From: Leptasterias polaris
Taxonomy: Eukaryota; Echinodermata; Asteroidea; Forcipulatida; Asteriidae
Direction: 5' to 3'
Assembly: GCA_037783415.1 (NCBI GenBank)
Contig: JAZGTN010000044.1
Coordinates: 4,535,501 to 4,599,500 of the forward strand
DNA: 64,000 bases
This document shows positions 1-64,000 of this stretch, piece after piece. Numbering within the stretch: the stretch's first letter is position 1; every line of letters starts with the position of its first letter. A program made the position numbers and the translations under genes. The notes below the pieces were generated by a model, which searched no databases, was not told where the DNA came from, and worked only from the letters and a program-made list of their open reading frames with translations.

Positions 1-235
1 TGATCTAAGATTAAATCGGCACCGTTCGCTCTGTAGGAAATGAGGTCGGTTATGTTTGCTAAAGAGACCGCAAAAGTAGACATGCTGTTTAAGTCATAGT
101 TGGTGAATTGTAGTAGTATCCGGCTAGAGGGTGGTGCTTTGAACTGCCAAATACAAATAGCTAATGTGACGTCTGGGTTCTGAATGCTGACCTCTTTTTT
201 GATCTCGAGGTCAAAGTTCCTCTGTCCGCAATAGT
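1..235 (-). CDS. CUB/LDLa gene exon: second CUB-like module (cut by window edge)
   Basis: The acceptor TTCTTTAACAG|AC lies at 236. The reading frame, entered in phase 1, stays open to the window edge: DYCGQRNFDLEIKKEVSI, then LAICIWQFKAPPSSRILLQF. The C-x-W-x-F/hydrophobic pattern followed by RILLQFTNYDL resembles the central strands of CUB domains. The rest of the exon lies outside the window. Confidence 0.7.
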
Positions 236-3200
236 CTGTTAAAGAATGACACGAACAGAACGGAGAAGAGTTATTAACTTTCGTTTAAAAACAACTGATG
301 CTAAAAAGTAAACAAAGAAAACTAAATGCTGGGGCTCGTTTGATTGGTGGGTAATGAGTGCATTAACAGCTCTCTTGCTTGAGTCTCATTTGAGCAAACA
401 CTTTACTAGCGATCCTTTCAAGAAAGTCAAAAGGAAATATCAAAAATATAGCCTATGATGCCATTAATTGTACACAATTTAGACTTCTCCTGGCAAACTT
501 GACTATTTTGTTTAGACAAACAGGAATTTTCCTCTTTTTTTGATGACAGACACCAATTCATTGACCCTTTTATAACGGGAGTACAACAAACCCTTTGTTC
601 AAGTGCTTGTACATGTACATGTACTGTTTGTTTTTATGTTGTTTTGATTTCGAAGAACTGGATTATGTGCTGGTTGTCTTTTTCCCAATGAACCACATTA
701 GTCCAAATGAACCACAAGTCTCCCTCACTTGTAGGTGTAGGAATAAAAATACAGACATGGTTGTAAGTGGTTGTAATAATAATCATAGGATACAATTTCT
801 ATAGAGGGTACTTCAAAACTGAAAAGCCTCGAGATGTTGACCTTTTCAACGTGTTCTTGACTTATTTCCAGAGATTTAATATCCCCGAATCCAGACCAAA
901 CTTCACATAGTCCATTTAGCACATAGTTCTTGTACTTAGGACTAGACGCTAAACAAACAAACGACGCTTGTTTTAGTTCAGCAATGTTCAACTCAGAGTA
1001 TTGTACGGAAGCCCAAATGGGCCAGTATTTGTTCAGGGTATAAAAAATAAAATTAAAATAAAAAGGGGGGGGAGAAACAATTCGCAATGGTAAAAAAAAG
1101 AAAATAAATAATAACTTATGAGTAAAATCCTGGTGAAGTTTGAGCCAACACAATCATTGTGGGTTGAAAATTGCCGAACAAAATGTCTTATTTACAGTAA
1201 ATAGCATGGCACTGTTGGGCTCCCGTATTAAATCGTACTATAAGCAAATCAACAAAATTATTTTTACCACAATTGGTCTCGTCAGAGTAATCCGATTCGC
1301 AATGAACATGATCATCGCATACCACACTAGGGTCATAGCACACTACCCAGCTGGACGATTGGCAAAAAAAGTCATCTCCACAATCTGTCAAAAAGAAACA
1401 ATTATTACGAAGTACCGTCATATTAAACAAGCGCATTGTATCTTTGGAAAATGCGCTTTATAAGTCTTACTTACTATTATTATTAGCTGTTCCGACGTAG
1501 CGGTCGGAACAGCTTTTGTTTTCGTTAGGATTTTTATTTGTTATCTCTGCCCGTGCAACGGCAGAGATATTGTCCTTGTGCTGGATAGTCTTCTTCTTCT
1601 TCTTCTCCTTCTTCAGTCAGGCCGTTTGCGAAACCATGGCCTGGGCCATGGGCTTGGGCTTGGGCTCCGTCAGTTATACGCGTGCTTTCCGCTGTACGTG
1701 GCTTCAAACAGGCAGACAGAGCCCAAGTGGGAGCGCAAGCTCAAGGCGTGGTTTTGTAAACGGCCACAATATGGAACAAAAAATTGATACCCAGATGTCG
1801 GGCCGTACTTAAAACAACCGACAACTGGCGACAACAACTGACAACTTGTTTAACATAAAGCAAGTTGCAGCTCACACTGTCGTCTGTTGTCGGCTTTTTA
1901 GTCAACTTCTGCGGCTGCGACAGAAACAGAACGTCAGCCATTTTGTTTTCGCTTTGGCGACAAAATGTTGAAAGTTTATGGTTGATTTAAGACCTTTATA
2001 AGTTAACAATCAATGTGTGTATTCAAATAGAGCAAGGGTAAGCTGGTTTGTGTATGGATGTTGATTAAAGGGAGGGATAAAATGCAATTTGAGTGAAAAA
2101 ACAGTAAAGAACGTGCCGTGAATGTGATGATTTTGACCTCTGTAGTAAACAACGTGTATTCATTTGTACATCGTTCATAGGCTCAACGGGTTACGATCTC
2201 GCTTTTTATTACGGTCTGATTTTTGATGTTTTATTGTATTACAAAAAAGAAGTTTAATAAAGAACACAATGTTAAATTCGCCTCCCTATTCAATTTCAAC
2301 ACATTTGAATTTAATAACATGAAACAAAAACAATCTTTTGTCACTTTTTTTACTTCAAATTCAAATTCCATTTTCCGTTTCAAGTGGCAGATTCCGCGAA
2401 TTCCGTCCGTTTTCCGCGATCGCGGAAAATCATTGGCCCTACAACACCGCGTCTAATTGGGCAGAGATACCCGTATTTGCTCAAATACAGCTCCTGTGCT
2501 TTTTAGTTCTTATTATTATTATTCTTTCCTTCCGCCAAAAGGCCATAGGTTTAATACACGTATTTTGTTATATCAAAAAATCATACTTGGCTTAGTATAA
2601 AAGAGTCAAATCTTATACCATAATAGCTTACGTCATGAAGTAATAGTTTTATGTAATTAGCTTAATAACTTAATTAATTAATTTACTTAGTTATAATGAC
2701 ATGAATATTTAATTAGACAATCTTGAGACCACTATATCTCGATTTTCCAATTTTTTTCGATTATAGACTCCTTGGGCATTGGAGATTACCCTTGGGTAAC
2801 CGTGACCCAATGTTGACCTTTTCTTCCGGGTCAACCGGAAGTAAGACCATATCTCAAGAACTACACAACCGATGTTCAAACTTTTTTCAGTTATAGACTC
2901 CTTGGGCATTGGAGATTAGCCTTGGGTAACCGTGACCCCATGTTGACCTTTACTTCCAGGTCAATCGGAAGCGAGACCATATCTAGAGAACTACACAACC
3001 GATTTTCAAACTATTTTCAGTTATAGACTCCTTGGGCATTTGAGATTAGCCTTTGGTAACCGTGACCCCATGTTGACCTTTACTTTCGGGTCAACCGGAA
3101 GTGAGATCATATTTCAAAAGCTACACAACCGATTTTCAAACTTTTTCCAGTTATATAATTCTTGGGCATTGGAGATATAGCCTTGGGTAACCGTGACCCC

Positions 3201-6200
3201 ATGGTGACCTTTATTTCTGGGTCAACCGGAAGTGGGACCATATCTCAAAAACTACACACCCGATTTTCAATTTCTTTTCAGTTAAACCCTTTGAGCATTA
3301 GATGTTAGACACGGGTTACCATGACCCCATGTTGACCTTCCTGGTTTAAAAGCTCCTTGCGATTCAGTATCAGAATGAAGACCAGGTTTAGGTTTTTAGG
3401 CACACTTAAGTGAAAAAAGGGCCTGTCAAAGGTCAAGAGTCTTCTATCTTGAAATCAGACCAACTTTAATTTTTCTTAGTCTTTGTTTCCACCCGGTCTT
3501 AACAGGAAGCTCACAAATTGAGGTAATCATATCTCCTGAACCACATGTCAAAGGTCGTAATGTTTGTGATTTCTTGTTTGTTATATATATATATTTTTTT
3601 TTTTATGAATCAGAAAACAGGATCAGCTCTGTGTTTGTTCACAAACATCTAATGTCTAGTTATCATTATTATTACGAAGTACCGTCGTATTAATTAATAG
3701 TCCTGATGATAGCCCGGAGAGCTGCTCTTAGGACAGACTGCGGGACTTTACATTACAAAACTGGTGCTAATATGACACCATGGGTGTTGTCACATTTAGA
3801 TACCAAAAAAAAGAATCAAAATGTACACCACATAGAATATTAAAATAACTTAATTTCTGCAAAAAACAAGTACAATAGTAATTTCTAACACCCTGTTATG
3901 TTACTTTTGATTCTCTGTTCATATCTATTTGTGACAACTTTCAATTTTAAAGGGACACGTTGCCTTGGATTGGACGAGTTGGTCTAATAAAAAGCGTTAG
4001 TAACCGTTTGTTATAAAATGCATATGGTTAGAAAGATGTTTAAAAAGTAGAATACAATGATCAACACAAATATGCCTCGAAATTGCGTGGTTTTCCTTTT
4101 ACATCGTGAACTAACACGGTCGGCCATTTTGAGGGGTGAAAAATCAAGCCTCCATGTGTGCCTAAAACAGAGAAATAGACACACTCTTATTGGAAATCAG
4201 ATCCATATAAATCTTCTAAATTTACTGGAAAAATTTCTGTAACATCGATGGTGGGGGTCCAGGGGCGAAGCCCTGGTGGGGGTCCGGGAGGGGGGGGGGC
4301 CCGGAAGCTCTGAGCTTTTGGCATTTTGAGGGGTGAAAAACCAAGCCTCCATGTGCCTAAAACAGAGAAATAGACACACTCTTATTGGAAATCAGATCCA
4401 TATAAATCTTCTAAGTTTACTGGAAACATTTCTGTAACATCGATGGTGGGGTCCAGGGGTGAGGCCCCGGCGGGGGTCCAGGGGGCGACCCTGGAAGCTC
4501 TGAACTTTTGGCATTTTGAGGGGTGAAAAATTAAGCCTCTGTGTGCCTGAAACCGAGAAATAGACACACTTTTTAAGCACTTCTGATCCATACCAATCTT
4601 CTAATTTTACTCAAAGAAAATTGTAATCCCACAAATCTCGCGTTTGGATCTGGTCGCTGCCATATCTGGTTTCATGCATGTATTCATTCAAAAAAAATAG
4701 TTCATTCATTCATTCATTCATTCATTCATATTTATTGGTCACATTGTAAAACAACATGAGACTCATCGTCCCGCAATGCAAATATACATTATAAAATTGT
4801 TTAAAAATATTACAACCACAAACAAACAAAAGAGATGTGAACTTTATAGTTAAAAGGTTTAAATAATTACTTAAAATAAAGTAAAAGCAATACCCACTGG
4901 AATGTGTATTTCAGTGGAGATACACTAAATAAATTAAAAACATAAAAACTACAAAATTACCTACTGAACTTAGAATTAAACAGATGACCAGCATTGGGTG
5001 TTGTTTTATTGCATGGAGGACGCACTCTTCCTGATTTGTTGACAGTCACTGAGGCATGGAGTGGATGGGTTGGGTCTTGCATAATGGAAAGGAATTTTAC
5101 CAGAGCAGCTGTTTCAGAATTAGTGCGGAAGTTGTTTACATTCCTATTCATTATTTTTGACACCACCTTAGTTACCCGCTCAAGCTTTTGAATGTTCTTT
5201 ATGGAAAGACTGCTGTACCAAACAACATTACAAAATGATAAAATTGATTGAATAACACTCTGATAAAAAAGGAATAAAATATCATCACGGACATTAAATG
5301 ACTTCAGCTTCCTGATAAAAAAGGTACGTTGATTAGCCTTAGCTACCAGTTTACGTGTATTAGTGTTCCACTTAAGATCGCTATCGATGTGAGTACCCGT
5401 ATTTGTATTCGGTGACCATGTCGACTGGGGTGCCCTGTATAATGATTGGTTCCAGAGTAGTGTTACCTTTGCGGAAATCAAAAACAATCTCTTTCGTTTT
5501 GTTGACATTTATAACTAAAAAGTTACGTTTACACCAATTAATAAAATTGTCCACTTCATGGCGGTATTGGGTCTCATCTTTGCAAGAAATCTTTCCAGTT
5601 AAAGCTGTGTCATCTGCATATTTAATCATACAACACGATGGGAAACTGCACCTGCAATCACCAGTGTACAATGAAAACAAAACTGGGGAGAGCACACAGC
5701 CTTGAGGGGCACCAGTATTAGTACAGATGACGTCCGACATTGAGTTCATTAAAATGTACTCTCTGTGTACGGTTAGATAAAAAACTATTAATCCACAGTG
5801 TTAAATAAGGACTAACATCCATATTTCTGAGTTTTTGTACAAGTAAATGTGGCTGTATAGTATTAAATGCCGAGGAAAAATCCACAAAAAGAGTTCAAGC
5901 TTAGTGTAGTCTTTACACTTGAATGCCAGAACAAAAAGAAATATATTTTATCCCAGGACAAATTGGCACGTCAGGTTTCAAACGCTAATGTTATCGTGCA
6001 AATCTAAGCAATTACAAGTGACATATCATGAAAGATTCATTTTGGCAGAAAGAAACAAATTTGGTAGGCATAGGATGAAAAAGAAATCCATCCTGCCGCT
6101 GGGGGAAAAGACACCACACACACGCTTGTGGCTAATTTTTAAGCAGGCAGATTTTTTCCAAATTTTACCCGGGGGGCACGTGCCCCCTGCCCCCCCCCCC

Positions 6201-9200
6201 CCCCCCCAACCCCGGATCCGCGCCTGATATGACGTCACAATCTAAAAAAGCGCCCTCACTGACGCCAAAAAGCGCCCTCACTGAAGCCAAAGGAGACAGA
6301 TCATTGGACGATAGGTGTTCTTTGTGCGTAAAAACGTGCGCATGACCTCAGCATCCCTGTAGCGTTTCGCGTTAAGCAAAGCGATAATTATGCGCATAGA
6401 TATAGAATAATTATAATATCTAGATCGGACGAGCGTACATACGCGCCATTAGCCGTACACAAAAAGCCTGGTTCTTCATGGACGCGCTGAAAAGTCACGT
6501 GAACAAGGTAACGCGCTGAAGATGAAAAAAATAAAATAGGCCTAAATGATACTGTTAAGCCCGGTTCATACTTCCTGCGAACGCGAATGCGATACGAATT
6601 TTGACGTCACAAAATAATTTGCAACGAATAATTCGGAAGAGTTGACTTGTGCTCAACTCCTGCGAATTATTCGCGGCGAAAACAGCACTGTGACGTCAAA
6701 ATTCGCTTCGCATTCGCATTCGCATTCGCAAGAAGTATGAACCGGGCTTAAGGCTATACTATTAATTTTGACAGGTTTGTGGTACATTTTGAAGACCCAT
6801 GACATGGAATAAATAACAAAAAGCATTGAATACGGAAACATTTGAAAATCTTATATCACAAGGGTATAGTCATTTATTTTTCATTGAAAGCCCGAATAAA
6901 GTTTTAGATCATCGTAGTTATAGGCCTATATTCAATTCAAAAATAAAAATTGGTAGTAAGTAGCCTAATTCATATAGGCATAATACAGGGAAAAAATTGT
7001 GGTAGATACCATTGAAATTACCATTTGAAATATTATCATTGGAGATTATACATTCTCTATTGTAAAGTACTTCCTGAGTATTAACGGGGTTGGACCTCTC
7101 TCATTCATTTTTATTTTGTACACATGAAATCGACCAATTAAAAGCATAAGATTAACAATCTTCCACCTAGATTCTGTTTGACCAAAATAGGCTAGAATGA
7201 CTTCCGTGCACAAAGTATTTATGTTAGTTTTATCCTTAATCCAAGCAACTACTGAGCTCCAGAAAGAAAATTGTCTACTCCATTAGCGCGCACGCCGAAC
7301 TTACTCTTTAAATTAACAAGTGAAAGAAACATGGCCATCATTGTTTAAAGACCACACATGACATTGGCACCCTGCACACTCCCATTGCGTATAATACACT
7401 TCTTTATCTACTTGAATATTACAATATACATGTAAAATGCCCTCATTGATTGGATAATGTAACTGTGTGAACGTAGACCATGCATCGTTTGATTTTTTTA
7501 AGTTAAGAACAAAGCATCAAAGTAAAATACAGTTAGGAGGGTTAGTAATAGTTCAAATGAGATAAGTAGGCATAGTTTAGTAAGGAAAACGATTTAACCC
7601 CCTTGTCCCTGCACCGCCCGAGTTTGCTGAAACGATGTTTAGATTTCAAGACACAAGCAGTAAATTACTTGAATCGTAGTTCAAATTTTCAAAAGACACC
7701 CAAGGCTAATTATTTAGGCCCTTTGTACAGTTTTCGTCTTTTTCATGAATTTTGTCATTGAATAACTAAGTCCATGGGAACAATAGGTGCCTCTCGTTAA
7801 CGGCTGCCGGTAATTTTTATGGCGATTATTTTTCATGAGGTTAAAATGAACACAATAGTTGTTAAAGCCATTTATCTGCACCAAATGCTCATACTGATTA
7901 ATTGCTAAGCCAATAGTTTTTGATAGTATCTTTTTTTGGTTACAATTTAATGAGCATGGTTTTGGTGAAAGCTACAAAATGTCATCATCATTAGCAATAC
8001 AATTGTTACAAGTCATGTGTGAAGGGGAAAATTGATTTATATATCAACGATTGCCATTGAAAATAACATCAAAATAAAATTATAGTCTGTGGTACGCATT
8101 AGTCAAGTCAATGGCATTCGTAAAAACAAATTTTAATTTTCCCCTTCACACATGACTTGTTTCAATTGTAATGCTAATGATGATGACATTTTGTAGCTTT
8201 CACCAAAACCACGCTAATTTGTAACCCAAAAATTAGTAAATTTCTTTCATTATGATGATACTATCAAATATTATTGGCTTAGCATTTAATCAGTATGAGC
8301 CAGATAATTAAAAGGCTTCACAAACTATTGTGTTCATTTTAACCTTATGAAAAATAGTCGCCATAAAAATTACCGGCAGCCGTTAACGAGAGGCACCTAT
8401 TGTTCCCATGGACTTAGTTATTCAATGACAAAATTCATGAAAAAGACGAAAACTGTACAAAGGGCCTAAATAATTAGCCTTGGGTGTCTTTTGAAAATTT
8501 GAACTACGATTCAAGTAATTTACTGCTTGTGTCTTGAAATCTAAACGCCTTTTCAGCAAACCCGGGAGGTGCAGGGACAAGGGGGTTAAATCGTTTTCCT
8601 GACTAAACTATAGGCCTACTTATCTCATTTGAACTATTCCTAACCCTCCTAACTGTATTTTACTTAAATGCTTTGTTCTTTACATACAAAATCAAACGGT
8701 GCATGGTCTACGTTCACACAGTTACATTCTCCAATAAATAAGGGCGATGTTCTGGAGGGCATTTTACATGTATATAATATTGTACAATGGTAATATTCAA
8801 GTTGGTAAAGAGGTGCATTATACGCAATGGGAGTGTGCAGGGTGCCAATGTCATGTGTGGTCTTTTATACAATGATGGCCATTTTCTTTCATTTGTTAAC
8901 TTAAAGAGTAATAGGCCGTACGGTGTAAACGAAAAGATGCCTGGAAAATGATTTCCGTTCCGACCCCCGTGGGTCTACTTTTTGAAGGTATATTTTGTGA
9001 GTTGTAGACATACTAAACACTATACTAAAAGTTCTCCAAAAAATATCCAGTCAAATTTGCAAAAACATGCAAAGTTTGCTAAAAACGTTGTTGGGCGCAA
9101 TCTGTGAAAATGCGCGCGCGCAATGTGCGAACTGAAGTCTTCCGACACACACAAATCAAATTGCGCGGCTGAGACACGGTATTGACCATGGGCAGCGCGC

Positions 9201-12200
9201 CGTATCGATTCCCCCCGTTGGTGTGTGGGCCGTAAAACATATTATAGGCCTATATCCTTTATTTAAAAAAAAACAAAAAAACTGTAGGCCTATTTCTCAA
9301 AAACTAGACTATCGTGTCTTTTTAACATCACTGAATGGTTAGCCATCAAAGTTTTGTGCCAAGAATAAAGAGCTTAGTTTAAAAAAATGTATAGGCTAGT
9401 CATTGAACAACACTAGGATGGAATGATGAGTCGCTCCAATTATTGTCAACAAAATTAAAGAACTGACAATTTTTTGTCTTATTCTTTTGACCTTTGATTT
9501 CTAATTAATAGGATACTTTTCCCCTAAAACACCTATCACTGTTATTGCAAAAAAAATATCATAAGGCCTAAGGTAAAATATAAAAAATTAAAATAAAATA
9601 AAATAAAAAAGGGGGGAAATGTTTGTTTTCAAGTTAAAACATTCCCCTTTACCACGTATAACCCCCTTTTCTGTGAGGGTGCATGCAAACATCAAAGAAA
9701 AAGTATGTTTACTATCGCCTTTTGCTTTTCCACTGAAAACAACATCCATAGGATGGTTTTCAACGCTTTTCTGATCATTTTTCTGTCGATGTCTCACGCC
9801 GGAACACTCCCGCTAATTCGTTAAAGATTAATGGGCAGGAAAGTGCCTATAGGCACACCGTCTCCTTTTTTTCTCATGATCCTCCCTCCTTTCCGCCCCC
9901 CCTCCCACACAAACCCCTTTCTTGTGGATTTTCCCTTACCAGGCCCGTACCTAGGGGGTGAGCCGCTCATAGTATATACTATTTTCTTTGTTCATCCCAA
10001 AATCATTTACATTTTACCCAGTCAAATTCCCTTGTGGTGAATTCAATATCTGGCTGCGGCTTCCCAGGTTGTATCGTACTTGGATGTACTTGGATGTGAT
10101 CCCTGGCTACACCTTTTGAATAGCTTCTGACTGGTAACCCCAACAAGGATTATTGACAAAAATAGGGAGACGGCCAATAGGTCTAGATAGCTCAGTTGGT
10201 AGAGCGCCGGTACGTTAATCCGGAGGTCGTTGGTTCAAATTCCACTCTAGCTAGTACATTTGTTTTGTTCAACCCAAACTCGTTTAAAATTTACCCAGTC
10301 AGTGTCCCTTATGGTTTATCATTTGATAAAAAATTGATAAATAAATAAAAAAGCATCAATAAAAAGGCATAAATAAATAATTAAAAAACCCACCAAGATC
10401 AAAAAAGGAAGAAAAAGTCCACACAAAATGTAAAAAAATGGTGCCCTCAAAAAACCCAAACAAAAACTAACAAATTTACAAAATTGGCTGGAATTGGGCC
10501 TTCCATGGGCCTTCATTATAAAAAAAAAGGTAAAAATCCAGCGCCCCCACCCCTCCCTCGTCACTGAGCTGAGCGACGGGCGCCGCTAATTTATAACGTG
10601 CCGATGTCCAATTTTCTTTCATATTCGCCCCCCAAAAAAAAAAATTAAAAAATATTAATAATAAATAAAGATAACAATAAAATAAAATAGATAAATAAAA
10701 AAATTTATAAAATCGCCCCCCCCCCCCAAAAAAAGGGTTAGAAGAATAATTCCTTTTACAGGCCTGCCCCATACAATTGTTTTTGTATCCCCCACCCTCT
10801 TTAGAACTGTATAATATAGGCCCTATGATGACGCCTCATTTCTTCAAGCTTGCCTTAATACATGATTCTCACTCGACACGGGGAGAAGCTACATTTTTAA
10901 TAATTTACAAACATTTATTATTTATTTATCATTTATTTGCATTGAACATTTTAACTGCGTTACGGTCCTATTCTTTGCATGTCCTTGTTCTCTAATAAAA
11001 TTTAGCGCATGAGGTACTTATGCACTGTATGCTGTATATAGGCCTATATCGAGTACGGGGCCTACTATCAAAGATGCTGTGTTTTTCGTGATCTCACACA
11101 CATGATCTCATCTCATGACGACGCGCTTGAACACGGCCTCATGCATGATTTTACTCTTCCCTGAAAATATATTGTGCTTTCTCAGCTTTGACAGATTTTA
11201 GGTGAACAAAACACTTCGGATTTATCACGGAGTCTTTCTCACCCGAGCGAGGCATGGGCGCCGCCATGTTTGTTTTGGGGTGTCACATGACGTGTGACCT
11301 AGGATGTGATTGGCGAATTTAGATCACATGGTGTCTGTGCGCAGGTATTTCAAATAAAATGTAACGAGCCGACGTATCACAACCGTAAACAGTGTTCGAT
11401 CGCTGTCGATTATCTTCTAGTGCAATGTTTGGTCGATAATTTCTCAAATTTGACTGGCGTTTTTGTGGAGAACTTTCGGAATCGTAATCTCCAGCAATTA
11501 CTCTGTTAAAAACTGTAGAGTTATCTTAGACCCACAGGGGTCGGAACGGGACGACAAGATACAGTTTACCCCGTATGGCCTATAAGTTCGTTCGGCGTTC
11601 GCGCTAATGGAGTAGACAATTTTCTTTCTGGAACTCAGTAGTTGCTTGGATTAAGCATAAAACTAACATAAATACATTGGGCAAGGAAGTCATTCTAGCC
11701 TTTTTGGTCAAACAGAGCCTAGGTGGAAGATTGTTAATCTTATGCTTTTAATTGGTCGATTTCATGTGTAAAAATTTAAAATGAATGAGAGAGGTCCAAC
11801 CCCGTTAATACTCAGAAAGTACTTTACAATAGAGAATGTATAATCTCCAATGATAATATTTCAAATGGTAATTTCAATGGTAATCTACCACAAATAGGTT
11901 TTTTCTGTATTGTGCCATGAATTACTACCAATGATAGCTCTTCACGCGTGCACAATTCATCAAAGATGGCGGCCAATGACGTCTATTGTATCATATAGAC
12001 CGATTGCACAACGCGCAGCGCGCATACATGCGCGTAATTTTGGGGGTTAAAACGTGCACAAAAGGATGGTACACGTGTTTACGCACAATGCGCTTGTAAA
12101 CACGTGTACCATTCTTTTGTGCACGTTTTGACCCCCAAAATTACGCGCGTGTAGATGATGACGTCATATGCAATGGGTCTATAGGCCTATTTTTCTATTG

Positions 12201-15200
12201 TATCATATAGGCCTATTTTCTTTTTCATCTTCAGCGCGTTACCTTGTTCACGTGACTCTTTAGCGCGTCCATGAAGAACCAGGATTTTTGTGTACGGCTA
12301 ATGGCGCGTATGTACGCGCGTCCGATCTAGGTATTATATTCTATACGTACGTATATGAATGCAGAAGAAGGTTTTTCAACCGGGCTTAAACAGCTCCAGC
12401 TTTGTCTTTATCAAAAGTTGAATACCATGTTCTTGTTGGAATAAGTTATAATTGCTTAAAATTTCGTATTATTTATTGTTGAAAGACGTCCTGAGTTATA
12501 TGACACATATCAAAAATGACAAGGATCTATATGTAATAAGGTATATTAAACAAATAGGCCCATATAGAATGCATTTTATTCATACAGAGAACAGAATATT
12601 ATCACTCGTTGAAATCTGGACGTTCAGCCTCGTGAAATGGAACAGTCCAGATTTCCCCTCGTGGTTACGTTCTGCCAATATTTACACACATGCATCCAAC
12701 AATTATTTGTATAATAATTTTCACCTTGGGATTTCAATTCAATTCGAAATCAACATTTATTTCATACTACTCTTCTCAAAATATAACATATGTACAGAAT
12801 AATGCATAGATAAGCAAAATAATAAGCACAAAAGATCGGGGAAAGAGTTAATCAATGTATACCAAAATAAATGAGAGTATGAGGCTGTCAGATTAAGCCA
12901 AGGCTTGTAGAAGACAGCCTAGACAGACAAACTACAAACGTGGAGACATGACAAACAGGTGACGCAAAACAAAAAAAACTAACACAAAAAAGGCTAGGAT
13001 GCAATAAAATAAAAATGTCTAGACTAGCATGGCTAAGTAAATGGGCGATGATAGGAGCATGGGCTGAAAAATAGAAGAGAGCTGACAATAGAAGAGAGCT
13101 ATGCCACATAATGGGAGAGGAGAAATCTTTTGTAATGATACTTGACTCTTGAATCGACCCACAGACGGCGATTTTCTAATTTCTTCATGAATACAGTTCC
13201 ATAAGTGCGGCCCATAGAAACGAAGAGTGTTGCTACATGGAGGTAGAAATAGATTTCTACCTCCATGGTTGCTAGAGTATAGTGTGCGAGTGAAAGGAAT
13301 ATAGAGATTACGACAAGACCTGGTAGAATAATCATGTATTTCACGGACGAGTATAGAGTAAGAAGAAAATGTGGTGGGAAGGAGATTATTAGTGAGTTTA
13401 TACATGAAGATCCCGATATGAAGTTTATTGATGTCATTAACAGTGAGAGTGTTTAGTTGTCTGAAGAGAGGAGCAGAGGGTTCTCGAGGATGAGAGAAAG
13501 TACATACACGAATTGCTCTTCTTTGAATGGTAGACAGAGATTGACGTTTGCTATTGTTGGTGCGTGCCCACAAAATGTTGCAGTAGTTTATATAGGGGAG
13601 TACAAGGGAGTTATAAAGTAAGATCAGGGAGGTTGAGGGTAGAAAGGAACCCATGACTAAAACTCTGCCTCTTCCAAATTCAGGGCAAGAGGGTAACTAT
13701 AGTTATAGACACATTCACCCTACCTGCCTCGCTGGTTAACGACACTCTAGCTCGAAAACCGTAACTGCCATTGACTTGGCTTCCTCCCGGTCTCCTCGTT
13801 AGCGTCAAATGCAGCCTTGGCTTAGTGTTTTCTGCTTCAAGGATCAAACGTTTCATGTCCTCCAGCAGGACCATCGAGTAGTAATCGTGACCAGTTGAAA
13901 AAAAGTAAGCCCTCAGCTCCAGATCTGGATGGTCGTTGCGAAGTTCAAGAATTTCAATGGACGTCTGAAAACCCTCATCCACGCTGGTGACATTCAGCTC
14001 CAATGTTATTGTGCAGTCGGCTGGAGGCTGGTCTAAGTCATCGGAGGATACCACGAAGACTTCGGTTCTATCGATGGTGATGTTATAGGAGACGTTAGTT
14101 GGACACAGTTGTGCTAAATCGGTAAAACAAATGGAAAACAATTAGGCCCCTAAAGGTCAATGGGCCACGTTCACGATCCAGCAGTAGGGCCCAATTTCAA
14201 AGTGCCGCTTAAAAAGTTGGCACAGCTGTAGTGGGTAGGGGGGCTGTGGACAATGTTCCACCAGTAAACAAGAAATTAAACAAAATAGTAACACATCATA
14301 ATCTTCACATAAACTTCTACATGTCCTTTTGTGTTGCTCAGTCTAATTTCGTAGTAGTTTCTGTTGTACATAAATTGTTGTATTGTCTCAATGTAAATTA
14401 AGCGCAATTCAATCTGCTGATTTTGATATAATTTTTAGTTTTGTAATAAAATAAGCCATTCATCGTCATTGAAAAATGAGTGCGTCACAAATTGAATTTG
14501 ACCATGGATCCCTACTTATTAGCTCTCGTGTGTATCTTTAACCATTAGTCATGTTAAGTGGGCGTTAAACAAACTCTGTACGGTATCCTTGGCACTTTTG
14601 CAGGTACCATTGAGGTCATCCTCATTCAGGTGATAGTGTCATAAAGTAAATAAACAAAAACTTTGAAAGCAAATGTCTCTTTGAAGAGAAATATCATAGT
14701 AAATAGGGGGTATACACAGCGCACGATGATCCACGGTGCTCAAGGCGCGAACAAGGAGAACCACTTTTTAACACAGGTTTTGAAGTCTGTGAATAAGAGA
14801 CCCAATTTATGTAGCACCTTACGAGGGTTTAAAAGGTGCTGCAGCGCACTTGGCAGCCACTACCAGAAACACCGGGTCAAACCCATTCTCATAGCGATAA
14901 GTGTAACTGGGGGAACCCCTTTATAGCGATAAGTGTATAACCTTGGCTTCTTTTACGTGCATTATACACAACGCACAGGACCAACGGCTTCACGTCCCAA
15001 CTGAAGAATTTATGGTTAAGTGCCTTGCTGAATGACACAAGCGTCAAGACCAGGACTCAAACCCACACACTCCTTTGACAAAGTTTGAGTCCGGTGCGCT
15101 TAATTGAAGACTCAGCCACGCGACGTATCACACTCCGTAAAAGTTTGACTGAGCTCGAACAGGCAACGCCCATCGTAATTTATGGCACGGTATCTCCGCC

Positions 15201-15311
15201 AATTGTATCGTTACCATATCAAAGTTTCCTATCCTACTTACCAGAGCTCATGCATCCGAACATGATGAATGCAAAAACCACCAGTGTGAGACGTAACTGG
15301 ACGCCTTCCAT
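1..15311 (-). CDS. CUB/LDLa multidomain secreted or membrane protein (5' part, four exons seen)
   Basis: This gene is assembled from four minus-strand exons (15311-15242, 14113-13724, 1384-1268, 235-<1), all joined in phase 1. The order is signal peptide, CUB-like module, LDL-receptor class A module, then a second CUB-like module cut by the window edge. Phase-1 symmetric exons are the usual layout of shuffled extracellular domains. The order CUB-LDLa-CUB recalls the LRP3/LRP10/LRP12 group, while NETO proteins have CUB-CUB-LDLa; orthology cannot be decided because the C-terminal half is missing. The product should act extracellularly in ligand binding or as a receptor ectodomain. The intron between 13723 and 1385 is over 12 kb and carries a LINE, a 6-kb palindrome and tandem repeats, so further small exons may be hidden there. 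The module identities are by-eye calls; the matching splice phases are the strongest support. Confidence 0.72.
236..2720. other. Intronic stretch with short hairpins; no further exon supported
   Basis: Apart from the LDLa exon this is intron. Two perfect short hairpins occur at 1486-1515 (AGCTGTTCCGAC then GTCGGAACAGCT) and 1541-1568 (ATCTCTGCC then GGCAGAGAT). They sit just after a TTATTATTA run, and a similar TTATTATTATT run recurs near 2510, so 1475-2530 may be one inserted element. The open frame at about 1005-800 on the minus strand lacks convincing splice sites. Confidence 0.4.
1268..1384 (-). CDS. CUB/LDLa gene exon: LDL-receptor class A module
   Basis: The exon has 117 nt (39 codons), with acceptor TTTTTGACAG|AT and donor TGTG|GTAAAA, phase 1-1. 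It encodes a complete LDLa repeat: six cysteines in the order C-x5-C-x7-C-x6-C-x5-C-x9-C, with the acidic calcium cage in CESDYSDETNC. Family knowledge: LDLa modules bind calcium through this acidic cluster and mediate ligand binding. The exon boundaries coincide with the module boundaries. Confidence 0.85.
2727..3355. repeat. 130-bp tandem repeat, about five copies
   Basis: The block TTATAGACTCCTTGGGCATT recurs at 2761, 2891 and 3021 and in degraded form at 3151 and 3281, an exact 130-bp spacing. Each unit carries GGGTAACCGTGACCC, TGTTGACCTTT and CGGGTCAACCGGAAGT. The later copies are progressively diverged. It is a minisatellite-scale tandem array in the intron of the CUB/LDLa gene. Confidence 0.9.
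3735..3960. mobile_element. GGTGTT-family miniature inverted-repeat element
   Basis: Paired sequences such as GGTGCTAATATGACACC and the internal TTTGATTCTCTGTTCATATC match the element at 18650-18837 and 19870-19918. It is non-coding and probably a MITE; no clean target duplication could be read here. Confidence 0.5.
3951..4170. mobile_element. Partial copy of TTAA-type palindromic element (one arm)
   Basis: The sequence AAAGGGACACGTTGCCTTGGATTGG through CTAACACGGTCGGCCATTTTG matches the left arm of the intact foldback at 22560-22952. The right arm is missing and replaced by the tandem block that follows. Confidence 0.6.
4125..4610. repeat. Tandem repeat of about 190 bp, three copies
   Basis: The motif TTTTGAGGGGTGAAAAA, with AAGCCTC just after, recurs at about 4128, 4324 and 4515. 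Each is followed by GAGAAATAGACACACT, CAGATCCATATAAATCTTCT and a G-rich GGTGGGGTCCAGGGG tract. A related inverted copy lies at 19665-19850 inside another element. The short open frames here are shadows of the repeat. Confidence 0.8.
4690..5892 (-). mobile_element. 5'-truncated CR1/Rex-like non-LTR retrotransposon (reverse transcriptase)
   Basis: On the minus strand the fragment reads LFVDFSSAFNTIQPHLL (palm motif A region), then NTGAPQGCVLSPVLFSLY, then the catalytic MIKYADDTAL (Y-A-D-D), then NVNKTKEIVFDFRKG. A frameshift near 5400 joins this to the thumb region GTHIDSDLKWNTNT, then CNVVWYSSL and IQKLERV. The 3' end on the minus strand runs into a (GAAT)n microsatellite at 4698-4728, typical of CR1/L2-group tails. 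The frameshift and missing endonuclease and N-terminal RT mean it is dead. Confidence 0.88.
5893..6394. other. Intronic stretch without genes
   Basis: The stretch contains a poly-C tract at about 6187-6207 and a short direct repeat, AAAGCGCCCTCACTGA, at 6246 and 6271. No exon is supported. Confidence 0.4.
6395..8060. repeat. Left arm of large imperfect palindrome
   Basis: Segments 6395-6540 and 6930-8060 are the reverse complement of 12210-12345 and of 8106-8911 plus 11583-11935. Landmarks are CGCGCTGAAGATGAAAAA (6514) versus TTTTTCATCTTCAGCGCG (12221), and TTACCGGCAGCCG paired with CGGCTGCCGGTAA. By-eye identity is about 90 percent. The interval 6541-6929 is arm-specific and holds a separate MITE. 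Confidence 0.88.
6555..6751. mobile_element. TTAA-flanked palindromic MITE
   Basis: TTAA at 6555-6558 and 6748-6751 flank GCCCGGTTCATACTTC and its exact reverse complement GAAGTATGAACCGGGC. The interior carries GCGAATTATTCGC-like and CATTCGCATTCGC repeats. TTAA target use is known for piggyBac and Kolobok superfamilies; the family here is inferred. A remnant AACCGGGCTTAA lies at 12388. Confidence 0.85.
9981..10320 (+). mobile_element. tRNA-derived SINE with duplicated 3' segment
   Basis: A tRNA-like head (10181-10252) with Pol III A box TAGCTCAGTTGG and B box GGTTCAAATTC is followed by a tail TTTGTTTTGTTCAACCC through TTTACCCAGTCAGTGTCCC. A related tail segment precedes the head at 9981-10045 (TTTCTTTGTTCATCCC, TTTACCCAGTCAAATTCCC), so two SINE copies lie in tandem, the first 5'-truncated. 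Confidence 0.75.
10181..10252 (+). pseudogene. tRNA-like head of SINE (GTT anticodon position)
   Basis: The 72 bases fold as a degenerate cloverleaf. The acceptor GTCTAGA pairs with TCTAG(CT) with a mismatch, the D arm is GCTCAGTTGGTAGAGC, and the anticodon stem CCGG/CCGG has loop ACGTTAA (GTT in the anticodon position, but C instead of T at position 33). The mismatches and SINE context argue for a Pol III promoter relic rather than a working tRNA. Confidence 0.6.
11996..12181. mobile_element. TA-flanked perfect-hairpin MITE
   Basis: TAGACC at 11996 and GGTCTA ending at 12181 are flanked by TA on both sides (11994-11995, 12182-12183). The interior is a long inverted repeat centred near 12098: GGTACACGTGTTTAC then GTAAACACGTGTACC, and TTTTGGGGGTTAAAACGTGC then GCACGTTTTGACCCCCAAAA. 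TA target use suggests a Tc1/mariner-like MITE. Confidence 0.82.
12346..12734. other. AT-rich intronic stretch without genes
   Basis: The 116-codon plus-strand open frame at 12452-12802 begins and ends in AT-rich sequence and shows no recognisable domain. I treat it as chance. Confidence 0.4.
12735..13662 (-). mobile_element. 3' fragment of CR1/L2-group non-LTR retrotransposon
   Basis: On the minus strand the frame reads LLYNSLVLPYINYCNILWA, then QRRAIRVCTFSHPRE, INKLHIGIFMYKLTNNLLP, YSTRSCRNLYIPFTRT and LRFYGPHLWN. This is the C-terminal thumb/tail region of CR1/L2-group reverse transcriptases and is homologous to the element at 42690-44370. A 13-codon AG-rich duplication breaks the frame before LRFYG. 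Only the C-terminal end remains. Confidence 0.85.
13724..14113 (-). CDS. CUB/LDLa gene exon 2: divergent CUB-like module
   Basis: The exon has 390 nt, with acceptor TTTAG|CA and donor GCAG|GTAGGG, phase 1 at both ends, about 130 residues. It starts A-QLCPTNVSYNITI and includes the second cysteine in PPADCTITLELNV. Only two cysteines are visible instead of the four of a classical CUB domain, and several N-glycosylation sequons (NVS, NIT, NVT, NGS) are present. The beta-strand-like alternating pattern and the downstream LDLa and CUB exons suggest a CUB or CUB-like fold. A LINE fragment begins within about 65 bp of the donor. Confidence 0.7.
14114..15241 (-). other. Intron 1 of CUB/LDLa gene with a SINE
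   Basis: It is a GT-AG intron of about 1.1 kb. The segment at 14470 (GAGTGCGTCACAAATTGAATTTGACC) is related to 39140, and its right part is tRNA-derived SINE sequence. No coding sequence is seen. Confidence 0.6.
14935..15122 (-). mobile_element. tRNA-Leu-derived SINE
   Basis: The minus strand reads GTCGCGTGGCTGAGTCTTC, then AAGCGCACCGGACTC, then GGGTTTGAGTCCTGG, matching the A box, anticodon arm and B box of a tRNA-Leu-type head, followed by the unrelated tail CTTGTGTCATTCAGCAAGGCAC. A second copy lies at 37705-37803. Confidence 0.65.
15242..15311 (-). CDS. CUB/LDLa gene exon 1: signal peptide
   Basis: On the minus strand ATG is at 15311-15309 and the donor TCTG|GTAAGT falls after 15242. 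The exon holds 23 codons plus one base (phase 1). The peptide begins MEGVQLRLTLVVFAF and continues IMFGCMSS: a basic residue, then a hydrophobic core, then small residues, as in a signal peptide. The split codon G|CA gives Ala at the start of exon 2. This start was chosen because it gives a signal peptide and a perfect donor, and joins in frame to the next exon. Confidence 0.75.
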
Positions 15312-15768
15312 ATTACTTAGGTGTACATGTACGCGTATGTCATCAAATTTGATCTGTAAATTAAAGCATTGTTAGATGCATCATCATCAGACAAAAACAC
15401 TTATTCTTAAAAAAATTCTTTTCCCCACAAATATTGTCACCCTGGATTCGTTTAATGCAAACAAAAACAACTGTACAATTACACATCTCAGCAAGATCAC
15501 GCAAAGCGTATCCCTGATTTGGTTGCACAGCCCCAAATCATTCTTACCCAATTAAAGAATTCAGAAGAACTGTGTGCCAGCAGGCCTATATAAACAACAA
15601 GGGCTTATCATAGGGTCAGGCATCACCAATCTTCAAACAATCCAAGTTTAACAATTTGGTGTTGAGTGACAAATAGGGGAAGAAGTAATGGGACGATTTG
15701 GGCCAAACGCTAGTCAAATTGCCTATTCATAAAAAATACATGCATAGCACTTTCACAGATATAATCGC

Positions 15769-16152
15769 TTAAAGCCAATGTACAACATTTGGCAATTGCC
15801 AAAGACCAGTATCCACACTTGATGTGACCCAGCATATACACGAAATAACAAACCTGTGACAGTTTCAGCTAAATCGGTCTTCAGAGTCATGAGTAAACGT
15901 TGAAAACCCCTATTATTATGTTTCCACTGTATTCAAACATCGGATTTTATCTCGTGTGATAAAGACTTATTGTTTTACTTCATACCTGAAGCCTTTCTTA
16001 TATTCACATTTTTTGGTTAAAAATTACCTCTTCTTATAAAACTACGTTACTTCAAAGAGGGTCGTTTCTAACAATGTTTTATATTTTCAACAGCTCTCCA
16101 GAGCTCTTTATCAATTTGTGGAATAGTTACCGAAAGTACACCTTGCCTTTAA
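15769..16152. mobile_element. TTAA-type MITE, about 380 bp (GGCACTG family)
   Basis: It begins TTAAAGCCAATGTACAAC and ends TACACCTTGCCTTTAA, with internal family markers AAAGACCAGTATCCACACTTG, AACAAACCTGTGACAGTTT and AACAGCTCTCCAGAGCTC. Clear relatives lie at 20985, 30655, 46888, 51401 and 55614. Confidence 0.75.
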
Positions 16153-16784
16153 CCGTTCGTTTAATGAACAGGCCTCCCATTTATTAGCGGGAAGTTTTAA
16201 TAGGCACCTTTTCTAATTTCTTTGTGTGTAGTGATATTATTTGAGTAAAACAATACCCTGGCACTCTACCTAACTCAATATGTCTTCGTTGAAGCAGTCA
16301 ATTGTAATTACACTACCCCTTTTCACGAACATTTTTGCCTAATAGGTATTCCAAAGCATAGAGGAAACAACGTATCACTACTGACATAACATAACAGAAG
16401 CTCAATTAGTTTAGGACTCGGCAAATGCCCTCTCCAATAGGAACCGTCCTTTTATCCCTGGCGATTAGAGATTGTTTTCAGAACTAATGATACACTGGCA
16501 AATGGATTTTTGTTGTAATAGCTTATTAATTGACCAGAGTGCATGCTAATTGATGAAATGGACAGAGATGAAGTGCTGAGGCAAGCCCCATCTCCCTAGA
16601 TTGCACATCAGTTAACACTTTTTTTAAATATACTCGTGGGTATAGTCTTTAGAAAGGTTTGCCTATAATTTCATTAGGGCCATCAGGACAAGCTAAATAT
16701 TGTCGTTTCACTAACCATCCATCTTTTCAAGAGTCCACAGTAAAGCAGTACGAGTATAAGTGTACTCTTTATATGCAACTACAG
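16153..16784. other. Unannotated stretch upstream of the microsatellite
   Basis: This lies upstream of the CUB/LDLa gene's first exon. I see no exon, tRNA or clear element. Confidence 0.35.
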
Positions 16785-16966
16785 ACAGACAAACAAACAA
16801 ACACACAAACAACCCAACAAACACACGAACAAATCAAACAAACAAACAGACAAACACTCAAACAGACAAACACTCAAACAAACAAACACACAAACAAACA
16901 GACAAACAACCCAACAAACAACAGACAAACAACCCAACAAACAACCCAACAAACAACCCAACAAAA
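16785..16966. repeat. (CAAA)n-rich imperfect microsatellite
   Basis: About 180 bases are built of ACAAACAAAC, CAGACAAACA and CCCAACAAACAA units. Open frames on both strands (Thr/Asn/Gln-rich, or Cys/Leu/Val-rich) are artefacts of the repeat. Confidence 0.95.
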
Positions 16967-17941
16967 TAACAAAATAGCTTTTTCAAATGGCGATGAGAAA
17001 AATTGCCAAAATCAAAGCAATGATTTCGGCCGCATTTCGAGTACATGAAATAATTTATTTATTTTGTGAATACAAAATGAGCGAATAACTCATTTCGAGT
17101 GCATCAAGTGATTTAGCGTTCAGAAAATGACTTCCTATTGCGAAAATCAAATGATTTTGCACAAAATATAGAACAAACTATTTGTTCATAGTCCGCAATG
17201 TTGTTTCTCAAAATATTTCCCCGAATGTGGTCACGTACGTACGCAAGTCCTAATTGTCCTCGGTTGAATATGAGCCAAAATAGAATGTTTCAATTCACAT
17301 GACTGAATGACCAGAGTATTCAGTCAACGGACAAATCAAACAGTTTCGAATTCGGTTTAAACAACAAACCATCCGTGAGCAGCCTTTGTTTGCCCAAACA
17401 CCGACGTTTAGATTCGTGTATCTTCTAGATCAAACATTTCCCTTTTAGAGCTTTATAATCAAATCGTACGCAATAGTGATTTTGAGATTTTGTTAAAGGC
17501 TTTTTATCGTGGCTCATAATGGACTCCATCGAATGTTTCTTTATACATCCAAGTTTTGAGAATTACTGGTACTATTCAGGTGACGTAAACATTTGCCAGT
17601 GCCATGAGAAGAATTAAATTATCTCGCTATATAAACGAAGCTTCATTTATCTATTGCTTATGACTGTTGGTTGTGTGTTGGACGGCTTTATTCAAGAGCT
17701 TCGCTAAAAATAAATTGCATTTTAGTTACAAGCATGTGGATTGCTGAACGTTTTGTCTATTTATCCTTTTATTCTACTTTCTCTCCCTCTCTCTCTCAAA
17801 AAGTGCAAAAATGTATAAAAAAGAAGGGGTAGATTTTATTTTCCTTACAACAAACAATTGTTATTAAAATGACTTCGTTAATTTCAGAAACAAAAACTTC
17901 ACAGCCTTAAGGAGGCTGATTTAAGTTAAATTTTTACAAAA
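16967..17941. other. No gene seen
   Basis: It is AT-rich and contains a CTCTCCCTCTCTCTCTC tract near 17781. I found no coding signal or clear repeat structure. Confidence 0.35.
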
Positions 17942-18180
17942 TTAAAGGGTGTACATTGGTAAGATTGAAAATATTAAATTGTTCACAGATTTGCTCATAG
18001 CTTACATTTAAAGAAGAATGGTGGAAAACTTCCCTTGACATAGTTTTGCTTGAAATGCCATACATGTAGATTTTAGGTAATGGGGAAACAATAGTCTTTA
18101 TCCTGCGGGATAAAATCCGACGTTTGAAAAAAGGTTAAAACATATATTGTTTTTTCCCACTGTTTTCTCATGACTCCGAA
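17942..18180. mobile_element. Partial TTAA-type MITE
   Basis: It begins TTAAAGGGTGTACATTGG. The inner GGTGGAAAACTTCCC, TGCTTGAAATGCCATA and ACAATAGTCTTTATC match segments at 45425-45500 and 57925-58000. The right end is not clean. Confidence 0.55.
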
Positions 18181-18206
18181 GACTGATTCGTACGGTGGCC
18201 CACAAC

Positions 18207-18263
18207 TATCACGGCAAAACCAAAAGCGCCACGGCAAAACCAAAAGCGCCACGGCAAAACCAT
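18207..18263. repeat. 20-bp tandem repeat, about 2.8 copies
   Basis: The unit CACGGCAAAACCAAAAGCGC repeats twice fully, then partially. Confidence 0.9.
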
Positions 18264-18649
18264 GGGAAAAAATGGCGCAGCGAGATCAATCCTCCCTGGG
18301 AACGAGGTTGGGTTTCCTAAAAAGTTAAGATCAAATAGATATCCTTGTCCCAGAGTTTTTAGTTTGTTTCAACAAAAACTAACAAATGATTAATGTGTTT
18401 ATTATGAAAGCTAAAACTCATTTTATACAAATTGTAATGATTATTTTTGTTGGTCAGATTTTTTCATAGATCTAATTTAAAAACAATGATTTGATTTCCA
18501 AAAAAAATATGTTCTTCTCTTGACGTGTTTTCTCGCTCCGACACGCGCGAGACTTGCACAGGCTATAGGGAGAATTGTGAAGTGCAGAAGTAAATAAAGA
18601 AACGTACGTGTCGAAAAGGGTTGAATTACCGCATTATCTTTCGTTCACA

Positions 18650-19918
18650 CACTGCAAAAATGCGGTGTTTAAAATTGACACCATTGGTGTTAACCCATAA
18701 TATACCAAAAAAGAATCCAAAATGACACCATGCATGTTAACATAACACTATTTTCTGTCTTAACAATCACATTGGTGTTAAATCAACACCCTATGATGTT
18801 AACTTTGATTCTCTCTTCTGTATCTATATGTGATAACAACGGCGCACCCAAGGGGGTGGGGGGGCCCTCGGGGGCTTGAGCCCCCCCCCCCCCTAGAGGG
18901 TCCCCCCCCCCTAGAGGGTCCCCCCCAAAAAAAACGGGGGAGGAAGGGGAAGGAAAAAAAGAGCCGAGGGATAAAAGTCGCAAATGTGTGTGTAGTTTTT
19001 GGTTTTTATTTCCAGTGGCAGTATTTTCTTTTCTTCCTTTGCCATTCGTAATTTTTTTTCCCTGCCAAAATTACTGTTTTATACGGGAGATTCGATAACG
19101 CGAGGTGCGAGGTGCGAGGTGACAGATATTGAACACCATACTTTTATGATAACTCACTTGTAATTGTTTAAATTTGCAACAATAACATATTAAGCATTTG
19201 AAACCAACGGGCTAATTTGTCCAGGATAAAATATATCTCACGTCGTTCCAGCATTCAATGGTTTTCCCCCTTATGGATTGCCTGTAGTACTACACTTGAA
19301 TTTGAGAAACGCCGGATAGTAATGTTTTTTTACCCGCGATGTTTTTAATGAATATGCATGGTCCAGATACCGACCAGATCCAAAATGAATATCATCACGC
19401 ATTGCTTCTTTCCCACATTTTTCATTTTAGTCGGCTATGTTCAGGGATTAAAAAGGTCTGCAACCCTACCCTTTCCAAGTTACACATCACATTTATGCCC
19501 ATGTTAAACTTATAATTTCCTGTTTTTACAGTAATCTGATATAAATTATTATTATGTGACACCACTTTCGCAAAACAAAGGTTTATCTGTAGGATCTGGG
19601 TTTGCCGCCCACTTATTCATGGAATTTGCCGCCCAGCCAGTGATGAAAAGTAAAAGATTTATATGGATCAGAAGTGCTTAAAGGGTATGTATATTCTTCT
19701 AATTTTATGCATAAAGAGGCTTGATTTTCACCCCCAAAACGCCAAAAGCTCAGAGCTCTTTTCCCCCTGCCCCCCCACCGGGGGCCGTAAGGACGGCCCC
19801 TGGACCCCACCCAATACATTGATTTCAGCCCCCCCCCCCCCTAAAACATAATCCTGGGTGCGCCGTTGTGTGATAACGCCCATGGTGTCAATTTTAACAC
19901 CCCTAAATTTCTTGCAGT
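18650..19918. mobile_element. GGTGTT-family MITE split by a second element
   Basis: The left half (18650-18837) has TGCGGTGTTTAAAATTGACACC and the right half (19870-19918) has CATGGTGTCAATTTTAACACC with TGCA ends. Removing 18838-19877 restores a continuous palindromic element like that at 3735-3960. Confidence 0.78.
18838..19869. mobile_element. GGCGCACCC-ended element with GTGATAAC duplication
   Basis: The left end reads AACGGCGCACCCA and the right end TGGGTGCGCCGTTGT. GTGATAAC occurs immediately outside both (18830-18837, 19870-19877). An 8-bp duplication fits hAT-like insertion, but the TIR/TSD boundary is ambiguous by two bases. The interior has poly-C/poly-G tracts, a GCGAGGTGC triplicate near 19100 and a block related to 4125-4610. 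No transposase is seen. Confidence 0.75.
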
Positions 19919-20029
19919 ACAGATAGTAGCAGCAGCTGTTTTTCATACATGACCGTGTACATTGGTGGGAATACGTCTTCTTATTCTGGAGAGGGACAGC
20001 TTGTTCAAATTTTAGGACTCTGCTTAAAC

Positions 20030-20331
20030 TTTGGAATAGCTCATCAGTATTTCACTTCAAAACAATGTGGCTATGTAAAAAGATATCAGTTTTTATGCCC
20101 CAGAATTTGAAGCTGAGAAACGTTGCTGTCAGACACGTTTCTCAGATTGTGTATTCCTATAAGGGATTATTCCTCCCTACGTAGACATATTCACTCGGAT
20201 TTTCGGCGACACCCTTTGAAATGAAATTTTCACAGGTAAGTTTTATTGTATTGTAGGCTATCTACATTTATATATAGATTTAAAACATCTGAACGGTTTA
20301 AAAAAACAAAGTGTATACTTTGTGCCTTTAA
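20030..20331. mobile_element. Partial TTAA-type MITE
   Basis: GAGAAACGTTGCTGTCAGACACGTTTCTCAGATTGTGTATTCC and the end GTATACTTTGTGCCTTTAA match the copy at 52123-52632. The left end is degraded. Confidence 0.55.
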
Positions 20332-20567
20332 AGCATGATTTACGAGTACATCAACACCGTACCACCAAATATACAGTATGAGGAAAGCAGACTAGCCCTT
20401 ACATCATACAGATTATTTATTGGCACTCCTTTATTAATGCCGCAATGACGACTTATGTTTCTACCTATAGATTTCAATTACTATAAATTGACAAGGACAG
20501 GCATTCATGGTGTTCAATTAGTACGACAGATCGTAACGGGATTGTGCCTGTGACCCAGCAGGCAACT

Positions 20568-20766
20568 TGGCACACAGTCAGAGTATGTCATGAAAAAAAA
20601 TGCTATAGGGCCATTGTAGATTTTGGTTTAACAAGCAATGACAGCCATTTTGAAAACTGTGAGGAAAGCTTGTTATGCTGCCTGTATTTTTCAAAAATCA
20701 AATCGGCGATGGCCCTATATTATAGCAACTATATTTCTCATGACATAGCCTACTCAGTCTGTGTGC
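20568..20766. mobile_element. Short foldback MITE
   Basis: CACACAGTCAGAGTATGTCATGA mirrors TCATGACATAGCCTACTCAGTCTGTGTG, and GCTATAGGGCCATTG mirrors the CGATGGCCCTATATTATAGC region. It is non-coding. Confidence 0.7.
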
Positions 20767-20984
20767 AAAATTTCATGCTTGTATCATCAAATGCACCCCC
20801 CCCCCCTTTCTGGGTTAGTATGAACCGTAATCCGAGCCAAAATGACCCAGAAATTGGTCAATTGAGGTAGAATCTTGGTCACTCCGAAACCCCATTTTGA
20901 GACCAGTGTCCAGGACAGCCTGGCCCAGAACTGGTTCAAACCCCAATGGGACCCGGAATCCGGTTCAAGTCTGACTGGGGAGTT

Positions 20985-21361
20985 TTAAAGGCACTGAACA
21001 CGTTTTGTAATCGTCCAAGACCAGTATTCTCACTTGGTGTATCCCAACATATGCATAAAATAACAAACCTGTGAAAATTTGGGCTCAATTGGTCATTGAA
21101 GTTGCAAGAAAATGATGAAAGAAAAAACACCCTTGTTGTACAAAGTAGTGTGCTTTCAGATAGGAATAAAAGGCTTCTGGCCAGAAGTCTTTTATTATTT
21201 GAGTGAGAAATTACCTCTTTCTCAAAAACTACGTTACTTCAGAGGGAGTCGTTTCTCACAATGTTTTATACTATCAACAGCTCTCCATTGCTCGTTACCA
21301 AGTAAGTTTTTATGTTAATATATATTTTGAGTAATTACCAAACGTGTACAGTGCCTTTAAG
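20985..21361. mobile_element. TTAA-type MITE, intact copy (GGCACTG family)
   Basis: TTAAAGGCACTGAACACG at the left mirrors CGTGTACAGTGCCTTTAA at the right, giving 377 bp including both TTAA sites. The interior has the family markers AACAAACCTGTGAAAATTTGGGC and AACAGCTCTCCATTGCTCG. Confidence 0.88.
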
Positions 21362-22559
21362 AGTGCAGTATATACTGCACTACTCGGAAACTGAGATGAC
21401 TTAGGTTGGAGTGTACTTTTGAAAAACCTTTTCAGAGACAGCTTTTCATCGATTCATGTTTTGATATACCAAATACCGGTTCGTCACGCTAAGTTTCATG
21501 ATACAAGTACACAATTAAGGCTTATTGTACCTCTCAATGGTTTTATATCGCATGACTGCATGTCTATATAGGCCACCACACCAATGTTGATGGTTTATGT
21601 TTGCCATAAATAATACAATATTAAAACTATCATGTATCTCGTAGCTCATTGTTAAACCTCATAAGTGCAACAGCTTCACTGTTCACTTTACATGTCCTTT
21701 AAAGGGACCCGTACGTAAATGTATTTTTCTTTTGGACGAACGGTAGGCCTACCAACATAATTATTCACGGCATGGTGGTACCCCTATTATTGTGTCTTCC
21801 ATTGTGTGCTTGGAATCTCAGGCCATCTTTAGAGGATTTTAAGGGGGATCGTTGTGTTCAAGAGGAAAATAGAGTGTTAATGTATGGGAACATTGGGGAT
21901 ACCCTGCCCCATAACGGGCAACCTTTGCAAGCCGTGTCTTTTATTATAGTATGTTCCCCAAATCAGTAGCGAGCTATTGCCCACATCCCGTTGATTGGCG
22001 GCGCTGCGCCACAAACGGGTGTAGGCCTACCTGCATGTTAGAACGGACAATATTGTAGTGGTTGTGCACACAATGCAACTTGCACACAAAAAGGAACACC
22101 TGCCTCAATCATGTTTACCAGATATTTTGTTAACACTCTTTCGGTTGTTAACACTCTTTCAACTTGTTTATTTTACACTCTCGACCCACAAGGCAGTTCA
22201 GTTTGTTATTATATAAAATGAGTTCAATATTTATATAAAACAAATGTTAAATTTCTCGACCCTGGCAGCAGTATTTCAGGCGGATTTTTCTTCTTTTTAA
22301 ACGATTGTTGTTCGTATGAACTTTATGATAAGTGAAGCTTTAGATTGAAACTAACATTTCGCAGTAACCATCAATCACATATACTTCATGTATAAGGTTC
22401 AAAACCAATTTCATGCATAGCCGCTTCTTTTACGTTTTGTATAGCCGCTTTGTTGCAGCATGGAGGTATAACAAAGCAAACTCCCACACATGACGTCCAA
22501 GTATTGTCATTTTGACGCACGCCGTCAACCGGCAGAAGTATTTCTAGTTTTTCAAAACC
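21362..22559. other. No gene seen; one shared short repeat
   Basis: GTGTTAATGTATGGGAACATTGGGGATACC near 21875 recurs as a variant at about 27250, indicating a dispersed repeat. A GTTAACACTCTTTC direct repeat is at 22130-22150. No exon is supported. Confidence 0.4.
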
Positions 22560-22952
22560 TTAAAGAAACACGTTGCCTTGGATTGGGCAAGTTGGGGCTA
22601 TGAAAAGCGTTTGAAACAGTTTGTTATGAAATGCGTATGGTTAGAGAGATGTTTTAGAAGTATAGAATATAATGATCCACACAAATATGACAAGAAATTG
22701 CGTGGTTTTTCTATTACATCTTTAACTAACACGGCCCGCCATTTTGTAGAGCCAAATTTTTGACTCCACAAAATGGCGGACCGTGTTAGTTCGCAAAGTA
22801 AAAGGAAAAACACGCAATTTCGAGGCATGTTTGTGTGGATCATGGTACTCTATTTTAAAAACATCTTTCTAACCATATGCATTTCATAACAAACGGCTTC
22901 AAACGCTTTTCATAGCCCAACTCGCCCAATCCAAGGCAATGTGTCCCTTTAA
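22560..22952. mobile_element. TTAA-flanked 393-bp foldback MITE, both arms intact
   Basis: TTAAAGAAACACGTTGCCTTGGATTGGGC mirrors the right end GCCCAATCCAAGGCAATGTGTCCCTTTAA. Arms of about 190 bp meet near 22755 (GCCATTTTGTAGAGCC / CACAAAATGGCGGACC). Related arms lie at 3951-4170 and about 47450-47660. Confidence 0.88.
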
Positions 22953-24188
22953 GGTGGGGGCCAATTTTTTGGATCGCCAAGTACGAAAAATTAAGAAGTG
23001 TACAAATATCTAAATTACATTTAATTCATAAACAAACACATTATAAACAAGTTTAAATAGCATTCTCGTTAAAACAAATTTCGCTCAAGTACCTGTTTAA
23101 TATAAACATATCTACTTGCCTACGGCATATTGCCCCAGCCCCCCCCCCCCCCCACCCCCACACCACCTCACCATTTGAAATCTGGATTTTGGGGTTGGAA
23201 ATTTCAAGAGGTAAATGCTACATTTCATACGCTATAGTAATGTGATAATTTTGAAGTTTTTAAAACAATTTTTCCATTTAACAGTTGCCAGATTATCTTA
23301 TAAAAAATAGTAAATTACATAACAAAAGACGCTAAAGGAGCGAAAAAAGTCAACGGAAACTTGGCCAGAAATGCTTTAAAAAAAGGACATCGTTCGGTTT
23401 TTGTCAACGTAATGAAAATTTATCAACAAAATTATTAAGGCAGATACAATGAAAGTCAATTGTGAAAGTTGCAGTCGAACACATTATCTACTTGTGACAA
23501 ATATTGGGGGGAAAAAAAGTTAAATAATTTTCAACAACATCGAATTCATCCACGTTTTGCGAGGTGACAGCGGGTACCAACCGCATTTCTGCAGCTCAGT
23601 ATTCACAAACGAACACCACGGATATTCGAATCAGCAAAGGTCGCCTAAAGGGCCCCTTGAATTCTCGGTGCTATACACACTCTGTGGCAATGATGCTTCT
23701 CTGTTTTTCAACGGAGTTTTTTCCCTCAGTATAAATTACATAACACTTGCAATTGTTGCATAAACCAAACAAAATACACACTTACCCTTTCTAGTTTATG
23801 AATTTGGGTTGACAACTGACAACAAAAAACACAGTCCAATATCCAGAAATTCTTGTTGATTTGGAGACGATGTTTCCTACCTGAAGAGATCAAAGATGAC
23901 TGTCATGAAATCTTGCGTGTCACTGAGTTATCTGCAGTCATGCGTTGCGTGTGTGAAAATGGAACGTACAGTTCGCTGGTTTCCCCCTTGAATTTCCATT
24001 TGGGTCTGACACATCTATGATGACAGTTTTTTTAACTTTTGTCTTGACCCGGACAATTTTTAAAATGTATATATGTACTTTTGTCCGAAGATTTAAAATA
24101 AATAAATAATAAAATAAATTTATCGATGTCGTTGTAGAATTTCACTTTGACATTAATCAAATCAACCAGTGGTTTGATGACAAGTGCA
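22953..24188. other. No gene seen
   Basis: It includes a poly-C tract near 23140-23155. A segment near 23545-23610 (CATCCACGTTTTGCGAGGTGACAGCGGGTACCAA) is related to 56070-56115, a dispersed repeat. Confidence 0.4.
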
Positions 24189-26330
24189 CAGTGGTTTAAG
24201 ACCCAGACATCGGGTCCGAATTTTTTTTCTGAGATAAATACATATAATTGTTAACTTGAACATGAAGAACTAATTTTTAGTAAAAAAAATTGTTTTAAAA
24301 TTTGATCACCCTGTTTTTTAAGGAATTGCAGTTCGTATGTATAAAATGACATAAGTTTAAACAGCAAAAATCACACACCCTTTATTAAAAAAAGTATCTG
24401 GGAAGGCATATAAAAAATGTTTGAGAAAACAAATATTGTTTTTGAATTACCTTTATGAGAAACATTTCGAACTGAAGAAAATAAAATTTGGACTGAAGTG
24501 TTGATGATAGGGCAAAAATGCTTTGAAATCTTTGACAAAATGTCCTAAAATAAACTTTAAAAAACAAAAAAATCGTCATACATTTTCAAAATAAGCCATC
24601 AAAGGCCTGGATGAAATGCAAAAACTATGTAATATATTGATAGAGTAACCGTTCGTTGTGGCTAGAAATTCACGGTAAATTAGCGGAAATGAGGTTTTAC
24701 TCCCGAAAATGAGATTTTTCAGAACGCTGTTTTTAATGAAAAACGCCGTTTACGCGCGGAAAAATAGCGCCCTCTGTTGACTATAGATAGTCAATGCGAT
24801 GCAGCGTGCGGCTATTTTTAGTAGAATTGAAGCGGCCAACGTTTGTGTGCCTAACAACTGGATTGCAGAAAGGTAAGAATGTTTACCGTTGATAGTGTTT
24901 GCATATAAGATAACGTAAGTTAGGTTGATCTGAAGATGAGCATTTCAATAAATGTAGAAATATTGAGTAAAGTAAAACAAGTTTGCGAGCGTGTACTTCG
25001 CAAGGAAGTAACGCTAAAACAAAACCAAAAATGTACTCGGTAGTAAAGAGGCATTCTGCCAGACGTGATTTTCCAAGCCTATAAACTTTCAAAGATGTCT
25101 TTGTTTATATTTTCGAATGATACATAGCCTAAACTCCTACTTGAACCCGTAGTTTGCATAAATCTAGGCGATGTGAACCAGATGTTTTGGGGGGTTTATT
25201 TAAGAGGGGAGGGGGTGGCGGTTATTTTAATGATAGCGGCCGGCTGTAATAACTAGCTCTATTCTGATTACTATTATTAGTAGTAAAAGTTCGTATGTCT
25301 TTTATCTATTTCAAATAGCTGTTGCAGTTACAGATGGATCAGTCCAAAAACCCACCTTCTAATCGGGAGATCTTTGATAAATACATGAAAGGGAGATGGG
25401 TCGGCCGCATGAAGCCAAGCTTCCTAACAGTTGCTAGAGAAATAAGTGACTGCAATCTAAATGATAATTTTACAGAAGCGAAAATTTCACGACGGGTCGG
25501 GACATTGAGAGACAACTTTGTGAAGTTTAATAAATCCCCAACAATTCACTCAAAAGCCAAGGAGACTTTACATACGTCTCATGAAAACCTGTCATGGAGC
25601 CGAGGATATGAATTTATCGACTTTGTCCACGGACGTCAGCAACTCAGACGGACGAGTACAATAATAGCAGAATTGAGAAAAGAAGCGGAGGCAAGTGCTC
25701 CTGTAAACGACCACCACGTCCGTTAATGTCCCCCAAAAAGGCAAATTTCGGCCAACTGCAAACTGAGGATGAACTCTTCAATTTATTCCGGTGATAGTCA
25801 CTAATTGCGGAATCAGCGTGCCTAAAAACATTTCATCCTCATAACTTGATTAAGATTTATTTAAAATTTGATACGATAACGCAAAATATTCAAGCGTCTG
25901 TCAAACTAAAAATAACACACAGGACATAATTATATCATAGTTTCCTAAGCTGAACTTAAGAACAAATATTTGAAGCGGTAACAAATAAATTTTAAACCAT
26001 AAATTCTGATATCGTATTAAGTTTTGCCTTTATTCATCAACTTGATCGGAAAGCGTCGTCGCCGGAAAAAAGAATAATGCAGAATGTTATTCATAACCAC
26101 AAGAGGGCGCACTTTACTTTTTACTTGAATTGCGCCCTTTTTAGAAAGGGAGGTAATTTTAGACAAAATTATCGGAAAATGTATTTCTTTTGACGTTGAA
26201 ATGTTTCCTTCTAGTCCAGAAGAGGTATGTTAACATGCTTGGTAATTTTTATAAACTTTTGGACAATTGTTTGTACCGAAGTGTACCGAAGTGTACTGAT
26301 GTCTGGGTCATATAGGATTTTAAACCACTG
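24189..26330. mobile_element. hAT-like TIR element carrying a small spliced gene
   Basis: The left end CAGTGGTTTAAGACCCAGACATC mirrors the right end, which read on the minus strand is CAGTGGTTTAA, an 8-base insertion, then GACCCAGACATC. CAGNGG-type ends are typical of hAT. The flanks are similar (AAGTGCA versus AAGTGTGCA) but not an exact 8-bp duplication. The interior has an exon-intron structure and one 130-residue open frame, but no hAT transposase. Confidence 0.6.
25334..25726 (+). CDS. Unrecognised 130-residue basic protein inside TIR element
   Basis: The first ATG in the open frame is at 25334, directly after a splice acceptor (TTACAG|ATG, with an alternative GTTGCAG| at 25327). A plausible 5' non-coding exon ends at 24872 with donor GAAAG|GTAAGA, preceded by a TATA-like CTATTTTTAG. 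The product is about 130 residues, basic and predicted mostly helical, with GRWVGRMKPSFLTVAREI, SRRVGTLRDNFVKFNKS and LSWSRGYEFIDFVHGRQQLR. I do not recognise the family; a Myb/MADF-like DNA-binding role is possible but unproven. It lies between inverted repeats and could be an accessory transposon gene, a captured host gene or a decayed transposase exon. Confidence 0.5.
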   Translation: MDQSKNPPSNREIFDKYMKGRWVGRMKPSFLTVAREISDCNLNDNFTEAKISRRVGTLRDNFVKFNKSPTIHSKAKETLHTSHENLSWSRGYEFIDFVHGRQQLRRTSTIIAELRKEAEASAPVNDHHVR

Positions 26331-27940
26331 TGAAGTGTGCACTAAGGCCTTGATCTAATTGGCAGCACGGCTGCGAATGTTGCTAATTAAGGGTGTTGCT
26401 TGCTATGGGCAGTCTATACTACAACGCATGCTAACGCGGTGATCAAAACCGAAGCCGTATCCACTACAATTCAGAAACAGTCATAGTGTCTTTAATTGTG
26501 CGCTTGTGCGGTGTAAAATTGAAGGCAGGTTCCATCCCTATCGAGGTAATCGGAAATAAGGAGTTTTTTCAATGGCCTGAAAAACACTTTTCGATATCGG
26601 GGAAATAAAACCTTACAAGACTTACAATGTTAAATTTCTAGCAGATTTGCATTGTGGTCTTTTAGGCATTTATTTACATATATTACGTATTTTGTGTATC
26701 TTTTATTTATTATTTCCATTTCTATTTTTATTGCCATGCCTGTTTAGTTGGTGGCTTTTCCGTTGTTGGGATGATGGAATAAAATATAATAAAAATACGT
26801 GAGGCCCGGTTTTCTCCATTGTTGACTGGTACGACTACCAATGGTATTGCACGTAACGCTCTGATATTTTTTATGAGTTATTCGCTCTTTGCAAGGATCC
26901 GCCATGTGCGTGTAAAAGCCTCGACTTCATGCTTCATTTGTATTGTATTTGTGTATCTGTTTGGATGAAAGTGTCAATACATTACCGTGACATTACAGTG
27001 TTATATAATGCTTCACCGCTTTCCCCAATTCGAGGTTCTACACGCAAATGGCTGACTATGCAAAGGACGAAGGCCGAGTAACAACAAGTACTGCCGAGTA
27101 GTACTTTTGTACGAGTATTTGGTACCATCATTGATGCTCGATATAGGGCATCGTGTATCCAATGTGCTTTCATAAATGTGTGATTGAAATTTCAGGAATA
27201 CTTTCTAGGAGTTTCTATTAGGGGCGGGGTACTTCTGTATGAAAGGAAAATAGTGTGTTAAAGTATGGGAACATTGGGGGGTATCCTCCGGCCCATAAAT
27301 ACCCGGTTCTGATGGTAAACAGTTGGTCTGTCCGAAGAACCCATGCACCTAGCGGCCTTTGCATTGCGTAATACAGTGACAACAAATCGATTACACGTTT
27401 CTTTAGTCCATTTGGGATAACAATTGAAAAATAAACATTCGATAAGAATTGGCGACGGAATGTCCAATACCGCTAATGAATAACTGAATAATGTACCTAG
27501 TCTAAAGTGGGCGACGTCATGACGCTCATTTACGGCTACCGAATTCGGCAATGAGAAATCCACCATGGTTTATTTATTGCAGTGTAATTATAAAGTTGGC
27601 AAGGCGCATATGTATTAGGCTAGCGCAAGTTCGAAACCTGTACAAGGACTTACTTAGCGCTCAACATAATATACGAGAAAATTCAAGGCACAGTCAATCA
27701 GAGCCATGCAGTGAGCCAACTCTAACTGTTTGATTTGTTCTTAACTTTGACGGTTTTGGGAATGTTTTTAACGGAAGGTATAATGATATAAATGGGAATA
27801 AAAGAGTGTTATTGTAGGCTCGTGGCCGTGCGATAAGGGTCCTCCATGCATTCGGCAAGGTCCTCTATATCGCACGGCAACGACCCTGCCGGTTTTAAAC
27901 AGTCACCGCTCTCTTATACCCTAAATATTGTTGATCAGTC
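26331..27940. other. No gene seen; dispersed repeat fragments
   Basis: It contains the shared segment GTTAAAGTATGGGAACATTGGGG near 27255 (cf. 21875) and CGACCCTGCCGGTTTTAAA near 27880 (cf. CGAACCTGCCGGTTTTAAA at about 39522). No exon is supported. Confidence 0.4.
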
Positions 27941-27945
27941 TTACA

Positions 27946-29918
27946 TACCCAGGTAGCAAGCCCATATGGGCCAGAATATGGGCCCCATGTGGGGATAACC
28001 CATATGGGGCCCTGTGGATCCTGCACCCGGGATTCATATGGGGCCCATATGGGATGGCCCATAACCCATATGGGTCCCATATGGGGCCCACATGGGCCAA
28101 CATATGGGGCCCATATGGGTCCCATATGGGTTGGCCCAGATAACCCATCTGGGATACATCTGGGGCCCATCTGGGTTATCCCATATGGGCATTACCTGGG
28201 ATTCGTATGGGCATTCTGGACCAAAATGAGGGTCCCATATGTGGGTAGCGTACATATGGGGCCCATGTGGGGCCCATATGGGCCAGCCCAGATAGCCTTA
28301 TAATATATTCAAGTAATTCAAGTAATTATTTAATGTTAATGATAAGTCTAATTATATGAACGATTACATTACATGTATACTAATCTACAGTACCACTAAA
28401 TACAAACTATATTACTCATTTATAATATGGCGTATAAGTATATATACCTGTCCCTGCTTGGTATGTATTATATATATAGTCCACAAACTGAAGACTTACA
28501 GTCATGGTTAACAGTTTTTTAATTAAATATGTCATTATTTGAATTAGCTTGTTTTAAATGAAAGCGTCTAATTGTAAACTTTATGTATGTATTTTTCTTA
28601 TAAACGAATATCTTACAAAAAATTACAAAAACCACTTTACAGAGCTAAATTTCACTAAATTGTTTTTAAAATTAATCAAAAACACACTACTTCAATGCCC
28701 TGTCCCATAAATTTGCATATTGCCAATATGGGTTTGCCCAGGTCTTACCCATATCGTACCCATATGGGTCTTTGCATATTCTAACCCCAAAGTTTGCTTA
28801 GGTCGTGCTTATAGGATAACCAAATGAACCTTTTCATATCACTGCACACAAGGGATTGCTTAAAGGTAATTCCTATTCTTATGTGGCCCTTTCCATAAAT
28901 GTTTCATCCAAGTTTGTCCGGAGGAAATTACAAAATCCATTGGAAGGGTCATAAACCCTTGGGCTTGCTAAACTCTATTCTATTCTAAACTATAAAATTA
29001 ACCTCGTAATGGCCGAGGCCTTTCTTTGTGATATCTTTGCCCAGGTCTTTTTAATACCACCCATATGAGCCTTTCTGCCCGTATGGGATTGTCCATATTT
29101 TTCCATATTTGGTCTTTTGAATCTTCAGCCCATATGGGAATTAAATGCCCTTGTTTTCCCATATGATAACCACACGGGAGAATGTATATTTTGCCCATAT
29201 GGGCCAATTCATTTTGTGCCCACATGGGGCAATCCGTTGTTTTCCCCAAATGATACCCATATGGGACACTGCATATTTTGCCCATAATATTATGGGCTAG
29301 CCCATGTTTTCCCCATATGATACTCATATGGGCCACTGCATATTCTGCCCATATGGGAATGCCCATGTTCTCCCCATATGATACCCATATGGGACAATGC
29401 ATATTTTGCCCATATGGGATTTCCCACATTTTTCCCATATGATACCCATATGGGCCCTTGCATATTCTTCCCATATGGGCTAGCCCATGTTTTCCCCATA
29501 TGATACCCATATGGGCCACTTCATATTCTGCTCATATGGGATTGCCCACATTTTCCCCATATGATACCCATATGGGAATGCCCATGTTCTCCCCTTATAA
29601 TACCCATATGGGACAATGCATATTTTGCCCATAATTATGGGCTAGCCCATCTTTTCCCCATATGATACCCATATGGGCCACTGCATATTCTGCCCATATG
29701 GGATTGCCCATGTTCTCCCCATATGATACCCATATTGGACACTGCATATTTTGCCCATATGGGCTAGCCCATGTTTTTCCCATATGGGCCCCATATGGGA
29801 ATATTCCCCATAACCCACACCCATAAGGGCCCCATATGGGTACCATATGGGTTGGCCCAGGTCCATATGGCCCAGATATTTCCCATATGGGCCCCATATG
29901 GGCTTGCTACCTGGGTAA
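27946..29918. mobile_element. 2-kb TIR element packed with the palindrome CCCATATGGG
   Basis: The left end TACCCAGGTAGCAAGCCCATATGGG is exactly mirrored at the right end (CCCATATGGGCTTGCTACCTGGGTA). Between them I count about 29 exact copies of CCCATATGGG plus many one-base variants, in two clusters (27946-28290 and 28725-29918) separated by an AT-rich core (28290-28720). No target duplication was identified with confidence. Several frames are open through the repeats on both strands, but the peptides are low-complexity (G-P-I-W / M-G-P-Y) and not genes. Confidence 0.85.
29240..29790. repeat. About 61-bp higher-order tandem repeat
   Basis: The unit is CCCCATATGATACCC, then ATATGGGACACTGCATATT, then TTGCCCATATGGG, then a TAGCCCATG/TTGCCCATG block. 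The TGATACCC landmark falls near 29251, 29318, 29379, 29440, 29501, 29562, 29663 and 29725, mostly 61 bp apart, with one shortened unit at about 29598. Confidence 0.85.
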
Positions 29919-30490
29919 CTGAGTGAATAATGTTCTTTTGTGGGCGTTGCACTACCTTGTAATGCTGTGATACATGCGCGAGACATACGGAGTGTTGATG
30001 ATCACGACAAAGTGACCATTGATTGTCCAAAACCTTTCTTGGTATGCAGCACGGATGTCAATGACAAAGAATTCAAAATGTCCTCCTTTATTCATTTAAA
30101 GTTTTATTTGGCAACTACTTTCGTACATTTAAAGGCACTATGTTGTTTGTACGAAAGATCGCAACTCACCACAACTGGAGTTGTCCGGCATTGTGTCTTG
30201 CCGTATCACTGACTCGGGGATACTTCTGGCGTCGACGGTCCGGAGATCGAGAGTAATATTTCCTATCTCACACGGGCAGTCGGTGACTAATGGGTTAATG
30301 AAGGAAACTAATAAGACAGATTTATGAACTAACTGTTTTAAAATTCAGCAATAACTAGTAAATGAAACTCCAGGATAGTTTGAGATTACCCTTTTCCCTT
30401 TCAATTAGTAATTAGTCACTTTTAAGTTAACCATAAACAGCATTTTGTAAACACTCACACCAGTAGGTGATTGGCACTCACTATATATAC

Positions 30491-31047
30491 ACCAATTTCA
30501 TAGAGCTGCTTAAGCAGAAAATATTGCTTAACAATTGCCTGCTAAGCAGAAATGAGCAGGATACCATTCACAAATTGTACATGTGACATGGTAGTTTGGC
30601 TGGTAACCTTATTATGGCAAGCCAAATTTTGTTGTGCTTAGCTACTTTGTGTGCTTAAGGCACTGAACACGTTTGGTAATTACCCAAAATATATTTCAGC
30701 ATAAAAACTTACTTGGTAACGAGCAATGGAGAGCTGTTGATAGTATAAAACATTGTGAGAAACGACTCCCTCTGAAGTAACGTAGTTTTTGAGAAAGAGG
30801 TTATTTGTCACTAAAATATTAAAAGACTTCAGGAAGCCTTTTTAGGCATCTGAAAACACATACATTTTGTGCAACAAGGGTGTTTTTTCTTTCATTATTT
30901 TCTTGCAACTTCGATGACCAATTGAGCCCAAATTTTCACAGGTATGTTATTTTATGCATGTGTTGGGATACACGAAGTGAGAATACTGGTCTTTGACAAT
31001 TACCAAACGTGTCCAGTGCCTTTAAGCAGCTCTATGAAATTGGGCCC
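30491..31047. mobile_element. GGGCCCAATTTCAT-family MITE split by a TTAA element
   Basis: The left part CAATTTCATAGAGCTGCTTAAGCAG and the right part GCAGCTCTATGAAATTGGGCCC are the two ends of the family whose intact copy is at 61801-61993. The break falls precisely at a TTAA in GTGCTTAAGCAGC. Confidence 0.88.
30655..31025. mobile_element. TTAA-type MITE (GGCACTG family) inserted in another MITE
   Basis: TTAA at 30655-30658 and 31022-31025 flank GGCACTGAACACGTTTGG and its mirror CCAAACGTGTCCAGTGCCT. The host MITE's intact sister (61801-61993) has a single TTAA at this site, which shows that TTAA is the duplicated target. Confidence 0.92.
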
Positions 31048-31137
31048 TGTAGGCAACATTGCTTATTTTATTTTGCAGAAAGTACATCAGTGTGGGGTAA
31101 ATCCAAAAATGTTATTATTTATTCCAAATGCATTCAT

Positions 31138-31560
31138 TCATTCATGTCGCCCGCAGGCGGGACCCCCTACGGCGTTTCCAATCTTCTCTATCCTTTATAC
31201 AGGCAGCCAACTCTGATGTGGTCTCCGTCCCGGTATCTCTCCTCAGAACACCGACATAGCTCATCCTCTGTCTTCCCCTCCGCTTCACCCCATGAGTCGG
31301 TTCCCACAGCACCAGACGGCTTGCAGGTAGCTCAGGGTGTCTGTAGCAGTGCCCTGCCATGCCCATTCGCCTGTATGCGATCTTCTGTGAGATCCGAGGT
31401 AGCCTGCCGTAAAGGGTATTATTAGGCACGTGGTCTCTCCAGTCGATGTTGAGCACCATCCTCAACATTCTTGTATAACAACCGTCGAGGGACTTCTGAA
31501 GGGTCGTGGTTAAGGTCCAGCACTCACATCCAAATGCAAATATTACATCAAATAACCATG
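31138..31560 (-). mobile_element. 3' fragment of RTE-like non-LTR retrotransposon
   Basis: The minus strand encodes LRMVLNIDWRDHVPNNTLYG, then PRISQKIAYRRMGMAGHC, PASRLVLWEPTHG and RRGRQRMSYVGVLRRDTG. This is the characteristic region downstream of the reverse transcriptase in RTE/BovB-type LINE proteins. It ends at the (CATT)n-like TTCATTCATTCA at 31132-31145, which would be the element's 3' tail. Confidence 0.75.
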
Positions 31561-33229
31561 AATCAAATCCTTCACATACATCAAGTTAGAAAAAGATAAC
31601 AAACAGGTATTTAAAAAAAAGTTGATGTCTCATTTAGTTTATGGCAATTGGGAAAGTAAAATTAAGCCATGAAGTATAAACAAAAAATGTAAAAAATCTC
31701 AAATCTACAAAGAAAACCCGACATTAAAATCTGACCCGCATTTATTTACAGTTAAGAGTTTTGCCTACGTACTAGTTCAAGGTTCAACAATTGGCAATTG
31801 AGTGAGCTTTCCATTCTTATCCCAAGTGTTAATCTTGTTTCAAATTATTCGTACTGTATTTGTATAACAATTGTATTAACAAATGGTACTTTTGTTTTCA
31901 ATTAAATTGTGTAAATTAGATTATTTAGAAAGATTAGATTTCATACAAAAATAGTCTTCAATCAAAAATAGTCTTCATTACACTACAGTTTGTTTTTATT
32001 ACATGCACAAGACTTGCACAGTAGTAACATGAACAAACGAAAGGCTAACATAATTATTTTATGAAATAATAAATAACAAATTTCACCTATGGATTGGCTA
32101 ACGTTAATAATTGTTGTGTTAACTGTGGGCCCATAGGTACTGTCCTACACTGTTATTGTTCAGAGTGTAGTAAGTCCGGAGACAATGAATAAGAAGGCTT
32201 GACACCTTGTTTGGGGTTGCTCATGGCAGGCTCAAAATTACTCTGCAGATAAATTAAAATTATTATGTCAAGTTACAACCAATGCTAAAGATTACTTTCC
32301 CATAAGTAACCAAGTAAGCATAACATTTAGTTAGGCCAATCCATACAATGTGCACTTCATTATTTAATACCATGTGCTATTTTTTGTCAAACAATTGTTA
32401 CCCAATTTCACCCAACTTAAAACATTCTAACATCCTACTCACCAACCGATCCTCCTCTCTAGTTGTTAATTAAAATGGCTCCATACGGTGGGTATCCTCA
32501 CTCGCTTCCTCCACCCAAAATATTGGATTTACTCTCTCATATCTTTTCCCAAACGTGTAAACTTTTAGAACCCAACACAGAAAAGGACACAACAAATAGA
32601 CCCGACCGCTTAACCCAGCTAGTATTACTACGCTCCACATTGATTAATTACCAATCTCACCTATGAAGAGCTGAAGATTGAAAATAACATAGTGAATATT
32701 TGTACAATTATGCATAATTAATTTACATACCAGCAATGAAGACGAGATTGAGACTAAATTCTTTATAACATAAAATAATCCCAAAAGTTTTTTCCTTTTT
32801 ACATCCTTGCAAATTTGGATCAGTGCGACAATGCGTTAAGCACAACGGCGCCCTCTATCGGTCAACAAAATCATTCAACCAAACTTTCTATCAACAAAAT
32901 GCCATTACTAGCCCTTTTGAGATATGGTGGACACTGTATGAAATTTGCGGGTGTACACAGACAAATGAACCCAAACCTTTATAGTGTCATAGTATAGTGT
33001 CCGCCATATCGCAAAATGGCTTGTATTAAAATTTTGATTCATCACATAGGAATATATATATGAGCGAAGTTAAATGTGAACAAACATTTGAAATTCTATT
33101 CGCATTGTAGAGAAGTGCCCCCGCCCCCGAAAAATGTATGCATCCCCTTTAGCTAGGCCTACACCGCCACAATTTTAGTCAATAAGCAAATTAAATTGGT
33201 TACTAATTGATGGTGCGTTCGATTAGCTT
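31561..33229. other. No gene seen
   Basis: The stretch is AT-rich, with one small inverted pair (TTGAGATATGGTGGACACT at about 32918 versus AGTGTCCGCCATATCGCAA at 32996). No exon is supported. Confidence 0.4.
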
Positions 33230-33727
33230 CCCCCGGGGATCGGATGGGCGCACCACACCAAATAAGCCAGAATTCATGTGCCAAGCTACTTATCATCACA
33301 ACTTATTTTTAATTACAACGTTTTGGGGGTCATGCAATTAATAGATTGTGTAAATATAAGAATCTATCACAACCTGGGGGTTCGGTGCTTCAACTTTTGA
33401 GGAGACTGGATAAATATAGGCGTTAAAGTTGGCCCTATTTGACCGGGAAAGTGGAGAAGTGCTTCACGAAAACTGGCAGCAAGTCGGTTTTGGAAAAGAA
33501 AAAAAAAATCGTGTTTTTTTCTTCTGGGGTAGTAGTTAGCAAAAATTCCAAACGGCTGACCTGCCAAAAATTGAAAAGAATTCTGAAGTTCAGTCGTCCG
33601 AAAATATGTTTGCTTGGTTTTCAAGAGGCTGAGAGACTTACACGATTTTTTGAGTATTTTTGAATATTTATCATTTAGCATTGGTTCCTATGGGAGTTTA
33701 TTTAGTGTGGTGCACCCGGATGGGATG
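33230..33727. mobile_element. Candidate TIR element in RBM18 5' flank
   Basis: GGGCGCACCACACCAAATAA at 33243 mirrors TTATTTAGTGTGGTGCACCC at about 33699. The two mirrored blocks enclose about 450 bp of non-coding DNA ending under 200 bp before the RBM18 start codon. No target duplication was resolved. Confidence 0.5.
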
Positions 33728-33903
33728 GAGATCTACCATAGAAATTTCTATGAGATCTACTAAATTGCGCCCTCAATTGTTGATCGAGTGCTCAAAATGG
33801 CTGCATAGGGCCTTCTCGCGGTGTTCTGTCACTTTTGTCAGCAGTGCACACTGTCTGTTTGTCATTACAGTGTCAGTAGTCTCTTTGTAAAGTGGAGCAT
33901 GCC

Positions 33904-33962
33904 ATGGAGCAGAGTGAAAGACGAAGACTCTGGGTTGGGAACATCGACGAAAAGATATCTGA
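33904..33962 (+). CDS. RBM18: RBM18 exon 1
   Basis: It contains ATG, 19 codons and two bases (GA), with donor GA|GTAAGT. It encodes the N-terminus and the RNP2 motif LWVGNI. Confidence 0.93.
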
Positions 33963-36736
33963 GTAAGTAAAATAAATAAATCTAGTCCACTTGTCAGTAC
34001 GTTAATCGTAATGTTGACATTGTTGTTGCCAGTCAACTCAAGCTGTCAAGATCAGAAGCAGAATTCATGTTTTTTTTACCTAGGAATTATAAAGTTCTAA
34101 GCAAGTAGAAGTACAGATTCTCTCATCATGATCATCGAGCAGTTTGTTAACAGCTTATCAAATGAGGTTGTCTCAGCTCCTTCCCACAATTAATCATTTC
34201 AAAATACTTTAGTAGTGTTTATAGTATACTATTAGTTAGACCCAGTAACTGGGGCGCTATACTCCTTTTTTCGAAATTTTGACATCATCGGTCGTACTAG
34301 CGCCCCAGGAAGGCGTTGCACATATCAACGGGAGTCCCTGATATCGCATCATTTTGAATACGGAAGCCACACAAAATGCCTCAGAACGACAAAATTCCCC
34401 AACAAAATAGCTTTAAAAAAGCCTACTGGTTTCTTGATATGTCTAAGATGCAACAACAGGTATTTAAATGTACTCACGATTTTGTTTTGTGCTGAAATTT
34501 TACGTTTTTTGTCCAGTCGATCGGAGAAAATGGCAATCCTGCTATTAGCAGGATCGGGTCAACTATGATCTGCGACTTTTTCATCGTCGCGATGCATTCT
34601 GGGTAGTAGATTTAATCAACGACTGTTTACAGTGAGTGCACACAGTGTGCATGGGCAATGTATTCGTCGACGGGGCGATATTGCAACGTCACAGCCCGAG
34701 GTTTCGCCAGTGTTCGTATGACTCCAGTACTCGTGTCCGTCTCGAGGCACAATTTCGGTGACTCGGACTATAAGCTGTTTTCCTTTGCATTTATTTTATT
34801 ATAAAAGATAAAACTCATACTTTTTGTGTGAGACCAATTTGTGTGTAGGCAGCCCAATTTTTTTGTACAATTTTAATTAATTTATTATTTTATTTATCTT
34901 TAGTAACTTATTTATTTATTACTAATACGCCTATTATATATTATCACAGCTTATTTATTTATTTGTTTGTTTATTATTATTATGAATATTATTAATTAAT
35001 TGTTATTATTATTATTTTGTTTTGTGGGGGGGGGGGGGGGGGGCTTCCCCAACCCCCGCCTGGCCCCTTACTAGTTAGGCCTGGGTCCATTTTCATAGAG
35101 CTTCTGTTTACGGTTTCTGCACATTTCTTTTTCTGCAAAGTGCGACTGTAAACAGTCGTTGATTAAATCTACTACCCAGAATGCATCGCGACGATGAAAA
35201 AGTCGCAGATCATAGTTGACCCGATCCTGCTAATAGCAGGATTGCCATTTTCTCCGATCGACTGGACAAAAAACGTAAAATTTCAGCACAAAACAAAATC
35301 GTGAGTACATTTAAATACCTGTTGTTGCATCTTAGACATATCAAGAAACCAGTAGGCGTTTTTAAAGCTATTTTGTTGGGGATTTTTGTCGTTCTGAGGC
35401 ATTTTGTGTGGCTTCCGTATTCAAAATGATGCGATATCAGGGACTCCCGTTGATATGTGCAACGCCTTCCTGGGGCGCTAGTACGACCGATGATGTCAAA
35501 ATTTCGAAAAAAGGAGTACAGCGCCCCAGTTACTGGGTCTAACTATTAGTATTAGTATTACCTAAACATACTGGGAAAAACCTTCATTAAATAAACAATT
35601 TTTATCTCGTTTTTAGTGCTCACCCTCGCTTTTATTTTAACTTCATTCATTGTCTGCTGATGCAGCATACCTAATGTCAATCAATGAGTGTCTTCAAAGT
35701 TTTCGACGTGACAGTCTATTAGGCATTGGCTTCCTACTGACCCAAGACTTATAGTTTTAACTTTTAGCAAGATTCTCGCAAGCAAGTTGCATGCACTGTA
35801 CTACTGCAAGCAAGCACACTCACACTGGCTCTGCCTCTGGCTGGGGGAGTCTAAAATTGGCTTTCTCTACAACAACAATTTAATGCGAATAAAATTTCAA
35901 GTAATTATACTTGTAATGTTTTGTTTAAATAAATGTTTTGTTCATATTATTGTTACTTGCTTTAAGAAGCTGAAATTTTGTTTATTTATTCTTCATGTCA
36001 TTACCTACCCACCATCTCTACAAATAATTAACAACATGTATTTGGCTCCAAAACTAGCAAGGTCCCGTAGATTGCACAACCAACGGCAACGCTCAAAGAC
36101 CAAACCGCTAGTTTTTAGAACAGATACTTCCAATCCTTCATACCCAGAACAGTTTTACTGTTTAGGACATGGAGCAAACTCCAACAGTGCAACATAGATA
36201 CCCCAAACCACAATGCTATTTTAAGAATTTCATTTAAGTTCAGTTCCACCTCCCCTCCTTGTCCTATTCCTAGAGGGCCTCCTTGTTAAACTTCCTCACG
36301 AAGTATTTTAATAGCATAGGGCTACTTTGCAACCCCCGTAGGCCTGATGGGAGTCTAGGACGCCAGCAGTCTTCCTTTGCACACTGCACTAGTCGATTAA
36401 AAGCCTCCTTCAAAAAACACATTGTCTCCCATTATGTAACATAGTTCTTATTCTTAATTCATCATCCTGGTTCAGCTGGTTTGGCGTGGTCTGTCTTGGG
36501 TTTTTTGTCTTTGTTTCTTTGTTTGTTGCATTTTTGTACTTGTTTACCTGCCCATTTTTATCCCTGTGTGATCTGTTGTTACTCTGTATTGTTTTATTAT
36601 CAAATTTTAATATTATTTGAATACTTTCCATCTTTGTTTTGTTTTGTACAATGCATCCCAGCCTACAAGCTTATTGCTTTTATTGGGTCATGCCTCCATA
36701 CTGTTTCAATCTCTATTAACTAATCATTTTTTTATT

Positions 36737-36770
<34 letters not shown>

Positions 36771-38680
36771 AGGGCCTACTTGATTTATTTACAAATAATC
36801 AGTACCTACAAATATTGATTTTCCAATAGATACAGCTTGTTGAAGCTCTTGAGACGTCACGGTGAAATTGCACAATTTGACTTCCTTTTTCACAAGACGG
36901 GACCAAGTGAGGGCAAACCAAGAGGGTATTGTTTTGTCAGCTTTAAGACTCGGGAGGTAAGGGCTTCTGTTCCTGTCTTAACCCTCACCCTCCAAAATCC
37001 TGTCTAGTTATATTCCCTCGTTGAAGAGTTCTGAAGAAAAAATTGTTGGATGATTATGTGGATGCTTGCTTGTCGCCTTAAAATTGCACTACACAGTACA
37101 AGGTTGTTTTCGAATTGGTGGCTACAGCTACGGCTACGACTGTTGCGAAAGGTGATGCTAAGGACATACATGTACTACACTTCAACGCATGGAGATCTAG
37201 CCGTAGCCACAGCTGTAGCTGCCAATTCAGACACGCCCTAACAGTGACATAAAGAGAAACTAACTTCCAAAATGGCGCAACCAAGAATTATTGTAGCGAT
37301 GGCGTCGTGTGAATCGGGTCAATTTGAACAAATACTGTTTCTTTGCCCTTAGGTGAAACTAAAAGTGTACTTGATCATAACCCAGGTATCTTGACCTAGT
37401 TGTTTTTATTTGCATTTAGGAGGCCGAACTTGCCATTCATGCTTTAGACGGTAAACTAGCTCTGAGCAAGAAACTCGCTGTGAAATGGGCCCACTCGCAG
37501 ACAGCAAGCTATAAGGTAAACATGGTAAACTGTGGTCAAGTAAATGTGCAAATTATGGCTCTATCAAAAGGAAAGACGATTTAAAGACAAAGGAGAGTAT
37601 TGGTTGTGGTTGAAAAAAAACCAAAAAAACATGGGTTTCAATTTCAGAGTAGCAATTCTCCCTAGAAATATTGCTTGAAAAGAAAATAAACAAACTTTAG
37701 CACAGTCTTACTTAAGGACACAAGTGTCAAGCCTGGGACTCAAATCCACACTCTGCTGATCAGAAACACCAGATCTTCAGTCTGGTTTGATGGACCGCTC
37801 AGCCAAATATGTTTCTTGAAAACGATAGTATTAGTACTTGTTTTGAGTTAAAGTAATCTCCCAAGAATGACCAAGTTATTGTTAAAAGACTAATTTTCAA
37901 ATTGTTTTTTAAAATTTTTGTTGGGACCAGACACAAGAACAGCAGATTGAGGAAGACAAGAATACTCTTGCCCCTGACAAGCTCCCAAGTAGCTTTGGTG
38001 GTCATCAGTCTGCAGTGGCAGGCACAAGCACGAAGAAACAGGCATGCAAAAATAGGTACATATATATGTATACAAAGCAAACAGTTTTCAGTAAATCACA
38101 ATGAAATCTTTTTGTGGTGAATGTAAGTTGCATAGGTCTTTTAAAAGGGGGTGTGTCGTCATGATCAAAGCGGCTATACAAAACAGAGCTACCACATATG
38201 ACCTAACATGAGTGATGACGTAACATGAGTGATGATGTAACATGAGTGATGACATAACATGAGTGATGACATAACATGAGTGATGACATAACATGAGTGA
38301 TGACATAACAAGGCTTTTCGCCCATCTTTCTGAAAAGCACCGGAGAAGGTTATTCAAAATGATTGGTTTTTACACAATTGAAATCTGTTTAATCCCATGT
38401 GAACTCAATTTTCTTATTGATTAAAAACATTGTAAATGAGTTTCAGCTCAAATCACTTGTTGCCGTTTTCGTTCAAGTAGGTCTTTAACATAAAATATCA
38501 ACCTGTACTTTTTTCTTTTTATTCAGCAACGATGCGAAGATCCGAGCCATCGAGAGTAAATTGAGACAGATGGAGCGTGCCAGCAATGACTTCAACATCG
38601 TTCCAACATACTCGGCTGCAAGCCAACCACCCAAAGGGAAAGCTGATACCAAACGATTCAAACCATACGACAAGAGGTGA
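33904..38680 (+). CDS. RBM18: RNA-binding protein 18 (RBM18), five exons, complete
   Basis: Joined exons 33904-33962, 36830-36956, 37420-37515, 37931-38055 and 38527-38680 give 561 nt and 186 residues with consistent phases (2, 0, 0, 2). The protein opens [20 protein letters not shown], where LWVGNI is the RNP2 motif. RGYCFVSF is RNP1, and [19 protein letters not shown] completes a single RRM (about residues 8-90). A charged tail with [14 protein letters not shown] follows. These blocks match vertebrate RBM18 (about 190 aa) closely in order and spacing. Known role: a poorly characterised nuclear RRM protein; the RNA target is not established. An out-of-frame ATG at 33899-33901 overlaps just upstream. 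Intron 1 (2.9 kb) hosts a Mutator-like element. Confidence 0.95.
34237..35541. mobile_element. Mutator-like (MULE) non-autonomous element, 9-bp duplication
   Basis: Inverted ends of about 390 bp, beginning TAGACCCAGTAACTGGGGCG and mirrored at the right, span 34237-34631 and about 35148-35541 with very high identity. ACTATTAGT flanks both sides (34228-34236 and 35542-35550). Long TIRs with a 9-bp duplication are the signature of Mutator-like elements. The unique middle is AT-rich with a G18 run at about 35026-35043 and no transposase. Confidence 0.85.
36735..36770. repeat. (GATT)n microsatellite
   Basis: A run of TGAT/GATT repeats lies in RBM18 intron 1, about 60 bp before exon 2. Confidence 0.95.
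36830..36956 (+). CDS. RBM18: RBM18 exon 2
   Basis: The acceptor is TTTCCAATAG|A and the donor GAG|GTAAGG. It encodes [20 protein letters not shown] through the RNP1 motif RGYCFVSF. Confidence 0.95.
37420..37515 (+). CDS. RBM18: RBM18 exon 3
   Basis: The acceptor is TGCATTTAG|G and the donor AAG|GTAAAC, with 32 full codons. It encodes [20 protein letters not shown] and VKWAHSQ, the last helix and strand of the RRM. Confidence 0.95.
37705..37803 (-). mobile_element. tRNA-Leu-derived SINE fragment
   Basis: The minus strand reads TTGGCTGAGCGGTCCATC, then CAGACTGAAGATCTGG, then GGATTTGAGTCCCAGG, and the tail CTTGACACTTGTGTCC, homologous to 15122-14935. It lies in RBM18 intron 3. Confidence 0.65.
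37931..38055 (+). CDS. RBM18: RBM18 exon 4
   Basis: The acceptor is GGGACCAG|ACA and the donor AAATAG|GTACAT (phase 2). It is a linker rich in Ser, Gln and Lys, the least conserved part of the protein. Confidence 0.85.
38204..38310. repeat. 17-bp tandem repeat, six copies
   Basis: TAACATGAGTGATGACA repeats six times with one or two substitutions in the first copies, in RBM18 intron 4. Confidence 0.95.
38527..38680 (+). CDS. RBM18: RBM18 exon 5 (last coding exon)
   Basis: The acceptor is TTTATTCAG|C and the stop TGA is at 38678-38680. It encodes [19 protein letters not shown] and a basic end FKPYDKR. A possible polyadenylation signal AATAAA lies at 39049-39054. Confidence 0.93.
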
Positions 38681-41561
38681 CACCCATTCAGATGTACAGT
38701 AACAACGCGTGTTTAAAGAGGGGCTCTAGGGTCAAATTCAGTTATGTGATCCACTCATTTTACAATAGAGTCCTAAAAATGGAGGAAAAGTCTCTAACCT
38801 CTGATGTGTGTTTGATCTTCTTCAGGTGAAATTTTTCTAAAATCTCAAAAACATTTGATACGTTATATTTCAAATGCATGGTGTGTACACTTTTGTACAG
38901 AGATAGTTCAGTTCATTCCTGAATTTTGATGATATTCAATCAAAACAGCATTGAATTTGACTGGTGCAAAAATTTGGAAAATCCAGACCCATTTGGTTTT
39001 TGATGTTCGATGGCGCCGTGTTTCAGATTTCGCTCTGAAATGGTATCAAATAAATTGAAATTCTACACCATTTTGACATTAGGTTCGAGACTTGTCATTT
39101 TTTCCCACTTGAATGAGGACTCTTTCCACTGTAAAATAAGTGCGTCACAAAACTGTATTTGACCTTGACCTTGGAGCCCCCCCCCCCTCTTTCATAGTTT
39201 GGAAGGGTCCCTGATGCTGTTGTTATTTTTGGAGTCAGAAGTGCAATATGTACAAAAGTGTAACTATTTAAGCAGTGACTATAGACCGATATTTTTAGCC
39301 CGCCTGCGCAAGTGGCTGCGGGCCGTGCCGCCATTGCGCTGCCAGCACCCCAGCAATGGTGGCGTGTAGCTCTTATGGCCTTGGATTGGTCAAAACTATT
39401 TAGTGCCGTATCAGAGTAACATGTTAGGGTTGTATTTGAATCAAGACCTTAGCAGACGAGGCAACATCTTTATACCCTAACGTGGAGGACTTCGGCTTGG
39501 TCCTTTAATTATCACACAGCCACGAACCTGCCGGTTTTAAAAAGCCGTTTAAGACCTCATCGCCTACTTTTTTTTAACATTATTTAACACTTAAATCTAC
39601 AAAATAAAGTAACAGAAAGGCAACACACCAAGCCTTAATGCAACCTGAACTTATTAAAATCTCTTGAGTTATATAAAACAGACTAAACAATAACTATGAG
39701 ATTTTAAATTTATATTAAGTTTTATACGCTTCCATCAATGTTGCTTTTTTTCTTCTTACTTTGGAAAACGATCAAAAGATTTCTCTTGAAAGAAGTATTT
39801 TTAATGTCTCACTCAGTGTGCATTGAAGTTTGAATTCTTGTCATGATTCTCTCAAGTTAAAGGGGCTGTTTTGTCATGATCAAGGCAGGCCTGTGGCTGT
39901 ACATGGAGTTATAAACTCTCACCCAGTTACTACACCTTCCTTAAAGGGTTTAACTAAATAGCTTTTTAATCAAATATTTTCATTTTTTGTATAGTCCATC
40001 CTCATATAGATGCAAACAAACGGAGACAAATTTAATTTGTCTTGAAAACTTTGATCATGCCTGTACTGCTGTCCGAGTATTTCACCCCAATGCTTTTTTT
40101 AACAAATTTCTAATGTAATGTATACCGTAGCAAAAACATAAAAAGCTAGCCTCCCAAAATGAAAATGTAAACAAATGTATATATTTTTTAATGATTGATG
40201 TTTGCAGGTAGAAAAATAACTTCAAGATGTAAAAAATATGTTTTTGATTTGTGCAAACTGCATGTTTTCATTTTGACTGTCAGCAACAGCTAACCTGCAG
40301 ATGAGTAGTGTAAATTGATATCATTAGAAATCATTTCTTTGTGTGTTTGACTGTAAGTTTTTTTGTAAGTTTATTAATTTTTACAAATAACCCTTCAATT
40401 CACATTCTTGCAAAAAAGTGAGATGAAAGTTTGAAAAGCATGTAGATTTATATTTTCCCCTCAATGAAACAAAAAATAAATCTATTCAAGAAAATGCTTT
40501 AAATGATGTGGTAATAGTGCATATGTTATCATAAGGAAACGTGTGTTATGTTTGTCATGACTTGTTGTGAAGCAGTTCCGGTCCAGTTTACGATGGGTGA
40601 TTATAAAGGCCTACCTACTGAGTGAACTCGCTCGTTCACGCAAATAAATCGAAAATAAATACATGTACGGTTGCGAGAGGGCGCTGTTTAGGATACACAT
40701 TGTGTACGACTCGACTTTCGTGGCGACGTTCAATAGCCATCCAGCCAGCAGAACAGAGGCAATCAAAACGATGGATTCTACCTAAATAATTTGTAAGTTC
40801 ATTATGTTTAACATTCTGGTAAATGCAAGAATAAAGGACAGACCAAATAACGCTATTGCTCGAGTTGCAACAAGAGAGGCGTGAACTAACCTATCAAGTC
40901 GCAGACGTGACATTCTATGCCTTATTAAAATAAAACAAACATGCTCAACGAGACCACACCCCATGGCCATGCGCACACAGTCACAACAAGTGACAAACAC
41001 AAAGCACCCCATTTTCTTTGCCAAGCGAAGCCAGTCAAAGGACGGTGTCTAGATCTAAAAGTGTCCATTCTGATAAGGAAAGTGACAGGCCTGTTATTTA
41101 GGTAATGCTATAAACTACTAACTAGTGAGCACTAGCTTGAAATACTGATACTATCCGGATGATCCGATGAAATGAAGTCGGGGGGGGGGGGGGGGGGGGG
41201 TGTTACTGTTGGAAGGGAATCCCCTAAATTTTAGAGGCCTACATACCGCCGGTTTACCTAAAAAACACTGCAAGTGCAACCAATCCATGACCAACCAGTG
41301 GTTCACAAACATCAATTGAAAGAAGGCAAGCCTTTTGCCAGAAGGGTCCATTTTTAGTTTTTTGTAAGAAAAACAGGACAGGCATATTTTAAATTCAAGT
41401 CAGACACTGAGCTGAGACAGTCAGTGACACCATGGAGGGACGGAGCTAGAATATACTGATTACTACTGTGATTGATACTGTGATAGTGATACAGTAATGA
41501 AATGATAGCTCTGAACTTTAGCCCAGGTTGGACTCCTCCGTTGCATACAACGCGACGGAGT
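38681..41561. other. Intergenic region between RBM18 and the Ig-TIR receptor
   Basis: It holds the RBM18 3' flank, poly-C at about 39178-39187, a repeat related to 27880 at 39420-39545 and a poly-G run at about 41180-41200. Near 40750-40800 ATGGATTCTACCTAA is followed by TTT|GTAAGTTC, a possible non-coding first exon of the downstream receptor gene; this is speculative. Confidence 0.35.
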
Positions 41562-42061
41562 CCAGGGTATAAAGGGGCTCTGCCATTGCGAAAAAATTTA
41601 TAAATTAAACAAAAAATATTTTTACCTATTTGAGGAAGCTGAAACTTGACTCACATATTCCTTGTGTCCTGAACTTTACGCCTGCTCTATTCAGAATTGA
41701 AAATTTTATCCTTGGATGACATTATTTCTGAAAATAAGTCCGAGTTGTGCACTGGCGATGTGACAACCTCAACTGACATGGAACCAAGTCCACAAAAGAG
41801 GGCGCTGTCTAACCCGTAACACTCAACGTTTTTACTTCTGGGCGGCAACACGACTGAGTCACATCGCCAGTGCACAACTCGGACTTATTTTCGGAAATAA
41901 TGTCATTCATGGATGTATTTGTTCGTTTTTGAACTCATCAAAAGTGTAGTTAAGGGCACCAAGAATAAATGAATGGAGTTTCAGCTTCTCAAATTAGGTA
42001 AAAATATGAAAAAATTGTACTCAAAATTTTGTTCGCATTGTACAGGATCTTTATACCCAGG
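41562..42061. mobile_element. 500-bp foldback MITE
   Basis: GGGTATAAAGGGGCTCTGCCATTGCGAA mirrors TTCGCATTGTACAGGATCTTTATACCC. Inside, TCCGAGTTGTGCACTGGCGATGTGAC mirrors GTCACATCGCCAGTGCACAACTCGGA-type sequence (41740-41763 / 41866-41885). It ends about 500 bp before the receptor's start codon. Confidence 0.8.
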
Positions 42062-42558
42062 ACGTCAGTGCAGTGGCACTGACTGACTTCCTACCTGTAC
42101 ATGGTACAAGTTACAACTTTCTTTTGGATAGTCACTAGTCAGGGCTCGCGGAGTTAACATTGGACTGCAGGACAAAGTCCAGTGATTTTTTTAAAGCGTT
42201 GGTTCATTAAACTCGTAACTGGACAAGTCCGGCTGTCTTGTGTCTTGGCATGAAGAATACTTTTACATGTGTACTTAGGCCCTACCCATACATGCCATAA
42301 TACAAACAAGATAGCCAGCCGGACCACTTGAAGAGACTTTTGACTGGTCCCCAGTTGTTTAAAACTAGCATCGGCTATTGGGCCATTGTTACAATTACAC
42401 GCTGCTGGAGCATGTTTAATTTAGAGTTTCATCTTATTGCAATCTCTTGAAGGAGCTGTGAGGATGTAGAAACCTGGGAAGGACATAGGACCAAGACCAA
42501 GAAGACATTGAAGGAAAGATAATACTTTTCATCTCATACTTGGCAATCTCCTGGAGCA

Positions 42559-42640
42559 ATGAAGATGCGGTTTACCACGAGTCTCTGGATGGGTGTCATC
42601 CTCATCCTGTTACTGTGTGAGACAGATCTTTGTCTTGATT
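42559..42640 (+). CDS. Ig-TIR receptor exon 1: signal peptide
   Basis: ATG at 42559, then 27 codons plus one base, with donor GATT|GTAAGT. MKMRFTTSLWMGVILILLLC is a strong signal peptide. In the upstream leader an ATGTAG start-stop codon pair lies at 42464-42469, and the next in-frame ATG is codon 3. Confidence 0.9.
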
Positions 42641-45600
42641 GTAAGTTGCTATTGTTGTTTTTAGTTTTTTTAAATCCCCGGAGGAAATATTTTATTCAAT
42701 CTTCAATCAATCAGTAAACATTTATTTCCATCTCTCGAAAAACAATTACATAATACGCAAATATAAAGAAACGTACAGATGGAGGCATGGTGACGAAAGC
42801 CGAAGCTTATAAAAACATGCCTTTAAATATGTGAATACAAAAAACAAAACAGTTAGTCACGAAGAAAACAACAATTTAAAGACAAACACAAAGACAGTGA
42901 CAGGCAAACAAAGCACAGACAAGGACAGACAAACAAACACGTTCGATTGAGTAGATGAATATATGCAAAGGATGCGTTATAAAACATAATCAAGTGAGGA
43001 CCTACGGCAAAAGTGACAAGATGCATTTAAAGTAAATTTAGGCAACAAGAAATAAGATAATAAGAGCTGCAGATCGAAAAAACAATGTTACATAATGGGA
43101 AAGCAAATCCTCCTTGTAACTTTTTTTAAATCGGCCTACAGAGGATTGAGATTTGATAAACAGTCCTAGTCCATTCCAGAGACGGGGTCCATAAAAGCGC
43201 AGGGTATTCATTGCAGCGGATGTACGAGTGAATGGTACATACAAGTGATTGTGAGACCTGGTGTGATATTGGTGAATTTCATTGACACTGACGAAGTACG
43301 ATGAGAATGAGCGAGGAAGAAGATCATTAGTAAATTTGTACATTAGGATACCAGTTTGAAGTTTGTTAATATCAGCGAGTGTTAAAGTACATAATTTGGC
43401 AAACAATGGTGCCGTATGATCGCGGGGTTGAGACAGTGTGCATATGCGAATTGCTCTTTTCTGGACTCTGATTAAAGATTGGAGTTTATTAGTAGTTGTG
43501 CATGCCCAAACAATGTTACAGTAGTTCAGATAGGGAAGGATCAAAGTATTATACAGCGTGACAAGGGTGGTGCTAGGGAGAAAAGAGCGTAGCTTGGAAA
43601 GTACACCAGAGTTGCGGCTTATAACATTAGAGACGGAGGCAATGTGATGACACCAAGAAAGTTTATCATCGATGATGACACCCAAAAATTTAGTAGAATG
43701 AACCAAACTGATAGCTGTGTTATTTATCGTCACGGGTTCATGAGGGTTATATAGCCTCCCCGATTTGCTGAATAATTGGTCAAATCAAGGTTAAAGTCTC
43801 CCATCACATAACACAGCTTCCCCTCAATAGTGATCTTATTTAGGCAAGTATCAAATGAACGGAGAAAATTATCGGTAGATGTACCAGGAGCTCTGTAAAC
43901 ATTTCCAACGACAACATTACGGGCATTTTCACGCTGAATCTCAACGAACACACATTCAAAGTCCTCACATGAAGACATGAGATCGTCTCTTATGATAAAA
44001 TTCAGTTGGTCATTGATAAAAAGGGCAACTCCTCCCCCTACTCGGTTACACCGTGACGAGTGAATGAGTTGATAGTTGTTCATGTGAATAAAGGAGGGAG
44101 GAGTTTCTTTAAACCAGGTTTCAGTAAACCCATATACAGAGAAGGAAAACTTCAGAGAACAAAGGTAATCCTGGACGTTAAAGAAATGTTTACAGAGACT
44201 CCTGGTATTTAAGTAGAAAATAGAAAAATCTGCTGATGTATTGTTTACTTGATTGAAACAATCGGTGTCATAGTAAGAACAAATATCATCATCTGCCAAA
44301 ATGCTATCCTCATTTACATTAAACAAATCAAACACATTATTTTGGTGGAACATTGAAGCAAAGTACACAACCGAACTAAGTAAACAAACAAGACAAAGAA
44401 ATCAGTTAACAAAATCCAAATAATTATAAAGAAAACAAAAAGAAATCAGTTAACAAAATCCAAATAATTATAAAGAAAACAAAAGAAAAAAACGCAATTT
44501 GAAATACACAATGAGATGTGGGCGTAAGAAACGAGCTCATAAACTAAAATATAACTCAGTGAGCACCAAACAGCCATGGGCAAAACAATCATAAAGGATA
44601 AACAAGCTTGACATGAACAATGGAAATTAATAGCATAGGTAATATAAAGGCAAACAACGATTAAGCAAATTAATGTCAATAAATAAGCAAGGTAACTTAA
44701 CATGGTAAATAATGATGATGAAACAGCTGATCATTATGAAAATATTGACCAAAATCAAGATATAAAGCGAGGAAAAAATACTGTGAGCAAACTAATATAA
44801 ACAAACATACGGAAGGATCATGCAATGACTAGTGCAGCAGGATGCAATTATACTTTATAGCTGGGGGAAGACTGCTGGTGCTCCTCCATGGCCACGCCAT
44901 TTCCCAGCATAGAAGCGGTACTTTTTACCTTCTTGGTATGCCTTGCTGACTTCAGCTTTCCATCTCCGCTTTTCCTGGAGGTCTTGCCTTGTCAGGTCCT
45001 CTACACAGAAGTATGTCAGCCCCGATAGAGCTTGCCGCTGGTGCCGCAAGATTTCGAGCTTATCCTGGTAGCAGTTCAATTTGAAGAGTAGATGTTGTGG
45101 CTTACCAGAAATCTTAGGGCCGTCACGGTGGGCTCGTTCAATCTTGACATCGGTCAGGCTAAACTTGTCCCTCAGGAGAGTCTTGGTCAGGCTTAGGCAG
45201 TCTTCATCCTTTTCTTGTGGAAGGCCGATCACTCGGACATTGTTACGCCTGCTGAAACGCTCCAGCTTGTTTAGCATTTCGTTTTGGTCAACAAGCTGTT
45301 GATCTATTGATCTGACATGTTGGCACAATGACTCCAGCTCCTTCACCTTATTTTCCAGATCGTTGATACGTCGGCTTTCGAACTGAATCGATTCGTTGAA
45401 AACATGGTATAAAGATAGTCATGGTGGAAAACTTCCCATGAAATATGTTTTAGCTTGAAATGAGCGATAGTGTTTGAGAAATAAGTAAAACAATTAGTTT
45501 TAATCTTGCAAGTCAAAAACTTTTCTTTTTTAAATGTCCCACTTTTATCTTGTTACTCCAATGACCAATTGAGCTTGAACTTTCACAGTTTTTTTTTCAT

Positions 45601-48600
45601 GGGTCACATCCAGTGTGGATACTAGTCTTTGACAATTACCAATTACTCCACAAGTTAATGACCAAAAAATCAGGCTTGGTTAAAGCACTGGAGAGCTGTT
45701 GATATTATAAAACATTACTAGAAATTACCCATTTGAAGTAATGTATTTTTAGAGAAGGAGGTAATTGTTCGACCCAAAATTTGAATCTGAGAAAGGCTTC
45801 AGGCGTGGAGCCCTTCTCAGGCATCTGAAAGCACACAATTCTGTGCAACAAGGATGAATTTCTTTCATTATTTTCTTGCAATTTTGAACTTTGATGACCA
45901 ATTGAGCCCAAATTTTGTCATTCTCTCAATTCATAGTTCAATTCATAGTTCAATTTATTTCCACTCAATCATTTAAAATGACAAAATATAACATTACAGG
46001 AGAAAAAACTTATTAGATTAAGTGGAGGAGGTCTCCTAAAAGCAAGCTTGTTGGATGGAGACCCCCGAAATTTGTGTACATACGTGTCTATTTGATGTGT
46101 TCTTTTTTTAAGGTTCTGTGCAACTGGAGCCAAAATTTCTTCAACCAACAGTTGCTCGTTTGGAGCTTTCCCCTGGAAACAATGCTGAATTGATATGCGA
46201 AGTCCACCGGAATCTTAGTTCGTGCAATCTTAGACCAGGGGTAAGTCTTATTTCAGATTATTTCTGTAACTTGTAAGTGATATCAAGTCTTGCTACTATT
46301 CGGGAAGGAGGAATGACCTTTGTTAAAAGCGGACAAGCATTCAATAAAATTCAACCATGACGTCTAAAATTTAAGACAATCTCCTTCACTTTACTTTAAT
46401 CCTTCATATACAGTGTGTAATGTAACACAGCACAGTAACTAATGTGAAGGTCAAAGGTCAACACAAGGCTGGCTACCACTATGTTTACGACACACAATTC
46501 AACTAATCTCCTAAATTACAATATTTCTCTGACCCAAAGATTAAACACAAATCAATACTCGCAGAGAGTATAAATCTACCCCTCGCAGATAATCATCAAT
46601 TTAAGGAAAGCCATGCTTCCTACGAAATAGATAGAATTACCCACCAAAAATAGAAGATGTTCTTTTCCTGCTGAAAGCTAAAAATTAAAAAGAGAACAGT
46701 TAATTAAAGGTTGCAGACACAAACTGTAGGTAAGTACATATCCAAAAGAAAGTTGCATTAGGCCCAAGTATGATTGAGGGCGCACTTGCCTTTATTACAT
46801 TACTGTGTATGCATACTGAGCTTTTCTTAAAAAATCCATTTCAAAATTGTTCTATTTGTAAGATAATTTGATGAACTCCTTTAAATCTTAAAGCAGGGTT
46901 TACTTTTGGTTTGTCAAAGACCAGTAATGGTATCCTCACTTGGTGCATTCCAACGAATGCATAAAATAACAAAACTTGTGAAAAATTCAGGCCCAATTAG
47001 TCTTCTAACTTGCAAGAAAATAATGAAAGAAATAATACCCTTGTTGCAAAGAGTTGTGTGCTTTCAGATATTATTAGAAAGTCTTCATGCCTTTCTGGGA
47101 TACAAAGTTTTTGGTAAAAAAACACCTCTTTCCCTAAAGCTACATTATTTACTTTCAAAGGGGGTCATTTCTAACAATGTTTTATAATATCAACATCTCT
47201 CCAGTGCTCATTACCAAGTAAGTTTTTATGGTCATTTATTTTTGGATTAGTTACCAAAGGTTCACCCTCCCTTTAATGTTACAGTTTTCAGGAAGCTGAA
47301 AGGTTTCGTGAACCTGGACAAAGTTTAATGTCAAAACATTAGTATACGTACATCATCATGACAAGCCTTCCTTAAAAATCACTGCTTAAGCCTATTGCTG
47401 TGCATGATCTTGATATTTGTCACAAATTTCAGGAAACCTTTACTTAAAGGGGCATATTGCCTTTAGATTTGGGCACATTGGGCTTCAAAAAACATTTATC
47501 TTTAAATGAGTATGGTTTGAAAGATATTTTTAAAGTATTAATACAATGATTCACACACACAAAAACTTGAAGTTGTGTGGTTTTTGTGTAATTTCATGAC
47601 ACAAGATGGTCCACAGTTTTGTAGATCATATCCATATATTTGACTCAACAAAATGACAGACTGTATGTTACACTGTTTGTATAATTTCCAGAGGCAAATA
47701 TAATATGTGGGTTGGTTTTTTATTCTAAAGAGAGCACCTGTGTGGCTAACATGGCACTCATTGTCATGTTTGTGATTTGAGTTTGAAAATTTTGGCAAAG
47801 ACTCTCCTTCCAAATACTGCTGAGCAGAAAATGAGTGGGCACCAGTCACAATAATCCAAACTTAATGTAATTTTGGCTGGTAACCTGTGTCTGCTTAGCA
47901 ATACTTTTCTGTGCTTAGCAAGTTTTAGTGCTTGCAGGGCCCAATTTCATGGCTCTGCTTACCGTAAGCAAAGAATCGGGCGCTTACGGAAGCAGGGAAT
48001 TCTGCGCTTACGTCAAGCGTATTTCACGGGTTAGCAGGGAATTCCGCGCTTGTGCGTAGTCTACGTTAATACTAGGCATTCTACGCTTACACAGCTAGCA
48101 CAGAATTTCGGCGCTTACTCGGTAAGCGGAGAATGGTGATCGCAAGCGCCGAATTCGGTGGTAAGCAGAGCCATGAAATTGGGCCCAGGTTTTATGAAAT
48201 TGGGCTGAGGTATACCAAACTTATCCTACATGTCCTAGTCTAAATATTTGGGTGTTGAGTTTACGATGGATTCAGGAAATTTTGCCAGAGCACCTTTGAA
48301 GGGAGACAGGGCTCGATTTCACAAAGCACTTAAGTTGCATCTTAAAGGGACTCACCGGTTAACTGTTTGCGTAATTTAGTCAAGTAGAATCATAGCCAAT
48401 TATTTCTAGATGGTTTTTATTTTATTTTTACACAAAAATATCACGTAATTAACGAGAAATGACCGAAAAAAAACAAAATTGGTCAGAGGTCAGCGTATAC
48501 GCTTTACCACCCGTTGCAAGTGCAAATTTACGGGATACATGCTGCGCACTGTTGCAAGTAGACTGGTGCTCTGTTTATGTAAATGTTTTACTACGGCAAG

Positions 48601-51600
48601 GCATGAGGATCCAATCTACATGTACGTTATCCATAAAGTGTGTATAAACAACGGACACGGAAACCAGTCAACTCGCCCCCCAGCAAAGTCGCCAATTACA
48701 AAGTCACCAACTACAAAGTCTCCCCCTAGCAAAGTCACCCCCTCACATACAAACTCCCCTCCACCCCTCCCACGTTCATGGGCTTCCAGGTACTGCTATC
48801 TCTTGGCTCGGGGGTTTCCGTCGCGCTGAGCCCCGCCGAGACACTGCCAGCCAGCTACACGATTGCCCCTGTGTGACGCATAAGCTCTACATGTAGTCCC
48901 CACGCTGTGTACTGTAAAACACGCTTCCGTTACTCGGACTCTCTGAAATAAAATCTTACGTTCGATTTTTTGTAATTGTTTACAAGTTGTATCCATAATT
49001 TGAATACGTATATAATTTTCTTTTGTCAAATACTCATGAATACTTGTTAAAAAAACAGAGTTGAATTCGGTACAGTAATTAATTTTTATACGGCTGGAAG
49101 TAAAACTAACTCCAAAAATCACGAGGGTTATCCGAACAACCCATGTGACCTTCGTTTTTTGAAAAATGCTCAAAAACGGCCAAAATTGATGGTTTCTTTT
49201 AGGAACCGTTCTTCTCCATTCCTGGAAGACCTTTGGGATCATGTTTTAGTCAATTTTGTAGCCAAAATAGCCCAACGAAGCCGGTGTGTCCCTTTAAGCT
49301 GAGTTGTCAATATCACCATAGTGATTTGTATTGTGACATCACACTTTGCGTAGCAATTAAGATTGATACACAGTTAAGATCAATCTTAGCTCTTTGTGAA
49401 ATCGGCCCCAGGGTGAATTAATCTTTTCCACAATTCTGGCAGATTTTAAAATTTTATTATAATTTGTTTTCGTTTCTTTTTCACTGAAGGTTGAGCCAAA
49501 GTATGGCCTGCAGATCTGGTGGTGTAACTCAACCGACAAAAGCTGCTACGAGTCACCGCTGCCAGCGCCACTACCCCCCAATCCCCCCTTTCTGAAAATG
49601 AACCAAAGCAAAATGAAAAACGCTTCGTATTTGACGTCTACCCTAAGACTAGAAAACATGGAGGAGAGCCATGTGGGTCAGTATTACTGCGTGGCACACA
49701 GTGAAGATCAATACACTGCAGAAAGTCCGGGACACGTGGAAGTGTTTATAGACATTCAAGGTACTCCCAAGTAGTAGTCTTGGCCGATTTGCTACCTTCC
49801 GCCAAGGTTGTAATTAATAAGCATGAAACATGTAGTTCTTTTCACAAATGAGAAGTCTCCCGAATTCCGAAAAAATCTACCTCGCGGCAGTAGAATAAAT
49901 AGCAAGACAAGTTCTCAAAAGAACATAATCTTCCCAGCAATGGTGTTACCGCAAACCAAATATTACTCCCAAGCACTTTCTCCAATTCGTTTGTGTCTGT
50001 TGGTGTGTTTGTCTGTTGTTTGTCTGACTGTAAGTACAGGAACAAAAGCTTTTGCTTCACCCTAGGCCTAAATGTTGTTCTGTTTTGTGACTATTTATCC
50101 AACTTCGGTGTAAATTGATATTGTCATTTCATTACTACTTTTCAGGTTTAACATGTTATCATGTATCTTAACTTTAACTATGTTCACTTATGTATTTAAT
50201 CATGGCAACATTGAAATAAATACTGTTCGATCAGATTGTGTCAAAGCTAAAAACAAAAGATCAAGCACCAGAACAATTATGACATCAACTTAAACATTTT
50301 GTTTGAATAGTCTATCACACTCTCTTATCCATAGCAACCATTGAATGTACTTTACCCATAGCCTAGATGTCTAGGCACAATATACTGACTACTTTTATTT
50401 ATGCTATGGTTAAAACTACAACTCCCTCGGTGATCTCCGGAGTGCTTTATTTTCCCTTCGCCTTCACCTCTGAAAATAGAATGTGCTAAGGATCACCCCG
50501 GGAGTCGTAGTTTTTCAACCATAGCACTGAAAGCAATCAGTATTGTCCCAAGTTGAGGTAGTTACTAATATTTGAATCTTTCTCACTCGTTTTGTTGGCC
50601 ACCCAATTTTTACTAATTCAATTCAGTAACATTTATTTCAATGCTGTCATTGATTACAATAATGCACATTTATGTTGAAATTACACAAGTAATACATTAG
50701 CATGAGATATGATTTATATTTAGTACACAATGATTCAATAATAATCAGCAAATTAATGACAACATTTAGGTGTAAGGTTAAGCAAAATGCTTTTGTGCCC
50801 TAACCTATGGACAGACAAACATACAACCAAGGAACCGTACCAGGACAATGGACAAATGAAACAGACAAGACAGTGTGAGACAAGGCCAACACAACTTACA
50901 AGTTACACCTTATTAGTTTATGAATAAGAGTCAAGGAACTGAGCTCTTAGGTTATTAACAAACACAGATAGGGAGGTTGAAGATTTAAGAGAGTAGGCCC
51001 TATATAATAAAATCATACACCTGTATTATTTGTTCATAGACAAGTTACCGGCACGAATTACCAACTATTCCAAACCATTGACTGATGTGGTCACTGGTTC
51101 ACCACTGACGCTCAGTTGCTCAGTCGAGGGATACCCTACACCGAAAGTCCACTGGGAGAAGGACAGCAAACTAATCCCTGGCTATGAAAATAACACATAC
51201 TTTGTGAAGAATGCCACGTTGGACGACGCAGGGATCTATGTCTGCATTGCCCAGAATGACAATGAAGTGAGGTCTGGAGAAATGTTGGTAAAAGTGAAAG
51301 CGATTCACCGTGAAAGTAAGTGTATAATCTGTTGTTGAAACTTGAATTAGTTTTAAAAGCCATGGTAGGCCCTATATAATATTTGATACTGATCATACAT
51401 ATGGCACTATGGATACGTTTGGTAATTACTCAAAGTATATAATTAGCATAAAAACTTACTTGGTGACGAGCAACGGAGAGCTGTTGATAGTATAAAACAT
51501 TGTGAGAAACCACTCCCTCTGAAGTAACGTAGTTTTTGAGAATGAGGTAATTTCTCACTTAAATATTTGAATCTGAAAAAGACTTCAGGCCTGAAGCCTT

Positions 51601-54600
51601 TTTCAGGCATCTAAAAGCACACAAATGTTTGCAACAAGGGTGTTTTTTCTTTCATTATTATCTTGCAACTTCAATGACCAATTGAGCCCAAATTTTCACA
51701 GGTTTGTTACTCTATGCATATGTTGGGAAACACCAAGTGAGAATACTGGTACAGTATTTGACAATTACCAAACGTGTCCAGTGCCTTTAAATTGGAAGTT
51801 TTACTTTATTTTCTGTGTATTTGGTATTTAATATTTATTGTTGTTACTGTGGTTGTTTTGTGTTTTTAATGTTTCCAGTTGCCATTGGAATACAATTTAT
51901 ATCTGATTTTAATGCAGACATAATAAAGAAATATAATCATACACTGTAATCATAATATTTATTTATTTATCGGCTGCAATTCGCACATACATGTATCAGC
52001 CTGCAATTCGTGCGTATCACAGCCCGATAGGCTAGCTGTGGCCAAGGATTCAAGTCTTTTCTTTCAACTCGTGCAAATATCTCAACTTCAAATAAATTCA
52101 GTTGGGACGTTTAATCAGTTAACCGCTTGAAGGGAAAGGTATACGTTTGGTAATCATTCTTAAAATTAATGGCAATAAAAACTTACTCGGTTACAGTGTT
52201 TTGCTGAGAGGTCTCCCCAGGGTAAACAAGAAATAAATAGGAACTAAAAGTAAACCTTTTAGGAAAACAAAGTACTATTAAAGGAGGTATACGTTGGGTT
52301 ATCACTCTTAAATTTAATGGCAATAAAAACGTATTAATTAGAAGTACAGCAGCTTTTGATAGTATAAAGCATTTTGAGAAACATTTCAAGAAATGTGGTT
52401 ATGTAAAAAGTTGTTTTCACCCCAAAATTTGAATCTGAGAAACATTTCTGTGTGAAACATCTCAGATTGTGTATTCCTATCATTGGGGATTATTCTTCCT
52501 GCAAGGACATATCTGTCCGGATTTTTGGCGATTTATCTCAAAAACGCGACCACCTTTTGAATTTGTATATATTTACATGTAGGATTAAAACAATCGAACG
52601 TTCCAAAAACCAAAGGTATACTTTGCCTTTAATGTCCCCCCCAAATACACACACAAAGGACCTCTAGCATCTGTGACAGATTTTCTTCTTGTGATTTGTT
52701 TTATCTAGATGACATGGCACTGACAGTGCTCCTTATTTGTGTAGCGGTAGCTTGCATTGTCTGCCTCTTGCTCATCACCTGGCGATTCCACAGTAAGTCA
52801 AGTGCCTGATCCCCTTCACAGAAATAAAAGTGGGCTTGCCGCAAGCTGGGCCCAGATTCATAGAGCTGCTTAGAGGGACCTTCATTGTCATTTGAGGGTT
52901 TTTCCCCACAATAAACACCAAATAGATCTGGAAACTTGCCCATCACCCTCCACTCTCGATCTGAAGCTTTCAACAAATAATAAACAATGTGGAGACCGAC
53001 CTTGTCTGCCATGACATGACCTTGACTGGTTTTTTTCAAACAGGCAGAGAACAATTATTTTGTAAAATGCTGCGAAGTGTCCCATTATTGCCCATATTAG
53101 GACTCCCATATTAAATTTGGGAGCGTCACGACAGTATACGAACCCACAACTTCGTCATTCTACAATGTGCTAGAGCAGACCGTTGAGATTGCCCTGTAGC
53201 TCAGTAGAGGCAGTCCGAATCTTCTATTTTATGGAAGGGTGAAACAAAATAATATATTTATTATGTTTTAAAAATGTTTTTGCAGAGATGTATCAGAAGG
53301 GTCAATGCTGCCAAATGAACAACATCTCCATCATTGGGGATAACAACCATACGGTCCATGCGAACCATATCCACGTAATCCATCAGGCCCCAACTGCACA
53401 TCGAACTTGTAAGTTGACAGTGTTGCTATGTCATGTGATTAGGGATACGCTGTTGTTGAACAACCTTAAGATTTTAGTCATGGCTCCAAGACGCTCCAGT
53501 TGTGTAAAGCATGTGGTCACAAAACCTAACTGCTATCTAAACTGCCAACACCGTACCCCACAAACCACTCGCCACTTCATTCCTGTAATTTTAAATCACA
53601 GAACGTCTTGGGAAGTTTGCAGAATCTTTCCTGCTTCGATAGCGGCCTTCAGGATGTGATAGCAGTCGCAAGAATGCTAGCACCCACTAGTGACGAGTGG
53701 TTCGTGGGAACTTCGTGGGGTGATGGCCAATTAGAGATAGTGATTAGGTGTTCGTGACTACACACCTGGAACCAAGACTACCTTGATATACATGATATAA
53801 GATGGGCAAACTCTGGTACTGTTGTTACACACACAAAATACACATTCATATATAGAATTAAACCTGAACTGTTGATCAAGGACTTAATAGGGACCGTATT
53901 TTCCCGTCCCACTACCAGGAATAGATGCTCTGTAGTCACTTACTCTACCTTTTGTCATTGGATTCAATCGCCCGTAACTTTATAGCATGTACTTGGCGTA
54001 TTCCCCTTCATTGCATCTGATAAAGTTTGGTTTATCACGAAAGCCGATGCTTTTAACAATTTTTTTAAAACTTAGTCTTAAAGCGCCACCACTATCTTCC
54101 TTTGTACATGTAGATAGTGGTGCACATTGCGCCACAGCACATTGTTAACCATTACAAGGTGCTATTTAAAGGAATAGCTAGGTCTCATACTTCAAAAATA
54201 CTGAATACTGACTGTTTAAAGCACCTTGAGCGTCACCGAGTGACAGATATGAGTGCTAAAAAAGAAGCCACTATTATTATATTTAATACAACACAATTAT
54301 AATACACCGATCTCTATACTTCATGTCAACTCATTCTCTGCATATCATATGATTTATTTCACATCGCCAACACTTCCCATCTCACTCCTGGCACCTCGAC
54401 TAAAAATCACAGCTACGCATCAAGAGCGGCGGTCATTTCTACATTTGCATGATGTATTCATTCACAACCACAGCGCCGACGTCCACTTTGCTGAGTTGAT
54501 CCGCTCCAGGCTCCAAGAGCGAGAGAGCCACCTCAACATCGGCTTGTGGTCCGAGGTGGAGCGACCCGACCGCTCGTCCAGCCGCTGCAAGCTCCTGCGT

Positions 54601-54891
54601 CTTCGCCTCCTCAACTGCTCTCGCATCGTGATCATCACCTCCGAGGACTACCTGAAACACACCTACCATAGCTTCACAAGCGCTGTGGTTAAAAGTCGAG
54701 TCAGCTCCGAGTCCATCAGAAGAAAGTTGATTGTCGTCCGGGTTCTGGAGGAGGACAAGATACCGAGGAGTCTCACTCAAGATATAATGGCGTCTCTCGA
54801 TTATAACGTTGAAACCGATAGTTGCTACTTTTGGCCGAGGTTCATGACAGTTGCCATACCAGAACAGAGTGAAATACTCTACTGGGCGTAA
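42559..54891 (+). CDS. Ig-Ig-TM-TIR receptor (IL-1R/SIGIRR-like) with RHIM-like linker, seven exons, complete
   Basis: Exons 42559-42640, 46113-46240, 49490-49760, 51040-51315, 52709-52792, 53286-53408 and 54413-54891 join in frame to 1443 nt, 480 residues. Domains: signal peptide 1-26; Ig1 about 29-157 (Cys56-Cys137, Trp80/81); Ig2 about 162-248 (Cys187-Cys229, Trp199, DDAGIYVC); transmembrane helix 257-276; cytosolic linker 281-321 containing NNISIIGDNNHTV; TIR about 332-475. TIR box 1 is HDVFIHN and box 3 contains FW (461-462); box 2 is divergent (SEVERPDRSS instead of RDxxPG). Ig plus TIR on one type I membrane protein is the IL-1R/SIGIRR plan, so a role in innate immune signalling at the cell surface is inferred. 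The linker motif is the unusual part. Ligand and adaptors are unknown. Confidence 0.9.
42690..45400 (-). mobile_element. CR1/L2-group LINE with ORF1, endonuclease and RT tail; RT core deleted
   Basis: Minus strand, 5' to 3'. ORF1 (45346-44855) has a coiled-coil start and an L1-type RRM region (RRNNVRVIGLPQEKDEDC, then IERAHRDGPK and KPQHLLFKLN). The AP-endonuclease N-terminus (44368-43750) shows FSIFYLNTRSLCKHF, YGFTETWFK, GGGVALFI and YVMGDFNLDL. The frame then jumps at about 43733 straight into the RT thumb (STKFLGVIIDDKLSW, YLNYCNIVWA, LRFYGPRLWNGL). The endonuclease end and the RT fingers/palm, including the catalytic Asp pair, are missing. It lies in receptor intron 1. Confidence 0.88.
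44397..44484. repeat. 44-bp direct duplication inside the LINE
   Basis: GAAATCAGTTAACAAAATCC followed by AAATAATTATAAAGAAAAC occurs twice head-to-tail between ORF1 and the endonuclease frame. Confidence 0.95.
45401..45940. mobile_element. Juxtaposed fragments of TTAA-type MITEs
   Basis: GGTGGAAAACTTCCC near 45424 matches 18015, and 45600-45930 reads the GGCACTG family in reverse (GAGAGCTGTTGATATTATAAAACATT, TTTCTTTCATTATTTTCTTGC). The LINE ORF1 frame is cut here. Confidence 0.6.
46113..46240 (+). CDS. Ig-TIR receptor exon 2: first half of Ig1
   Basis: The acceptor is TTTTTTTAAG|GT and the donor GGG|GTAAGT, phase 1 to 0. It encodes VARLELSPGNNAELICEV, the B-strand cysteine of Ig1 (Cys56). 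Confidence 0.88.
46888..47276. mobile_element. TTAA-type MITE (GGCACTG family), diverged
   Basis: TTAA sites at 46888 and 47273 flank AGCAGGGTTTACTTTTGG and CCAAAGGTTCACCCTCCC. Family markers CAAAGACCAGTAATGG and ATCAACATCTCTCCAGTGCTC lie inside. It is in receptor intron 2. Confidence 0.78.
47440..47660. mobile_element. Diverged arm of the 22560-type foldback MITE
   Basis: TTAAAGGGGCATATTGCCTTTAGATTTGGGC, GAGTATGGTTTGAAAGATATTTTTAAAG and TTGACTCAACAAAATG follow the order of the 22560-22755 arm. Confidence 0.55.
47937..48186. mobile_element. 250-bp GGGCCCAATTTCATGG MITE
   Basis: GGGCCCAATTTCATGGCTCTGCTTACCG mirrors GGTAAGCAGAGCCATGAAATTGGGCCC at the other end. The interior is rich in GCGCTTAC/GTAAGCG repeats. 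It appears inserted in an older, related GCTTAGCA-type element (47830-47936 and 48187-48206). Confidence 0.85.
48309..49410. mobile_element. GGGCTCGATTTCAC MITE split by a TTAA element
   Basis: The left end GGGCTCGATTTCACAAAGCACTTAAG is the mirror of the right end CTTAGCTCTTTGTGAAATCGGCCCC. The middle is occupied by the 956-bp TTAA element. Confidence 0.75.
48342..49297. mobile_element. 956-bp TTAA element (TTAAAGGGAC ends)
   Basis: TTAAAGGGACTCACCGG at the left mirrors CCGGTGTGTCCCTTTAA at the right. The interior includes a degenerate tandem of ACAAAGTCNCC units at 48675-48740. No transposase frame is recognised. Confidence 0.72.
49490..49760 (+). CDS. Ig-TIR receptor exon 3: second half of Ig1
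   Basis: The acceptor is TTTCACTGAAG|GTT and the donor CAAG|GTACTC (phase 1). It encodes LQIWWCNSTDKSCYES, a proline-rich insertion, and the F strand VGQYYCVAHS. Extra cysteines 65, 82 and 89 could form a second disulfide. Confidence 0.9.
50375..50555. mobile_element. 180-bp foldback MITE
   Basis: TACTGACTACTTTTATTTATGCTATGGTTAAAACTACAACTCCC mirrors GGGAGTCGTAGTTTTTCAACCATAGCACTGAAAGCAATCAGTA. It lies in receptor intron 3. Confidence 0.75.
51040..51315 (+). CDS. Ig-TIR receptor exon 4: Ig2
   Basis: The acceptor is TGTTCATAG|AC and the donor GAAA|GTAAGT, phase 1-1, one exon for one I-set-like Ig domain: VTGSPLTLSCSVEGYPTPKV, HWEKDS, then TLDDAGIYVCIAQND. Confidence 0.93.
51401..51790. mobile_element. 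TTAA-type MITE (GGCACTG family)
   Basis: The left end is degraded (GGCACTATGGATACGTTTGG) and the right end is intact (CAAACGTGTCCAGTGCCTTTAA). The interior matches 30655-31025 closely. It is 86 bp after the Ig2 exon donor. Confidence 0.85.
52123..52632. mobile_element. TTAA-type MITE, composite, with duplicated left end
   Basis: The left-end sequence AGGTATACGTTTGGTAATCA-ATTAATGGCAATAAAAAC occurs at about 52137 and again at about 52285. A single right end reads CCAAAGGTATACTTTGCCTTTAA. It lies 76 bp before the transmembrane exon. Confidence 0.7.
52709..52792 (+). CDS. Ig-TIR receptor exon 5: transmembrane segment
   Basis: The acceptor is TTTTATCTAG|AT and the donor CACA|GTAAGT, phase 1-1, 84 nt. 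It encodes ALTVLLICVAVACIVCLLLI followed by TWRFHK, a single helix with a basic cytosolic stop-transfer end. Confidence 0.9.
53286..53408 (+). CDS. Ig-TIR receptor exon 6: linker with RHIM/amyloid-like segment
   Basis: The acceptor is TTTTTGCAG|AG and the donor ACTT|GTAAGT, phase 1-1, 123 nt (41 residues, 281-321). NNISIIGDNNHTV followed by HANHIHVIH gives two short beta-prone stretches around G-D-N-N. The RHIM core consensus is (I/V)-Q-(I/L/V)-G-x-x-N-x-(M/L/I). Here the hydrophobic before G, the G and the N at +3 match; the Q and the last hydrophobic do not. A cryptic RHIM-like or other amyloid signalling motif is inference. Cys288-Cys289 might be palmitoylated. Confidence 0.85.
54413..54891 (+). 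CDS. Ig-TIR receptor exon 7: TIR domain
   Basis: The acceptor AAAATCACAG|CT gives the correct phase; the stop TAA is at 54889-54891. Visible elements are LHLHDVFIHNHSADVHFAEL (box 1 and helix A), then LNIGLWSEVERPDRSSS (strand B and BB-loop region), NCSRIVIITSEDYLKHTYHS (strand C and helix C), RRKLIVVRVLEED (strand D) and CYFWPRF (box 3). The conserved BB-loop Pro-Gly and the NADase-type catalytic Glu/WC pattern are not seen, which suggests a scaffold rather than an enzyme. Confidence 0.9.
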
Positions 54892-55613
54892 ACATCATCG
54901 TGGGTCGTTGCTACAACAGACCATAGAGCAAGGAACAGACATTACGGGGTGCTCTGATATACCCTACAATCGACTGTGTGCCATGGTAGTCGTGGGAGTT
55001 TGTACAGTCAGTCTTATAATATGAAGTTGCATCGCCCGCTTTTTTGCTGAAACTTTTAGATTTTGCTTGACAGAGTATTTTGTATCAGTATCAGAACAAA
55101 ACAAAAGTTGTAAAATACAAAAAAGTTTCAAGGATGAATAGTTTAATTATAAGATATTAATAATAATCCAACTTGAATTTAAACTGGAACAGCAGCAGCC
55201 CCCTTATCAGTGGTCGGCTGGCCAAACTGGACCGCCAGGTAAATACCCAAGGACCAGTCGGGTACATCATTGCAATAAGGAGTTACAGCCATTCAAGATT
55301 TCCATTGTTATATATGAATCTGCATGTAATTGGCAATATTTGATAAAGGTTTTAAGTCAGTAAATCATTGCAATAAGGAGTTAATAGCCATTCATTTTTC
55401 CCATTGTTTTGAAGACAATGAAGCATGAACCCTTTGGGCACCTCGGTTGGTTTCATTCAGTTGTGCCAAAAGCTGTTCACAAAAAAACTTTTTAATTGAA
55501 ATATTATTGTTTAACTTATTGTGACTTGTGAATACTTTTAGTAATTGTTGTATTATACTTGTCTGCTTGTAGTTGCCTGGTAAAGGTAGGGTCATTGATT
55601 CGTTTTTGTCAAG
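54892..55613. other. Receptor 3' flank
   Basis: It holds the probable 3' UTR and intergenic DNA. No unambiguous AATAAA close to the stop was found; a direct repeat (GTACATCATTGCAATAAGGAGTTA / GTAAATCATTGCAATAAGGAGTTA) lies at about 55263 and 55362. Confidence 0.4.
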
Positions 55614-55964
55614 TTAAAGGCACTGGACACTTTTGGTAATTACGGTACTCAAAATAATTGTTAGCATAAAAACTTACTTGCTAACCAGCAATGGAGAGCT
55701 GTTGATAGTGAGAAACGGCTGCCTCTGAAGTGAGGTAATTTCTCAAGCAAATAATAATTATAGACTTCTTGCTGAAGCCTTTTATTATTGGCATCTGAAA
55801 GCACACAAATGCAACAAGGGTGTTTTTTCTTTTATTATTTTCTTGCAACTTCGATGACCAATTGAGCCTAAATTTTCACAGGTATGTTATTTTATGCATA
55901 TGTTGGGATACACCAAGTGAGAATACTGGTCTTCGACAATTACCAAACGGTCCAGTGCCTTTAA
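55614..55964. mobile_element. TTAA-type MITE (GGCACTG family), short variant
   Basis: TTAAAGGCACTGGACACTTTTGG mirrors CCAAACGGTCCAGTGCCTTTAA. A small central deletion relative to 30655-31025 removes part of the CTCCCTCTGAAGTAACG arm. Confidence 0.88.
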
Positions 55965-57900
55965 TGCTGATTTCTAGGCCAAATTATCACAGTCACCTAC
56001 AGTGTCTACTTGTTGAAGAAACAGCCCCCAAAAAGTGTCACACAATATTTTCATCAAGAACATTAAATCCATCCACGTTGAGCGAGGCGAAAGCGGATAC
56101 CAATCAAATCCCTGGCCGCAGCATTCACAACAAAGTTGCCTTTAGGTGATCATTGAAGATTAAAATATTTGGACATGGTTTATTGATATCTAATCAACAG
56201 GGGCACAACATAATTTTGCAGGATGCTTTTTACCATCTTTGTAACAAAATAGGCTTTGGGATAAAAATTTAAAAAATACCAAAGTATGACAGGGCTCGAA
56301 TTTGGGGAGAAAATCCACAAGACTACAGGGCTTGTAGCTCAAAATCTTTACTGGACCAGACATTTTTTTACAAGACCTGATTCAAAATGTGAAAAAAAAG
56401 AAGCTTGCTGCCACAGTTTAACATGCATTTGACTGCTTTTATATGAACCAGAACTGAGACAAGTAAGAGTATACTTGATTACTCATGGAATTGAAAGATA
56501 CTTTATCAGACCCAAAGTCAACACTTGAACATAATGTGTTTCTGTTATTCAATTGAAAAACACAAGACCATCGGACTTGTTAGGTCATATGTTTACTGGC
56601 CCTGTATGACCCTACCTTTTTAAGAATGTGATTCTATATTTAAAAGTGCTTGTCGAGTAATTAATATAAGGTAGCACTCCTTAATTATTTGGTGTGTTCA
56701 TATATGAATTTTTTTATAATAATGACTGATGCTAAACAAGAATATTATGTATAATTGTGCATTGATATTGATAAATGTTTTTCCCTGATGTACAGGTACC
56801 TATATAAAAATTTCAAGAGGTAAAGAGACAAGGCAATTTTCTACTGCCACCTTCGTAAAAAAATTTGGATAATTTCTCAAGGAAAATAGAATGCCCGGGA
56901 TCCTAAGAATAAATTTGAGGGCGTTTGAGTTAAGGTGATGTTTCATTTGGGGGACTGGTTTTATTTTTTCAGCCCTCTTACAGGGAACGATTTCGTCCAG
57001 CAACTTCGCGTAGCAAAATATTGTTTAGACTGAACTTGTTTTGAGCACAGAAACACAACGGAGGAGTCCAACCTGGGCTATATCTTGTGTAATGAATATA
57101 ATTTGGTTTTTACCCTTACACTGTATATACAGTGCTTAACACACATCGGTGTAAGGGAAAAAAACAAATTATACACAAGAGAAATTGTTCACTGCCCTGT
57201 ATTAAATACATGTTATACAGTTGGTACAAACTATTCGAAACTTAGACGAAAAAGTGCCTTTCTTTCTACAAATAATACGACCAACTACATAATCAATTCC
57301 ACTTTTTTCTTCACAAAGTCATGCAGGTAAAACAACTCTTTTTAAAGGTGAAGGTATCAAAATTTTGTATCTAGACAGTTTTGGGTTTAATTAGGTTTGA
57401 CGCGTTTATCGACAGAGTGTGGGATTCTGTTAAAAGGTTTTGTGGAAATTTTCCTTTGAAATATTTGTGTGCGAAATACTATCCTTTTAACAATTAGTTT
57501 TGATCTCCAAGATCCGAACCCATGAGTCCATAACTATGTTTGTAAACAGTGAAAATATTTTTAAAATGTACTTTTTCAGGTTATTTGTAATAAATCTTGT
57601 ACATGTCGAGTCAACGACAATTACTAATGTAGTCCAAGTCCTTTAAAACTTCAATTAATTCGAATTCATCTCGTATTTATGCGTGGGTAAAGCTAATATT
57701 GTCATGTCACATATTTGCTGTACCTTCCATACGCCTACAGTCCAATGGACAACCAGAACGTTTCACTAGACCGTATCATTGTGCCAAAGTACGCGAGCGA
57801 ATACAGCATTATGATTGTTCAGTCAAGCTAGCGAGTTTAAATCTTAAGACAGTTTCCGATTTATCTTTTAATACTAAAATTGTTCAAATGTTCACATGAT
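55965..57900. other. Intergenic; dispersed repeats, no gene seen
   Basis: The segment at 56055-56120 is shared with 23545-23610. The segment at 56290-56620 (AGGGCTCGAATTTGGGGAG, CAAGACTACAGGGCTTGTAGCTC) is related to 58590-58800 and 42140-42370. At 57050-57072, AACGGAGGAGTCCAACCTGGGC mirrors the 41522 region. Confidence 0.45.
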
Positions 57901-58124
57901 TTAAAGTGAGTAATGGTAGAAAGGCGCGTTCCTTAAAATATTTCTGCCTAAAATGCTATAGTTTCTGAGAAATGAGTAAAACAATAGTTTTTATCACGCG
58001 TGATAGAAAAACAGAAAACACATAAGGTCTCTTGAGCTCAAACTTTCACAGGTTTGGTTGATCACACAAAACATGAACACTGCGTGCGACTATTTTGTCA
58101 GCTCAAAGTATACAATGCCTTTAA
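57901..58124. mobile_element. TTAA-type MITE, shortened
   Basis: TTAAAGTGAGTAATGG begins and AAGTATACAATGCCTTTAA ends the copy. It shares TGAAATGAG/ACAATAGTTTTTATC segments with 17942-18180. Confidence 0.6.
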
Positions 58125-58475
58125 AGTGTTTTGTTTACTAACAGTAGATTGACTTCAATTCTGTGTATTCGATCCAATTTGAATGTTCCTACCAATCTTG
58201 ACTTTTGAGAAGCTCCTTAAATGCAACAGGCTTTAGTTAAAAATCTCACCAACAGAGGAAAGGAAAAAGTGTAGATTCTATTGCATTACAAAAGGGAATC
58301 GGCAATGTGTCTAGGGGTAAGGCTTTAATGAATTAGATGACAGCATGATAACAACCAAATAAAAACAGTCTGTCTGACAAACGTTTCATTGTTTTGATTA
58401 TCTATTTTTGTCCTTGCATTTATTAACAACCATAATGACTTTTACTCTAGGCTTGTCCTAATGTTGGCCACATCT

Positions 58476-58499
58476 TCAGACACGGGATGGGTACATCAG
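58476..58499 (-). CDS. RPL35A: RPL35A last exon, 24 nt
   Basis: The acceptor TACTTTCAG| is followed by CTGATGTACCCATCCCGTG and the stop TGA (58478-58476), encoding LMYPSRV, the invariant C-terminus of the family. AATAAA on the minus strand (58424-58419) lies about 52 nt downstream of the stop and is the likely polyadenylation signal. Confidence 0.9.
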   Translation of the reverse strand: MMYPSRV

Positions 58500-61400
58500 C
58501 TGAAAGTAAGACACAAGAAAAAAATGTTATTCACCGAGAAAAATATATGTTTAGAAAACAATCTGCCTTGGCTCCTGGTTTATGCTCAGGGCGCAAGGCT
58601 CAAAATTAAGACTGGACCACCGGCCCAAGGACAGTGATTATAGCGTCGGGCCAGTCAACTCATGACTGGACAAGCCTGTTAGTCCAAGGAGATAGATCTG
58701 CTCTTAGTGCTTGTTCAACTCATTTTAATTGTGGTCTTGTAAAATAAATTCTGGTCCAGTTAAAATTTTGAGCTACAAGCCCTGTGGTCTTGTGGAGTTT
58801 ACACACAAATGTGAACCAAGTTAGGCCTGTTTCTTTCTGGACCATTTATTAACATCCCTTTCATTTGGATTATTTAAAAAGTAATGATAGCATCAAAACA
58901 GTACGCAGTAAATCATCCTACTCAGTAAAACATTTCTATTCAAGTGGTTCTGTTTGATAAAGGCATACTACCAAATTGCAGTATGATATCATGTGATGAA
59001 TGCATCTCAAGGTACAGTCCACCCTTCCATTGAGTGCAGCCCAAATGGTTTTGCATGATGCCAGCACCAATTTCTCACGATTCTTCCTATTAGAATGCAA
59101 ATGCGTTCGGAAACTCATCACCCAATCTTGTGGCCTGTTTTTGGTATGCTAGGCCTTGAGAGACCTTCAACTGGTTTGCTTGTGTATTACCAAGAAAAAT
59201 TCAACCACACCAGGCCCCAATTACACAAAGCTGGTCAGCAAAAACATTTGCCAAAGACAGAGAAATCTTTCTCAACATTGTTGGCCTGTTGCCCTGCTAG
59301 TTTTTATTGCTTAGCATAAAAGTTTTCTTGGCATTTTTTTTGTTCTCTGCAGCTGTTTTGATATATTTTGTCCTGGGCTCTTTTTCATTGAGCTGCTTAA
59401 AGGCTGATTCTGTGCTTATGTACAATTTTCTATTTCATAGCGCCGCTAAGCGTAAGCCTACGAAAAGGCATACTAACCTTCTGGTGCTTACTGCTTAATG
59501 CAAAATCATTGTGAACGCGCAAGATGGCCACCTTATTTTCTTGCTAACCTGTGAAGTACGCTTAGGCCATTCCAATTTTATTAGTTGGTTTACGGATTTT
59601 TTAGGTGTTGAAAAAAGTCGTCAGACAGGAAAAAAATAAAAAATAAAATGATGATGATAACAGATAAGTGTCGAAATCCGTTGGCCAACAACCAAAGATC
59701 TGCTTAATACTGGGATGTGCCTCCATATCCATCTCGCTATTCCATGTCAGGTCCAATAAGCCTATTAAAGTATTTTGCATCTTTTAAGTTTCTGTTTAAT
59801 ACCATAATTATTATATTTTTTTTAAAATCTCTTTGTGAGATTTATTTATTATTCTGCCACCGAACACATGAATGGATACAAAAGGTGCTTTATAAAATGA
59901 AGATAAATGGTTCTGGACTGTATATTAAGAACAAAAATGAATTTAACTGCTGCTTAATTTTAAATTGCTTCCTAACATTTTGGACATTATCTGGCGTATG
60001 TAATGTAGGGTCGAAGTGAATGCTCATGTGTTTGTTGCACTGTCAGATGCCCTACAACAACATTCACAACCCCCAAACAGAAAGTGACAAAGAACTGCCC
60101 CAAAATCCATGAAAGACCTGTGTAAAATACTTTAATATGGTGGTACGTTGTGTGTAAGATACATTTATCCCCCCCCAAAAAAAAAAATAAAAAAAAAAAT
60201 AAATAAAAATAAAAAATCTGCTTTGTGCGTCGTTCCTCGAGAAGCGCATTCTTGGGGTTTGCACATCCTGAAGATTGCACTGTGAAGGTTAAGCAGTTCA
60301 ATCTCATATTGTGCGCTATCTAAAGATTGTGCAAATCCCAAGAATGTGCTAAACAAGTAAAGACTCACAACAGAAATTTTGAGTTCACATTGGTTCACAT
60401 TTTTTTTTTCCTTTTCGAGAAATGTACCTGACACAATCCTACCACCATGTTAACAGCAACATCTCCTGTGTTCCTCTGGTGAGTTTAAAGTATTTTATAC
60501 AGGTCTTTGATGGATTTTGGAGCAGTTCTAATTGTCACTCAACTGAATTAATGTCCACGCTAAATACTAAATAGCCGTTCCGGTCGGAGGTAGTCGTCAT
60601 GTCGACGGCACTTGTTGCAGTAAAATTGTACCTGAAGTTCTGAAGGGACTTTTCACTGACACCCGTTGCATTGGTCAACGAACCGATAATTTAATCCAGT
60701 GAGACAGCAATCAATAAGGTGTTTATCCAGCTTTCCTCCCTCTTTTACAGTCACTGAACAAGTATTTTTTGCTCGCGCTTGCCATCGTGATTTGGATCCA
60801 CCAAACTTTGACAGAACGCTGAATCGTGCACTTGATCACATGCGACATAGCATTTTGTTTACATCATGAAGTATCAGACTATTTCGTTTACATCGCGTAT
60901 TACACTTCCCGTCTAGCACACAACCCCAGAGCCGCTGGTATTGCATACACTGATCTACCGAACGGTCCACATGGGCTGTTCTCTCTATTAAGCACAGCCC
61001 CATGCTGTGTGTATTTGATATCGAAACATGAGGGAGGCACAGAGTTACATGTAGCTAGCTCTTACAATGGAGCATAGCTCCATGCTCTCTGTGCCGTGCG
61101 CTGCCGGCGGGCCGCGAAGCACTGTATCCATCGGACCATGATCGACCAACGCAATGCGTGATCGAAACGTAACACGATGTTTTGGGGGTTTTTTTCATGA
61201 GCTTTTTCTCAATAAAAGGTCGACTAATTATTTTAAATAATCTGACCAAAGTTTGAATATTCGAAGCCGGAAAAAAAATAAAATAAAAAATGAATGGATT
61301 TTCAAATTTTTATTTTTTTCGTTTTTTCAACAAAACGCGTCGCCGCAATCCGTAAACCAACTAATAAAATTGGAACGGCCTTATGCTTAAGCAAATTTTT

Positions 61401-62778
61401 CTGCTACAGTTAGCACGAAACTTTGCTTACCGTTACGCAGCTTTATGAAATTGGACCCTGCTGTCAGATTTTGAGAGATTTGGTGTCCCACGTTTTATAC
61501 TTACAACTCTGACTCTCTTGCCCATGGCCTGTGGGGGAAGGTTGTTCTTGAACTTGGCCCTGACAGCCCCGCTCTTTCCGTGGGGTCTGGCCACCTTGCC
61601 CCAGATGACACGTGTCTTTGTGGCCTTTGTGTAGCCAGCAGGCCTCCTCTTGCTGTAGAGGTGAATAATTCAAGCAAAGGTTCATAAGGCATAAAGTGAA
61701 AGACCGCTCACAGGTGACCTCCCGTGAACAGAAATTTATACAATTCAGCCAGCAAGAAAAATATATTGGCTTAAACTTCTAAAAAGTCCACCACAGAGCA
61801 GGGCCCAATTTCATAGAGCTGCTTAAGCAGAAAATATTGCTTAACAATTGTCTGCTCAGCAGAAATGAGCAGGATACCTGTCACAAATTGTACATGTGAC
61901 ATAGTAGTTTGGCTGGTAACCTTATTCTGGAAAGCATAATTTTGTTGTGCTTAGCTACTTTTTGTGCTTAAGCAGCTCTATGAAATTGGGCCCATGTCTT
62001 AACAGCCTACAACTGTTTTTTTCTTTCTTCTGGACTATTATATAGTTTTTGCTGATTTGCAGATTTTCATGTTGGTACGACCATGTAAAGAACTCTTTTG
62101 GGAGAAGTGTTGGTTCTGAGAAGAACCGGCGGGGTCTTGACATTTCCAACAGTATACTCTCTGTTTGGATCATCGAGACCACACTGATTCTTCTCAGAAC
62201 CAACACTTCTCCCAAGAAGAGTTTTATACATGGTTCAATGGTTGCACACAAAAGTTTACAATTATAGATTTTCTTTTGATCCTCACCATGCTAAGCTTTA
62301 TTTATTTATTTTATTTATTTAAAACCATATTTAACGAGGGTGACCCATCCAGCTGATCATTTGGGGCCCTCACAATATATAAAAATACATCAAAGATAAA
62401 ATACAAAAGCGACAAGACTTGGCGGAGGGCGCGTAAAAAGGGAAATAAATAACCTAAAATGAATATAGGCCAAACATAAAAGGGAAAGGCCAAACATAAA
62501 AGGGAAAGGTCTAAACATAAACCACACTTGCTGATTTTCATTGGATGATACTTCAAGTTTAAAAACCATATTGGGATAAAGGTTACATGGCTACTAAACT
62601 ATCGCTGAGGGATACCCTGACTCACTTCTTGGCCTTGTAGACGTAGGCACACCACTTGCCCAGGTACCAGTCAGCATCTTTGCGATTCTCCACGCCCTCG
62701 ATTCTCAGCAGTGCAGTGTTTTCATGCTGGTTGCGCAGGCCACGCTTGTAGCCTGTGAACACCGCTCTGACGTATAGT
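58476..62778 (-). CDS. RPL35A: 60S ribosomal protein L35a (eL33), three of its exons
   Basis: The minus-strand exons 62778-62626, 61652-61505 and 58499-58476 join in frame. They read [98 protein letters not shown] and the end LMYPSRV-stop. This is the conserved order of eukaryotic RPL35A (about 110 aa), including YKRGLRNQ, [17 protein letters not shown] and YPSRV. It is a structural protein of the large ribosomal subunit. The first coding exon, expected to hold only ATG and a few codons, was not located upstream of 62778. The introns hold several MITEs and a Harbinger-like element; the final 24-nt exon lies 3 kb beyond. Confidence 0.95.
58590..58800. repeat. Dispersed GGACCA/CTGGTCC repeat copy
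   Basis: The inverted halves AGGCTCAAAATTAAGACTGGACCA and TGGTCCAGTTAAAATTTTGAGC lie in RPL35A intron 3. Related copies are at 56290-56620 and 42140-42370. Confidence 0.6.
59379..61455. mobile_element. Diverged GCTTAAGCA-type MITE split by a Harbinger-like element
   Basis: The left part TTTTTCATTGAGCTGCTTAAAGG and the right part GCTTACCGTTACGCAGCTTTATGAAATTGGACCC are ends of the GGGCCCAATTTCAT-related family. They are interrupted at CGCTTA/TTATGC. Confidence 0.7.
59565..61380. mobile_element. PIF/Harbinger-like non-autonomous element with TTA duplication
   Basis: GGCCATTCCAATTTTATTAGTTGGTTTACGGATT at the left mirrors AATCCGTAAACCAACTAATAAAATTGGAACGGCC at the right; TTA flanks both sides (59562-59564, 61381-61383). 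It is 1816 bp with no transposase frame. It lies in RPL35A intron 3. Confidence 0.83.
61505..61652 (-). CDS. RPL35A: RPL35A internal exon (C-terminal half)
   Basis: The acceptor is CACCTCTACAG|C and the donor GTT|GTAAGT, 148 nt. It encodes [20 protein letters not shown] and [19 protein letters not shown]. Confidence 0.95.
61801..61993. mobile_element. Intact GGGCCCAATTTCAT-family MITE
   Basis: GGGCCCAATTTCATAGAGCTGCTTAAGC mirrors GCTTAAGCAGCTCTATGAAATTGGGCCC. It is 193 bp, in RPL35A intron 2, and is the reference copy for the interrupted one at 30491-31047. Confidence 0.9.
62089..62223. repeat. Inverted repeat with 36-bp stem
   Basis: AACTCTTTTGGGAGAAGTGTTGGTTCTGAGAAGAA mirrors TTCTTCTCAGAACCAACACTTCTCCCAAGAAGAGTT, separated by about 62 bp. 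It is probably a small MITE in RPL35A intron 2, under 400 bp from the exon. Confidence 0.8.
62626..62778 (-). CDS. RPL35A: RPL35A internal exon (N-terminal half)
   Basis: The acceptor is CAATTGTAG|A and the donor AAGAA|GTGAGT, 153 nt, entering in phase 2 and leaving in phase 2. It encodes [20 protein letters not shown] to YVYKAK. Confidence 0.95.
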
Positions 62779-64000
62779 CTACAATTGAAACAATCGAGTG
62801 ATGGATTACATTTTATTACTTTGAAACTCCATTGTCAAAAGGAATAACCAATCTGGTCATGATTTGAGAAATAATTAATTTAGAAAATCTTACTTTAATA
62901 CATCAAACAATTTTACAAGTTGATTTTCAAAGAAATTTCATATTTTTTAACAACTCCAGGACCCAAGGTCAAATTATAACATTTATTTTCAAAATTGTAG
63001 AAACCACGATTTGGAAAAAGCTTCTCATACTATATTAATAACAATATCAATAATACAAAGCATTTATATAGCACTAGCCCTGGACGATATCGTAAATTTT
63101 GACTGGCGATATATCGCTGGGTAAATATCGCCGATATGTCGATATATCGTGAAAAATTTTCTAACACGGAAAAACAGTTTTACCGCAGGAAGGACACGAG
63201 CAATAAAATAAACAAACAATACATGACTGTATGGATAAACTGCTGAAAAATCACTGAATTTAATTATATATTTTGTGTGCTTTTTATCACTGCTTCCGAC
63301 ACAATTAATTCATGGTTTCTCTTCCACGATTGAACGTTGCGAAAAGCTGTTTCCTCGATTTTTATACCGATACACACGTACATAGTGCACATTACGTAAG
63401 TACGTTTCCCCGACCACGCGGTGATTTCTCACCAAGGGAATTTCCCTTGCTGTTCCGATCCCACGGCTACATGTCCTTCCTTCACCCCTAACTATTAAGT
63501 TTACCACGTTAGGAGCAAACACATGCGCGGGATCGAGGTGATAAATACTATGGGATGGCAGCGCTGTGAGAAGCATTTCATCATAATTATTCACACCAAT
63601 CAAGTGCATTCGGAAAGCGGCCAGTCAGAAATTAGCCAATCAGCCTGTGCCAATCACGTTCGTGCTGCTTCGGCGATACCATGAAGAAAGACAACCATGG
63701 CTAGATAGGAAGACGTACACATTGTGTCCAGTTTCCTTCAAAAAATCCTTATATGCTGCAATCCATTCGACTGCGACTGGTTTTGCGGCATTTAGCCTAC
63801 ATATAAAAAACCCGTCGTTTACGAATGTTGTAGGGCTGGTCGCCGTCCAAAATATTGAATGATCTACACAAGTTAAAAACCCTTTGTGAATGTTATGACT
63901 GTAAAAAGCTTAACTAAAGGCATTCTTTAGAACCATATCGTCTAATTTTTTCAATATCGTGAATATCGCGGTATTTCAGTATTTTTAAAAATAAAAGCCA
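62779..64000. other. RPL35A upstream region with ATATCG-rich repeats
   Basis: Near 63083-63160 GACGATATCGT, GGCGATATATCGC and TCGATATATCGTG palindromes cluster; a similar inverted block (ATATCGTCTAA, AATATCGTGAATATCGCGG) occurs at 63937-63975, so these may be ends of one ~0.9-kb element. The missing first RPL35A exon and its promoter should lie here or just beyond. Confidence 0.45.

Follow-up and report, generated by a model that had tools for sequence, protein, structure and literature searches.

The window, by which we mean the whole stretch of 64,000 nucleotides of Leptasterias polaris DNA analysed here, carries a receptor gene that has been little studied, and both the gene and its exon 6, which encodes NNISIIGDNNHTVHANHIHV in the stretch that separates a hydrophobic span from a likely TIR domain, are real. 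Our best guess is that the product is a lineage-specific Ig-TIR receptor with a tail segment that would help to align clustered receptors. Tentatively, and at a confidence that stops well short of probable, we suggest that the alternating segment of the exon 6 linker forms a beta-arch-like element which would help clustered tails to line up and would favour TIR assembly. This reading is nearly tied with one in which the linker is a passive spacer, and next comes one in which the segment is a strand that docks onto a different protein.

Gene model and layout of the receptor

Joining exons from the window gave a model of seven exons that encodes 480 residues followed by a stop codon; all six introns run GT...AG and the phases are consistent. 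Exon 1 (42559..42640, + strand; residues 1-27) starts with an ATG and a signal-peptide-like hydrophobic stretch and ends in a GT donor whose phase fits exon 2; the Asterias amurensis protein begins alike, and AF2 places a helix at 3-20 in the orthologue P0001. The first Ig domain is divided between exon 2 (46113..46240, +; 5' half, aligned with P0001-P0003) and exon 3 (49490..49760, +; 3' half, V-set-like), both with AG/GT flanks and fitting phase, and the V-set profile scores 31.3 bits on the whole protein with its best stretch at 77-155. Exon 4 (51040..51315, +) encodes the second Ig domain (Pfam Ig_2 E 1e-15, Ig_3 E 4.4e-15), and exon 5 (52709..52792, +) a predicted transmembrane span, residues 253-280, seen as a hydrophobic run in the translation and as an AF2 helix at 253-285 in P0001. 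Exon 6 (53286..53408, +), with 41 codons, AG/GT flanks and phase 1 at either end, encodes the juxtamembrane residues 281-321, and exon 7 (54413..54891, +) the divergent TIR domain and the stop codon. Signal peptide and span were called by inspection and AF2. All elements of an Ig-TIR (IL-1R-like) receptor, that is signal peptide, Ig domains, one span and a cytoplasmic TIR, are found in one reading frame, and the predicted order is a signal-peptide-like start, two Ig domains, a hydrophobic span, the exon 6 segment and the divergent TIR. The position of exon 6 and the Ig-TM-segment-TIR layout given in the original prediction are thereby borne out, the A. amurensis protein aligning over its full length with the exon junctions included. 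Two further features of this region are that exon 6 is symmetric and could be skipped with the frame left intact, and that a Cys just inside the membrane (C288) is invariant in all four species and could be lipidated.

The closest protein is that of A. amurensis (order Forcipulatida), with 78% identity across the whole length, followed by Patiria miniata isoform X2 (49% over 94% of the length) and the protein of Acanthaster planci, a member of the Valvatida (45% over 99%). These three sea-star relatives cover 94-100% of the receptor; the fourth match, frog MUC18 (E 3e-4), covers 35% of the query. The P. miniata record has a later start and no visible signal peptide. A protein search limited to the exon returned no candidate, and as it missed the orthologues too it is uninformative on absence.

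The exon 7 domain is identified as a likely TIR by profile and fold. Pfam TIR_2 matches the whole protein at E 0.00099 with 20.0 bits (cut-off 28) and four of the four orthologues at E <= 10 (best 1.4e-5), a PDB profile search has the TIR of MyD88 as its best match (E 0.018), and Foldseek finds TIR matches from E 1.3e-4; the nearest TIRs are those of MyD88, SIGIRR and TRAM. In the PDB search with the full alignment the best 60 of 1226 matches all fall in the Ig part, and NCBIfam has no match for exon 6 or the TIR. A weak alignment with MyD88 (E 0.027) sets a window Thr opposite a MyD88 Gln; this Thr (T410) is invariant in all four species, and its column is one which we take to be the position of the catalytic Glu that NADase TIRs such as SARM1 have in a motif of the W-x-x-x-E type. 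A search with the TIR region retained 3 proteins of 90 candidates, all of them sea-star relatives, under a requirement for shared 5-residue words by which distant relatives can be missed.

Like the invertebrate Ig-TIR receptors (sponge, Nematostella NvIL-1R1-3) and the vertebrate IL-1R family, the receptor combines an Ig ectodomain with a cytoplasmic TIR, and NvIL-1R3 is likewise described with two predicted Ig domains, perhaps incomplete (PMC6208332, PMC1896004). It differs from this family in its TIR, which has diverged so far that it is missing from the 31 Pfam TIR (PF01582) matches at E 0.01 in its own genome (assembly of 629.7 Mb in 334 contigs), and in the separate patterned exon between span and TIR, a difference for which exons were compared at ten loci of that genome. 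Among the other TIR loci of the genome are multi-copy TIR exons that start at TIR profile position ~44-45 (L032, L033, L035 and L036 on contig C101, 3.21-3.39 Mb; L034 on C111; more on C73). Since the translated exons of L032, L034 and L036 carry SEWCRYE and an Ig-like frame lies beside L036, this group may represent canonical Ig-TIR receptors that have expanded locally.

The remainder of the window holds several repeats. Two LINE-like stretches (by eye; 43041-44401 and 44858-45418, both on the - strand), with no match to a Pfam transposon family, lie inside intron 1 of the receptor gene, and a LINE-like fragment at 5384-5800 (-) matches Pfam RVT_1 at 3e-13. Near-identical sequences in opposite orientation at 34236-34565 (+) and 35213-35542 (-), each open for 110 codons, form an inverted-repeat element. 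Tandem arrays rich in CCCATATGGG, with periods of e.g. 11, 61 and 162 bp and long open frames, occupy 28065-29800, and a 130-bp tandem repeat of 4.6 copies lies at 2740-3339. By eye, exons at ~36830-38680 (+) resemble those of an RBM18-type RRM protein.

The exon 6 segment in four sea stars

Exon 6 contains the pattern I-x-I-x-G-x-N-x3-V-x-A-x2-I-x-V. Numbered from its glycine (position 0), the segment reads NISIIGDNNHTVHANHIHVIH in the window, NISIIGNNSTAIQANTVTVVH in A. amurensis and RTTIRGNNSKVIKADTVHVHS in A. planci, where the gapped alignment columns put R at +15. In P. miniata it consists of RISIRGDN, a six-column gap, which the aligner places after GDN, and NVVHRH, and it reads GDNN when ungapped. 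I at -2, G at 0 and N at +2 are invariant in all four species, and the three ungapped ones also keep V/I at +6, A at +8, I/V at +11 and V at +13. Two of the relatives, A. amurensis and A. planci, retain the alternation, and in P. miniata the segment is six residues shorter. The original prediction had been staked on conservation of the turn among orthologues, and G-[DN]-N is indeed kept in four of four.

How well is the segment conserved relative to the rest of the receptor? Between window and A. amurensis the segment, taken as residues 292-310, has 9/19 identities, as compared to 139/154 in the TIR, 106/133 in Ig1, 67/92 in Ig2, 19/28 in the membrane exon and 12/16 in the linker after the segment; only residues 281-291 (5/11) are lower, which places the segment next to last in this closest pair. 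Such a value would be in keeping with a passive spacer, a reading in which exon 6 supplies a disordered juxtamembrane linker that owes its pattern partly to chance and partly to shared descent, and in which the TIR alone signals. Across orders the segment has 5/19 identities with A. planci and 8/13 with P. miniata, where six more residues are gapped. It is a fast-evolving segment with a partly kept skeleton, since across orders it lies above the linker that follows it (3/16 with A. planci, 2/16 with P. miniata) and far below the TIR (106/152 and 103/152, respectively).

The conserved residues are unevenly distributed. We divided the segment into inner positions (-4, -2, 0, +2, +6, +8, +11 and +13) and 12 outer positions, two faces picked after inspection of the alignment, and counted a position as conserved when it was identical or showed an exchange among V, I, L and M; P. 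miniata, six of whose columns are gaps, was omitted from the count. Conserved positions numbered 8/8 inner and 5/12 outer between window and A. amurensis (Fisher 0.010), 7/8 and 3/12 between A. amurensis and A. planci (Fisher 0.010), and 7/8 and 1/12 between window and A. planci (Fisher 0.0008, for faces picked post hoc), the remaining linker being conserved at 6/26 in the latter pair. It is this last comparison that sits badly with a spacer. One-sided conservation is also expected from a strand that docks onto a partner.

Sorted by residue type, hydrophobic positions are better kept than others in window/A. amurensis (9/9 vs 4/11) and window/A. planci (6/9 vs 2/11) and weakly so in A. amurensis/A. 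planci (6/10 vs 4/10), and the P. miniata pairs are without a clear split (4/7 vs 5/7 with the window, 4/7 vs 3/7 with A. amurensis, 3/4 vs 5/10 with A. planci), as a spacer would have it. Because the Ig domains keep their hydrophobic residues better as well (31/46 vs 29/81 for Ig1 of window and A. planci), the segment may be a structured or binding surface, and the count does not speak for amyloid in particular. The pattern [VIL].[VIL].G.N...[VI].[AGVI] arose in 6 of 20000 shuffles of the exon peptide and in 4 of 20000 shuffles of the tail, fractions that overstate its significance since the pattern was written after the sequence had been seen. When ten of the 31 TIR loci (L027-L036, ~1.5 kb on each side) were scanned in six frames by regular expression, over flanks that could miss distant exons, there was a single occurrence of the longer pattern away from the window locus, in a part of L029 that is leucine-rich-repeat-like by eye. 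The alternation is compatible with a beta-arch-like element, and its resemblance to an amyloid signalling motif stops short of proof.

RHIM and amyloid motifs

The segment had been likened to RHIM and cryptic RHIM (cRHIM) cores. The RHIM core is the tetrad V/I-Q-V/I-G, and in RIPK3 the variants TQIG or VQSG already abolish NF-kB activation, though not cell death (PMC12119088). Insect cRHIMs tolerate loss of the Q, those of mosquitoes retaining V and G of the core (PMC9531809). At the tetrad the sea-star proteins have SIIG (window), SIIG (A. amurensis), SIRG (P. miniata) and TIRG (A. planci), and the tetrad is thus absent in all four. The original prediction was right about the G, the hydrophobic residue before it, the N at +3 and the mismatch at Q, and it missed the first tetrad position (-3), which is S, S, S and T in the same order and never I or V. 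Of the two core residues retained by mosquito cRHIMs the G is present in all four species and the V in none. The likeness amounts to weak resemblance, [VIL]G..N arising in 798 of 20000 shuffles of the 41-residue exon peptide (~4%) and in 667 of 20000 shuffles of the 200-residue tail. Nor is the N at +3, which had been read as a match to the RHIM consensus, constant: A. amurensis and A. planci have S there, and the ungapped GDNN of P. miniata has the N.

Profile searches agree with this. Pfam RHIM (PF12721) matched neither the 74-residue exon reading frame nor the four proteins at E up to 10, in a search in which matches that are both very short and weak may be lost to the HMMER filters. In the six frames of the 629.7-Mb genome it had no match over the cut-off. 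Three sub-threshold matches elsewhere (L002-L004), with open frames of 39, 75 and 47 residues and a stop in one, were treated as chance for a search of this size. With the tetrad absent, no Pfam match, the conserved Asn at +2 and Ser in place of the +3 Asn in two species, we reject RHIM identity.

The likeness to RHIM (RIPK1, RIPK3, TRIF, ZBP1) and insect cRHIM (PGRP-LC, PGRP-LE, IMD) that remains is one of form: about 20 residues, a Gly-Asn turn between beta-type stretches, and a place within the disordered sequence of a protein of innate immunity; TRIF, moreover, has both a TIR and a RHIM (PMC12119088, PMC12133306). Unlike a RHIM, the segment lacks the tetrad, has its hydrophobic residues at -4/-2 instead of -3/-1 and its invariant Asn at +2 instead of +3, and sits in a TIR-bearing membrane receptor. 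Fungal PP and bacterial BASS motifs (the latter by description) are likewise short, contain Gly and Asn and lie beside a signalling domain, which in bacteria can be a TIR, though less often (PMC7889193). The segment differs from PP in having no NxGxQxGxN core (PMC9815663), and from both in belonging to an animal membrane receptor and in that no matching motif was found in a second gene. A search of the genome with the 41-residue window peptide found the peptide itself and 21 weak matches, none of them a further copy of the motif: 20 belong to a single dispersed repeat family that has no G-x-N turn, and one contains an internal stop. The repeat family (L007-L026) is almost identical throughout, has the typical peptide RSHCSVLNLVSISNFHNETIVINHRTVFHGAPAAHIT and is open at 20 places. 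Alignment of the motif with PDB sequences and tblastn of the exon against phage records gave no match.

Amyloid signalling motifs are described as about 20 residues long, at least some of them forming a beta arch (PMC8086366), and RHIM-type motifs as disordered prior to assembly (PMC12133306). The linker is predicted to be disordered too, with an AF2 pLDDT of 28-29 for residues 291-330 of P0001, which suits a spacer as well. In the 20 residues from -5 the number of charges is 1 in the window and 0 in A. amurensis, 5 in A. planci and 7 in P. miniata, whose stretch runs beyond the shortened segment; the charged copies disfavour in-register stacking in the latter two species and are easier to accept for a docking strand. 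The claim of two beta-prone stretches is only weakly true. On the Chou-Fasman scale the motif marks the start of the best 20-mer in three of the four species, and the value of that 20-mer is reached by 2247 (window), 376 (A. amurensis), 1768 (A. planci) and 628 (P. miniata) of 5000 shuffles of the linker and is not above shuffles, again as for a spacer. A positive result from a generic amyloid predictor would mean little here, because in one study ArchCandy is reported to have flagged 61% of a negative set as against 50% of bacterial positives (PMC8086366).

Readings of the juxtamembrane segment

If the segment does stack, a ligand would cluster the Ig ectodomains, and neighbouring tails would stack on each other by way of the patterned segment, giving either a true amyloid or a small beta-assembly. 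The TIR domains, with an apparent Thr in the column that we take to be that of the NADase catalytic Glu, would then scaffold a MyD88-type adaptor and not act as an enzyme. This is consistent with the seven-exon model and its phases, the relatives in three sea stars, the inner/outer split in three of four species, the low charge in window and A. amurensis, and the length, predicted disorder, alternation and TIR adjacency of the segment. Against it stand the shortening in P. miniata and the lack of a hydrophobic/other split in its pairs, the charged copies in Valvatida, the shuffle-level beta propensity, the low identity of the segment in the closest pair, the choice of the two faces after inspection and the failure to find a second copy.

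The passive spacer, with the disorder, low identity, shortening in P. miniata and shuffle-level propensity given above in its favour and the window/A. planci split against it, is scarcely the less plausible of the two. Somewhat behind it we place the docking strand, a short linear motif that would pair as a beta-strand with a cytoplasmic partner and not with itself. It accords with the search that found no second copy in the genome, as its partner would be unlike it. Then again, no candidate partner protein was identified, and two strands with a Gly-Asn turn would exceed what most docking strands need.

A stronger form of stacking strikes us as improbable, namely that the symmetric exon between membrane and TIR of a transmembrane immune receptor encodes a private amyloid signalling motif, unlike RHIM, on which ligand clustering nucleates a beta-stack that switches on the TIR in an all-or-none manner, exon splicing setting whether the switch exists. 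Least credible by far is a genuine or cryptic RHIM that would assemble into amyloid together with RHIM-bearing partners in the same cell: the window's G, +3 N and hydrophobic residue at -1 and the tolerance of cRHIMs for loss of Q (PMC9531809) are outweighed by the missing tetrad with its S or T for the V of mosquito cRHIMs, the +3 Ser in two of four species, the Pfam results and the report that RIPK1 homologues were not found in echinoderms (PMC12119088).

What would self-stacking of the tail mean for the receptor? The amyloid signalling proteins named for animals in the accounts cited here are a few cytoplasmic proteins and proteins of the insect peptidoglycan pathway, and none of the titles and abstract openings searched, in a mostly open literature, describes a receptor of the order Ig-TM-amyloid motif-TIR. 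Should the tail of this TIR receptor stack with itself, a single molecule would join receptor clustering and amyloid nucleation in one step. Were the segment no more than a docking strand, a patterned exon preserved between the Asterias-type and Acanthaster copies amid drifting surroundings would still mark an unstudied control point in echinoderm immunity.
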